Assembly: GCA_017938155.1 (NCBI GenBank)
Contig: JAGBCD010000011.1
Coordinates: 1-44,315, forward strand
Reading direction: 5' to 3'
Length of the DNA: 44,315 nt
From: Paludibacteraceae bacterium
GTDB taxonomy: Bacteria > Bacteroidota > Bacteroidia > Bacteroidales > Paludibacteraceae
Shown: positions 1 through 44,315 of the stretch, in pieces
How the letters are laid out: each line of letters starts with the position of its first letter
Numbering within the stretch: position 1 is the stretch's first letter
Program-made: the position numbers and the translations under genes
The notes under the pieces: model-generated
What the model saw: the letters and a program-made list of their open reading frames with translations, nothing else
The model's database searches: none
What the model was told of the DNA's origin: nothing

Positions 1-560
1 AATAAGACCTTTACCGCTACATGGGATGCAAACCAATATACCATTACTTTGGATAAGCAAGGTGGTACAGGTGGCACCTCAAGTGTATTGGTAACCTTTG
101 ATCAAACCTTGCCAAACATAGTGGCTCCAACTCGTATGGGTTACACCTTTGCTGGTTATTACGATGCAGTAGAAGGCAATGGTACACCTTATTATAATAA
201 TAGTGGAGTAGGTTTGCTATCATGGACCACCGCTTCCGATGGTACGCTCTATGCTGCTTGGACTCCAAACACCAATACGGCTTATGTAGTGAAACACTAT
301 CGTCAAGCATTGGATGGCACCTATCCTTCTACCCTCATGGAGGTAGAGAATCTTACCGGTACTACTGCAGCAAGTGTTACACCAGCAGTTAAGACCTATA
401 CAGGCTTTACTTCTCCTGCTACTAAGACGGTAACCATCGCTGCCGATGGAACAACAGAGGTAGCGTATTACTATACCCGTAATAAGTATTTCTTACAATG
501 GATTACGGACGGTAATGCATTGACCGGTGCTTATACCAAAGACTCTGTATTGTTTGAAAC
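1..560 (+). repeat. Long intragenic direct repeat, first copy (second at 1060-1619)
   Basis: Bases 1-560 recur almost unchanged at 1060-1619, an offset of 1059 bp (353 codons). The first ~118 bases are the same in both copies as read by eye, and scattered differences follow. The repeat keeps frame, so recombination between copies would add or remove 353 residues. Confidence 0.9.
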
Positions 561-3500
561 AACCATTACAGAACCTGCTACCCCAATCAAGACAGGTTAT
601 ACCTTCGCAGGATGGAATGCACCTGTTCCTACAACCATGCCTGCAGGTGATAAGACCTTTACGGCAACTTGGACTGCCAATACCAATACACCTTATGCAG
701 TCCATCACTATCAACTCAACTTAGATGGTTCACGTCCTGCTACCCCAACGGAAGTAGAGAACTTCACGGGTACAACAGGTATCTCAGTAGAACCTATGGT
801 TAAAACCTACGAAGGCTTTACCTCTCCAGCGCCCAAAACGGTAACCATCGCAGCGGATGGCTCCACCATAGTAGAATATGAATATACCCGTAAGACATAC
901 ACCCTAACATGGGTAACGGATGGTGACGCCTTGACAGGTAGTTATACCAAGGGTGGTGTGTTGTATGGCACCTCTATCGTTGCCCCTAACACGCCAACCA
1001 AGACAGGTTATACTTTCGCAGGTTGGAATGAAGCAGTACCAGCAACGATGCCTGCAACCAATAAGACCTTTACCGCTACATGGGATGCAAACCAATATAC
1101 CATTACTTTGGATAAGCAAGGTGGTACAGGTGGCACCTCAAGTGTATTGGTAACCTTTGATCAAACCTTGCCAAACATCATCGCTCCAACTCGCATCGGT
1201 TACACCTTTGCTGGTTATTATGATGCAGTAGAAGGCAATGGTACACCTTATTATAATAATAGTGGAGTAGGTTTGCTATCATGGACCACTGCTTCCGATG
1301 GTACACTCTATGCTGCTTGGACTCCAAACACCAATACGGCTTATGTGGTAAAACACTATCGTCAAGCATTAGATGGCACCTATCCATCTACCCTCATGGA
1401 GGCAGAGAACCTTACTGGTACTACCGCAGCAATTGTTACACCAGCAGTTAAGACCTATACAGGCTTTACTTCTCCTGCTACTAAGATGGTAACCATCGCT
1501 GCAGATGGAACAACAGAGGTAGCGTATTACTATACCCGTAATAAGTATCTCTTACAATGGATTACGGACGGTAATGCATTGACCGGTGCTTATACCAAGG
1601 ACTCTGTATTGTTCGAAACACCTATCACCCAACCAGACGAACCAACCAAGACGGGTTATCTCTTCAATGGTTGGAAAGGGGCTCCTGTGGCTACAACGAT
1701 GCCTGCACAAGCACTTACTTATGAAGCACTTTGGAAACCAGATCCAAACACTCCTTATGCAGTCCATCACTACCAACTCAACTTGGATGGTTCACGTCCT
1801 GCTACCCCAACGGAGATAGAGAACTTCACGGATACAACAGGAACAACGGTAAAACCTATGGTTAAAACCTACGAAGGCTTTACCTCACCAGCCCCCAAGG
1901 AGACAACCATACTTGCGGATGGCTCCACAGTAGTAGAATATGAATATACCCGTAATTCCTATACTCTGAGTTGGAATGCTAATGGTGGTACATTGACGGG
2001 TACCTATACACAAGGAACAGTGTTCTTTGGAACTCCGATTGTTGTTCCAACCCCAGTTCGTGTGGGTTATACCTTCACCGGATGGGATACGACTCCTGTG
2101 GCAACAATGCCAGCTTCTAATTTGACCTATACAGCGCAATGGACTCCAAATACCAATACCCCTTATGTAGTAGAGCATTACTTACCAGAACTTGATGGTA
2201 CTTATACACGAGTAGATGTGGATTCGTTGACAGGTACAACAGATATGACGGTTAAGCCTGATACGCGTATCTATACGGGCTTTACTCCACCTACCAAACA
2301 AACTATGACCATTGCTGCAAATGGTTCAACCATTGTTAAGTACTACTATACCCGCAATACGAACAAATTATCATGGACAACTGATGGCAACCCATTGACA
2401 GGAAGTTATACTCGTGGTAATGCTGTTCCATACGAGACACCTATCGTGGCTCCAAATACTCCAACCAAGACTGGTTACATGTTTGCAGGATGGAATCCAT
2501 CAACGATTCCTCCAACCATGCCAGATAATAGTTTGTCATTTGAAGCTACTTGGACACCAAAAACGAACACCCCTTATACCGTAGAACACTACTTGATGCA
2601 AGTGGACGGTACGTTTGCGTTAGTCGCAGATTCGGTGCAACACTTCACGGGTACAACCGCAGATACTGTCATTCCTGCCGTGTTGATAATAGAGGGCTTT
2701 ACCTCTCCTGCACCTCAAGCACTCGAGATCTTTGCAGAGGGTGATGCTGTTCTCAAGTATCGTTATACACGTAATCAATATAACCTCACTTGGATTGTAG
2801 ATGGTGATCCTCTCCAAGAACCATATACCCATGGTTCGGTGTACTATCAAACACCTATCGTTCAACCAGCAGACCCTACCAAGGTTGGTTATACATTTAC
2901 CGGTTGGAACCCTTCTGCTATCCCTGCAACCATGCCAACCAACAACCTCACGTTTGAGGCACAATGGGATGCCAACACCAACACTCCTTACACCGTAGAG
3001 CACTATTTGATGCAAGTGGATGGTACCTACAGCACAACACCTGATTCAGTACAACACTTCACGGGTACTACAGCGGATAACATCACACCTGCGAGGATTA
3101 CTTTTGAAGGATTTAGTTTACCTGTTGCTAAAACGGTAACGATTGCTGCGGATGGATCAACGGTTGTGAAGTACAAATACCCACGCAATAAGTACTTCTT
3201 GGAGTGGATAACCGATGGTGATGCGTTGACAGGTTCTTACTCCAAAGATTGGTTGTTCTTCGGCACCAAGATTATCCAACCTAACACCCCAACCAAGACT
3301 GGTTACACCTTCGATACTTGGTTGCCAACAGTGGCCGAGTATATGCCAAGCATGCCGACTACTTATACCGCGACATGGACACCTAATCCAAATACTCCTT
3401 ATGTAGTGAAACACTACCAACAACAGTTGGATGGTTCCTACCTCACTACTCCTACCGATGTGGATAACCTAACTGGAACAACAGCCTCCAGCATTACGCC

Positions 3501-6500
3501 ACTAACCAAGGATTATGAAGGTTTCACAGCTCCATCTCCTCAAACAACTACCATCGCTGCGGATGGCTCGACCGTGGTAGAGTATTACTATACACGCAAT
3601 ACCTATTATTTGGCATGGGAGACAGATGGCGATGCCCTTACGGGAGCATATACGTATGGTGATGTGCTATATGGTACAACTATCTTAGTTCCAGACCAAC
3701 CTACCAAAACGGGTTATACTTTTGCGGGATGGGACAAGCCGATAGCATCCACCATGCCAGCAGACTCAACCATCTATACGGCTACATGGACTCCTAATCC
3801 AAACACGCCTTACACTGTAGAACATTACCAACAACTATTGGATGGCAACTGGCCAGTTACTCCTAATGATGTGGATAACCTTACAGGTACTACGGCATCC
3901 ATTGTTACTCCTGCAGTGAAAACCTATGAGGGCTTTACTTCTCCTGCTGTAGATACGGTTGCTGTTGTAGCTGATGGTTCATTGACCGTTCGTTACTACT
4001 ACTTGCGCAATACATACAACCTCACTTGGACCACCGATGGCAATCCATTGACTGGCACATATACCCAAGGAGCTGTCTTGTATGGCGATAATATAGTTAA
4101 ACCAAACGATCCAACCAAGGTCGGTTACACCTTTACAGGATGGAACCCTCCAACCATACCAACCACGATGCCTGCACAAGACTTGACGTTTGTAGCATCG
4201 TTTGATCCAAATACAAATACTCAATATGTGGTAAATCACTATTTGCAAGATTTGGATTTGACTCATTACACGTTGGTAGATTCAGACACCCTCTATGGTA
4301 CATCGGATGCCAAGGTTATAGTGCCTGTGAACATGTACGCAGGTTTCGATACCATCGCACCTGTCGAGATTACAATTGCCGCCGATGGTTCGTCAGTATT
4401 GGATTATTACTACAATCGTCAAACCTACGTCTTGTCATGGGATGCTAAGGGCGGAACACTTTCGGGTACTTATACCACAGGTGCCGTGTTGTATCAAGCA
4501 CCTATCGTTGCTCCTACAGCCACACGTACAGGATATACCTTTGCAGTATGGGCGCCTGCCTTCTCAACCATACCTCCAACCATGCCACACGGAGATGTGA
4601 CATACGGAGCACAATGGACAGCCAACCATTATGTAGTGGACCTAGACCACCAAGGCGGTAGCAGTTCTACCAATGCTGTCATGGTAACCTATGATAGCCT
4701 CATGCCACCAGTAGAAGTGCCTACCAAAGTGGGTTACACCTTTGCTGGATATTATGAAACCACCAAGGGAGTAGGAACACAATATTACATGCAAGATGGT
4801 TCAAGTGTTCACCTATGGAACCGTGCAAATGATACTATCATATTTGCTCATTGGACACCAAATCCAAATACTCCTTACACAGTAGAACATTACCTACAAC
4901 AACTTGACGGCACTTGGCCAACTACACCAGAGGATATTGATTACCTTACAGGTACTACCGATGCTTACGTCAAACCTACCTACAAGGCTTACGAAGGCTT
5001 TACTGCTCAAGATACTGATAGTGCCGCTATCTTAGCCGATGGTTCGTTGGTAATACGTTGCTACTATTTGCGCAATAGTTATAACCTAACATGGACCACA
5101 GATGGCAATCCATTGACGGGTTCCTATACATCAGGTGCTACGTTATATGGCGAAGCGATCGTATTACCAGATACTCCTACCAAAGTGGGTTATACTTTCA
5201 AGGCTTGGGACAAGAGTATTCCTGCTACCATGCCCGCCGAAGATTTGACCTTCAATGCATTGTTTGATCCGAATCCAAACACTCCTTATATAGTTAACCA
5301 CTATTTGCAAGATTTGGATCTGACCCACTATACATTGGTAGATATAGATACCTTGTATGGCACATCGGATGCCAAGGTTACTGTTCCTGTAAACATGTAC
5401 GCAGGCTTCGATACCATAGCACCTGTCGAGATTACCATAGCAGCCGATGGTTCGTCAGTATTGGATTATTACTACAATCGTCAAACCTACGTTTTGTCAT
5501 GGGATGCTAAGGGCGGAACACTTTCGGGTACTTATACCACAGGTGCCGTGTTGTATCAAGCACCTATCGTTGCTCCTACGGCTACACGTACAGGATATAC
5601 CTTTGCAGTATGGGCACCTGCCTTCTCTACCATACCTCCAACCATGCCACACGGAGATGTGACATACGAGGCACAATGGACTGCTAATAAGTATGTGGTA
5701 GATTTGGATCACCAAGGAGGAAGCAGTTCAATGAGTTCAGTTTTGGTAACCTACGATAGCATCATGCCTGCTGTAGAGGTTCCTGTATTACCAGGTTACT
5801 TCTTCAAAGGATATTATACATTGCCTAATGGACAAGGTAGTCAATACTATTTAGACAATGGTAATAGCCTTCAAGTATGGAATGTGGAGGGTGATACGGT
5901 GGTTTATGCACATTGGACACCAGATCCAAATACACCTTACGTAGTAGAACACTATCAACAGAACTTGGACGGCACAACCTATCCAACCACACCAACAGAG
6001 GTTGATAATTTGTCCGATACAACGAATATTCAAGTTATTCCTGCTGTACGTACTTACGAAGGATTTACCTCTCCAGAGCCTGACACCATTATCGTGACTG
6101 CCGATACGGTAACAGTCGTTAGATATTACTACGAACGTAATCCATACAACCTCACATGGGATGCTAACGAAGGTACGTTGAGCGGAACATACGATTCGGG
6201 TATAATCTATTACGATGCTCCTATCACTGCTCCGATGGCTAATCGATTGGGTTATACCTTCAATGAATGGTTACCAACCTTCACGGGTAATATGCCTGCA
6301 GCACACACCACTTACGTGGCACAATGGACACCGAATACAAATACTCCATACACAGTAGAACACTACCTGCAAAATATGGATTGCACTACGTATCCAACGA
6401 CTCCATTTGAGGTTGACCATCTCACGGGAACCACGGACACCAAGGTAGTCCCAGAGGTGAAGAACTATCCTGGTTTCACAGCTCCTGAGAAGGATAGCTT

Positions 6501-8343
6501 GCTTGTAGCTGCTGACGGATATGCCATCTTGCGTTATTATTATGAGCGCAATGTATATCCAGTTGTCTTCATCAACGAAGAGGACACATTATTGAAACTA
6601 CAATTGCCATACGACTCCATGCCACATTATGAGGGTGTTATTCCTACTCGCGATGCGAATGCACAATACACTTACACATGGAATGGTAATTGGAAACCAA
6701 TGATTCATCCTGTGGATGGTAGCAACGATATCTATCATGCAGATTTCGACTCGATTGTCAATCAATATGTAATCACGTTTATGTATGATACCGACACCGT
6801 TCAAGTAGATACATTGGATTATGGAACCTTGCCTACTTATCAAGGACAACCATTGACCAAAGACTCTACCGAGCAATGGGCATATCAATTTGCAGGATGG
6901 GATCCTACTATCGTTGCCGTAACGCAAGATACTACCTACTATGCGCTATTTGACTCAACGTTGGTAGAGTACAATATATCCTTCTACAACTACGATTCTA
7001 CATTGGTCTTGGATACCTTGATAGCATATGGTACAATGCCAGTTTGCGATAGCATTCCTACCAAGGATATGACACCTGAATGGACATACCTATTCATTGG
7101 ATGGGAACCTGCCTTAGAACTGGTGACAAGAGATACTGCATACTATGCAATCTTTGATTCAGTACCAACCTACTATCAAATCACGTTCTTGAACTGGAAT
7201 GATACTATCTTGTTACAAGATTCGTTCATGTATGCATCTATTCCTGTATGCGATGTCATCCCATACAAAGAACCAGATGCACAATACATTTATACGTTTG
7301 CAGGTTGGGATCCTGCTATCGTACCTGTTGAACAAGATACGGTATATAAGGCACTGTTTGACTCTATCATCAATGAATATTTGATTACCTTCGTTTGTGA
7401 TGGAGATACCTTACAAGCCGATTCATTGGCTTATGGAACCATGCCAGAGTACGTAGGCGAAACACCTACTCGTGATTCGACTGCTCAATACTCATTCACT
7501 TTCGTAGGATGGACTCCTCAAGTGGACACCGTTCGTATGGATATGATGTACGAAGCAACTTTCGATTCGACACTCAATCAATATCAGATCACCTTCGTCA
7601 ACTGGAACGACACCATCTTGCAGCAAAGCATGTGGAACTATGGCGATATGCCGTTCTACAATGGTGTACCTGTCAAAGATACAACTGCCCACTTCAACTA
7701 TCAGTTTGCTGGTTGGGAACCAATCATCGAACCAGTCATCTGTGATACGATCTACAAGGCTGTCTTTGACTCCGTCATCAATCCAGATGAATGTTATTGT
7801 GATAGCGCACCTGCTGTTGAACTATACGACTGGTTCTTGATGCTCGATGTGAATAGTTTGTATGCAATGGGTTATACCTTCAGTGCTGAAGATGTTACAT
7901 GGTATCGTGTTACAGGTGCTGAACCTGATACAATGGGTACTCCTGCATATGATCGCAAAGATGAGATTGTAGGAAGAGGATTCCACTTCACACCTGAAAC
8001 ACCATTGGTAGGTACAGGTTCATATTATGCAGAGATAACCCTTCCAAAACAAATAGCAGATGTACTCTGTCAAGACTTTATGAGAACACGTATCTTTACC
8101 TTCACCAATACTCGTCTCTTGTTGGCACCAAGCATCGTTTATCCTCACGAGTCCTTGCACTTGTATGGATTGCCAGAGGGAGTAGAATCAACCCTACATA
8201 TCTATGATGCAACGGGTAAATTGGTGGATGTGATGAAGACCACTGCCTCACATATATCTTGGACGACACCAGTTACTGGTACCTATATGATATTAGTTCA
8301 GTCACAAGATATTCATGAAGTACTCAAGTATATTGTTAAGTAA
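1..8343 (+). CDS. Giant secreted InlB/Listeria-Bacteroides-repeat protein with type IX secretion C-terminal domain (5' end outside window)
   Basis: The frame is open from base 1, so the gene starts upstream; at least 2780 residues are visible. The body alternates two module types. One has the signature NTPYxVEHY...LTGTT...YEGFTSP...TIAADGSTVVEYYYTRN; I count 14 HY motifs. The other is an InlB B-repeat-like module, TWxTDGxxLTGSY...PTKTGYTFAGW...TMPA...TATW. Four extra DxQGG modules occur. From about base 6550 the architecture changes to six ~70-residue repeats of the form YxITFxxxDT...YGxMP...PTKD...YxFAGWxP...DTxYxAxFDS. The last ~75 residues (from about 8120, APSIVYPHESLHLYG ... GTYMILV ... 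KYIVK) look like a type A T9SS sorting domain, so the protein is probably exported through the outer membrane and surface-anchored or released. Such repeats are common in bacterial adhesins and surface proteins; the ligand is unknown. The downstream barrel gene starts 11 bp after the stop and is probably cotranscribed. Confidence 0.93.
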   Translation, partial: NKTFTATWDANQYTITLDKQGGTGGTSSVLVTFDQTLPNIVAPTRMGYTFAGYYDAVEGNGTPYYNNSGVGLLSWTTASDGTLYAAWTPNTNTAYVVKHYRQALDGTYPSTLMEVENLTGTTAASVTPAVKTYTGFTSPATKTVTIAADGTTEVAYYYTRNKYFLQWITDGNALTGAYTKDSVLFETTITEPATPIKTGYTFAGWNAPVPTTMPAGDKTFTATWTANTNTPYAVHHYQLNLDGSRPATPTEVENFTGTTGISVEPMVKTYEGFTSPAPKTVTIAADGSTIVEYEYTRKTYTLTWVTDGDALTGSYTKGGVLYGTSIVAPNTPTKTGYTFAGWNEAVPATMPATNKTFTATWDANQYTITLDKQGGTGGTSSVLVTFDQTLPNIIAPTRIGYTFAGYYDAVEGNGTPYYNNSGVGLLSWTTASDGTLYAAWTPNTNTAYVVKHYRQALDGTYPSTLMEAENLTGTTAAIVTPAVKTYTGFTSPATKMVTIAADGTTEVAYYYTRNKYLLQWITDGNALTGAYTKDSVLFETPITQPDEPTKTGYLFNGWKGAPVATTMPAQALTYEALWKPDPNTPYAVHHYQLNLDGSRPATPTEIENFTDTTGTTVKPMVKTYEGFTSPAPKETTILADGSTVVEYEYTRNSYTLSWNANGGTLTGTYTQGTVFFGTPIVVPTPVRVGYTFTGWDTTPVATMPASNLTYTAQWTPNTNTPYVVEHYLPELDGTYTRVDVDSLTGTTDMTVKPDTRIYTGFTPPTKQTMTIAANGSTIVKYYYTRNTNKLSWTTDGNPLTGSYTRGNAVPYETPIVAPNTPTKTGYMFAGWNPSTIPPTMPDNSLSFEATWTPKTNTPYTVEHYLMQVDGTFALVADSVQHFTGTTADTVIPAVLIIEGFTSPAPQALEIFAEGDAVLKYRYTRNQYNLTWIVDGDPLQEPYTHGSVYYQTPIVQPADPTKVGYTFTGWNPSAIPATMPTNNLTFEAQWDANTNTPYTVEHYLMQVDGTYSTTPDSVQHFTGTTADNITPARITFEGFSLPVAKTVTIAADGSTVVKYKYPRNKYFLEWITDGDALTGSYSKDWLFFGTKIIQPNTPTKTGYTFDTWLPTVAEYMPSMPTTYTATWTPNPNTPYVVKHYQQQLDGSYLTTPTDVDNLTGTTASSITPLTKDYEGFTAPSPQTTTIAADGSTVVEYYYTRNTYYLAWETDGDALTGAYTYGDVLYGTTILVPDQPTKTGYTFAGWDKPIASTMPADSTIYTATWTPNPNTPYTVEHYQQLLDGNWPVTPNDVDNLTGTTASIVTPAVKTYEGFTSPAVDTVAVVADGSLTVRYYYLRNTYNLTWTTDGNPLTGTYTQGAVLYGDNIVKPNDPTKVGYTFTGWNPPTIPTTMPAQDLTFVASFDPNTNTQYVVNHYLQDLDLTHYTLVDSDTLYGTSDAKVIVPVNMYAGFDTIAPVEITIAADGSSVLDYYYNRQTYVLSWDAKGGTLSGTYTTGAVLYQAPIVAPTATRTGYTFAVWAPAFSTIPPTMPHGDVTYGAQWTANHYVVDLDHQGGSSSTNAVMVTYDSLMPPVEVPTKVGYTFAGYYETTKGVGTQYYMQDGSSVHLWNRANDTIIFAHWTPNPNTPYTVEHYLQQLDGTWPTTPEDIDYLTGTTDAYVKPTYKAYEGFTAQDTDSAAILADGSLVIRCYYLRNSYNLTWTTDGNPLTGSYTSGATLYGEAIVLPDTPTKVGYTFKAWDKSIPATMPAEDLTFNALFDPNPNTPYIVNHYLQDLDLTHYTLVDIDTLYGTSDAKVTVPVNMYAGFDTIAPVEITIAADGSSVLDYYYNRQTYVLSWDAKGGTLSGTYTTGAVLYQAPIVAPTATRTGYTFAVWAPAFSTIPPTMPHGDVTYEAQWTANKYVVDLDHQGGSSSMSSVLVTYDSIMPAVEVPVLPGYFFKGYYTLPNGQGSQYYLDNGNSLQVWNVEGDTVVYAHWTPDPNTPYVVEHYQQNLDGTTYPTTPTEVDNLSDTTNIQVIPAVRTYEGFTSPEPDTIIVTADTVTVVRYYYERNPYNLTWDANEGTLSGTYDSGIIYYDAPITAPMANRLGYTFNEWLPTFTGNMPAAHTTYVAQWTPNTNTPYTVEHYLQNMDCTTYPTTPFEVDHLTGTTDTKVVPEVKNYPGFTAPEKDSLLVAADGYAILRYYYERNVYPVVFINEEDTLLKLQLPYDSMPHYEGVIPTRDANAQYTYTWNGNWKPMIHPVDGSNDIYHADFDSIVNQYVITFMYDTDTVQVDTLDYGTLPTYQGQPLTKDSTEQWAYQFAGWDPTIVAVTQDTTYYALFDSTLVEYNISFYNYDSTLVLDTLIAYGTMPVCDSIPTKDMTPEWTYLFIGWEPALELVTRDTAYYAIFDSVPTYYQITFLNWNDTILLQDSFMYASIPVCDVIPYKEPDAQYIYTFAGWDPAIVPVEQDTVYKALFDSIINEYLITFVCDGDTLQADSLAYGTMPEYVGETPTRDSTAQYSFTFVGWTPQVDTVRMDMMYEATFDSTLNQYQITFVNWNDTILQQSMWNYGDMPFYNGVPVKDTTAHFNYQFAGWEPIIEPVICDTIYKAVFDSVINPDECYCDSAPAVELYDWFLMLDVNSLYAMGYTFSAEDVTWYRVTGAEPDTMGTPAYDRKDEIVGRGFHFTPETPLVGTGSYYAEITLPKQIADVLCQDFMRTRIFTFTNTRLLLAPSIVYPHESLHLYGLPEGVESTLHIYDATGKLVDVMKTTASHISWTTPVTGTYMILVQSQDIHEVLKYIVK
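4229..4640 (+). repeat. Second intragenic direct repeat pair (other copy at 5291-5702)
   Basis: The stretch around 4381-4500 recurs at 5443-5562, an offset of 1062 bp (354 codons). Both encode the MYAGFDTIAPVEITIAADG and YNRQTYVLSWDAKGGTLSG segments. The near-identical region extends to about 4640 and 5702. This is a separate duplication from the one at the 5' end but of nearly the same length. Confidence 0.88.
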
Positions 8344-8354
8344 TTATAAGAGCT

Positions 8355-9452
8355 ATGAACAAAAGATATATTTTATTGTTAGCAAGTGTTTTGCTTTTGG
8401 GTAATATTGTTTTGGGACAAGATAGAGATGGCTATGAAGCTCCTCCAACCCCTAAGGCTCCTAAGAATATTGTAGGGTACTCCTATCCTGGTGATAGGGA
8501 GTACCGCAAACCTGCAATGGAGCGATTGGGACATATCTTCTCAGGTTCATTACGCACGGGCTATTCTTCCTTCCTGCAAGATGCTATAGATTTTGGATGG
8601 CAAGGAGCGTTTAGTGTGATGCTTGACTTTGGATATACGCACTATTTCATGCCTTATGGGGCTATTCAGCCTCCATACTACTTGGGTGTAACGACAGGTT
8701 TGTCATTGGGATATAGTTCCAGTGCTATGAGTGGACAAATCAAATATGACTATCGTACCACAGACTATATGGGTAACCCAATGCATTATTATATTTCGGC
8801 ATTGAACACACGTGAGTTGGACGGACAGTTTTTGATGGAGATTCCTATTATGGGTACGTTCTTTGTTCGCGGGTATAACTTGAATGCCGGACTCAAATTG
8901 GGTGTGCCTCTCTACTCACACTATTCCATGTCTATTCCTACGGACTTATCCATTGATGTCAATTATCCTACATGGCTTCCTGACAATGGTAGTGAAGAAA
9001 CATTGATTCATAACCACGTTGTCACGGGTTGTCCACCGAAAGACAACTCGGCATTGAAAGGCAAGTGGAATGGTAGCAAACTATACGTGATGTTATCAAT
9101 GGATATGGGATATATATGGCGTATGCCATTGGGCAGTTTTGGTGTAAATGCGTATGTTGATTATGCTGTTTGGTCCTTGTTCAAGCACTCCAGTCTATAT
9201 GCCGAAGGTGGTGTGAATGATCCCAAAAAGCATTGGCTTGATATAGGGGTAGTCGGCAAACCAATGGAGTCTGGTTCCGATGTTCCACATTTGCCAGAAG
9301 TGAAAGTTAATCCGTTGTCTCATCGTTATGTGCGCAATGCTGGTTACTTGAGCGTTGGTATCAAGTTGACCTACTATTTGGGTGTTGATGAGTACAAGAA
9401 GTATAAGCAGCACCAAGATGGTGGACAGTTAGAAGGAAGTTCGTTGTTCTGA
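8355..9452 (+). CDS. Outer-membrane beta-barrel-like protein, function unknown
   Basis: 365 residues. It begins with a signal peptide (MNKRYILLLASVLLLGNIVLGQ, cleavage near residue 21-22). A Pro-rich linker (YEAPPTPKAPKN) follows, then alternating aromatic/hydrophobic strands rich in Tyr and Gly that end in a strand-like GYLSVGIKLTYYLG segment, as expected for a small outer-membrane barrel. There is no TonB box or plug. The start lies 11 bp after the giant repeat protein, and a terminator follows, so the two appear to form one transcript. A role as membrane partner or anchor of the repeat protein is plausible, but I recognise no family. Confidence 0.8.
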   Translation: MNKRYILLLASVLLLGNIVLGQDRDGYEAPPTPKAPKNIVGYSYPGDREYRKPAMERLGHIFSGSLRTGYSSFLQDAIDFGWQGAFSVMLDFGYTHYFMPYGAIQPPYYLGVTTGLSLGYSSSAMSGQIKYDYRTTDYMGNPMHYYISALNTRELDGQFLMEIPIMGTFFVRGYNLNAGLKLGVPLYSHYSMSIPTDLSIDVNYPTWLPDNGSEETLIHNHVVTGCPPKDNSALKGKWNGSKLYVMLSMDMGYIWRMPLGSFGVNAYVDYAVWSLFKHSSLYAEGGVNDPKKHWLDIGVVGKPMESGSDVPHLPEVKVNPLSHRYVRNAGYLSVGIKLTYYLGVDEYKKYKQHQDGGQLEGSSLF

Positions 9453-9474
9453 TTGTTCGTATTATTGGAAAGAC

Positions 9475-9512
9475 TAAAAAAATCACTTGACGTTTGTACA
9501 AGTGATTTTTTT
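9475..9512 (+). terminator. Rho-independent terminator after the barrel gene
   Basis: A-rich stem AAATCACTTG pairs with CAAGTGATTT around a 9-nt loop, followed by a T run, 23 bp after the stop codon at 9452. It closes the repeat-protein/barrel transcript. The loop holds the -33 element of the next promoter. Confidence 0.88.
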
Positions 9513-9524
9513 GTTGTACCTTTG
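9493..9524 (+). promoter_or_regulatory. Bacteroidetes-type promoter for tRNA-Ser
   Basis: TTTG at 9493-9496 and TACCTTTG at 9517-9524, spaced by 20 nt, match the Bacteroidetes -33/-7 consensus. The tRNA begins 34 nt downstream. The -33 box lies in the loop of the preceding terminator. Confidence 0.8.
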
Positions 9525-9558
9525 CAGGGTGTAAGGGATTAACTCTTGACAATATGTT

Positions 9559-9646
9559 GGAAAGTTGTCTGAGTGGTCGAAAGAGCCGCACTCGAAATGC
9601 GGTGTACACCTAAAGTGTACCGGGGGTTCGAATCCCTCACTTTCCG
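9559..9646 (+). tRNA. tRNA-Ser (anticodon CGA)
   Basis: Acceptor GGAAAGT pairs with ACTTTCC. The anticodon stem CCGCA/TGCGG encloses the 7-nt loop CTCGAAA, giving anticodon CGA (codon UCG). A long variable arm (TGTACACC TAAA GTGTACC) marks a class II tRNA such as Ser. The T arm is GGGGGTTCGAATCCCTC. Discriminator is G and CCA is not encoded. Confidence 0.96.
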
Positions 9647-9650
9647 CAAA

Positions 9651-9679
9651 GCGTCGAGTTCGGGAAACCGAAGTGACGC
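9651..9679 (+). other. GC-rich bulged hairpin just after tRNA-Ser
   Basis: GCGTC pairs with GACGC and TTCGG with CCGAA around a GAAA tetraloop, with a GAG/GT internal bulge. It follows the tRNA 3' end by 5 nt and has no T tract, so it is more likely a processing or stability structure than a terminator. Confidence 0.55.
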
Positions 9680-9687
9680 AAAACAAG

Positions 9688-9716
9688 AAAATGAGAGTCA
9701 TATGGCTCTCATTTTT
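9688..9716 (+). terminator. Rho-independent terminator of tRNA-Ser transcript
   Basis: AAAATGAGAG pairs with CTCTCATTTT around an 8-nt loop and runs into T-rich sequence. Confidence 0.85.
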
Positions 9717-9837
9717 ATTTGTGCGTCAGTGGGGCATAGGAGTTTACTCATATTGCCCTATTGACGGGCAAATAAATAGTGGACGTTAGTCTGTTTCTTG
9801 TGTGCGTTAAATCGGCTGTAAGAACTGCAGCTTTGCA

Positions 9838-9910
9838 CAGGATGCCGTCAGCAGACTTTAGGGATTACGCAGCAATCCCTCACTTTCAGGATGCCGTCGG
9901 CAGACTTTAA
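9838..9910. repeat. Pair of 24-bp direct repeats flanking a hairpin
   Basis: Copies at 9838-9861 and 9887-9910 differ at one or two positions (GCCGTCAGCAG versus GCCGTCGGCAG). Between them lies the AGGGATT-ACGCAGC-AATCCCT stem-loop. Spacing between copies is 49 bp. Confidence 0.75.
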
Positions 9911-9967
9911 GTTTTTCGAGGTGGCATTATTTTTCGTAATACTTGTTCACTTTTTCCGACGGTCACG

Positions 9968-9989
9968 TATACCCTTGCTATACCCTTAG
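9968..9989. repeat. 11-bp tandem repeat TATACCCTTGC, two units
   Basis: TATACCCTTGC then TATACCCTTAG. The same unit occurs three times in tandem at 32313-32345. Confidence 0.7.
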
Positions 9990-9992
9990 GAT

Positions 9993-10127
9993 AATTTTGA
10001 ATTAAGAATTTTGAATTAAGAATCGGGTACCCAAAAACTGACCTGAAGCGGCTATAAACAGTTACTCAGTAGCGCTGAAAGCGCGTCCTCTCAACTGCAG
10101 TGTCTGTTAATTCAAAATTCAAAATTA
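9993..10127. repeat. AT-rich inverted-repeat-ended element
   Basis: The left arm is two tandem copies of AATTTTGAATTAAG (9993-10020). The right arm, AATTCAAAATTCAAAATTA (10109-10127), is their approximate reverse complement. About 85 bp of ordinary-composition DNA lies between. The arms match the AT-rich repeat found at 12353-12422, 13323-13391, 16089-16143 and 30981-31010. Confidence 0.65.
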
Positions 10128-10192
10128 GATAAGCCCGTCCTCTAAACTGAGCGCTTAACGCTCCCCAATCTCTCTTTTTTTTTCTTCATGCT

Positions 10193-10224
10193 ATTGTGTG
10201 TATAAAAAAAATACACTACCTTTG
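10193..10224 (+). promoter_or_regulatory. Bacteroidetes-type promoter of the B12 operon
   Basis: ATTG at 10193-10196 and TACCTTTG at 10217-10224, with the same 20-nt spacing as the tRNA-Ser promoter. The riboswitch aptamer starts immediately downstream. Confidence 0.75.
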
Positions 10225-10225
10225 C

Positions 10226-10400
10226 AGTGCAATTGGTAAAGGGAAGCAGGTGTGATTCCTGCACAGACCCGCTGCTGTGATTCGCAATCTCCAATTCTAT
10301 TCTATAGTCACTGCCCTTGTAGGTGGGAAGGCTGAACTGGTGAGCGATAAGTCAGAAGACCGACCTATTGTATATGACCTTAGGTCATTTTATCGTATTC
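10226..10400 (+). promoter_or_regulatory. Cobalamin (adenosylcobalamin-class) riboswitch
   Basis: The order of conserved aptamer segments is as in the Rfam cobalamin class. GGGAAGCAGGTGTGATTCCTG (10241-10261) comes first, then GACCCGCTGCTGTGA (to 10280), GTCACTGCCC (10307-10316), and the B12-box-like AAGTCAGAAGACCGACCT (10349-10366). It lies in the leader of the btuB-like gene, whose start codon is about 60 nt after the B12 box. In this family, cobalamin binding lowers expression of uptake genes. A hairpin TATGACCT/AGGTCATTT just after the box could form part of the expression platform. Confidence 0.92.
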
Positions 10401-10427
10401 ACTCTCGTGGTATAGAGTTTGCGACGT

Positions 10428-12449
10428 ATGAAACATTTTGCATCATTTAGAAATATTATCTTAGTTTTGTCGCTTCTGTGGTCTTCGTACACATGGAGCA
10501 ATGGTTCTGTGACGTCTGATGTGTTGGATTCATTGGCACGTCAGTTCAATATTGAGGAGGTTACCGTTACGGCTCAGGTCAAGGAGAAGGATGTAATTAT
10601 TCCGCAAACATTATCGGGAACGGAGCTAAAGAAAATGAATGCCTTGAGTGTTGCAGATGCGATACGATATTTCTCTGGAGTACAAATCAAGGACTATGGA
10701 GGAGTAGGGGGACTCAAAACGGTAAACATACGTTCTATGGGTACCAATCACATGGGCGTGTACTACAATGGGATCCAATTGGGCAATGCGCAGAACGGAC
10801 AAATTGATTTGGGCAAGTACTCGTTGGAAAATATAGAAGAGATTCAGTTGTACAACGGACAAAAATCCGATATTTGGCAGTCTGCTCGCGAGTTTGGTAG
10901 TGCTGGAAGTATTTACCTCACCTCTCGTCGACCTAAGTTCAAGGAAGGGGAGACCGTTAAGGTCAAAGCGCAATTGCGTGCGGGTAGTTTTGCATTGATA
11001 GACCCCAGCCTATTGCTTGATGTTCGACTGAGTGAGACCATGTCACTGAGTATGAATGCGGAGCTAATTAGCTCGGATGGTAAGTATCCCTTCCGTTATC
11101 GTAGAGTAACTCCCAATGGTGAATTGGCATATGACACGACTGCTATAAGGCAAAATGGTGATATCAATGCCATTCGTGTGGAAGCGGGACTGAATCATTA
11201 CTATAGCAATACAGGTTTTTGGAAGGTGCAACTCTATCATTACAATTCCGAACGTGGTGTGCCTGGGGCTATTGTGAACAACGTGTGGAGAAACGGAGAG
11301 CGATTGTGGGATAGAAACTCTTTTGTGCAAGCCACTTGGCAAGACGAGTTGTTTGACCGATGGTCCATACGCATCAATGCCAAATATGCAAACGATTATA
11401 CTCGATATATCAACAATGATGATAAACTAATTCGGGTAGAGAATCAGTACCTACAGCAAGAAACATACCTCACCATGGCCAACAAAATACGTATCTTCGA
11501 TTGGTGGGATGTCAGTGCAGCGTATGACGTACAATACAATACCCTTGGCATGTATATGACGGCTCACCGTTGGACACACTGGCTTAGTGCTGCTACTGCT
11601 ATCAATGTCAAAAACTATTTGCGTATCCAAGCCAGTGTCTTGGGGACATTTGTCAACGAAGAAGCACGCGATCGAGACGAGGCACCCAAGAACCACAAAG
11701 TGACACCGGCATTGTTTCTTTCGTTGCGTCCAACGCAAGTGGTGGATATACGATTGAATGCTTATTATAAACAGAGCTATCGCTATCCAACTTTCAACGA
11801 CCTTTACTACACCGATATGGGAAATGCTTATTTGAAACCTGAATTGGCCAAGCAACATAGTGTAGGAATCAGTTTCACGCAACCTTTCCGTATCGCAGAA
11901 CAAAAGGGCTCGGAGTTCCGACTCAACGCCGATTACTATTACAACCGCATTTCAGATAAGATTATTGCCTATCCTAAGGGACAACAATTCCGTTGGACAA
12001 TGCTCAATCTGGGAATGGTGAAAATAAATGGTGTGGACGTGACGGCACAAGCAAATCTACTCTTGCCATTGCAGTTCTATCTCACTACCAAACTGCAATA
12101 CACCTACCAAACAGCCATTGACGTAACGGATCCCAACGATACTTATTATGGTGACCAAATACCTTATATCCCTTGGCATTCTGGAAGTGTGGTGGGTATG
12201 TTCGGTTGGCAAAACGATTGGATGCAATATGGACTGAATTATAGTTTTATCTACGTAGGCGAACGATACAATCAGCAGGAGAACATTCTCTACAACTATA
12301 CGCAACCTTGGTACACCCATGACATGAGTCTTTTTGGAGAATGGGATATTCCAATTAAGAATTATGAATTAAGAATGAAGAATTCTACTCAGGACATTCA
12401 AAATTCAAAATTCAAAATTATATTACCCTCCGTGTGGCATTGGACGTGA
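10428..12449 (+). CDS. btuB: BtuB-like TonB-dependent outer-membrane cobalamin receptor (C-terminus altered by a repeat insertion)
   Basis: 673 residues from the ATG at 10428; a TTG nine bases upstream is in frame but less likely. The signal peptide MKHFASFRNIILVLSLLW is followed by a TonB-box-like IEEVTVTAQ and a plug domain (residues ~50-170: VADAIRYFSGVQIKDYGG, NIRSMGTNHMGVYYNG). A beta barrel follows, with the typical YRYPTFNDLYY and NAYLKPELAKQHSVG segments. Riboswitch control and the BtuG-like neighbour point to cobalamin or other corrinoid import. The normal last strand, RVALDVNNLLSQDYDVILNY, is encoded just downstream but in another frame (12428-12538). An AT-rich repeat at 12353-12422 separates the parts, so the product as read ends in repeat-derived residues ([19 protein letters not shown]). 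The last strand of such barrels usually matters for assembly, so function may be lost unless the sequence is wrong or frames are rejoined. Confidence 0.88.
   Translation: MKHFASFRNIILVLSLLWSSYTWSNGSVTSDVLDSLARQFNIEEVTVTAQVKEKDVIIPQTLSGTELKKMNALSVADAIRYFSGVQIKDYGGVGGLKTVNIRSMGTNHMGVYYNGIQLGNAQNGQIDLGKYSLENIEEIQLYNGQKSDIWQSAREFGSAGSIYLTSRRPKFKEGETVKVKAQLRAGSFALIDPSLLLDVRLSETMSLSMNAELISSDGKYPFRYRRVTPNGELAYDTTAIRQNGDINAIRVEAGLNHYYSNTGFWKVQLYHYNSERGVPGAIVNNVWRNGERLWDRNSFVQATWQDELFDRWSIRINAKYANDYTRYINNDDKLIRVENQYLQQETYLTMANKIRIFDWWDVSAAYDVQYNTLGMYMTAHRWTHWLSAATAINVKNYLRIQASVLGTFVNEEARDRDEAPKNHKVTPALFLSLRPTQVVDIRLNAYYKQSYRYPTFNDLYYTDMGNAYLKPELAKQHSVGISFTQPFRIAEQKGSEFRLNADYYYNRISDKIIAYPKGQQFRWTMLNLGMVKINGVDVTAQANLLLPLQFYLTTKLQYTYQTAIDVTDPNDTYYGDQIPYIPWHSGSVVGMFGWQNDWMQYGLNYSFIYVGERYNQQENILYNYTQPWYTHDMSLFGEWDIPIKNYELRMKNSTQDIQNSKFKIILPSVWHWT
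12353..12422. repeat. AT-rich palindromic interspersed repeat inside btuB-like gene
   Basis: The left arm AATTAAGAATTATGAATTAAG and right arm ATTCAAAATTCAAAATTCAAA are approximate reverse complements around a ~20-nt spacer. The insert is about 70 bp. The frame on either side differs by 2 mod 3, as expected for a 68- or 71-bp insertion. Confidence 0.8.
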
Positions 12450-12538
12450 ACAACCTCTTGTCACAAGACTATGATGTGATACTCAATTATCCTATGCCTA
12501 AACGTAATTATAAATGTACCGTCAGCATAACATATTGA
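12428..12538 (+). pseudogene. Detached C-terminal strand of the BtuB-like receptor
   Basis: Read from 12428, the DNA encodes LRVALDVNNLLSQDYDVI then LNYPMPKRNYKCTVSITY and a stop at 12536. This is the usual ending of a TonB-dependent receptor (VNNLL...Y...NYPMPGRNY). It is in a different frame from the upstream gene body. Its stop overlaps the start of the BtuG-like gene, the expected coupling of the ancestral operon. It is either a true frameshift or a sequence/assembly slip in the AT-rich repeat. Confidence 0.85.
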
Positions 12539-13734
12539 CCCTCATAATTCATCATTCAAAATTCATAATGATGTTAGCGGCTCTGCTGCTGACCAATTGT
12601 CGTGGAGATGAGATTGTCGTTCCTTCGGAGTATGAATACTTGCCGATTGAACCCAAAGCGGAACAAGCCTTTGACAAGAACGAACCTATAGGAATGTACC
12701 TTCTCAACGAGGGAAATATGGGAAGCAACAAGGCTACCATCGATTATGTGGATTTTTGCAATGGTTACTATATACGAAATATCTATGGCGAACGCAATCC
12801 TAACGTAATCAAGGAATTGGGAGATGTAGGCAACGATATACAAGTCTATGGCAATCGTCTGTATGCCGTTATCAATTGTTCACACAAGGTTGAAGTGATG
12901 GACCGTCGCTCATGTCAACGTATAGGGCAAATTGATATCCCCAATTGTAGGTATATATGTTTTCATGAGGATAAAGCCTATGTGAGCAGTTATGTAGGAC
13001 CTGTTGCTATTGATAAAAATGCACAATTGGGAGCAATCTTTGAAGTAGATACGGCTACACTCAAAGTTACACGAAAAGTCACCGTGGGATATCAACCCGA
13101 TGAATTAGTAATCATGGACGATTATCTATATGTGGTCAATTCAGGAGGATACCGTGGACCCGAATACGACTCTACATTATCGGTTGTTTCGCTCAAGGAT
13201 TTCAAACAGGTGAAGAAGATACCTGTCACCATCAACCCGCATCGTGTACGTGCGGATCGTTACGGACAGTTGTGGATTACCTCCCGAGGCGATTACAAGG
13301 ATGTGCCATCCCAACTGGTACTAATTGAGAATGTAGAATCAGGAGTTAAGAATGAACAAGGAATACATAATTCAAAATTCATAATTCAAAAACTCGCCAT
13401 CCCCTCTTCTGAGATGGTGATTTTGGGTGATTCGCTCTTCTTCTATGGAGTCAATTGGAATACCCAAACAGAGACGAATAATATTCGGTACGGAATAGTT
13501 GACGTGAAGACACACACGCTCTTATCCGAACAAATCATAACCGATGGAACGGAAATGAATATAAAAGTACCTTACGGAATACAAATCAATCCATATAATG
13601 GTGATATCTATATTACAGATGCTAAAAACTATGTTTCCAGTGGTCAATTGCATTGTTACTCACGCTCGGGAAAGAAGAAATGGAGTGTTCGAACAGGGGA
13701 TATTCCTGCTCATATGTGCTTTGTCTATCGTTAG
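12514..13734 (+). CDS. btuG: BtuG-like surface lipoprotein, YncE/YVTN beta-propeller, cobalamin capture
   Basis: 406 residues. I favour the ATG at 12514, which overlaps the ancestral btuB stop by 25 bp. If the AT-rich repeat segment (12543-12570) is ignored, the N-terminus reads MYRQHNILTL-MLAALLLTNC, a good lipoprotein signal with Cys after LLTN. An alternative start is the ATG at 12568. The mature part has repeated propeller blades (YGNRLYAVINCSHKVEVMD, DDYLYVVNSGGYRGPEYD, YNGDIYITDAKNYVSSGQ). BtuG of Bacteroides is a surface propeller lipoprotein that binds B12 very tightly and caps BtuB; placement after a riboswitch and BtuB supports that role here. A second copy of the AT repeat (13323-13391) inserts about 20 residues in frame (GVKNEQGIHNSKFIIQ) between blades. 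Confidence 0.85.
   Translation: MYRQHNILTLIIHHSKFIMMLAALLLTNCRGDEIVVPSEYEYLPIEPKAEQAFDKNEPIGMYLLNEGNMGSNKATIDYVDFCNGYYIRNIYGERNPNVIKELGDVGNDIQVYGNRLYAVINCSHKVEVMDRRSCQRIGQIDIPNCRYICFHEDKAYVSSYVGPVAIDKNAQLGAIFEVDTATLKVTRKVTVGYQPDELVIMDDYLYVVNSGGYRGPEYDSTLSVVSLKDFKQVKKIPVTINPHRVRADRYGQLWITSRGDYKDVPSQLVLIENVESGVKNEQGIHNSKFIIQKLAIPSSEMVILGDSLFFYGVNWNTQTETNNIRYGIVDVKTHTLLSEQIITDGTEMNIKVPYGIQINPYNGDIYITDAKNYVSSGQLHCYSRSGKKKWSVRTGDIPAHMCFVYR
12543..12570. repeat. Short AT-rich repeat in the BtuG-like signal peptide
   Basis: CATAATTCATCATTCAAAAT then TCATAATG: the same CATAATTCAAAATTC vocabulary as the other copies. It encodes IIHHSKFIM in frame inside the signal peptide and may supply an alternative ATG. 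Confidence 0.7.
13323..13391. repeat. AT-rich repeat inserted in frame in the BtuG-like propeller
   Basis: The left part AGTTAAGAATGAACAAGGAA and right part CATAATTCAAAATTCATAAT resemble the element at 12353-12422. The reading frame is kept across it. Confidence 0.7.
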
Positions 13735-14851
13735 TTGTAGGCACGACATACCGATGGTAAACTTAGGCATAGATGATACCTATGCCGTAGAACGTATGCA
13801 AACATTGATACTACGTCCTGCTTTTGATGGAGAAGCCTATCAATGGTGGATGGGAGATTCGCTGCTCAGTGAGCAACGTGAATTGGTTTTTTGTCAAAAA
13901 CAAGTGGGTACTTATCACTTGTCACTAAAGATAATAGACAAAGATAATCCTGTGCAACAACCTATTGAGGTAGTGGTATGGGAAGAACAAGTAGCGTATT
14001 CGCCCTATATATCCCAAATACTTGAATATGTGCCTGCTCCAGGACAATTTGTCAATCTAATGCCAATGTACGAACCTGGAGATACCTATCATACGATGCT
14101 ACAAAAAGTGCAAAACGCAATTATGGGTACCAATAAAGAACTCATATCGTTAGGAGCATGGGGTGGGTATGTCACCTTTGGATTTGACCATTCGGTAGTG
14201 AATACTCCCCATGCTAAGGATTTTTTGATAGAAGGCAATGCCTTCTTGTCATCGGCAATGCAAAAAGGAGGCAGTAGTGAACCCGGTATTGTGATGGTGA
14301 GCGTTGATATGAACCAAAATGGTGTGGCAGATGATGTGTTTTATCAACTCAAGGGAAGCGAATACTATCATCCTCAAACCCTACATGATTATGCTATCAC
14401 CTATTATAGAACACCTGCCAATCACGTACCACAAGGGAATAAGAAAGCACCTATAACCGATTCTACTTACATCCGATGGACAGATAACCAAGGCATGCAA
14501 GGATATGTAAAGAAAAACTCCTTTCATCAACAAGACTATTTCCCACAATGGCTTAGCGATTCTACGCTTTCGTTCGTGGGAATGTGTCTTCCCGATAATG
14601 CTTATGACCGTGATGGGGATGGCATGTACTATGTACAAACGTTCTTTGGAGAAGGCTATGCAGACTGTAATCCCAATGATAGTGTTGAACTATGTAGTTT
14701 TGATATTGATTGGGCTATAGATAGTTTGGGGCGTGCGGTCAAACTACCATGTGTGGATTTTATTCGTGTATATACAGGGGTAAATAATGAGTGTGGTTGG
14801 TTGGGAGAAACAAGTACTGAGATTTCACACGCTCAAGACTTGAACTTATAG
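13598..14851 (+). CDS. Surface lipoprotein of the B12 locus (PKD-like N-terminal domain, unknown C-terminal domain)
   Basis: 417 residues if started at the ATG 13598, which overlaps the BtuG-like gene by 137 bp in another frame. A GTG at 13685 would give a short lipoprotein signal (VFEQGIFLLICALSIVSC) and may be the true start. The lipobox is IVSC (Cys47 from 13598). Residues after it form an Ig/PKD-like beta segment (QTLILRPAFDGEAYQWWMGD ... GTYHLSLKIID). A larger domain follows, with GAWGGYVTFGFDHSV, VMVSVDMNQNGVADDVFYQL and DRDGDGMYYVQ. The two D/N-rich segments look like calcium-binding loops. Homologues in B12 loci are annotated as cell-surface or PKD-domain proteins. A role in corrinoid binding on the cell surface is inferred from position only. 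Confidence 0.78.
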   Translation: MVISILQMLKTMFPVVNCIVTHARERRNGVFEQGIFLLICALSIVSCRHDIPMVNLGIDDTYAVERMQTLILRPAFDGEAYQWWMGDSLLSEQRELVFCQKQVGTYHLSLKIIDKDNPVQQPIEVVVWEEQVAYSPYISQILEYVPAPGQFVNLMPMYEPGDTYHTMLQKVQNAIMGTNKELISLGAWGGYVTFGFDHSVVNTPHAKDFLIEGNAFLSSAMQKGGSSEPGIVMVSVDMNQNGVADDVFYQLKGSEYYHPQTLHDYAITYYRTPANHVPQGNKKAPITDSTYIRWTDNQGMQGYVKKNSFHQQDYFPQWLSDSTLSFVGMCLPDNAYDRDGDGMYYVQTFFGEGYADCNPNDSVELCSFDIDWAIDSLGRAVKLPCVDFIRVYTGVNNECGWLGETSTEISHAQDLNL

Positions 14852-14886
14852 ATGTTTGGTTTGAAAATTATCAAAATTGTACGAAT

Positions 14887-15783
14887 ATGAAAAAAGTAGT
14901 TAATTTCTTGTGTTGCATTACACTATCGTTGATTGCATCTGCTCAATCCATTACGATGGACCTAAGCACGGCTGTGGATGCTAATTCTCTACCTATTGAT
15001 TTTTCCACTGAGGCAGGTAACGGATTTTACGATATCACAGATGTTTGGGATAGTACGTACAACGATGGTCCTTTGAGTAGGTATATATATACCAACAAAG
15101 ATACCTTTGCCTTGTTGCACCTTCCCAGTGAGAATGCGTGGAGTGGTATGAGTTGGGAAGGTTTTACAATATCGCAAGTGGATACGGATACGATGAATGT
15201 GTTTAGTTGTGTTGCCAAAGGAGGCGTACAAGGAGAAGGAACACCCTATGCTATTGGATACTATTCCGACTATGTCTCTTCCACATTAGGCTATGCTTCC
15301 AATATGATTTTATTCAACGATACTTACTATCCCGAATACGTATATATATGTCAAAATAGCAATACCTTGGAAGCGATATCCAATGGTTTGACTCCTGCCA
15401 ATAAGTTTACGGAGAAAGATAGTTTGATACTTACAATAAGTGGTATTGATGATGCATGGCAGGATACTCAATATGTGAACTATTTCTTGGCATTAGGACG
15501 AGAGTTCAATCAAGGATGGGTCAAAGTGGATTTGTCCTCTATAGGAGCTACCAAAGGATTGAGTTTTCGTATTCGAAGTACTGATGTGGGGCAATGGGGT
15601 ACCAATACTCCCACCTATTTTGCTTTGGACCAACTGACAGTCAGCCAACAGGCTATAACAGCATTACCATCCCTAACCACGCAACCTCTTGTTGCGACCA
15701 AAGCGTTGGTCAATGGTCGTATCCTCATCATACGAAATGGCATATCTTATACATTGGATGGAAACATTGTGTCTGAGCATTAA
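14887..15783 (+). CDS. DUF4465-family secreted protein, last gene of the B12 operon
   Basis: 298 residues with signal peptide MKKVVNFLCCITLSLIASAQ. The body has the DUF4465 pattern: Y-rich FYDITDVWDSTYNDGP, an SNMILFNDTYYPEYVYI segment, DSLILTISGIDD, VNYFLALG, then WVKVDLSSIGATKGLSFRI and GTNTPTYFALDQL. The C-terminal ~35 residues (KALVNGRILIIRNGISYTLD) resemble the short sorting-type tails common in Bacteroidales exported proteins. DUF4465 proteins recur beside BtuB/BtuG genes. I recall BtuH B12-binding proteins from such loci but cannot confirm this is one. It starts 35 bp after the previous stop and is followed by a terminator. Confidence 0.85.
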   Translation: MKKVVNFLCCITLSLIASAQSITMDLSTAVDANSLPIDFSTEAGNGFYDITDVWDSTYNDGPLSRYIYTNKDTFALLHLPSENAWSGMSWEGFTISQVDTDTMNVFSCVAKGGVQGEGTPYAIGYYSDYVSSTLGYASNMILFNDTYYPEYVYICQNSNTLEAISNGLTPANKFTEKDSLILTISGIDDAWQDTQYVNYFLALGREFNQGWVKVDLSSIGATKGLSFRIRSTDVGQWGTNTPTYFALDQLTVSQQAITALPSLTTQPLVATKALVNGRILIIRNGISYTLDGNIVSEH

Positions 15784-15816
15784 ACTTCCTTCTACAGAAT
15801 ACAGTGATCAAAAAAT

Positions 15817-15846
15817 AAAGAAACTGGCTATGTAGTCAGTTTCTTT
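15817..15846 (+). terminator. Rho-independent terminator of the B12 operon
   Basis: AAAGAAACTG pairs with CAGTTTCTTT around a 10-nt loop, then T-rich sequence; 34 bp after the DUF4465 stop. Confidence 0.88.
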
Positions 15847-15908
15847 TGTTTCTCTGTATTGTTCGGAAAAATAAATTACTTCTATCTCAAGTCCATCTCA
15901 TGTCTTTA

Positions 15909-15980
15909 TCAAGCCATTTTCGAGACCATCTAATGCCTTTCTCGAGCCCATACCAAGTCTTTCTCAAGCCATTTTCGAGA
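15909..15980. repeat. Degenerate direct repeats, core TCAAGCCATTTTCGAGA
   Basis: Perfect 17-bp copies at 15909-15925 and 15964-15980 (offset 55 bp), each preceded by a TCTTT motif. A partial unit (GCCTTTCTCGAGCCCATACC) lies between, and a weaker CTCAAGTCCATCTCATG unit just upstream. Confidence 0.75.
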
Positions 15981-16088
15981 CTATTTGCAGACCATGTCAT
16001 ACGCATCTCGTTTGCATCGTGGACGATTCCGTAGGGTGACCGTACCTTTAGCACTTTATTTTTACGTTCTTATTACGATGTTACTCCC

Positions 16089-16143
16089 CTAATTCCTAAT
16101 TCAAAATTCTTAATTCCTAATTCAAAATTCATAATTCATAATT
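16089..16143. repeat. AT-rich interspersed repeat block, intergenic copy
   Basis: Built from CTAATTCCTAATTCAAAATT and variants repeated twice, then TCATAATTCATAATT. It is the same repeat vocabulary as the copies in the B12 operon. Confidence 0.72.
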
Positions 16144-16150
16144 AAAAAAA

Positions 16151-16170
16151 AAGGAACTCAAAAGTTCCTT
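16151..16170 (-). terminator. Rho-independent terminator of tRNA-Glu
   Basis: AAGGAACT pairs with AGTTCCTT around CAAA. On the minus strand it follows the tRNA by about 5 nt and runs into a T tract. Confidence 0.88.
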
Positions 16171-16175
16171 TTTTG

Positions 16176-16248
16176 TAGTGCTACCGGGAATCGAACCCGG
16201 GTTTACGGCGTGAGAGGCCGTTGTCCTAGGCCACTAGACGATAGCACC
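16176..16248 (-). tRNA. tRNA-Glu (anticodon CTC)
   Basis: On the minus strand the acceptor GGTGCTA pairs with TAGCACT (one G-T). The D arm region is TCGTCTAGTGGCCTAGGA. Anticodon stem ACGGC/GCCGT encloses CTCTCAC, giving anticodon CTC. The T arm is CCGGGTTCGATTCCCGG. CCA is not encoded. Confidence 0.96.
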
Positions 16249-16285
16249 ATGTCGCCGCATAATGAGTATTTCTCAAAAGCGAGTG

Positions 16286-16317
16286 CAAAGGTAAGGCAAA
16301 AAAATTATATTTGCAAA
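16286..16317 (-). promoter_or_regulatory. Bacteroidetes-type promoter of tRNA-Glu
   Basis: On the minus strand, TTTG (16317-16314) and TACCTTTG (16293-16286) are spaced by 20 nt, as at the tRNA-Ser promoter. The tRNA begins 37 nt downstream. Confidence 0.82.
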
Positions 16318-16342
16318 TTTTTTAGTTTTTTTTATGTGTTTT

Positions 16343-16373
16343 TTTGATATTCCAGAAAATAATACTACTTTTG
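16343..16373 (+). promoter_or_regulatory. Promoter of the nadE-led gene cluster
   Basis: TTTG at 16343-16346 and TACTTTTG at 16366-16373, spaced by 19 nt; the nadE ATG is 33 nt further on. It is divergent from the tRNA-Glu promoter, with the -33 boxes only about 25 bp apart. Confidence 0.75.
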
Positions 16374-16406
16374 TGACTCATTTATTTTGGTGTATTGCGT
16401 ACTAAT

Positions 16407-18353
16407 ATGAGTGATTCAATGAAAAATAATTTAGGCTTTGTTCGCGTAGCGGCTGCAGTGCCGATGTTACGAGTGGCAGATTGTAAGCAAAATGCCCAAG
16501 TTATCAAAGAGCAAATTGATGAAGCTATCAACGAAGGGGTAGAGATTGTTTGCTTTCCAGAATTGAGCATTACTGGCTATACTTGTGCCGATTTGTTCTT
16601 TACGCAACAACTGCAACGTGATGCGTTGGATGCATTGAAGGATATATGCCTATACACGCGTGAGAAAGCAATTATCATTTTGGTAGGTGCTCCACTCAAG
16701 GTTGATAACAACCTGTATAATTGTGCCTTCGTAATCACTGATGGCGAAATTATAGGCATTGTCCCAAAAGTCAATCTACCTAATACAGGTGAGTTTTATG
16801 AAAAACGTTGGTTCACTTCTGGTAGAGCAGCCATGCATACGAGCGATACAGAATGGAAATCACGTATCCCCACTATTGAATTGTGGCAAGGCGATGTTCC
16901 TTTTGGCCCTGATTTGCTCTTTGTGACGCGTAATTACTGTTTTGGTATTGAGTTGTGTGAGGACTTATGGAGTCCGTTACCTCCAAGCACGCAGTTGGCT
17001 ATACAAGGTGCAGAGTTAATTTTTAACCTCAGTTCCAGCAATTGCGTTACGGGTAAACATGATTTTAGAAAACAAATGATTACGCAGCAATCAGCTCGTG
17101 TGCATTGCGGATATATCTATACATCTTCTGGCGTAGGAGAGAGTACGACAGATGTTGTCTTCTCGGGTAGTACATACATAGCGGAAAACGGGGATTTGCT
17201 TGAGATGGGCGAACGTTTCCAACGACAAAGCAGTATGGTCATTTCTGAACTGGATGTGGAGCGCTTGCGTACAGATAGACAACGTAATACCAATTTTACC
17301 AAAGACCAACGAGGGGGCTATAGAAAGATCAATGTCGCTCCGATAGAGCAGGAATATAATAATACAGAACCTATCCATCGTGCATATTCGCGTACTCCTT
17401 TCTTGCCAGAACCCCGTGATAGAATGGCTTATTGTGATGATGTGTTGGCTATTCAGACTAACGGATTGGCCAAACGTTGGGAGCATACCCATGCGCAGAC
17501 GTTGGTATTGGGTATCAGTGGGGGATTGGATTCTACCTTGGCATTGATAGTTGCTGTGTTGACAGCAGATAGACTGGGATATGATCGCAAACGTATCGTG
17601 GGAGTTACTATGCCCGGCTTTGGTACTACAGATCGCACGTATTACAATGCGATTAACCTTATGGAACAATTAGGCATATCCATGCACGAAATACCTATTC
17701 GTGATATGGCAACGCAACATCTCCAAGATATAGGCCATGATATCCATGTACACGATGTTACCTACGAGAATGCGCAGGCAAGAGTACGTACACTTGTATT
17801 GATGGATTTGGCAAATAAATACAACGGATTGGTTGTAGGAACAGGAGACTTGAGCGAGTTGGCTTTGGGATGGGCAACATATTGTGGTGATCATATGTCC
17901 ATGTATGGGGTGAATGCTGGCATACCAAAGACCCTCATACGATATATGGTACAATATGTGGCAGATAATATGTTTGACCAAGAGACCAGGACTTTGCTGT
18001 TGGATATCATCGACACTCCTGTATCACCAGAACTATTACCAGCAGATGAGTCTGGACAGATTGCGCAAAAAACAGAAGAACAAGTGGGACCTTACGAATT
18101 GCACGATTTCTTCTTGTTCTATTTCTTGCGATACGGATTTACAAAACAAAAAATCTCATACATGGCGCAGCTGGCTTTTGAGGAAGACTATACACTGGAC
18201 CAAATCAACTATTGGTTAGACGTCTTTATGAAACGTTTCTTTAGGCAACAATTCAAACGTAGTTGCTTGCCTGATGGACCAAAAGTGGTCAGTGTGAGCC
18301 TGTCACCACGAGGAGACTGGAGAATGCCAAGCGATGTGTGTGAAATAGGATAA
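16407..18353 (+). CDS. nadE: Glutamine-dependent NAD+ synthetase
   Basis: 648 residues from the ATG at 16407 (an ATG at 16419 is also possible). It makes NAD+ from nicotinic acid adenine dinucleotide, ATP and glutamine-derived ammonia in the cytoplasm. The N-terminal nitrilase-type glutaminase domain shows the catalytic triad context: Glu in CFPELSITGY, Lys in PKVNLPNTGEFYEKRWF, Cys in GIELCEDLW. The C-terminal synthetase domain carries the PP-loop LGISGGLDSTLAL and GTGDLSELALGW. Length matches the long two-domain form. It heads a co-directional cluster; the next start is 16 bp after its stop. Confidence 0.97.
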   Translation: MSDSMKNNLGFVRVAAAVPMLRVADCKQNAQVIKEQIDEAINEGVEIVCFPELSITGYTCADLFFTQQLQRDALDALKDICLYTREKAIIILVGAPLKVDNNLYNCAFVITDGEIIGIVPKVNLPNTGEFYEKRWFTSGRAAMHTSDTEWKSRIPTIELWQGDVPFGPDLLFVTRNYCFGIELCEDLWSPLPPSTQLAIQGAELIFNLSSSNCVTGKHDFRKQMITQQSARVHCGYIYTSSGVGESTTDVVFSGSTYIAENGDLLEMGERFQRQSSMVISELDVERLRTDRQRNTNFTKDQRGGYRKINVAPIEQEYNNTEPIHRAYSRTPFLPEPRDRMAYCDDVLAIQTNGLAKRWEHTHAQTLVLGISGGLDSTLALIVAVLTADRLGYDRKRIVGVTMPGFGTTDRTYYNAINLMEQLGISMHEIPIRDMATQHLQDIGHDIHVHDVTYENAQARVRTLVLMDLANKYNGLVVGTGDLSELALGWATYCGDHMSMYGVNAGIPKTLIRYMVQYVADNMFDQETRTLLLDIIDTPVSPELLPADESGQIAQKTEEQVGPYELHDFFLFYFLRYGFTKQKISYMAQLAFEEDYTLDQINYWLDVFMKRFFRQQFKRSCLPDGPKVVSVSLSPRGDWRMPSDVCEIG

Positions 18354-18368
18354 TTAACTTAAACAAAC

Positions 18369-19982
18369 ATGAAAAGAGTATTATTTTTTATACTTTCAAC
18401 GCTATTAACTTTATCGTTACATGCACAGATATTGCAACCCGTCAAGTGGCATGCCGAGATAATCGGAGATAGCACACGCATGGTGGCGACCATTGATTCA
18501 GGTTGGCACATGACGTTGATTAGCATCAACGATTCTACCGTAGGACAAGAATATGAACAAACATGTGTTTTGCTCTTGGCCAATGCTGATGCTGTTGATG
18601 GACAGCAAGTGGTACGATTCAATGCGTGTGACGATATGAACTGTACGCAACCTGAGACATGGGCGTATGAGGTAGCACAGCTACCAACCATAGAGGAGGA
18701 TGAACCTACAGAGAACCCTCGTAATGTATGGACGATTTTCCTTTTAGGCCTATTGGGAGGGTTTATGGCGATTTTTACACCCTGTGTGTGGCCAATCATT
18801 CCGATGACTGTATCTTTCTTTCTCAAACGAACGGATAAGGGGAGCAAGGCGGCTATCATATATGGTTTGGCTATCATCTTTATATATGTAGGTTTGGGAC
18901 TACTGGTGACGATTCTTTTTGGGGCATCTGCATTGAATGCAATCGCTACGAATGCCGTTGTAAACATATTCTTCTTCCTTTTGTTGGTAGTATTTGCATT
19001 GTCTTTCTTTGGGCTATTTGAGATCACGCTACCTTCTTCTTGGGCAACAGCATTGGATAGCAAGGCTCGCTCTACGGGAGGCCTATTAGGCATTCTCCTT
19101 ATGGCTTTCACGTTGGCTATTGTCTCTTTCTCTTGTACCGGTCCTATTATTGGTACCCTCTTGGTGGAGGCAGCAGGCAAGTCGTTGCTCGCTCCTACGA
19201 TGGGCATGTTGGGCTTTGCGATAGCATTAGCGCTACCATTCTCATTGTTTGCTATGTTTCCACAATGGATGAAGAGCATGCCCAAATCGGGAGGATGGAT
19301 GGATTCGTTGAAGGTAGTCTTGGCATTCTTGGAATTGGCATTGTCACTCAAGTTCTTGAGTGTTGCGGATTTAGCATATGGATGGGGTATATTGCCAAGA
19401 AAACTATTCATAGCTTTGTGGATACTCTGTTTCCTTGGCATAGTGATATACTTGTTGTGGAATATTAGAAAGGTAACGCGTACCCGACAAATCATTCGTG
19501 CCCTCGTTATTATTCCATCCTTTCTTTTTGCAATATATTTGGTGCCTGGAGTGGTGAGTGATGCCCCCGTAAGAGCAATTGCTGCATTTGCTCCGCCTAT
19601 GCCTATTAAGAACCAACAAGTGTTTCATGATTACGAACAAGGAATGGCTTATGCAAAGCAAGAGAACAAACCTGTCTTGCTCAATTTTTCGGGGTATGGA
19701 TGCGTCAATTGTCGTAAGATGGAACAATATGTTTTGGCAGATAGTACTGTAAAGCAAAGGATAGAGAACTATGTTTTTATAGAACTATTTGTGGATGACA
19801 AACGCCCTCATGCGTCTGGCAACCAATCTATAGGAGATTACAACTCCAAGATCCAAAGAGAAAACTTCAAAGCCAATGCTCAACCTTATTACATACAACT
19901 CTCCTCCACGGGGAAAATAGTGAGCAAACCTTATGCATTTTCCACGGATGTGCAAAAGTTTTTGCTATGGTTGAAGTATTAA
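18369..19982 (+). CDS. dsbD: DsbD-like thiol:disulfide interchange protein
   Basis: 537 residues. A signal peptide (MKRVLFFILSTLLTLSLHAQ) precedes a short N-terminal DsbD-type domain (VKWHAEIIGDSTRMVATIDS). The membrane domain begins near residue 120 with about eight helices and the two redox Cys in TPCVWPIIP and FSCTGPIIG. The C-terminal thioredoxin-like domain has the active site GYGCVNCRKME. Known family role: passing electrons from cytoplasmic thioredoxin across the inner membrane to periplasmic substrates. The N-terminal domain is shorter than in E. coli DsbD, as usual in Bacteroidetes. It lies between nadE and the RNA methylase gene on the same strand. Confidence 0.93.
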   Translation: MKRVLFFILSTLLTLSLHAQILQPVKWHAEIIGDSTRMVATIDSGWHMTLISINDSTVGQEYEQTCVLLLANADAVDGQQVVRFNACDDMNCTQPETWAYEVAQLPTIEEDEPTENPRNVWTIFLLGLLGGFMAIFTPCVWPIIPMTVSFFLKRTDKGSKAAIIYGLAIIFIYVGLGLLVTILFGASALNAIATNAVVNIFFFLLLVVFALSFFGLFEITLPSSWATALDSKARSTGGLLGILLMAFTLAIVSFSCTGPIIGTLLVEAAGKSLLAPTMGMLGFAIALALPFSLFAMFPQWMKSMPKSGGWMDSLKVVLAFLELALSLKFLSVADLAYGWGILPRKLFIALWILCFLGIVIYLLWNIRKVTRTRQIIRALVIIPSFLFAIYLVPGVVSDAPVRAIAAFAPPMPIKNQQVFHDYEQGMAYAKQENKPVLLNFSGYGCVNCRKMEQYVLADSTVKQRIENYVFIELFVDDKRPHASGNQSIGDYNSKIQRENFKANAQPYYIQLSSTGKIVSKPYAFSTDVQKFLLWLKY

Positions 19983-19999
19983 ATATAGAATAGTCTAAT

Positions 20000-20773
20000 A
20001 TGATAAACAAAATGAATAACCATTACTCCACTCGTCGTTTGCCAGAAAAAGAAATGATATTTGGTATTCGAGCAGTAATAGAAGCGATAGATGCAGGTAA
20101 GGTGCTGGATAAGATTCTATTGCGACGCGATATGACTTCCACTATAGGACGTGAATTGATGGCTAAATTACAAGGGCTTTCGACTACTATTCAGCGTGTA
20201 CCTGTAGAGAAACTCAATCAATATACAGACAAGAACCACCAAGGCGTGATAGCCTTTTTGTCACCCATTGATTTTTATCATGTAGAAGACATCATCCCAT
20301 CACTTTATGAGGAGGGTAAGACTCCTATGCTTGTCGTTTTGGATGGTGTGACAGACGTGCGTAACTTCGGTGCGATTGCTCGGACTTGTGCATGTGCAGG
20401 AGCGCATGCTATCATTATTCCTGCCAAGGGTGGGGTAGCCATTAATGGGGATGCAATCAAGACATCTGCTGGAGCATTGCATACTTTGAAAGTATGTAAG
20501 GTTGATAACATGGTTTCGTGTGTCAATTATTTGAGACAGAGTGGACTGAATATCATAGCCGCTACTGAACATGCCAAAGCGTTCTATACACAGGTGGATA
20601 TGAAAACGCCATTAGCTATAGTGATGGGTAGTGAAGATAAGGGTATATCCCCTGACGTACTTAAACTATGTAATCAACAAGTGCGCATTCCAATGATAGG
20701 ACCGATAGAGAGTCTCAATGTGAGTGTCGCAGCTGGAGTGATGATGTATGAAGTGGTACGACAAAGAGGATAA
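20000..20773 (+). CDS. rlmB: TrmH/SpoU-family RNA 2'-O-methyltransferase, RlmB-like
   Basis: 257 residues. The N-terminal substrate-binding domain begins MIFGIRAVIEAIDAG. The SPOUT knot motifs are DGVTDVRNFGAIARTC (motif 1), IVMGSEDKGISPDVLK (motif 2) and IPMIGPIESLNVSVAAGV (motif 3). RlmB methylates a G in 23S rRNA; the exact target of this paralogue cannot be proved from sequence. An in-frame ATG at 20012 is an alternative start. It begins 17 bp after the dsbD-like stop. Confidence 0.92.
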   Translation: MINKMNNHYSTRRLPEKEMIFGIRAVIEAIDAGKVLDKILLRRDMTSTIGRELMAKLQGLSTTIQRVPVEKLNQYTDKNHQGVIAFLSPIDFYHVEDIIPSLYEEGKTPMLVVLDGVTDVRNFGAIARTCACAGAHAIIIPAKGGVAINGDAIKTSAGALHTLKVCKVDNMVSCVNYLRQSGLNIIAATEHAKAFYTQVDMKTPLAIVMGSEDKGISPDVLKLCNQQVRIPMIGPIESLNVSVAAGVMMYEVVRQRG

Positions 20774-20796
20774 TATAGGTTAGAAAAACAATAATC

Positions 20797-22701
20797 ATGG
20801 AATATAAGTATCTATCGCATATAGATGGACCAAAGGATTTAAAGCAACTTCCTGTAGAAGTGCTGCCAGAGGTTTGTAAAGAGATACGAGACTTCATAAT
20901 ACAAGAACTGAGTCATAACCCTGGACACCTTGGTAGTAGTCTTGGGGCGGTTGATTTTACGGTTGCATTGCACTATGTTTTCAATACGCCAGATGATAAA
21001 TTGGTGTGGGATGTAGGGCATCAAGCATATGCGCATAAAATCATTACTGGACGGAGAGAGAAGTTTCATACGAATAGACAATTCAAAGGATTGTCGCCAT
21101 TTCCTTCGCCTGCTGAGAGTGAGCATGATGCTTTTGTTGCAGGACATGCCAGCAATAGTATATCTGCTGCCTTGGGATTGGACTTGGCAGAAACAGCTAC
21201 GGCTCGTTTGGAAAATAGAGTAGCGAATAATGTAGTAGCCATCATTGGGGATGGCGCCATGACGGGAGGACTTGCCTTTGAAGGACTGAACAATGTCTCT
21301 ATGGACAAGAATAACCTCTTGATTATTCTCAACGATAACAACATGGCTATTGATCCTATCAAGGGAGGATTTACACAATATTTGCTCGACTTAACAACCA
21401 GTGCTATCTACAACAAGTGGCGTTGGAAACTCTATCGATTGGCAGTCAAACTACATCTGATTGATGATAAGAAAAAACGTAGTGTCTTGCTAAGACACAA
21501 TAGCCTAAAAACTCTGCTTACCAAACAACCTATGAATATATTCCATGGGTTGAATATACGATATTTTGGTCCTGCTGATGGACATGATGTGGTAAATTTG
21601 GTGCGCATACTGCGGGAGATAAAAAATCACAAAGGACCTAAAGTGCTGCATATCGTTACCAAGAAAGGCAAAGGATACGCTCCTGCTGAAAACGACCAAA
21701 CATTGTGGCATGCACCAGGTGAGTTCAACGTAGAAACAGGCGAACGGACCACCTCTACCAATGCCACACAACAACCCGAACCATTATGGCAGGAAGTGTT
21801 TGGACAAACGCTTTTGGAGATTGCGCGACAGAATGACCGAGTTGTGGGAATTACCCCTGCTATGCCATCAGGATGTAGTATGAACATCTTGCAACGAGAG
21901 ATGCCCCATCGAGTATATGATGTAGGAATAGCCGAAGGACATGCTGTTACTTTCTCTGCTGGTTTGGCGAAAGGTGGAATGCTACCATTCTGCAATATAT
22001 ATTCCAGTTTTATGCAGCGTGCCTATGATAATATCATTCACGATGTGGCCTTGTCAAACTTGAATGTGGTTCTGTGTCTGGATAGGGCTGGATTGGTTGG
22101 AAATGATGGTGCGACACATCATGGATTGATAGATTTAGCCTACTTACGCCCTATCCCTAATATGTCTATCTGTGCGCCAAGAGTAGCAGAGGACCTTAGA
22201 CAAGCGATGTATATGGGCTTGGAATTGAATGGACCATTAGCCATTCGCTATCCACGGGGACGTAGCATACATGATGTCCGTCAACCTCAATTGGTTTATG
22301 GTAAAGGTATTTGCCTCAAACCTGGAAAAGAAATGGCGGTACTTACCTTGGGGGCTATAGGCAATACTATGATAGAAGCGATACAGCAAGTTGAGAAGGA
22401 TAGACCAGTCTCTATAGCTCATTATGATATGCGTTGGCTCAAACCGATAGATGAAGAACTGTTGCATCAAATAGGAAAACAATACTCAAAAATTATCACC
22501 CTTGAAGAAGGACTGATTGAAGGAGGATTAGGAAGTGCTGTCTTAGAGTTTATGGCGGATAATGGTTATCATCCTACCATTGTGCGTTTGGGAATAGATG
22601 ACCAGTTTGTGGAGCATGGCAGTACCAAACAATTATACGAAATGTTACATTTAGATAAAAAAGGTTTATGCGAATCGTTGTTGCAGGCGCTGGAGCTGTA
22701 G
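20797..22701 (+). CDS. dxs: 1-deoxy-D-xylulose-5-phosphate synthase
   Basis: 634 residues, the usual length. It is a thiamine-diphosphate enzyme condensing pyruvate and glyceraldehyde 3-phosphate, the first step of the MEP isoprenoid pathway. Motifs: [32 protein letters not shown], the TPP/Mg site [16 protein letters not shown]...NDNNMAI, and the catalytic-Glu region [20 protein letters not shown]. The C-terminal transketolase-type domain has [15 protein letters not shown] and [14 protein letters not shown]. The 3' end overlaps trkA by 34 bp. Confidence 0.98.
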
Positions 22702-24002
22702 GAAAACACTTGGCGAAATTGCTCTCGCGCGAAGATATGGATATTAGTCTAATAGACGAATCTCAAGAACGTTTAGGAGATTTGGATGCGAACTATGACC
22801 TTTTGACTAAGGTCGGTAGTCCGACTTCTATTCATGACCTCAAGGATGTGGGAATCAAAGATGCGGATTTGTTTGTGGCCGTTACGCCGTCTGAAGCAGA
22901 AAACATAACGGCATGTATGATAGCGAAACAATTGGGGGCTAAGAAAACCTTGGCGCGAATTGATAATTTCGAATATCTTAGACCAGAAAACAAACCTATC
23001 TTTGAGAAGATGGGACTCAATCAAATGATTTACCCCGAAGTGCTCGCTGCTTATGAGATAGTGTCCTCTTTGGAGACCAATTGGATGCGATACCACTTAT
23101 CTCTGTGCGATGGGAAATTAGAATTGTGTGTCTTGAAAGTGAGAAACGGAGCCGATGTCATTGGGCATACGTTTATGTCTGGATATTATGACCATGGTGC
23201 ATACCGTGTAGTGGCTATCAAGAGAGGTCAAAACACCATCATACCCCGTGGGCAAGATGAAATCATGCCAGAAGATACAGTCTATGCGGTTTGTACGCAG
23301 GAGAATATGAACATACTTAGGAAACATATGGGTAAGGAAGTACATGATATCAAAAATGTCATATTCTTTGGAGGCTCTAGAATAACTCAAAAGACGTTGC
23401 AGAACTTGCCCGATGATATGAATGTGAAGATTATTGAACCGGATCGTGAGTTGTGCTACCAATTGAGTGAGAAGATAGATAATGCCCTTATTATCAATGC
23501 AGATGGTAGTGATATGGAGGTGCTCAAAGAAGAAGGCATCCAAGATACAGATGCTTTTGTAGCACTCACGGAACATAGCGAGGCAAATATATTTGCATGT
23601 ATGGCTGCGAAGCGATTTGGTGTTCAAAAAACCATCGCTGAAGTAGAGAATATAGATTATATTACCATGGCCGAAGGTCTGGATATTGGTTCGGTGCTCA
23701 ACAAGAAGACCATAGCCGCTTCTTATATCTACCAAATGCTTTTGGATGATAGTGTACTGAACGTAAGAAACTTGACCAGTGCTGATGCCGAAATCGTGGA
23801 GTTTATGGCAGAGGAAGGTAGTCGCATCACGCAGCGCAAAATCAAGGATATGAACTTGCCCAATGATACCAATATCGGTGCTATCGTGCGTGCAGGAGAG
23901 GCTATATTAGTAAATGGAGATACGCAAATTCTACCCAATGATATGGTAGTCGTATTTTGTAAGAACCACGCGATTAGACAACTGGAGAAATTCTTTCAAT
24001 GA
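22668..24002 (+). CDS. trkA: Trk potassium-uptake regulatory subunit TrkA
   Basis: 444 residues with two RCK_N/RCK_C units. The first Rossmann nucleotide-binding loop is [16 protein letters not shown] (residues ~4-19), with the acidic SLIDES at the end of strand 2. The second half starts near [15 protein letters not shown] and includes [16 protein letters not shown]. TrkA binds NAD(H)/ATP and gates TrkH at the inner-membrane cytoplasmic face. It overlaps dxs at the start (34 bp) and trkH at the end (ATGA), indicating translational coupling. Dxs-trkA-trkH order is common in Bacteroidales. Confidence 0.96.
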
Positions 24003-25468
24003 CACGCACGTTTAATACTCGAATAGTTTTTCGTACAATGGGTGCTTTGTTGCTCATTGAGGCCTTGTTTATGGCATTAGCCATGGGGGTGAGTATGTGG
24101 TATGACGAACCAGACCAAGAGGTGTTTCTTATCTCAACCATTATTACATTCATTTCGGGTATCATAGGACTTATTATCGGTAAGAAGGCTGAGACCCATG
24201 TAGGGCAGCGAGAAGGGTATGTAATTGTGGCTTTGGTATGGTTTGTGTTTTCTATTTTTGGTATGATGCCATATTATTTGAGTGGACAGGTACATACCAT
24301 TACAGATGCTTGGTTTGAGACGATGTCTGGATTTACCACAACAGGAGCTACCATTATACCCGACTTGACTCAAATAACCCATGGGTTGTTGTTCTGGCGA
24401 GCGCTGACACAATGGATTGGGGGTATGGGAATCATTGTTTTATCCATTGCGATATTACCTATTTTTGGTCTAAATGGTATGCAGCTCTATGCGGCTGAAG
24501 TTTCGGGACTCACGTACGAGAAACTCTCCCCACGAATAGCAGATACTGCTAAAATGTTGTGGACAACCTATATATTGCTGACACTCAGTGAAACGCTTAT
24601 TTTGTGGTTGTGCGGAATGGAAGGGTTTGATGCTATATGTCACTCTTTCGCTACCATTGCTACGGGTGGTTTTTCTACCAAAAACAATAGTTTAGAGTTT
24701 TACGATTCGGCAGCCATACACTATACGGTGACCTTCTTTATGTTCATATCGGGTATCAATTTTGTCATGTTGATACATTTTGCAAGAGGTAAGATGCGAA
24801 ATATCTTCAAGGACGAAGAGACAAGATGGTATAGTTATGCTGTTCTTCTCTTTACCTTTTTACTTTTTGTTGGATTGTATATTTCACGTCCAGGATGGTC
24901 GCACGTTGAAGCGGAGAGAGCTTTCAGAGATAGTATATTTACCGTTATTAGTGCTATGACTTCTACTGGCTATACTATATCTGACTATATGTATTGGCCG
25001 ATTGTGGGGTGGGTAGTGATATTTTTCTTGATGTTTACAGGTGCTTGTGCTGGAAGTACGGCTGGAGGTATCAAGTGGGTGAGATTATCCATTATTATTA
25101 AAAATGGTATGTCAGAGTTTCAACGAAGAATACACCCCAATGCTATCATTCCTGTCAAATTGAATGGAAAACCCATTCCACAGCAGACAACAAATAATAT
25201 TATGGCATTCTTGATATTTTATGTATTCATTATTGCCGTAACGGTGGTTATCTTTTGTGCTTGCGGAGTGGACTTTGATGAAGCAATAGGAAGTGCAGTG
25301 TCTGCAATGGGAAATGTGGGTATTAGCATTGGACAATTTGGTCCTGCTGGAAACTATGCCAATTTTCCTACTGTAGGCAAGTGGGTGATGAGTTTCGTGA
25401 TGATTGTAGGACGTCTTGAAATATTCACAATACTCTTATTGTTTACAAGAGTGTTGTGGAAGAAGTAA
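23999..25468 (+). CDS. trkH: Trk potassium-uptake channel subunit TrkH
   Basis: 489 residues, strongly hydrophobic, with the repeated TM-pore-TM layout of the Trk/Ktr/HKT family. Selectivity-filter-like segments are SGFTTTGATI, ATGGFSTKNNSLEF, TSTGYTISDY and AMGNVGISIGQFGPAG. It conducts K+ across the inner membrane with TrkA. Its start overlaps the trkA stop by 4 bp. Confidence 0.96.
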   Translation: MTRTFNTRIVFRTMGALLLIEALFMALAMGVSMWYDEPDQEVFLISTIITFISGIIGLIIGKKAETHVGQREGYVIVALVWFVFSIFGMMPYYLSGQVHTITDAWFETMSGFTTTGATIIPDLTQITHGLLFWRALTQWIGGMGIIVLSIAILPIFGLNGMQLYAAEVSGLTYEKLSPRIADTAKMLWTTYILLTLSETLILWLCGMEGFDAICHSFATIATGGFSTKNNSLEFYDSAAIHYTVTFFMFISGINFVMLIHFARGKMRNIFKDEETRWYSYAVLLFTFLLFVGLYISRPGWSHVEAERAFRDSIFTVISAMTSTGYTISDYMYWPIVGWVVIFFLMFTGACAGSTAGGIKWVRLSIIIKNGMSEFQRRIHPNAIIPVKLNGKPIPQQTTNNIMAFLIFYVFIIAVTVVIFCACGVDFDEAIGSAVSAMGNVGISIGQFGPAGNYANFPTVGKWVMSFVMIVGRLEIFTILLLFTRVLWKK

Positions 25469-25485
25469 GGATAAAATAAACCATA

Positions 25486-26952
25486 ATGAGACCTTCAAAA
25501 GTAACTCTTGTCATATGGATTATCATAGCACTATTAGGAGCAATCTCTTATATAGCGCCTCAAGGTGGATGGACATTAGGTAATTGGTCTTTCCGTTGGC
25601 CAACATTGACCGACATGTTGGATGGCAGTACTTCTAACCATACAGATACTTTATTAGCCTATACTGGCTTACCTTTGGATACATTGGCACTAACAGATTC
25701 GATACCACTACTATCCGATACCCTCCAGGCGCAAAATACCTCTTCTACGCTTGCTCCTATTTCCCTTCCTTCTGTCGTAGTTCAAGATACAGATACTCGT
25801 GTCCATTTGTTGGCATTTTATCAAGCATTAGAGCAAGCAGAGCAAATGCCAGTGCGTGTCGTGCACTATGGTGATTCACAAATCGAGGAGGACAGAATAT
25901 CCAATGTCTTGAGAGAACAATGGCAAAAGAAGTTTGGCGGTGGGGGTGTAGGACTGATTCCGCTACATCAGACTATTCCTACACGTACTTTGCGACAATG
26001 GCTATCAATAGATGGGGTGGTGCAAACCACACAGCAAGGACCTAAGCGGTACATCGTGTATGGGCCCAAAACTATGAGACGTAACGATGGGAGGTATGGC
26101 GTTATGGGACAAGTCGCATGTATGGATACAGCATGGGTAGCTGGAAGTCAACAAGTAACGGTGAATATTATGCCGATGGATAAAAAGGACAAGACCTATA
26201 AGTATTTTAGTCAGATTCGTTTGTTGGCAGATAGTATCCAAGGCAAAGTTATTCTATCAAATCAATCTTCGATAGACTTATCACCACAACAAATGGCACT
26301 CTTGCCAGATAGTACGACCCAGTGCGAAATACAATTGCAAGGACGTGGCAATGTATATGGACTGAGTTTGGAGACTCCTACAGGAGTGATCGTGGATAAT
26401 ATTCCTATGCGTGGATGCTCTGGAAATATATTTACACGTATTGACTCTTCCCAATTAGCATCTTTCTATCATGCTACCAATACGCGACTTATTATTTTAC
26501 AGTTTGGAGGCAATATGATTCCTCAAACACAAAATCCATCTACTTTGGATGCTTATGTCAATTCTATGAAGCAACATATACGTTATTTACGTTCATGTGC
26601 TCCGGAGGCTGCCATTCTATTTATCGGCCCAAGTGATATGTCCACCCGAGTAGATGGACAGATGACTACCTATCCGTTAGTACCATATCTTGATCGCATA
26701 TTGCAACGTATGGCACAGCAAGAAAAGATTGCCTATTGGAGTATGTATCATGCTATGGGTGGATATGATAGCATGGTAGAATGGAACAAAAAAGGGTTGG
26801 CAGGCAATGACCATATACACTTTACGAGGGCTGGAGCCAAGAAGATAGGTAAAATCCTATTTGATTGGATTGACTCGTATCAATACCCTCAACCCTCTAC
26901 CGACTCCATTCATATAGATACCCTTACTATAGATACCCTTACTGTCAGATGA
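25486..26952 (+). CDS. Membrane-anchored SGNH/GDSL-hydrolase-like protein, partner of the MBOAT gene
   Basis: 488 residues. One N-terminal membrane helix (VTLVIWIIIALLGAISYIAP) precedes a Thr/Ser-rich linker and then an SGNH fold. Block I is VVHYGDSQIEEDR (nucleophile Ser in GDS), block III ILQFGGNMI, and the C-terminal Asp/His pair NDHIHFTRAGAKKIG. The next gene, an MBOAT acyltransferase, overlaps it by 4 bp. SGNH and MBOAT proteins commonly act together in O-acetylation of extracytoplasmic polysaccharides (alginate AlgI/AlgJ-X type, peptidoglycan PatA/PatB type). I infer that this protein transfers or removes acyl groups at the periplasmic face; the substrate is unknown. Confidence 0.82.
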   Translation: MRPSKVTLVIWIIIALLGAISYIAPQGGWTLGNWSFRWPTLTDMLDGSTSNHTDTLLAYTGLPLDTLALTDSIPLLSDTLQAQNTSSTLAPISLPSVVVQDTDTRVHLLAFYQALEQAEQMPVRVVHYGDSQIEEDRISNVLREQWQKKFGGGGVGLIPLHQTIPTRTLRQWLSIDGVVQTTQQGPKRYIVYGPKTMRRNDGRYGVMGQVACMDTAWVAGSQQVTVNIMPMDKKDKTYKYFSQIRLLADSIQGKVILSNQSSIDLSPQQMALLPDSTTQCEIQLQGRGNVYGLSLETPTGVIVDNIPMRGCSGNIFTRIDSSQLASFYHATNTRLIILQFGGNMIPQTQNPSTLDAYVNSMKQHIRYLRSCAPEAAILFIGPSDMSTRVDGQMTTYPLVPYLDRILQRMAQQEKIAYWSMYHAMGGYDSMVEWNKKGLAGNDHIHFTRAGAKKIGKILFDWIDSYQYPQPSTDSIHIDTLTIDTLTVR

Positions 26953-28883
26953 ATATAGTGCAGCACATATTTGCATTCAACGACCAAAGTCCACTATTGT
27001 TTACCCAATTCTACTTTTGGGCTTTCTTTGCTATTGTCTATACCATCATGGCATGTATATTGGAAATCAAGCCTTGGAATAGCAAAAACGATGTGCTCAA
27101 ACAACCCTCTAATAAAAGACTACATCTCAGGAATCTGTTCCTGATGTTTGTCAGTTGGTTTTTCTACTACAAAACCAGTGGTATATTTTTGCTTATATTG
27201 CTATTCGTAACCCTGAGCGATTGGTTGATAGCCAAACAAATCTATCGAACCAAACAGCAAAACCAACTCTTCAAAGCCAAGGCATGGCTTGTTTTGAGCA
27301 TTGTAATAGATTTGGGTTTATTGTGTTATTTCAAATATGCATATTTCTTTACCAATATGATTAACGATCTATTGGGAACAGAATTTGCTGTATTCGATAT
27401 ATTTGCATATATTGGAAATGGGCTTAGTCATCAGGGTAGGTTTATGGTGGATACCATCATCTTGCCTGTGGGCATATCTTTCTACCTATTCCAAGTGATT
27501 TCTTATACTACGGATGTGTATAGGGGACTCATTACACCTTTGAAGAATGTATTTGATTTTGGGTTCTATGTGAGTTTCTTCCCTCAGTTGGTTGCTGGTC
27601 CTATTGTTCGTGCCAATGAGTTTATTCCGCAACTCTATCGTCCTTTCCGTCTCAGCAAACGCTTGGCGGGTATGGCATTGTTTTGGATACTCAACGGATT
27701 GACAAAGAAAATTTTGTTGAGTGACTATTTGGCTGTTAACCTAATAGATAGAGTATTTGATAATCCGTTGTTGTTTTCGGGATTTGAGAACTTATTTGCT
27801 CTCTTTGCTTATTCCTTGCAAGTGTATGCCGATTTCTCGGGTTATACGGATATTGCCATTGGGGTTGCGATGTTGATGGGATTTTACCTTCCTAAGAACT
27901 TTAATTCCCCTTACAAGGCTACCAATCCACAGGATTTCTGGCACAGATGGCATATGTCCTTGAGTAGATGGCTCAAAAGTTATCTTTATATTCCTTTGGG
28001 AGGAAATAGAGAAGCCACATTTGGTACTTACTTTTGGATTATCCTAATCGCTGTAATTGCTTTCATATTGACAGGTTCATGGATTATCATGGGCATACTA
28101 TTGGTTTTAGCTGTGGTGGTGTTTCTTATTATCCGATGCTTCCCGCAGCGGCGCAAATTGTTGTATGGTAATCTCAATTCATTCATTACTATGTTGTTGG
28201 GAGGATTATGGCATGGCGCAAGTTGGAATTTCATGATATGGGGTGGACTGAATGGAATAGGAATGATTGTGTACAAGATTTGGAAACAATGGGGATATAA
28301 CCTTCAGTTTGTTCTCTTGACCATACTTACCATTGCTATGTGGATAACCAAACAAGCACTTCATACTCCATTGCTTAACGTACTCTGGGTGTGGGTGCTA
28401 TGTCTATGGATAGGAATGGCAATCAAATATATCTACTGGTGGATTGAACGCATGGGGCATATTGCTATCACAGGAACCAAGCGTGCTACCGTTGTGCGTG
28501 CTTGTAGCCAAGCTTGGGCTGTGTTGCAGACATTTGTCTTTATTACTTTTACACGTCTGTTCTTCCGCTCAGGTAGTAATCTCGACCCTGCGACAGCCAA
28601 TCAAGAAGCATGGGAAACGGCCAAGAATATGGTAGCACAAATAGGAGGTGCTTGGAACAATAGTATTATCCCTGCTTTTCTATGGGAATATCGAAACGTG
28701 GTCATCTTGTTTGTATTGGGAATGATCATCCATTGGCTACCTGATAAATGGAAGCAATCTTATCGTATCCGCTTTGCATCCTTGCCGGTGTGGGCATTGG
28801 TGTTTATATGTATTTGTGCTATCATGGTAGTGTATCAGTTTATTACTGCAGATTTGCAAGCATTCATTTATTTCCAATTCTAA
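26949..28883 (+). CDS. MBOAT-family membrane O-acyltransferase (AlgI-like)
   Basis: 644 residues with many membrane segments. Family hallmarks are QLVAGPIVRANEFIPQL, YADFSGYTDIAIGVAMLMG, FWHRWHMSLSRWLKSYLYIP and the catalytic-His segment LLGGLWHGASWNFMIWGGL. MBOAT proteins such as AlgI pass an acetyl group across the inner membrane for O-acetylation of a surface polymer. The 4-bp overlap with the SGNH gene supports a two-protein system. It is longer than AlgI (about 520), with an extra helix-rich C-terminal part. Confidence 0.93.
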   Translation: MNIVQHIFAFNDQSPLLFTQFYFWAFFAIVYTIMACILEIKPWNSKNDVLKQPSNKRLHLRNLFLMFVSWFFYYKTSGIFLLILLFVTLSDWLIAKQIYRTKQQNQLFKAKAWLVLSIVIDLGLLCYFKYAYFFTNMINDLLGTEFAVFDIFAYIGNGLSHQGRFMVDTIILPVGISFYLFQVISYTTDVYRGLITPLKNVFDFGFYVSFFPQLVAGPIVRANEFIPQLYRPFRLSKRLAGMALFWILNGLTKKILLSDYLAVNLIDRVFDNPLLFSGFENLFALFAYSLQVYADFSGYTDIAIGVAMLMGFYLPKNFNSPYKATNPQDFWHRWHMSLSRWLKSYLYIPLGGNREATFGTYFWIILIAVIAFILTGSWIIMGILLVLAVVVFLIIRCFPQRRKLLYGNLNSFITMLLGGLWHGASWNFMIWGGLNGIGMIVYKIWKQWGYNLQFVLLTILTIAMWITKQALHTPLLNVLWVWVLCLWIGMAIKYIYWWIERMGHIAITGTKRATVVRACSQAWAVLQTFVFITFTRLFFRSGSNLDPATANQEAWETAKNMVAQIGGAWNNSIIPAFLWEYRNVVILFVLGMIIHWLPDKWKQSYRIRFASLPVWALVFICICAIMVVYQFITADLQAFIYFQF

Positions 28884-28887
28884 GCAT

Positions 28888-29469
28888 ATGATAGTAGGCA
28901 TTACAGGTGGTATAGGAGCAGGTAAGACGTTTTTGGCACAAACGCTCAAGCAGATGGGGTATGCTGTGTATAACTCGGATGTTGAGGCCAAACGTATTAT
29001 ATGCCAAGATGCTGAGGTGAAAGAGCAAATCATTCATCTTTTAGGGGACAATGCGTATCATGGAGAGCAGTACAATACATCATGGGTGGCAACGCAGGTT
29101 TTTGAAGATACGAACAAACTAAAACAATTGAATGCTATAGTGCACCCTGCGGTGCGTAACGATATCAAACGTTGGGTACAAACACAACCGACGCTGAACC
29201 ATCTTTATTTTGTCGAATGTGCTATATTGTACGAGAGTCAGATAGACACTTTATGTGACGTGTGTGTGGCTATCGTTGCTCCGATGCAACTGCGTATCAA
29301 GAGAGCTACTCAGCGGGACCAATCGTCTCCTCAACATGTGCAAGCAAGGATGCAAACACAGTGTACAGATGAACAACTCTGCCAACGTGCAGATATATGT
29401 TTGAACAATGACGGGAAACAACCTATTCAAGTCTTGGCAAACCTATTACTCGAAAAACTATTAAAATAA
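28888..29469 (+). CDS. coaE: Dephospho-CoA kinase
   Basis: 193 residues. The N-terminal P-loop GITGGIGAGKTFLAQTL is typical. The DxD-type substrate motif appears as YNSDVEAKRII, and the lid region includes QLRIKRATQRDQ. It phosphorylates dephospho-CoA in the last step of CoA synthesis in the cytoplasm. It begins 4 bp after the MBOAT stop and ends 9 bp before cstA. Confidence 0.95.
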   Translation: MIVGITGGIGAGKTFLAQTLKQMGYAVYNSDVEAKRIICQDAEVKEQIIHLLGDNAYHGEQYNTSWVATQVFEDTNKLKQLNAIVHPAVRNDIKRWVQTQPTLNHLYFVECAILYESQIDTLCDVCVAIVAPMQLRIKRATQRDQSSPQHVQARMQTQCTDEQLCQRADICLNNDGKQPIQVLANLLLEKLLK

Positions 29470-29478
29470 TATGATATC

Positions 29479-31011
29479 ATGATTACCTTTATCATCTCAT
29501 TATTCGTTTTGATTATTGGATACATCCTCTATGGTACATTTGTAGAGAAAGTATTCGTTATTCATCCCGATGCCCAAACACCTGCTATGACAAAGACAGA
29601 TGGGGTGGATTATGTACCGATGTCGCCATGGCGAATATTCTTGGTGCAGTTTTTGAATATTGCAGGTTTAGGACCCATCTTCGGTGCCATCATGGGTATT
29701 TTCTATGGTCCATCTGCTTTCTTGTGGATAGTGTTGGGTACTATTTTTGCGGGGGGAGTACATGACTATTTTAGTGGCATGCTCAGTTTGCGCAAAGGAG
29801 GTGTTTCGTTGCCTGATGTCGTGGGAGATGAATTGGGAAGCAAGGTGCGTTTGTTTATACGTGTTTTGGCTTTGGTTTTGTTGGTATTACTTACGACTAC
29901 TTTTATGACAGGTCCAGCGACACTATTGCAAGGGTTGTTACCATTGGGGACTTGGATGTATCAAGAACATATGATACCTATTGTTTGGGTACTAATTATT
30001 TTTCTCTACTATATCTTTGCCACCATTCTACCTGTTGACAAACTCATCGGTCGTTTTTATCCTATTTTTGGAGCCATGCTCTTGTTTATGGGAATAGGTA
30101 TTATGATTGTGATGTTATGTTCACATGCGGGTAGTATGCCCGAACTAACCGATGGCTTGCAAAACCGTCAAACGAATGGACTGCCTATTTTTCCGATGAT
30201 GTTTGTGAGCATTGCATGCGGTGCTATATCGGGTTTTCATGGAACGCAATCGCCTATCATGGCGCGTTGTGTATGCAACGAGCGACAAGGACGTTGGATT
30301 TTTTATGGAGCGATGGTAGCAGAGGGTATTCTTGCACTAATATGGGCTGCGGCTGCAGGAACATTCTTTGCAGACCCAGAACAAGGGCTATACGGAATAG
30401 AAGGGCTCAAGGCATTTGCTGCGCAACATCCTGGAGAAAATATTGCTGCATTGGTGATTGATAAGGTAAGTCGTTCATGGTTAGGAACGGTAGGAGGTAT
30501 ATTAGCCATCATAGGTGTGATAGCAGCACCTATCACATCGGGAGATACCGCATTGCGTTCTGCCAGACTGATAGTGGCCGATTTTTTGAAGATGGAACAA
30601 CGTGCGATATACAAACGTTTGATGATTGCTTTCCCATTGTTTCTTTGTGTCTTTGGAATGGTCTTTGTGGACTTCAATGTCGTTTGGAGATATTTCGCAT
30701 GGACCAATCAGACATTGGCGGTATTCACATTGTGGGCTGCAACCACCTATCTATACAAACAAGAACATCAAAACATATCACCGACACCTTATCGTTGTGG
30801 TTATCTTGTCTCACTCATTCCTGCCATGTTTATGACGGTAGTGAGTGTTAGCTATATTATGATTGCCCCAGAAGGTTTACATTTACCGCAACACCTATGG
30901 TGGGTAGGATATACGATTGCACTATGCGTAGCATTGGCATGCATGGGATGCTTTGCTTATACGATGCGAAAGTACACTCCTAATTCAAAATTCAAAATTC
31001 AAAATTCATAA
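29479..31011 (+). CDS. cstA: CstA-family carbon-starvation (pyruvate/peptide) transporter with repeat-derived C-terminal tail
   Basis: 510 residues with many membrane helices. Family segments include [53 protein letters not shown] and [17 protein letters not shown]. CstA proteins are inner-membrane carriers linked to peptide or pyruvate uptake. This is the short form, well below the ~700 residues of E. coli CstA. The last ~10 residues (NSKFKIQNS) and the stop come from an AT-rich interspersed repeat (30981-31010), so the native end is probably a few residues earlier or has been replaced. Confidence 0.92.
30981..31010. repeat. AT-rich interspersed repeat at the cstA 3' end
   Basis: TAATTCAAAATTCAAAATTC then AAAATTCATA. 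It encodes the final NSKFKIQNS of CstA and is the same family as the right arm of the element in btuB. Confidence 0.78.
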
Positions 31012-31031
31012 ATCAAAATCACCTTCTTCTC

Positions 31032-31655
31032 ATGGCATCAAATCTTATACGTAGTGCGCAATTTGTTGTTTCATCACCAGACGTGATGATGTGTCCTAAA
31101 ACGACAATACCCGAATATGCTTTCATTGGTAGAAGCAATGTGGGGAAGTCAAGTCTTATCAACATGTTGTGCCACGACCCCAAGTTGGCCAAGACGAGTC
31201 AAAAGCCAGGAAAAACATTACTTATCAACCATTTCTTGATTTCGCCTACACGTTCCAATCAAACATGGCACTTGGTGGACTTACCAGGATATGGTTTTGC
31301 ACAAACAGGACAAAAACAACGTGAGAAATTGAAAACAATGATTGAACGTTATTGTTTGTTACGGGAAGCATTGGTAAGTCTGTTTGTATTGATTGATTGC
31401 CGATTGGAGGCGCAGAAGATAGATTTGGAGTTTATAGATTGGTTGGGAAACAATCAGATACCTTTTGCTATCGTGTTTACCAAAGCAGACAAATTGGGTA
31501 AGGTGCGATTAGAAGAGAATGTAGAGGCATACAAAAACAAGTTGCTCGAGACTTGGGAAGAACTACCTCCTATTTTCGTTACCAGTGCCGAGAAAGGGGT
31601 AGGGGAAACGGAGATACTTGATTATATAGAACAAATAAATCAAACCTTAGTATAG
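31032..31655 (+). CDS. engB: YihA/YsxC/EngB family ribosome-biogenesis GTPase
   Basis: 207 residues. GTPase motifs in order: G1 [15 protein letters not shown]3 DLPGYGFA, G4 TKADK, G5 TSAEKG. The switch region [12 protein letters not shown] is typical. EngB assists large-subunit ribosome assembly. It starts 20 bp after the cstA stop and the UspA-like gene follows after 1 bp. Confidence 0.96.
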
Positions 31656-31656
31656 A

Positions 31657-32220
31657 ATGATTTGGGAGAATAATCCGGATATAGCACATATCGTTTGTGA
31701 TAACCAACGTCGTGTGATACGAAAATTGCTTGACGACCATCGCGAAGAACGTCGCCCGTATGTTTTTTGTACCAATACGATGCGTACAATCGAAAAACTA
31801 AATCGCATCTTAGTTCCTGTTGCGATGTTAGAGGAAGAAGTGTACAAAGCAGAGATTTGTACCTATTTGGCACGTAAAACGGGTGCGCAGATTGTATTGT
31901 TGTTAGCCAACGACTATGGTTCACGAGCAAAAAAGAACATGCAACGAATCATTACTCATATTGAGTCAGTAGCCCAGCGTACCAATGAACTGATCCAATA
32001 TGAACAACATCTTGCTATCAAGGATAGTTTTTCTGTTTATAAAGAAGCCACACAGAGGCAGCGAGATTTTGGGCATCAGCTCTTGGTAATGACAGCCAGT
32101 CGTGACTATGGTTTGGATGATCTCATCTTTGGTGCCCCCGAGCAGCATGTTATCCAGCACAGTGCTGTACCTGTTATGCTCATCAATCCTCGAGAAGACT
32201 TGTTCTCGTTATGTGACTAA
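31657..32220 (+). CDS. UspA-like (universal stress protein fold) hypothetical protein
   Basis: 187 residues, soluble. The central RILVPVAMLEEEVYKAEICTY and C-terminal DYGLDDLIFGAPEQHVIQHS and VPVMLINP match the pattern of Usp domains: a strand plus helix at the start, and HSxxPVLLI at the end. The usual ATP-binding GxxGxxxxGS segment is not clear, so nucleotide binding is doubtful. The N-terminal ~50 residues lie outside the Usp part. It is the last gene of the nadE-led cluster. Confidence 0.7.
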   Translation: MIWENNPDIAHIVCDNQRRVIRKLLDDHREERRPYVFCTNTMRTIEKLNRILVPVAMLEEEVYKAEICTYLARKTGAQIVLLLANDYGSRAKKNMQRIITHIESVAQRTNELIQYEQHLAIKDSFSVYKEATQRQRDFGHQLLVMTASRDYGLDDLIFGAPEQHVIQHSAVPVMLINPREDLFSLCD

Positions 32221-32383
32221 CGTTCTCCGCTTGAACCAAACATTTACAAGGCTCCGCAAGAGCATCGCTTGTTTAGTCTGTTGCGTTGCTGATATTCTCA
32301 TTACCTCTATCGTATACCCTTACTATACCCTTGCTATACCCTTGCAAAAATTACGCAGCCCCCGAGGTGCGTCTGTGCAAACA
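32221..32383. other. Convergent intergenic interval with 11-bp tandem repeat
   Basis: No gene seen. It contains three tandem TATACCCTTRC units (32313-32345) and an ATTACGCAGCC segment that also resembles the 9717-9910 repeat debris. Confidence 0.65.
32313..32345. repeat. 11-bp tandem repeat TATACCCTTGC, three units
   Basis: Units at 32313, 32324 and 32335, differing only in A/G at the tenth position. The same unit occurs twice at 9968-9989. Confidence 0.85.
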
Positions 32384-32409
32384 AAAAGGACTACCGAAGT
32401 AGTCCTTTT
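32384..32409 (-). terminator. Rho-independent terminator of susCD copy A (bidirectional)
   Basis: AAAAGGACTAC pairs with GTAGTCCTTTT around CGAA; T-rich on both strands. It ends the minus-strand susCD transcript and can also stop the plus-strand nadE cluster. It is homologous to the terminator of copy B (43940-43962). Confidence 0.9.
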
Positions 32410-32431
32410 CTATTATGATCATACGATAGGA

Positions 32432-34126
32432 TTACCAACCTGGGTTTTGACCGATTTGTGGGTTCACAACGCTTTGGCTTGTTGGAATAGGAGCCAAGTA
32501 GTGCTTTTCGTCAAACTTACGAACGTAGTCTGCTGTTAAGTCTATATAGCCGTTAGCGTCACGTTTAACATCATTTGCGCCTGGCCAGTTATCAGCAATC
32601 CACGCGCCCTTGGTTTGATCTGGATTCTTCTCTGTATCAAGAAGTTCCAATTGATGCCAACGAATAAGTGACCAATAGCGGTCATTGTTGTCGAACATCA
32701 ACTCTACGCGACGCTCACGACGGATTTCCCAAATCAAATCGCTTACACCAATAGTGTTTGCAGGGTCATTAACTGGAGCATACTCTGGCATACCAACGCG
32801 AGTGCGAAGTTTGTTGAGAGATGTTTTAGCATCAGCCTCTTCACCTAATTCTGCACATGCCTCTGCGTGGGTAAGAAGAATCTCAGCCAACCAGAAGAGT
32901 GGGCAGTCAGTTACGTTACCAGTTGTAGATTGACGAAGTGAAGATGGAGTAACTGGCTCGTCAAACTTCAAGATACCATAACCAGTAGTTACTGTATTCT
33001 GAGCAGCACCTTCTTGTTCTGGAATGCCCTCATAACGAGCGCGGTTGTTACCTACGTAGCAGAGGTAACCATCAATTTGTTGAGCCAAACGTGGGTCACG
33101 AGCTTCCAATAGGTGATAGATAACTGGTTTACCAGCATCGTAACCTTCGGTACCAAGTACACCATGGTCATCATTCTTATCAGCAAGAGTACCATCTTTC
33201 TTCAAATATGCATTGAAAGCTGATTTGCTCATGCCATTGGTAGGAGTAGAACCGCAGCAGTAGTCTTGAGTAGCGTGACGAAGCTTAGCAGACTCCAAGT
33301 ATTGTTTATACATAATCATCTCTGTGTTGCCTGCAAGGTCAAGTGAGTTGTAGTTTGCACGATAACCTTCTGCATCTGGAGTCAACTCAAATTTGCCACT
33401 GTTGATGATAGCATCTGCTGCTTTTTTAGCTTCTACCAAATATTTGTCAGAACGCTCTTTGTCGTTCTTGTGGTATTTTGCATATGTACCCTCGAAGAGA
33501 CAGATTTGTGCTTTAATTGCTTGTGCTACATACACGTTGTAAGCGGTGCGAGAATCAGCATTCTTAGTACCCATATTCTCAACGGCATAGTTGAGGTCTT
33601 CAAGCATCTTATCCATTACGAAGTTGCGATCTTGGCGTGGACCATAGAGAATATCAGTATCCTCTGTTGTAAGAGAATGATCTACCCAATAGCAGTCACC
33701 GAATTTGCGTACTACACAGAAATGTTGCCATGCGCGATATAAACGACCAAGAGAGTTATAGTATTTTCTTGTCTCTTCATCCATTGGTACACCATCAAGG
33801 TTTTCAAGAAGAATATTTGCACGACGAACTTCTACGTAACTTGCATCCCAAGTATCATCCGTAGCAGAGATTGTTGTAAAATCCCAAGGAGTGATACCTG
33901 TAACGGCTTGGTTATCATTCAAAGTAGGGAAGTAGAAAGTTCCATAACTACCATTGTTTCCATAACCTTTCCACTCTGCGTAGAAATAGTTGGTGTACAT
34001 TTCTACGTTAGTCTCGCTGGTGAAGAAGTTGTCTTTGGTGAAAGAATCGTATGGGTCATTGTTCAACAAGTCGCAACTTGTAAATAGCACCATACCAGCT
34101 ATCAAACTTAAAATTATCTTTTTCAT
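32432..34126 (-). CDS. SusD/RagB-family glycan-binding lipoprotein, copy A
   Basis: 564 residues from the ATG complementary to 34124-34126; four more codons could be read from an upstream TTG. Lipoprotein signal MKKIILSLIAGMVLFTSC with the Cys after FTS. SusD features: early NDPYDSFTKDNFFTSE, TPR-like helices (LYRAWQHFCVVRKFGDCYW), and the conserved DLIWEIRRERRVELMFDNN and RYWSLIRWHQL, ending HYLAPIPTSQ...NPQIGQNPGW. It caps the paired SusC barrel at the cell surface and captures an oligosaccharide or similar ligand. No glycosidase or regulator lies beside it, so the substrate is unknown. It is clearly paralogous to the SusD of copy B. Confidence 0.95.
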   Translation of the reverse strand: MKKIILSLIAGMVLFTSCDLLNNDPYDSFTKDNFFTSETNVEMYTNYFYAEWKGYGNNGSYGTFYFPTLNDNQAVTGITPWDFTTISATDDTWDASYVEVRRANILLENLDGVPMDEETRKYYNSLGRLYRAWQHFCVVRKFGDCYWVDHSLTTEDTDILYGPRQDRNFVMDKMLEDLNYAVENMGTKNADSRTAYNVYVAQAIKAQICLFEGTYAKYHKNDKERSDKYLVEAKKAADAIINSGKFELTPDAEGYRANYNSLDLAGNTEMIMYKQYLESAKLRHATQDYCCGSTPTNGMSKSAFNAYLKKDGTLADKNDDHGVLGTEGYDAGKPVIYHLLEARDPRLAQQIDGYLCYVGNNRARYEGIPEQEGAAQNTVTTGYGILKFDEPVTPSSLRQSTTGNVTDCPLFWLAEILLTHAEACAELGEEADAKTSLNKLRTRVGMPEYAPVNDPANTIGVSDLIWEIRRERRVELMFDNNDRYWSLIRWHQLELLDTEKNPDQTKGAWIADNWPGANDVKRDANGYIDLTADYVRKFDEKHYLAPIPTSQSVVNPQIGQNPGW

Positions 34127-34193
34127 AACTGTATTCAATTGAGTTAATAGTTAATAATTAATAATTAATATTCATTTGATTGTTAAACATTAA

Positions 34194-37100
34194 TTATAGT
34201 GTTACTTGCAAACCGAATGAATACGAACGCATGAGAGGCGCTGTACGAGCGTATGCTCCATAGCCATAGTTAGCACCTTCTTTACCTCTTGAAACCTCAG
34301 GATCGAAACCGTACTTGGCAGTATGGTTTACGAGGTCAGCTAAATTGTTGAAAGAAGCGTAGATACGAACTTTCTCAATAGTTGCTTTGCGGGTCCATTT
34401 TTGTGGCAAGGTATAACCTACGGTCAAGTTTTTCAAACGGAGATAAGCCATATTAATCAAATACCTATCTTGTGGCACGTAGTTGTTGCTACCCGCATCC
34501 ATAATGGTACCATCTGTAGTTGCAGGGTCGTTTCCTGGGAAAATACGTGGATAGTCAGCATCTTGACGAATTGTTCCCTCTCCCTTTTTAGCAGCCTCAA
34601 TTTCAGCTAAGGTAATATAATCAGTTTGATTAGCATAGATAGTAATATCGGCAGCACGCATCATTGGCATAACAAATGCAGATGTGCTCCACATATCGCG
34701 TTTACCTACACCTTGGAAGAACAAGTCAATATCAAAGCCCTTCCAATCAGCGCCAAGACGGAATGAGTATTGCCAACGTGGAGTGGTGTTACCAATCTTC
34801 ACAAGGTCACCATGATCTTCTACAGTTCCTTTACCCCAATCAATTTTACCATCACCATTTTGGTCAACGAACTTGATATCACCAGGAACAAAGTTAAACT
34901 TAGGATCGACCTCAAGGAGAATTTGATCTGCAATACCATCAGCATAGATTGTATTGCCTTCTTCATCTGTACCAACGATGTCTTCAGGATTGAAATAGCG
35001 ATCGAACTCAAAACCCCAAATTTCACCATACTCTTTACCAGAATATTCGGTGTTTATAAGGTTTTCTGAATCCCATTGAGTGATAACAGCTTTATAGTCT
35101 GCAAGGTTGAAGTTAGCGTGGAGAGTCAAGTTGTCAGCATCACGGAAGGTGTGGCGCCAATCTACGTTCAACTCCCAACCACGAGTGCGGAGTTGACCTT
35201 CATTTCCTTTAGCTGCACTTGCACCGATTACAGAAGGAAGTGGTTTGCCAGGAGCCAACATTCCATTTGTTGTGCGTTGATACCAGTCGAAGTTTACGTT
35301 CAACTCATTATTCAAGAAACCGAGGTCAATACCGATGTTAGTAGTTGCGATATTTTCCCATGTAAGAGAAGGATCTACCATATTAGGTTGATCGAAGTAG
35401 TCATACTTCACATTGCCGCTACCAATCCAGTTAAGAGAAGTAGGGTACTTATACATAGTCTCAAGGAACATATTGCTACCAATTTCTTGGTTACCAATTA
35501 CACCGTATGATGCACGTACCTTCAAGTTGCTTACATATTGCTTAGCCTCTGCGAAGTAAGCTTCCTCGCTGATACGATAACCGAGAGAACCTGATGGGAA
35601 GAATGCCCATTGTGTGTGTGATGGGAACTTGCTTGAACCGTCGTAACGACCGCTCAACTCTACCAAGTAGATACCCTTGTAGTCATAGTTGATACGACCG
35701 AAGATACCTACAGAACCATTATGGCGATGAGCATGGTTATAAGTACTCCAATCGGATGTGAGAATCATTTCTGGCAAGTTGAGGTCTTGCAAATCTTTAC
35801 GAGAGAGCGTTAGATACTCATAATCATCTTTATCAATGTTAGCACCTACCATTATGTTCAAGTTGTGATTATTCCAAGAACCATTGTAGTTAAGATACAT
35901 GTTGGCTACGTGGTTGTAGTAGTGAGAGTTAGTTTGAGTAAGGTAACTGTCTGTAGGATAAGGAGCCATTGCATTACCAGTCCACCAATCCTCTGTAAAC
36001 TCGCCAAACCATGTGTCAACTTGATATTTCGCAGGCATACCGATCGCTTTCTCATTACCTGCGCGATAAGTAAAGGTGTAATCGCCATTGAAAGTCAAAC
36101 CTTTAGCAAGGTTCAACTTGATAAAACCACCAGCGCGAAGGTTCATACGTTTCTTGTAAGCATCGCCAGCCTCTTTCAAACCACCGAGGAATGTATAACC
36201 ATCATATATTTGACCGTCTGGATCCTTGAAATAACCCCAAGGACCAAAGAATGAGCCCCAACGCCAGAGATTAGAGTAACCACCAACGCGATTCTCAGGA
36301 TATTGGTAGTTCCGGTGTTGCATATTGAAGCGAGCACCTACCTCCAGCCACTTATTAATCTTAGTAGAAAGGTTTACTGTTGCATTGAACTTATCCATCT
36401 TATCGGGATTGAAGTTTAAGATGCCTTGTTGGTGATTGTAACCAAGAGACATGTAGTAATTTGTCTTGCCTGAGTTACCCGATACTGACAAGTTATGGTT
36501 TTGAGAAGGAGTAGCATCGTTGAAGAAAATACCAGCTACATCCCAATCTGCGTAGAAACCATATTCATCATAATCAATACCATAAATCATCTCTCGATAT
36601 GGAGATTTACCGTCTTTAATACCAACTTTTGCACCTTCAGAAGAGTTAGCCCAATTGAGCCAATTTTTTGCCTTTTCTTGGAAATCTTTGGTGTCTACAT
36701 ATTTACCAAATAATTCAGCGCGTTCACCAAGATAACCTTTAGCTTCTGTCATTGCAACTGCTTGCTCATATACAGTTGGAAAATTAGGAGATGCAGTTGC
36801 ACGGCTCCATGCAAAGTTGTTGTTGTATGTTACAGTTACTTTCTCTGCAGTCTTAGCAGACTTGGTAGTAACCAATACAACACCGAAAGCAGCACGAGTA
36901 CCGTAGATAGCGGTAGAAGAAGCATCTTTCAATACACTGATAGACTCAATATCATTAGCGTTGAGGTAACCGAGGTTCTCTACTGGAACTCCGTCCACAA
37001 TGTAGAGAGGAGTTGAGGTAGCGCCGTTAGACAAAGTACCGATACCACGAATAACTACCGTAGGATCAGCATCAATATCACCCGTTGCGTTGGTGATAGT

Positions 37101-37571
37101 CAAACCTGGCACAGCACCTTGCAATGCTTTAGCTACGTCAGACTCTGTTTTAGATTCAAGGGTTTTGGAAACATCTACTGTTGTTACTGCACCTGTTAGG
37201 TTCGCTTTCTTTTGCGTACCATAACCGATGGCTACTACCTCGTCGAGTACTTGAGTGTCCTCTTTGAGCATAACAACCATGTCCTTGTGAGCGCGAACCT
37301 CTTGATCCTTGTAACCCATATAGCTTACAAGAAGGGTAACGTTCTTCTCTACTGATAGTACGAAAGCACCATCAATGTCAGTAATCGTACCATTGGTAGT
37401 ACCGACTTCAGCAACGTTAGCACCAATAAGAGGGTCACCATTAGCATCTACTACGCGACCTGTAATAGTTTCAGGAGCTGCATAAGCACTGATGCTAACC
37501 ATTGTCATTGCAAAAACTGCTAATGACATGAGTAGGCTACGAAAGCCATTCTCTTTACGTGTGTTCATCAT
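34194..37571 (-). CDS. SusC/RagA-family TonB-linked outer-membrane importer, copy A
   Basis: 1125 residues. Signal peptide with an SISAYAAPE cleavage region, a carboxypeptidase-D-like regulatory domain (ETITGRVVDANGDPLIGANV), TonB box region VLDEVVAIGYGTQKKANLTG, plug (PGLTITNATGDIDADPTVVI, PLYIVDGVPVENL, ISVLKDASSTAIYGTRAA), then a long beta barrel ending SYSFGLQVTL. It imports the ligand held by the downstream SusD. The 5' end is nearly identical in DNA to copy B, with marked divergence further in. Upstream I find no full consensus promoter on this strand, only TACCTTTA at 37798-37791 with no matching -33 box. It may therefore be unexpressed in the orientation seen. Confidence 0.96.
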   Translation of the reverse strand: MMNTRKENGFRSLLMSLAVFAMTMVSISAYAAPETITGRVVDANGDPLIGANVAEVGTTNGTITDIDGAFVLSVEKNVTLLVSYMGYKDQEVRAHKDMVVMLKEDTQVLDEVVAIGYGTQKKANLTGAVTTVDVSKTLESKTESDVAKALQGAVPGLTITNATGDIDADPTVVIRGIGTLSNGATSTPLYIVDGVPVENLGYLNANDIESISVLKDASSTAIYGTRAAFGVVLVTTKSAKTAEKVTVTYNNNFAWSRATASPNFPTVYEQAVAMTEAKGYLGERAELFGKYVDTKDFQEKAKNWLNWANSSEGAKVGIKDGKSPYREMIYGIDYDEYGFYADWDVAGIFFNDATPSQNHNLSVSGNSGKTNYYMSLGYNHQQGILNFNPDKMDKFNATVNLSTKINKWLEVGARFNMQHRNYQYPENRVGGYSNLWRWGSFFGPWGYFKDPDGQIYDGYTFLGGLKEAGDAYKKRMNLRAGGFIKLNLAKGLTFNGDYTFTYRAGNEKAIGMPAKYQVDTWFGEFTEDWWTGNAMAPYPTDSYLTQTNSHYYNHVANMYLNYNGSWNNHNLNIMVGANIDKDDYEYLTLSRKDLQDLNLPEMILTSDWSTYNHAHRHNGSVGIFGRINYDYKGIYLVELSGRYDGSSKFPSHTQWAFFPSGSLGYRISEEAYFAEAKQYVSNLKVRASYGVIGNQEIGSNMFLETMYKYPTSLNWIGSGNVKYDYFDQPNMVDPSLTWENIATTNIGIDLGFLNNELNVNFDWYQRTTNGMLAPGKPLPSVIGASAAKGNEGQLRTRGWELNVDWRHTFRDADNLTLHANFNLADYKAVITQWDSENLINTEYSGKEYGEIWGFEFDRYFNPEDIVGTDEEGNTIYADGIADQILLEVDPKFNFVPGDIKFVDQNGDGKIDWGKGTVEDHGDLVKIGNTTPRWQYSFRLGADWKGFDIDLFFQGVGKRDMWSTSAFVMPMMRAADITIYANQTDYITLAEIEAAKKGEGTIRQDADYPRIFPGNDPATTDGTIMDAGSNNYVPQDRYLINMAYLRLKNLTVGYTLPQKWTRKATIEKVRIYASFNNLADLVNHTAKYGFDPEVSRGKEGANYGYGAYARTAPLMRSYSFGLQVTL

Positions 37572-37598
37572 AATGTGTTATTAGTTAATTAATACTTT

Positions 37599-37615
37599 GT
37601 GGGAATCTCACCCAC
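37599..37615 (-). promoter_or_regulatory. Leader hairpin GTGGG-N7-CCCAC, copy A
   Basis: A 5-bp perfect stem with 7-nt loop, 27 nt before the susC A start codon. The same hairpin with one loop change precedes susC B. It is a candidate translation or transcript-stability element, or part of a recombination site. Confidence 0.55.
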
Positions 37616-37736
37616 GTTATTATGTAGTTTGTTGTGTTGCGTACAACTGAATTATTATTATAATTATATTTTATTACGCGTGTGCGCATGTGTGTAATTA
37701 TCTTATATGTGTTAAGTATAGATAACAGCATAAATT

Positions 37737-37747
37737 AATCGGTCGTT
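37737..37747. repeat. Left copy of an 11-bp inverted repeat bracketing recombinase and promoter
   Basis: AATCGGTCGTT here and its exact complement AACGACCGATT at 38692-38702. It lies just outside the recombinase stop codon. It is a candidate crossover site. Confidence 0.5.
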
Positions 37748-37773
37748 AAAATTCAGCAATATAATGGGTACAA

Positions 37774-38385
37774 TCAAATGTTTTCATCCATAAAGGTATA
37801 GTAGTAATTACGAACAGTATCACGATTAACATGCAATACATCCCCGATCTTCTTAAAGGACATACCTTCTGCTCTTAAACTTGCTATTTGTTGTTCCTTT
37901 TTGTGTAGTTTATAACTATTCTTGGAGAGTGATTTTCCTCTTGGTCTTCCCAATTTCACTCCTTCAGATTTTTTTCTTGCCAATGCCTCTTTAGTTCTTT
38001 GACTTATCAAGTTTCTCTCAATCTCAGCAGACAACCCGAAAGCAAATGCAAGTACTTTACTTTGAATATCATCGCCTAAGCGATAGTTGTCTTTGATTGT
38101 CCAAACCCTACACTCTTTTGTCATGCAAATATTTAGTATCTCCATAATCATAAAGAGATTTCTTCCCAAGCGCGATAGTTCACTACAAATAATAATATCA
38201 TTTTTCTTTATTTTCCGAAGAAGATTTCCAAGTTGACGACTATTGTAATTTTTGGTACCGCTAATGGTCTCTTCAATCCAATCGTCAATCAATATTTTCT
38301 GAAACATACAAAATTTGTTAATTTCAAAACGTTGGTTCTCCACCGTCTGCTTATCACTACTGACTCTTATGTATCCGTAAATCAT
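37774..38385 (-). CDS. Serine recombinase, Hin/Mpi-type DNA invertase
   Basis: 203 residues. The resolvase/invertase catalytic domain starts GYIRVSSDKQTVENQ with the nucleophile Ser9 by alignment to the family. SELSRLGRNLF (Arg72 and Arg75 region) and FGLSAEIERNLISQRTKEAL form the conserved core and E helix; GVKLGRPRGK is the usual hinge before a DNA-binding helix-turn-helix (IASLRAEGMSFKKIGDVLHV NRDTVRNYY region). Length and layout match small invertases such as Hin and the Bacteroides Mpi group rather than large integrases. It is more AT-rich than its neighbours and sits alone between two divergent susC genes, within an 11-bp inverted repeat. I infer that it inverts local DNA, including the susC B promoter; other distant target sites are possible. 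Confidence 0.93.
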   Translation of the reverse strand: MIYGYIRVSSDKQTVENQRFEINKFCMFQKILIDDWIEETISGTKNYNSRQLGNLLRKIKKNDIIICSELSRLGRNLFMIMEILNICMTKECRVWTIKDNYRLGDDIQSKVLAFAFGLSAEIERNLISQRTKEALARKKSEGVKLGRPRGKSLSKNSYKLHKKEQQIASLRAEGMSFKKIGDVLHVNRDTVRNYYYTFMDENI

Positions 38386-38607
38386 AATTTTGTTAAATTA
38401 AATTTTATAAATGGGATTATTGACATTATTAACAACTTTTCCAGCAACATCATTGACTGATATTGTTACCATGATATATCTGCCTTTGCGAATCACAATT
38501 ACATATATACTTATTTGAGATAAGGAATGTTAAAATATGTTATTAAACATATATTTTGATATTGTATGAAAAATAATTAAATTTTTATATATTTTTTTTT
38601 GCGAATA
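38386..38607. other. AT-rich region upstream of the recombinase
   Basis: No gene seen. It should contain the recombinase promoter on the minus strand, but I find no good TAnnTTTG match there. An imperfect palindrome AAAATATGTT-ATT-AAACATATATTTT (38532-38557) could be an operator. Confidence 0.5.
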
Positions 38608-38639
38608 TTTGTGTACATTGAAAAAAAAGCATAACTTTG
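38608..38639 (+). promoter_or_regulatory. Consensus promoter facing susC copy B
   Basis: TTTG at 38608-38611 and TAACTTTG at 38632-38639, with exact 20-nt spacing. The expected leader is about 180 nt to the susC B start codon. The promoter lies inside the segment bounded by the 11-bp inverted repeat. Confidence 0.82.
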
Positions 38640-38691
38640 TGACCGAAATAGTGTGCAAGTTACTATAGGATAAGTAGAGTTGCCGTGTAAA

Positions 38692-38702
38692 AACGACCGA
38701 TT
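38692..38702. repeat. Right copy of the 11-bp inverted repeat
   Basis: AACGACCGATT, exact reverse complement of 37737-37747. It lies about 50 nt downstream of the promoter -7 box, inside the susC B leader, and is flanked by GTGTAA/TTACAC, which can form a stem. Confidence 0.5.
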
Positions 38703-38784
38703 TAGTTGAGCACTTACACTACACCTATTTATATATGCATAAGGAAAAAAGCAAAGACATTTACACAACTACAACATAATTAAC

Positions 38785-38801
38785 GTGGGTGAAATTCCCA
38801 C
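38785..38801 (+). promoter_or_regulatory. Leader hairpin GTGGG-N7-CCCAC, copy B
   Basis: 5-bp stem with 7-nt loop TGAAATT, 27 nt before the susC B ATG; copy A has the same stem with one loop substitution. Confidence 0.55.
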
Positions 38802-38828
38802 AAAGTATTAATTAACTAATAACACATT

Positions 38829-41800
38829 ATGATGAACACACGTAAAGAGAATGGCTTTCGTAGCCTACTCATGTCATTAGCAGTTTTTGCAATGACAATG
38901 GTTAGCATCAGTGCTTATGCTGCTCCTGAAACTATTACAGGTCGCGTAGTAGATGCTAATGGTGACCCTCTCATTGGTGCTAACGTTGCTGAAGTCGGTA
39001 CTACCAATGGTACGATTACTGACATTGATGGTGCTTTCGTACTATCAGTAGAGAAGAACGTTACCCTTCTTGTTAGCTATATGGGCTACAAGGATCAAGA
39101 GGTTCGCGCTCACAAGGACATGGTTGTTATGCTCAAAGAGGACACACAAGTTCTTGACGAGGTAGTAGCCGTAGGTTATGGTACGCAAAAGAAAGCGAAC
39201 CTAACAGGTGCTGTAACAACTGTTGACGTTTCCAAAACCCTTGAGTCTAAGACCGAGTCTGACGTAGCAAAAGCATTGCAAGGTGCTGTGCCAGGTTTGA
39301 CTATCACCAACGCAACTGGTGACTTGGATGCTGATCCTACAGTAGTTATCCGTGGTATCGGTACATTGTCAAACAGCGGTGTTTCTACTCCATTGTATGT
39401 AGTAGATGGTGTTCCAGTAGAAAACCTTGGTTACCTCAACGCTAATGATATCGAGTCTATCTCTGTATTGAAAGACGCTTCATCTACCGCTATCTATGGT
39501 ACACGTGCAGCTTTCGGTGTTGTATTGGTTACCACCAAGTCTGCTAAGACTGCAGAGAAAGTTAGCGTAACTTACAACAACAACTTCGCTTGGAGCCGTG
39601 CAACCGCTCTTCCTGAGTACCCAACAGTAATGGAGCAAGCAAATGCTTTGACAGAGGCTAACACCCGCGCTGGTTTGGCATCTGAGCTCTTTGGTATGTA
39701 CCTCAACTCACCAGAGTTTATCGCAGGTGCTACTAAATGGCAAGAAAAACATGGTGGCAAATCTGGCTATCGTAAGATGGTTTATGGCGACGACTGGGAT
39801 GAGCATGGTTTCTATGCAGATTGGGATGTAGTAGGTATCTTGTTCAACAATGCTGCTCCATCACAACAACACAACCTCTCTGTATCAGGTAATTCAGGCA
39901 AGACTAACTATTATATGTCTCTTGGTTACAACCACCAACAAGGTTTGATGAACTTCAATCCTGACAAAATGGATAAGTTCAATGCCACTGTTAACCTTTC
40001 TACCAAAATCAACAAATGGTTAGAAGTTGGTGCTCGCTTCAATATGCAACATCGTACTTATACATATCCTTACACTCGTGGTCAAGGTTCATACCAATAT
40101 GTATGGCGCTGGGGTTCATTCTTCGGTCCTTACGGTTACTTTGAAGATGCAGAAGGCAAGCAATACGATGCTCGTAACATGATTGGTTATCGTAAAGCTG
40201 CTGCTGGTCCTGACGGTGATCCAAGCAACGACACATACCAAAAACGTATGAACATGCGTGCTGGTGGTTTCATCAAATTGAACCTCGCAAAAGGTTTGAC
40301 CTTCAATGGTGACTATACCTTTACCTATCGTGCAGGTCGCTACAAAGGTACGGGTTATGAGGAAGATATCGTAAACACATGGTCTCTCTTCGGTGAAGAT
40401 TGGTCACATGGTCCAACATCTACCTCTACTTTCATTGAGACAGAGAACACTCATTACTACAACCACGTAGCTAACATGTTCTTGAACTACAATGGTTCAT
40501 GGGAAGGACACAACCTCAACGTAATGGTTGGTGCTAACATTGACAAATCAGAGTATGAGTATTTGTACTACGAGCGTCATGGTATGCAAGATCCTAACAT
40601 GCCAGAGTTGAAACTCTTGTCAGAAGACTACAGCTATAGCCACAACCACAGCCGTAGCGGTTCTGCAGGTGTATTTGGTCGTATCAACTATGACTACAAA
40701 GGCATCTACCTCATTGAGTTGAGCGGACGCTATGATGGTTCAAGCAAATTCCCATCACACACCCAATGGGCATTCTTCCCATCAGGATCTATAGGTTATC
40801 GTATCAGCGAAGAACCTTACTTTGCAGATGCTAAGGAATATGTAAGCAACTTGAAACTACGTGCATCTTATGGTACCATTGGTAACCAAGAAATTGGTAG
40901 CAACATGTTCATCAAGACCATGGCTAAGACTACTAACGGTGTAAACTGGTTAGGTACAGGAACTTCTAAATATGACTATTTCGGAACTCCTAAGATGGTT
41001 GACCCAACCCTAACATGGGAGACTATCGCAACTACTAACGTAGGTATCGACCTCGGTTTCTTCAACAACGACTTGAACGTAAACTTTGACTGGTATCAAC
41101 GTACAACCAATGGTATGTTGGCTCCAGGTAAGGAGTTGCCATCTGTACTTGGTGCAAGTGCAGCTTATGAGAACGCAGGTCAACTTCGCACACGCGGTTG
41201 GGAATTGAACATTGATTGGCGTCATACTTTCAAAGATCTTGACGACCTCTCATTGCATGCAAACTTCAACCTCGCTGACTACAAAGCAACTATTACCAAC
41301 TGGGATTCTAACGACCTTACCAACACCAAATATACTGGTAAAGAGTATGGTGAAATCTGGGGCTTTGAGACCGATCGTTATTTCACAGCAGCAGACTTCA
41401 ATGCCGATGGTACTTATGCAGCTGGCGTAGCAGATCAATCAGGTCTTGAGAAAGATAAAGCATTTAGCTATGGTCCTGGTGATATCAAGTTCGTTGACCA
41501 AAACGGTGACGGCGTTATTGATTGGGGAGAAGGAACGAAAGATGATCATGGTGACCTCGTGAAGATTGGTAACACCACTCCTCGTTTCCAATACTCATTC
41601 CGTCTCGGTGCAGACTGGAAAGGTATTGATATTGACCTCTTCTTCCAAGGTGTAGGTAAACGTGATATGTGGAGCCCATCTGCATTCGTTATGCCTTTGA
41701 CACGTGGTACTGACGCTATCTATGCATGGCAAATGGATTACGTAACACAAGAAATGGTTGACAACAATGCCATCAACCAAGATGCTCGCTACCCACGCCT

Positions 41801-42152
41801 CTTCCCAGGTAATGCTGGTCAAGGTGTAGCAAGTGCTAACATCATGGATGCTGGTCGCAACAACTTCTACCCACAAGATAAGTATTTGATCAACATGGCT
41901 TATCTTCGTTTGAAAAACTTAACCGTTGGTTACACCTTGCCACAAAAGTGGACTCGCAAGGCAACTATCGAGAAAGTACGTATCTACGCTTCATTCAACA
42001 ACTTGGCTGACCTCGTAAATCATACCGCTCAATACGGTTTCGATCCTGAGGTATCATCAGGTCGTGGTACTGGTAGCTTCGGTAATGGTACCTATGGTCG
42101 TGTAGAACCTCTCATGCGTTCGTATTCATTCGGTTTGCAAGTAACACTATAA
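38829..42152 (+). CDS. SusC/RagA-family TonB-linked outer-membrane importer, copy B
   Basis: 1107 residues with the same domain order as copy A: signal peptide, carboxypeptidase-D-like domain, TonB box VLDEVVAVGYGTQKKANLTG, plug, and a barrel ending SYSFGLQVTL. Up to about residue 258 the protein is almost the same as copy A. The barrel then has unrelated loops (for example ALPEYPTVMEQANALTEANT) between conserved strands, suggesting a different ligand. It has a strong consensus promoter and long leader. SusD copy B follows after about 70 bp. The DNA favours codons such as CGT, GGT and AAC, as in highly expressed genes. Confidence 0.97.
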   Translation: MMNTRKENGFRSLLMSLAVFAMTMVSISAYAAPETITGRVVDANGDPLIGANVAEVGTTNGTITDIDGAFVLSVEKNVTLLVSYMGYKDQEVRAHKDMVVMLKEDTQVLDEVVAVGYGTQKKANLTGAVTTVDVSKTLESKTESDVAKALQGAVPGLTITNATGDLDADPTVVIRGIGTLSNSGVSTPLYVVDGVPVENLGYLNANDIESISVLKDASSTAIYGTRAAFGVVLVTTKSAKTAEKVSVTYNNNFAWSRATALPEYPTVMEQANALTEANTRAGLASELFGMYLNSPEFIAGATKWQEKHGGKSGYRKMVYGDDWDEHGFYADWDVVGILFNNAAPSQQHNLSVSGNSGKTNYYMSLGYNHQQGLMNFNPDKMDKFNATVNLSTKINKWLEVGARFNMQHRTYTYPYTRGQGSYQYVWRWGSFFGPYGYFEDAEGKQYDARNMIGYRKAAAGPDGDPSNDTYQKRMNMRAGGFIKLNLAKGLTFNGDYTFTYRAGRYKGTGYEEDIVNTWSLFGEDWSHGPTSTSTFIETENTHYYNHVANMFLNYNGSWEGHNLNVMVGANIDKSEYEYLYYERHGMQDPNMPELKLLSEDYSYSHNHSRSGSAGVFGRINYDYKGIYLIELSGRYDGSSKFPSHTQWAFFPSGSIGYRISEEPYFADAKEYVSNLKLRASYGTIGNQEIGSNMFIKTMAKTTNGVNWLGTGTSKYDYFGTPKMVDPTLTWETIATTNVGIDLGFFNNDLNVNFDWYQRTTNGMLAPGKELPSVLGASAAYENAGQLRTRGWELNIDWRHTFKDLDDLSLHANFNLADYKATITNWDSNDLTNTKYTGKEYGEIWGFETDRYFTAADFNADGTYAAGVADQSGLEKDKAFSYGPGDIKFVDQNGDGVIDWGEGTKDDHGDLVKIGNTTPRFQYSFRLGADWKGIDIDLFFQGVGKRDMWSPSAFVMPLTRGTDAIYAWQMDYVTQEMVDNNAINQDARYPRLFPGNAGQGVASANIMDAGRNNFYPQDKYLINMAYLRLKNLTVGYTLPQKWTRKATIEKVRIYASFNNLADLVNHTAQYGFDPEVSSGRGTGSFGNGTYGRVEPLMRSYSFGLQVTL

Positions 42153-42221
42153 TTAATGTTTGAGAAACAGATTGAATATTAATTATGAATTATTAACAAA
42201 TTAACTAAATTGAATACAGTT

Positions 42222-43913
42222 ATGAAAAAGATAATTTTAAGTTTGATGGCTGGTATGGTTCTTTTGACAGGTTGCGACTTGTTGAATCCAAACCCAATCG
42301 ATAATTTTACCGAGGATAACTTCTTCACCAGCGAGACCAACGTAGAAATGTACACCAACTATTTCTACAGCGAATGGGCTGGTTACGGAAACAGTGGTTC
42401 CTATGGTGATTTCTATTTCCCTAATTTGAACGACAACCAAGCTGTAACAGGTCTTTCTGGTTGGAACTTCAAGAACGTAAGTGCTTCTGATGGGACATGG
42501 AATGCTTGCTATACCGAGATTCGTCGTGCAAACATCCTACTCAAGCATATTGACGCTGTTGATATGCCTGCAGCAAGCAAAGATTACTACAAATCTCTTG
42601 CTCACCTCTATCGCGCTTGGCAACACTTCTGCGTAGTACGCAAATTCGGTGATTGCTACTGGGTAGATAAAGAGTTAACCACAGAAGATGCAACTATCCT
42701 TTATGGCAAACGTCACGCTCGTAACACCGTAATGGATAATGTATTGGCAGACCTCAACTTCGCAGTTGAAAACATGGGTACCAAGAACGCAGGTTCACGT
42801 ACAGCATACAACGTACACGTAGCTAACGCTATCAAATCACGTATTTGCTTGTTCGAAGGTACTTATGCTAAATATCACCAAAACGATGCTGCACGTGCAG
42901 AGAAATACTTGAAGGAAGCTCAAAATGCATCATTGGCTATCATCAATAGCGGCAACTTTGAATTGACCCCAGGTGCTGCTGGTTACCGTGCAAACTACAA
43001 CTCACTTGACTTGGCTGGCAACAAAGAGATGATTATGTACAAGAAATACATCGCTGGTACTCTTCCTCACGCTACTCAAGACTACTGCTGTGGTTCTACT
43101 CAAACCAACGGTATGAACAAAGCTGCTTTCAACTCATATTTGATGAAAGACGGTAAACTTCCTACTGGAGATGACAAAGGTAAACTCGGAACAGATGGTT
43201 TGGATAAAGATAAACCAGTTATCTATCACCTTTTGGAAGCTCGTGACCCACGTTTGGCTCAACAAATCGATGGTTACTTGGCATACGTAGGTAATGGTCG
43301 TATCCGTTACGAAGGAATGGAAGGCCAAGCAGGTGCTGCTGAGAACACATCTTCTACTGGTTATGGTATCTTGAAATTTGATGAGCCAGCTACTCCAGCA
43401 GCTCAACGTCAAGCTACTAATGGTAACGTAACAGATGGTCCTATCTTCTGGTTGGCAGAAATCATCCTTAACCAAGCTGAAGCTTGCGCTGAATTGGGTG
43501 ACGAAGCAGGTGCTAAGAAGTATGTTAACATGTTGCGTACCCGTGCAGAAATGCCAGAACTCGCATTGCAAAACGACCCTGCTAACAACATGGGTGTTAG
43601 CGACCTTATTTGGGAAGTACGTCGTGAGCGTCGCGTAGAGTTGATGTTCGACAACAACGATCGTTATTGGTCACTCATCCGTTGGCATCAATTGGATAAA
43701 CTTGATACTCAAAAGTATCCTGATCAAACTAAGGGTGCTTGGATTGACCCATCATGGCCAATCGCAAAGGAGAGTGTTAAGTTGGATGCTAATGGCTACA
43801 TCGATTGCCAAACAACTGATCCACGTGTATTCGAAGAGAAACACTACCTTGCTCCTATCCCATCTGGTCAAATCACATTGAACCCAGAAATCGGTCAAAA
43901 CCCAGGTTGGTAA
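42222..43913 (+). CDS. SusD/RagB-family glycan-binding lipoprotein, copy B
   Basis: 563 residues from the ATG at 42222 (MKKIILSLMAGMVLLTGC, lipobox LTGC). SusD signature segments are as in copy A: FTEDNFFTSETNVEMYTNYF, LYRAWQHFCVVRKFGDCYW, DLIWEVRRERRVELMFDNN, RYWSLIRWHQL and a C-terminal NPEIGQNPGW. It is clearly paralogous to copy A, with most change in surface segments such as residues 65-115. It pairs with SusC copy B. A terminator follows 26 bp after the stop. Confidence 0.96.
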   Translation: MKKIILSLMAGMVLLTGCDLLNPNPIDNFTEDNFFTSETNVEMYTNYFYSEWAGYGNSGSYGDFYFPNLNDNQAVTGLSGWNFKNVSASDGTWNACYTEIRRANILLKHIDAVDMPAASKDYYKSLAHLYRAWQHFCVVRKFGDCYWVDKELTTEDATILYGKRHARNTVMDNVLADLNFAVENMGTKNAGSRTAYNVHVANAIKSRICLFEGTYAKYHQNDAARAEKYLKEAQNASLAIINSGNFELTPGAAGYRANYNSLDLAGNKEMIMYKKYIAGTLPHATQDYCCGSTQTNGMNKAAFNSYLMKDGKLPTGDDKGKLGTDGLDKDKPVIYHLLEARDPRLAQQIDGYLAYVGNGRIRYEGMEGQAGAAENTSSTGYGILKFDEPATPAAQRQATNGNVTDGPIFWLAEIILNQAEACAELGDEAGAKKYVNMLRTRAEMPELALQNDPANNMGVSDLIWEVRRERRVELMFDNNDRYWSLIRWHQLDKLDTQKYPDQTKGAWIDPSWPIAKESVKLDANGYIDCQTTDPRVFEEKHYLAPIPSGQITLNPEIGQNPGW

Positions 43914-43939
43914 TCATATCGTATGATAATAAACAAAAT

Positions 43940-43962
43940 GGACTGCTTCGGCAGTCCTTTTT
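43940..43962 (+). terminator. Rho-independent terminator of susCD copy B
   Basis: GGACTGC-TTCG-GCAGTCC followed by TTTTT. It corresponds in position and sequence to the copy A terminator. Confidence 0.93.
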
Positions 43963-43974
43963 GTTTATCTAAAT

Positions 43975-44315
43975 GCATTTGATGCCTGAAACCTTGAACC
44001 TTTGAAACTGCAGCTTCGCTGCAATGAAACAAGCATCTTTGATGCCTGAACCCTTGAACCTCTGAAACTGCAGCTTTGCTGCAATGAAACAAGCATCTTT
44101 GATGCATGAAACCCTTGAACCTTTGAAACTGCATCTTTGCTGCAATGAAACAAGCATCTTTGATGCGTGAAACCTTGAACCTTTGAAACAGCAGCTTTGC
44201 TGCAATGAAACAAGCATCTTTGATGCGTGAAACTCTTGAACCTTTGAAACTGCAGCTTTGCTGCAATGAAACAAGCATCTTTGATGTATGAAACCTTGAA
44301 CCTCTGAAACTGCAG
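43975..44315. repeat. 60-61 bp tandem repeat with paired mini-hairpins, about 5.6 units, continuing past the window
   Basis: Unit boundaries marked by GATGC fall at 43981, 44041, 44101, 44162, 44222 and 44283. Each unit reads GCATCTTTGATGC, then TGAAACCCTTGAACCTTTGA, then GCAGCTTTGCTGC and AATGAAACAA. GCATC-TTT-GATGC and GCAGC-TTT-GCTGC are each a 5-bp stem with a 3-nt loop. Units differ by a few bases and single indels, and there are no unique spacers. Confidence 0.93.

Follow-up and report, generated by a model that had tools for sequence, protein, structure and literature searches.

The window, which is the whole 44,315-bp stretch of DNA that was analysed, represents one entire contig of a genome assembly (1.96 Mb in 45 contigs, 93% complete). 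Two susC-susD pairs point outward in it, each with susC followed by susD, and the centre between them holds a recombinase gene and a single promoter (Table 1). The earlier note had described an outward-facing susC pair around a centre of about 1.2 kb, containing a Hin/Mpi-type serine recombinase and one consensus promoter facing only susC B, with an 11-bp perfect inverted repeat around both. All of these parts were recovered, with 1257 bp measured between the starts of susC A and susC B.

Table 1. Features of the susCD locus and their positions in the window.
Feature	Position	Strand	Evidence or remark
susD A	32432..34138	-	SusD_RagB, 132 bits
susC A	34194..37571	-	TIGR04056, 851 bits; no consensus promoter faces susC A in the assembled orientation
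Inverted-repeat left arm (susC A 5' half and leader)	36739..37619	-	881 nt, 91%
Left crossover site, putative	37737..37748	-	minus strand reads TAACG-AC-CGATT
Mpi-family serine recombinase, 203 aa	37774..38385	-	NF009949, 324.2 bits (cut-off 272); PF00239
Promoter TTTG-N20-TAACTTTG toward susC B	38608..38639	+	promoter scan
Right crossover site, putative	38691..38702	+	AAACG-AC-CGATT
Inverted-repeat right arm (susC B leader and 5' half)	38781..39661	+	881 nt, 91%
susC B	38829..42152	+	TonB-dependent receptor domains
susD B	42210..43913	+	SusD_RagB, 133 bits

Elsewhere in the window, a very long open frame with many similar repeats (1-8343) is open at the contig start, a cobalamin riboswitch (10217-10382) is located ahead of an ORF at 10419 which by eye resembles an outer-membrane receptor, and a tandem array of 5.6 copies of a 60-bp unit (43978-44315) lies past susD B and runs off the contig end. 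A small hairpin GTGGG...CCCAC is found right ahead of both susC starts (37598-37616 and 38784-38802) and is conserved in the related loci L031 and L231; it is a possible leader element.

The promoter was the only TAnnTTTG with a spaced TTTG (TTTG, 20 nt, TAACTTTG) when positions 37500-38900 were scanned on both strands, and no consensus promoter facing susC A in the assembled orientation was found in this range. Its -7 box starts at 38632 on the plus strand, 190 bp ahead of the susC B start. Inversion would turn the promoter to susC A, as the earlier note had proposed, and the computed distance to the susC A start would then be 229 bp. The promoters of the window, L079 and L031 are located on the N-terminal side of the recombinase and are directed away from it. 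In the 11 cassettes of genus g9 with a spaced outward promoter, the promoter lies on the C-terminal side and has the same direction as the recombinase. Of 27 cassettes, 13 have a recognisable outward promoter with a spaced TTG; L325 has an inward promoter only, and no promoter with a spaced TTG was recognised in the other 13.

The assignment of the recombinase to the Mpi family rests on NF009949 (Table 1). Its serine-recombinase domain is intact, since the PF00239 match spans profile positions 1-144 of 145. Residues 1-185 align with a solved DNA-invertase; the best solved-structure matches were 4m6f and 3uj3 ('DNA-invertase'), both of which are taken to be Gin, and the conserved stretches presumably contain the catalytic residues. 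The nearest relative by recombinase is found in L031, from a Paludibacteraceae bacterium of water buffalo caecum (82% identical). In a broad recombinase set of 197 rows, susC was located within 1500 bp on both sides in only three, namely the window, L079 and L167 (G544, genus g9), so that the two-sided arrangement is a minority use of the recombinase family; L172 and L189 have a susC within this distance on one side. In a tree of 200 recombinase sequences, in which L272 forms a long branch of unsure placement, four susC-linked loci require three label changes, from which the association of susC with the recombinase seems to have arisen more than once. Within the series L031-L110, a sequence end lies less than 600 bp from the recombinase in 33 of 80 loci; assemblies seem to break at this point, which could be caused by inversion or by repeats.

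The 11-mer AATCGGTCGTT at 37737-37747 has its complement at 38692-38702, and the pair encloses both the recombinase and the promoter. Long near-perfect inverted repeats of 19-25 bp, which form the sites of Mpi in Bacteroides fragilis, are absent at the window, where 11 bp are perfect and the repeat extends to 25 nt at 76%. No exact inverted match longer than 11 occurs between the two intergenic flanks, which are not homologous, and a match of at least 11 was obtained in 108 of 1000 dinucleotide shuffles of these flanks; the repeat taken alone is therefore suggestive only. It is the site evidence from other loci that raises the pair above chance. For the site search, 208 distinct recombinase rows were gathered (L189, present in pieces, is counted twice). 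In a flank-wide count of 7-mers AACGACC was unexceptional (4 of 208 rows), as eight other 7-mers with four GC reach at least four rows. The longer pattern AACGACCnnTT(N7)GC has three matches in the window's own genome, two of which are the arms, and no second matching site pair was found there with this pattern, which could miss looser sites. The third match (on C44) was rejected as a site, as it is located inside a long ORF and has no matching partner around it. The motif GACCGAT, enriched downstream of many recombinases, was likewise dropped: its spacing there is constant at about 260 bp, and by eye it looks like conserved coding sequence (ELIRPILRGRD).

A common site shape was obtained from genus g9, in which a relative was matched at E 1e-50 or better in 110 of the 400 genomes drawn. 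Repeats flanking the recombinase there have the quasi-palindrome AAACG-NN-CGTTT in common. After comparison of these repeats it replaced AACGACCnnTT(N7)GC as the consensus, and the TT after AACGACC was given up as the crossover together with it. The 11-mer of the window corresponds to the core of the quasi-palindrome, and NN is AC in both arms (Table 1), a core that is the same in the two sites and is not self-complementary. Serine invertases require equal, asymmetric two-base cores, and the centre of the palindrome is probably the crossover point. For a test of the cores, the best left and right site of each locus were chosen by the ten outer bases alone and NN was inspected afterwards; where best pairs tied (L324, L381 and L382), the first listed pair was taken. 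NN matched in the inverted sense in 15 of 15 cassettes in which the motif was first noticed, and in three of four invertons, the exception being L231.

Forty loci were then selected for likeness: the window, L079, L272, L031, 16 of 20 loci of one batch and all 20 of a later one. The remaining four of the first batch, L337-L340, yielded no recombinase and were therefore excluded, and L047 was left out as well. The recombinase is located between two divergent susC genes in 28 of the 40 loci, which span the three families f1 (window), f111 (L079, G288:C43) and f9 (all others, retrieved with L272 as the query). NN match in inverted orientation in 27 of these 28 two-sided loci (exception L374). Of the 20 loci retrieved once the motif had been fixed, 15 are two-sided, and 14 of these match. 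The cores of the 27 matching loci are AC/GT (4), AG/CT (9), GG/CC (11) and GA/TC (3), none of them self-complementary; the match is trivial where the repeats are long and perfect and informative where they are short (window, L079, L331). Among the 12 one-sided or truncated loci, three match (L031, L329, L373), four have no pair and five have mismatched cores (L323, L327, L332, L375, L379). With respect to conservation in homologous loci, a point raised by the earlier note, what is conserved is not the 11-mer as such but the AAACG-NN-CGTTT shape, together with the agreement of NN between the sites of a locus. In L231 (6207-6439, G119), a recombinase-free promoter of a type-B susC is located between similar inverted sites about 220 bp apart, the central bases of which differ.

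Independent of the window, a 22-column site matrix was built from L249, L256, L189, L258 and L263 only. Ordinary invertons beside related recombinases have arms of high identity, with 27/27 matching bases in L249 (CAATTAAACGACCCTTTAATTGGTGCA, gap 249), 28/29 in L256, 25/25 in L267 and 26/26 in L047, where the recombinase is enclosed. When the window was scanned, its right arm was match 1 (score 18.2) and its left arm matches 3 and 4 on the two strands (13.7). Scores of at least 13 are reached at 32 of 2.01 million background positions, so that the 13.7 of the left arm alone is not rare, and the highest background score, 20.7, lies above the 18.2 of the right arm. In the stricter control, both flanks were found in inverted orientation among the top four matches for 1 of 2000 column-shuffled matrices. 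A looser control, which accepted any inverted pair among the top four matches, was positive for 32 of 200 shuffled matrices, a number which the inverted repeat of susC may inflate. Counting inverted pairs of matches of at least 13 bits, 150-1500 bp apart, one pair was found in the window and none in 999 kb away from recombinases. Near recombinases such pairs occur in 13 of 208 rows, six of which are training loci (L189 twice); in the pairs of L146 and L142 one match falls within the recombinase gene. Sites of the same kind flank promoters without a recombinase inside in L249, L256 and L189.

The 5' halves of the two susC genes form the 881-nt inverted repeat listed in Table 1, a feature absent from the earlier note. 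It includes uninterrupted identical stretches of 127 and 101 nt, and its first 360 nt are 98-100% identical. SusC A and SusC B are identical over the first 100 aligned residues, where the SusC of L031 is only 69% identical to A, and homologous exchange between A and B has therefore happened. The identical 5' ends may be read as a sign of gene conversion, and homologous recombination between the 5' halves is a possible second route to a flip. The inverted repeats of susC are short or diverged elsewhere (L079, 86 nt at 79%; L272, 224 nt at 71%).

Both orientations of the cassette, which the earlier note had proposed to look for among related genomes, were encountered between species, and closely similar susC genes lie on either side of the cassette in relatives. 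The cassette of L031 has susCD on one side only, and its promoter faces that susC, with promoter and arm at positions aligned with those of the window. Both proteins of L031 are nearer to A over their full length or overall (SusC 82.2% to A vs 75.3% to B, full length; SusD 83.3% vs 75.4%), with a mosaic SusC in which 2 of 12 blocks of 100 columns are nearer to B. As the promoter of L031 faces an A-type susC and that of the window faces B, the cassette is seen both ways relative to susC A. The susCD of L231 (G119) is of type B (SusC 88.9% to B, 72.2% to A) and is faced by a promoter homologous to that of the window; no recombinase was found within 12 kb, and AACGACC is absent at the aligned arm position.

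In genus g9, 11 cross-genome susC pairs are at least 90% identical over at least 900 aa, although these are not independent, six coming from one cluster of four. The cassette is opposite in seven of them and alike in four, and both orientations occur in five of six clusters of susC at least 90% identical. Both cassettes are complete and have matching cores in four of the seven opposite pairs (L381/L384, L381/L383, L382/L386, L384/L385); in each of the other three, one locus is truncated at the end of its contig (L370, L322, L327). For susC pairs 80-90% identical, the cassette was opposite in 11 of 21. The pair list contains no two genomes with both partners in common at 75% identity or above, so that no opposite orientation with the same two partners was found; exchange of susC partners could give rise to opposite orientations between species and thereby mimic inversion. 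In L322, L381, L384 and L385 one susC (91-97% identical) stands opposite different partners in different genomes, as if susCD units were exchanged between genomes. Contigs C25 and C27 of G057, which meet in the recombinase, were rejected as a case of mixed orientations, since they agree over 4397 bp at 99.98%.

The most probable reading, given a probability of about 0.85, is a self-contained either/or promoter switch that chooses between susCD A and susCD B and is run by the enclosed Mpi-family invertase. The earlier note had put forward the same switch, and the anatomy of the locus, the family of the enzyme, arms that fit the motif and the recurrence of the layout in 28 of 40 picked loci all speak for it. 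The invertase would recombine the two inverted crossover sites, both with the core AC, and would thereby flip the roughly 954 bp from core to core, 37743-38696, which contain its own gene and the only recognised promoter. In the assembled orientation the promoter would drive susCD B and in the flipped orientation susCD A. Action of the recombinase on these sites, flipping in the species of the window and silence of the susCD pair not faced by the promoter are predicted from the sequence.

Homologous recombination between the inverted 5' halves of susC, rather than the recombinase, might flip the centre and swap the promoter. The 881-nt repeat at 91% with its long exact runs and the exchange that has happened between A and B fit such a route; it is improbable as the main one, as it leaves both the dedicated recombinase and the matching asymmetric intergenic cores of 27 of 28 two-sided loci unexplained, and the corresponding repeats of L079 and L272 are short or diverged. 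A similarly small chance is given to an ON/OFF switch of susC B alone, in which susC A is served by a separate, unrecognised promoter or is a silent store for gene conversion. This would agree with the missing consensus promoter of susC A in the assembled orientation, with the 5' end it has in common with susC B and with the L031 cassette, which adjoins susCD on one side only. However, in L031 the cassette promoter points at the orthologue of susC A, the two-sided layout recurs in the picked loci, and the promoter distances to the two susC starts are alike (190 and 229 bp).

That the 11-mer is due to chance and the recombinase acts elsewhere is very unlikely. Shuffled flanks reach 11 bp often enough (108/1000), and Mpi of B. 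fragilis acts on 13 regions according to the accessible part of PMC4747536, but the ranks of the arms in the matrix scan (1 and 3/4), the single hit among 2000 shuffled matrices and an own genome without any other matching pair for AACGACCnnTT(N7)GC argue for the arms as sites. Least likely of all is a small mobile element with the 11-mers as terminal inverted repeats. Short inverted repeats do enclose the recombinase, yet the same sites flank recombinase-free promoters in L249, L256 and L189, and the segment is not a plain insert, because its inner promoter is homologous to that of the recombinase-free locus L231.

The proposed either/or switch has features in common with several known inversion systems. 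Hin of Salmonella is a serine invertase located inside the flipped segment together with the promoter; it drives one operon and silences the other flagellin via a repressor. The window is Hin-like in that invertase and promoter lie inside the putative invertible segment, and unlike Hin in that this segment is flanked by two homologous operons, so that the flip itself would choose. Gin and Cin, serine invertases responsible for the either/or choice of phage tail fibres, flip coding parts, whereas in the window promoter and invertase would flip and the genes would stay. Tsr0667 of B. fragilis is a tyrosine recombinase that performs shufflon-type multiple inversions, unlike the window with its serine recombinase and one promoter cassette. 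Mpi of B. fragilis belongs to the same NCBIfam family as the recombinase of the window (NF009949), and its site consensus, ARACGTWCGT, has the AAACG-NN-CGT shape of the window. Mpi is a global serine invertase that runs an ON/OFF system of capsule promoters, whereas the window is two-headed and concerns SusCD. The same shape is found in a PSA primer containing AGACGAACGT (accessible part of PMC10939037). Mpi inverts 13 regions, as stated in the excerpt of PMC4747536, whereas a single matching pair was found for the window, flanking the invertase gene itself. Variation of SusC/SusD proteins by DNA inversion, reported for Tsr0667 in the same excerpt, is a likeness to the window. Promoter inversion by Mpi and SusC/SusD inversion by Tsr0667 are thus already known (excerpts of PMC4747536 and of the review PMC12632263). 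A two-headed SusC switch that encloses a serine invertase, which would add to these, was not found in the literature searched, including the accessible parts of PMC10939037, PMC11868660, PMC11892184 and PMC8748976; the search was partial and is no proof of novelty.

Two further loci with related recombinases were noticed. In L047 (4685-12451) the recombinase lies in a perfect 26-bp inverted repeat between two divergent operons, which by eye resemble sialic-acid type sugar synthesis; this is perhaps the same either/or layout for surface sugars. The recombinase of L189 (4095-8155, G011) is divided between two frames, the susC ORF there continues by eye into susD-like sequence, and an inverton remains ahead of susC (23/24 arm bases match, 154-bp gap).

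In gut Bacteroidales, SusCD pairs are among the main receptors for nutrients, and they also come into contact with phages and the immune system. A SusC epitope that draws T cells is mentioned in PMC10939037. Unlike an ON/OFF switch, a two-headed switch, if real, would yield one receptor to the exclusion of the other. The AAACG-NN-CGTTT shape of the sites, taken with the match of cores within a locus, supplies a purely sequence-based rule by which such switches can be found. It also allows a test of whether different cores hold apart the several invertases that a genome may have. Tentatively, and with slightly less than even odds, the window may exemplify a widespread class of two-headed receptor switches among uncultured Bacteroidales, put together on two or more occasions with differing inner layout, in which an Mpi-type invertase is placed between two exchangeable susCD units. 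The variable core would help to keep the loci private, and the units would be swapped between genomes, so that a lineage may both toggle and renew its receptor pair.
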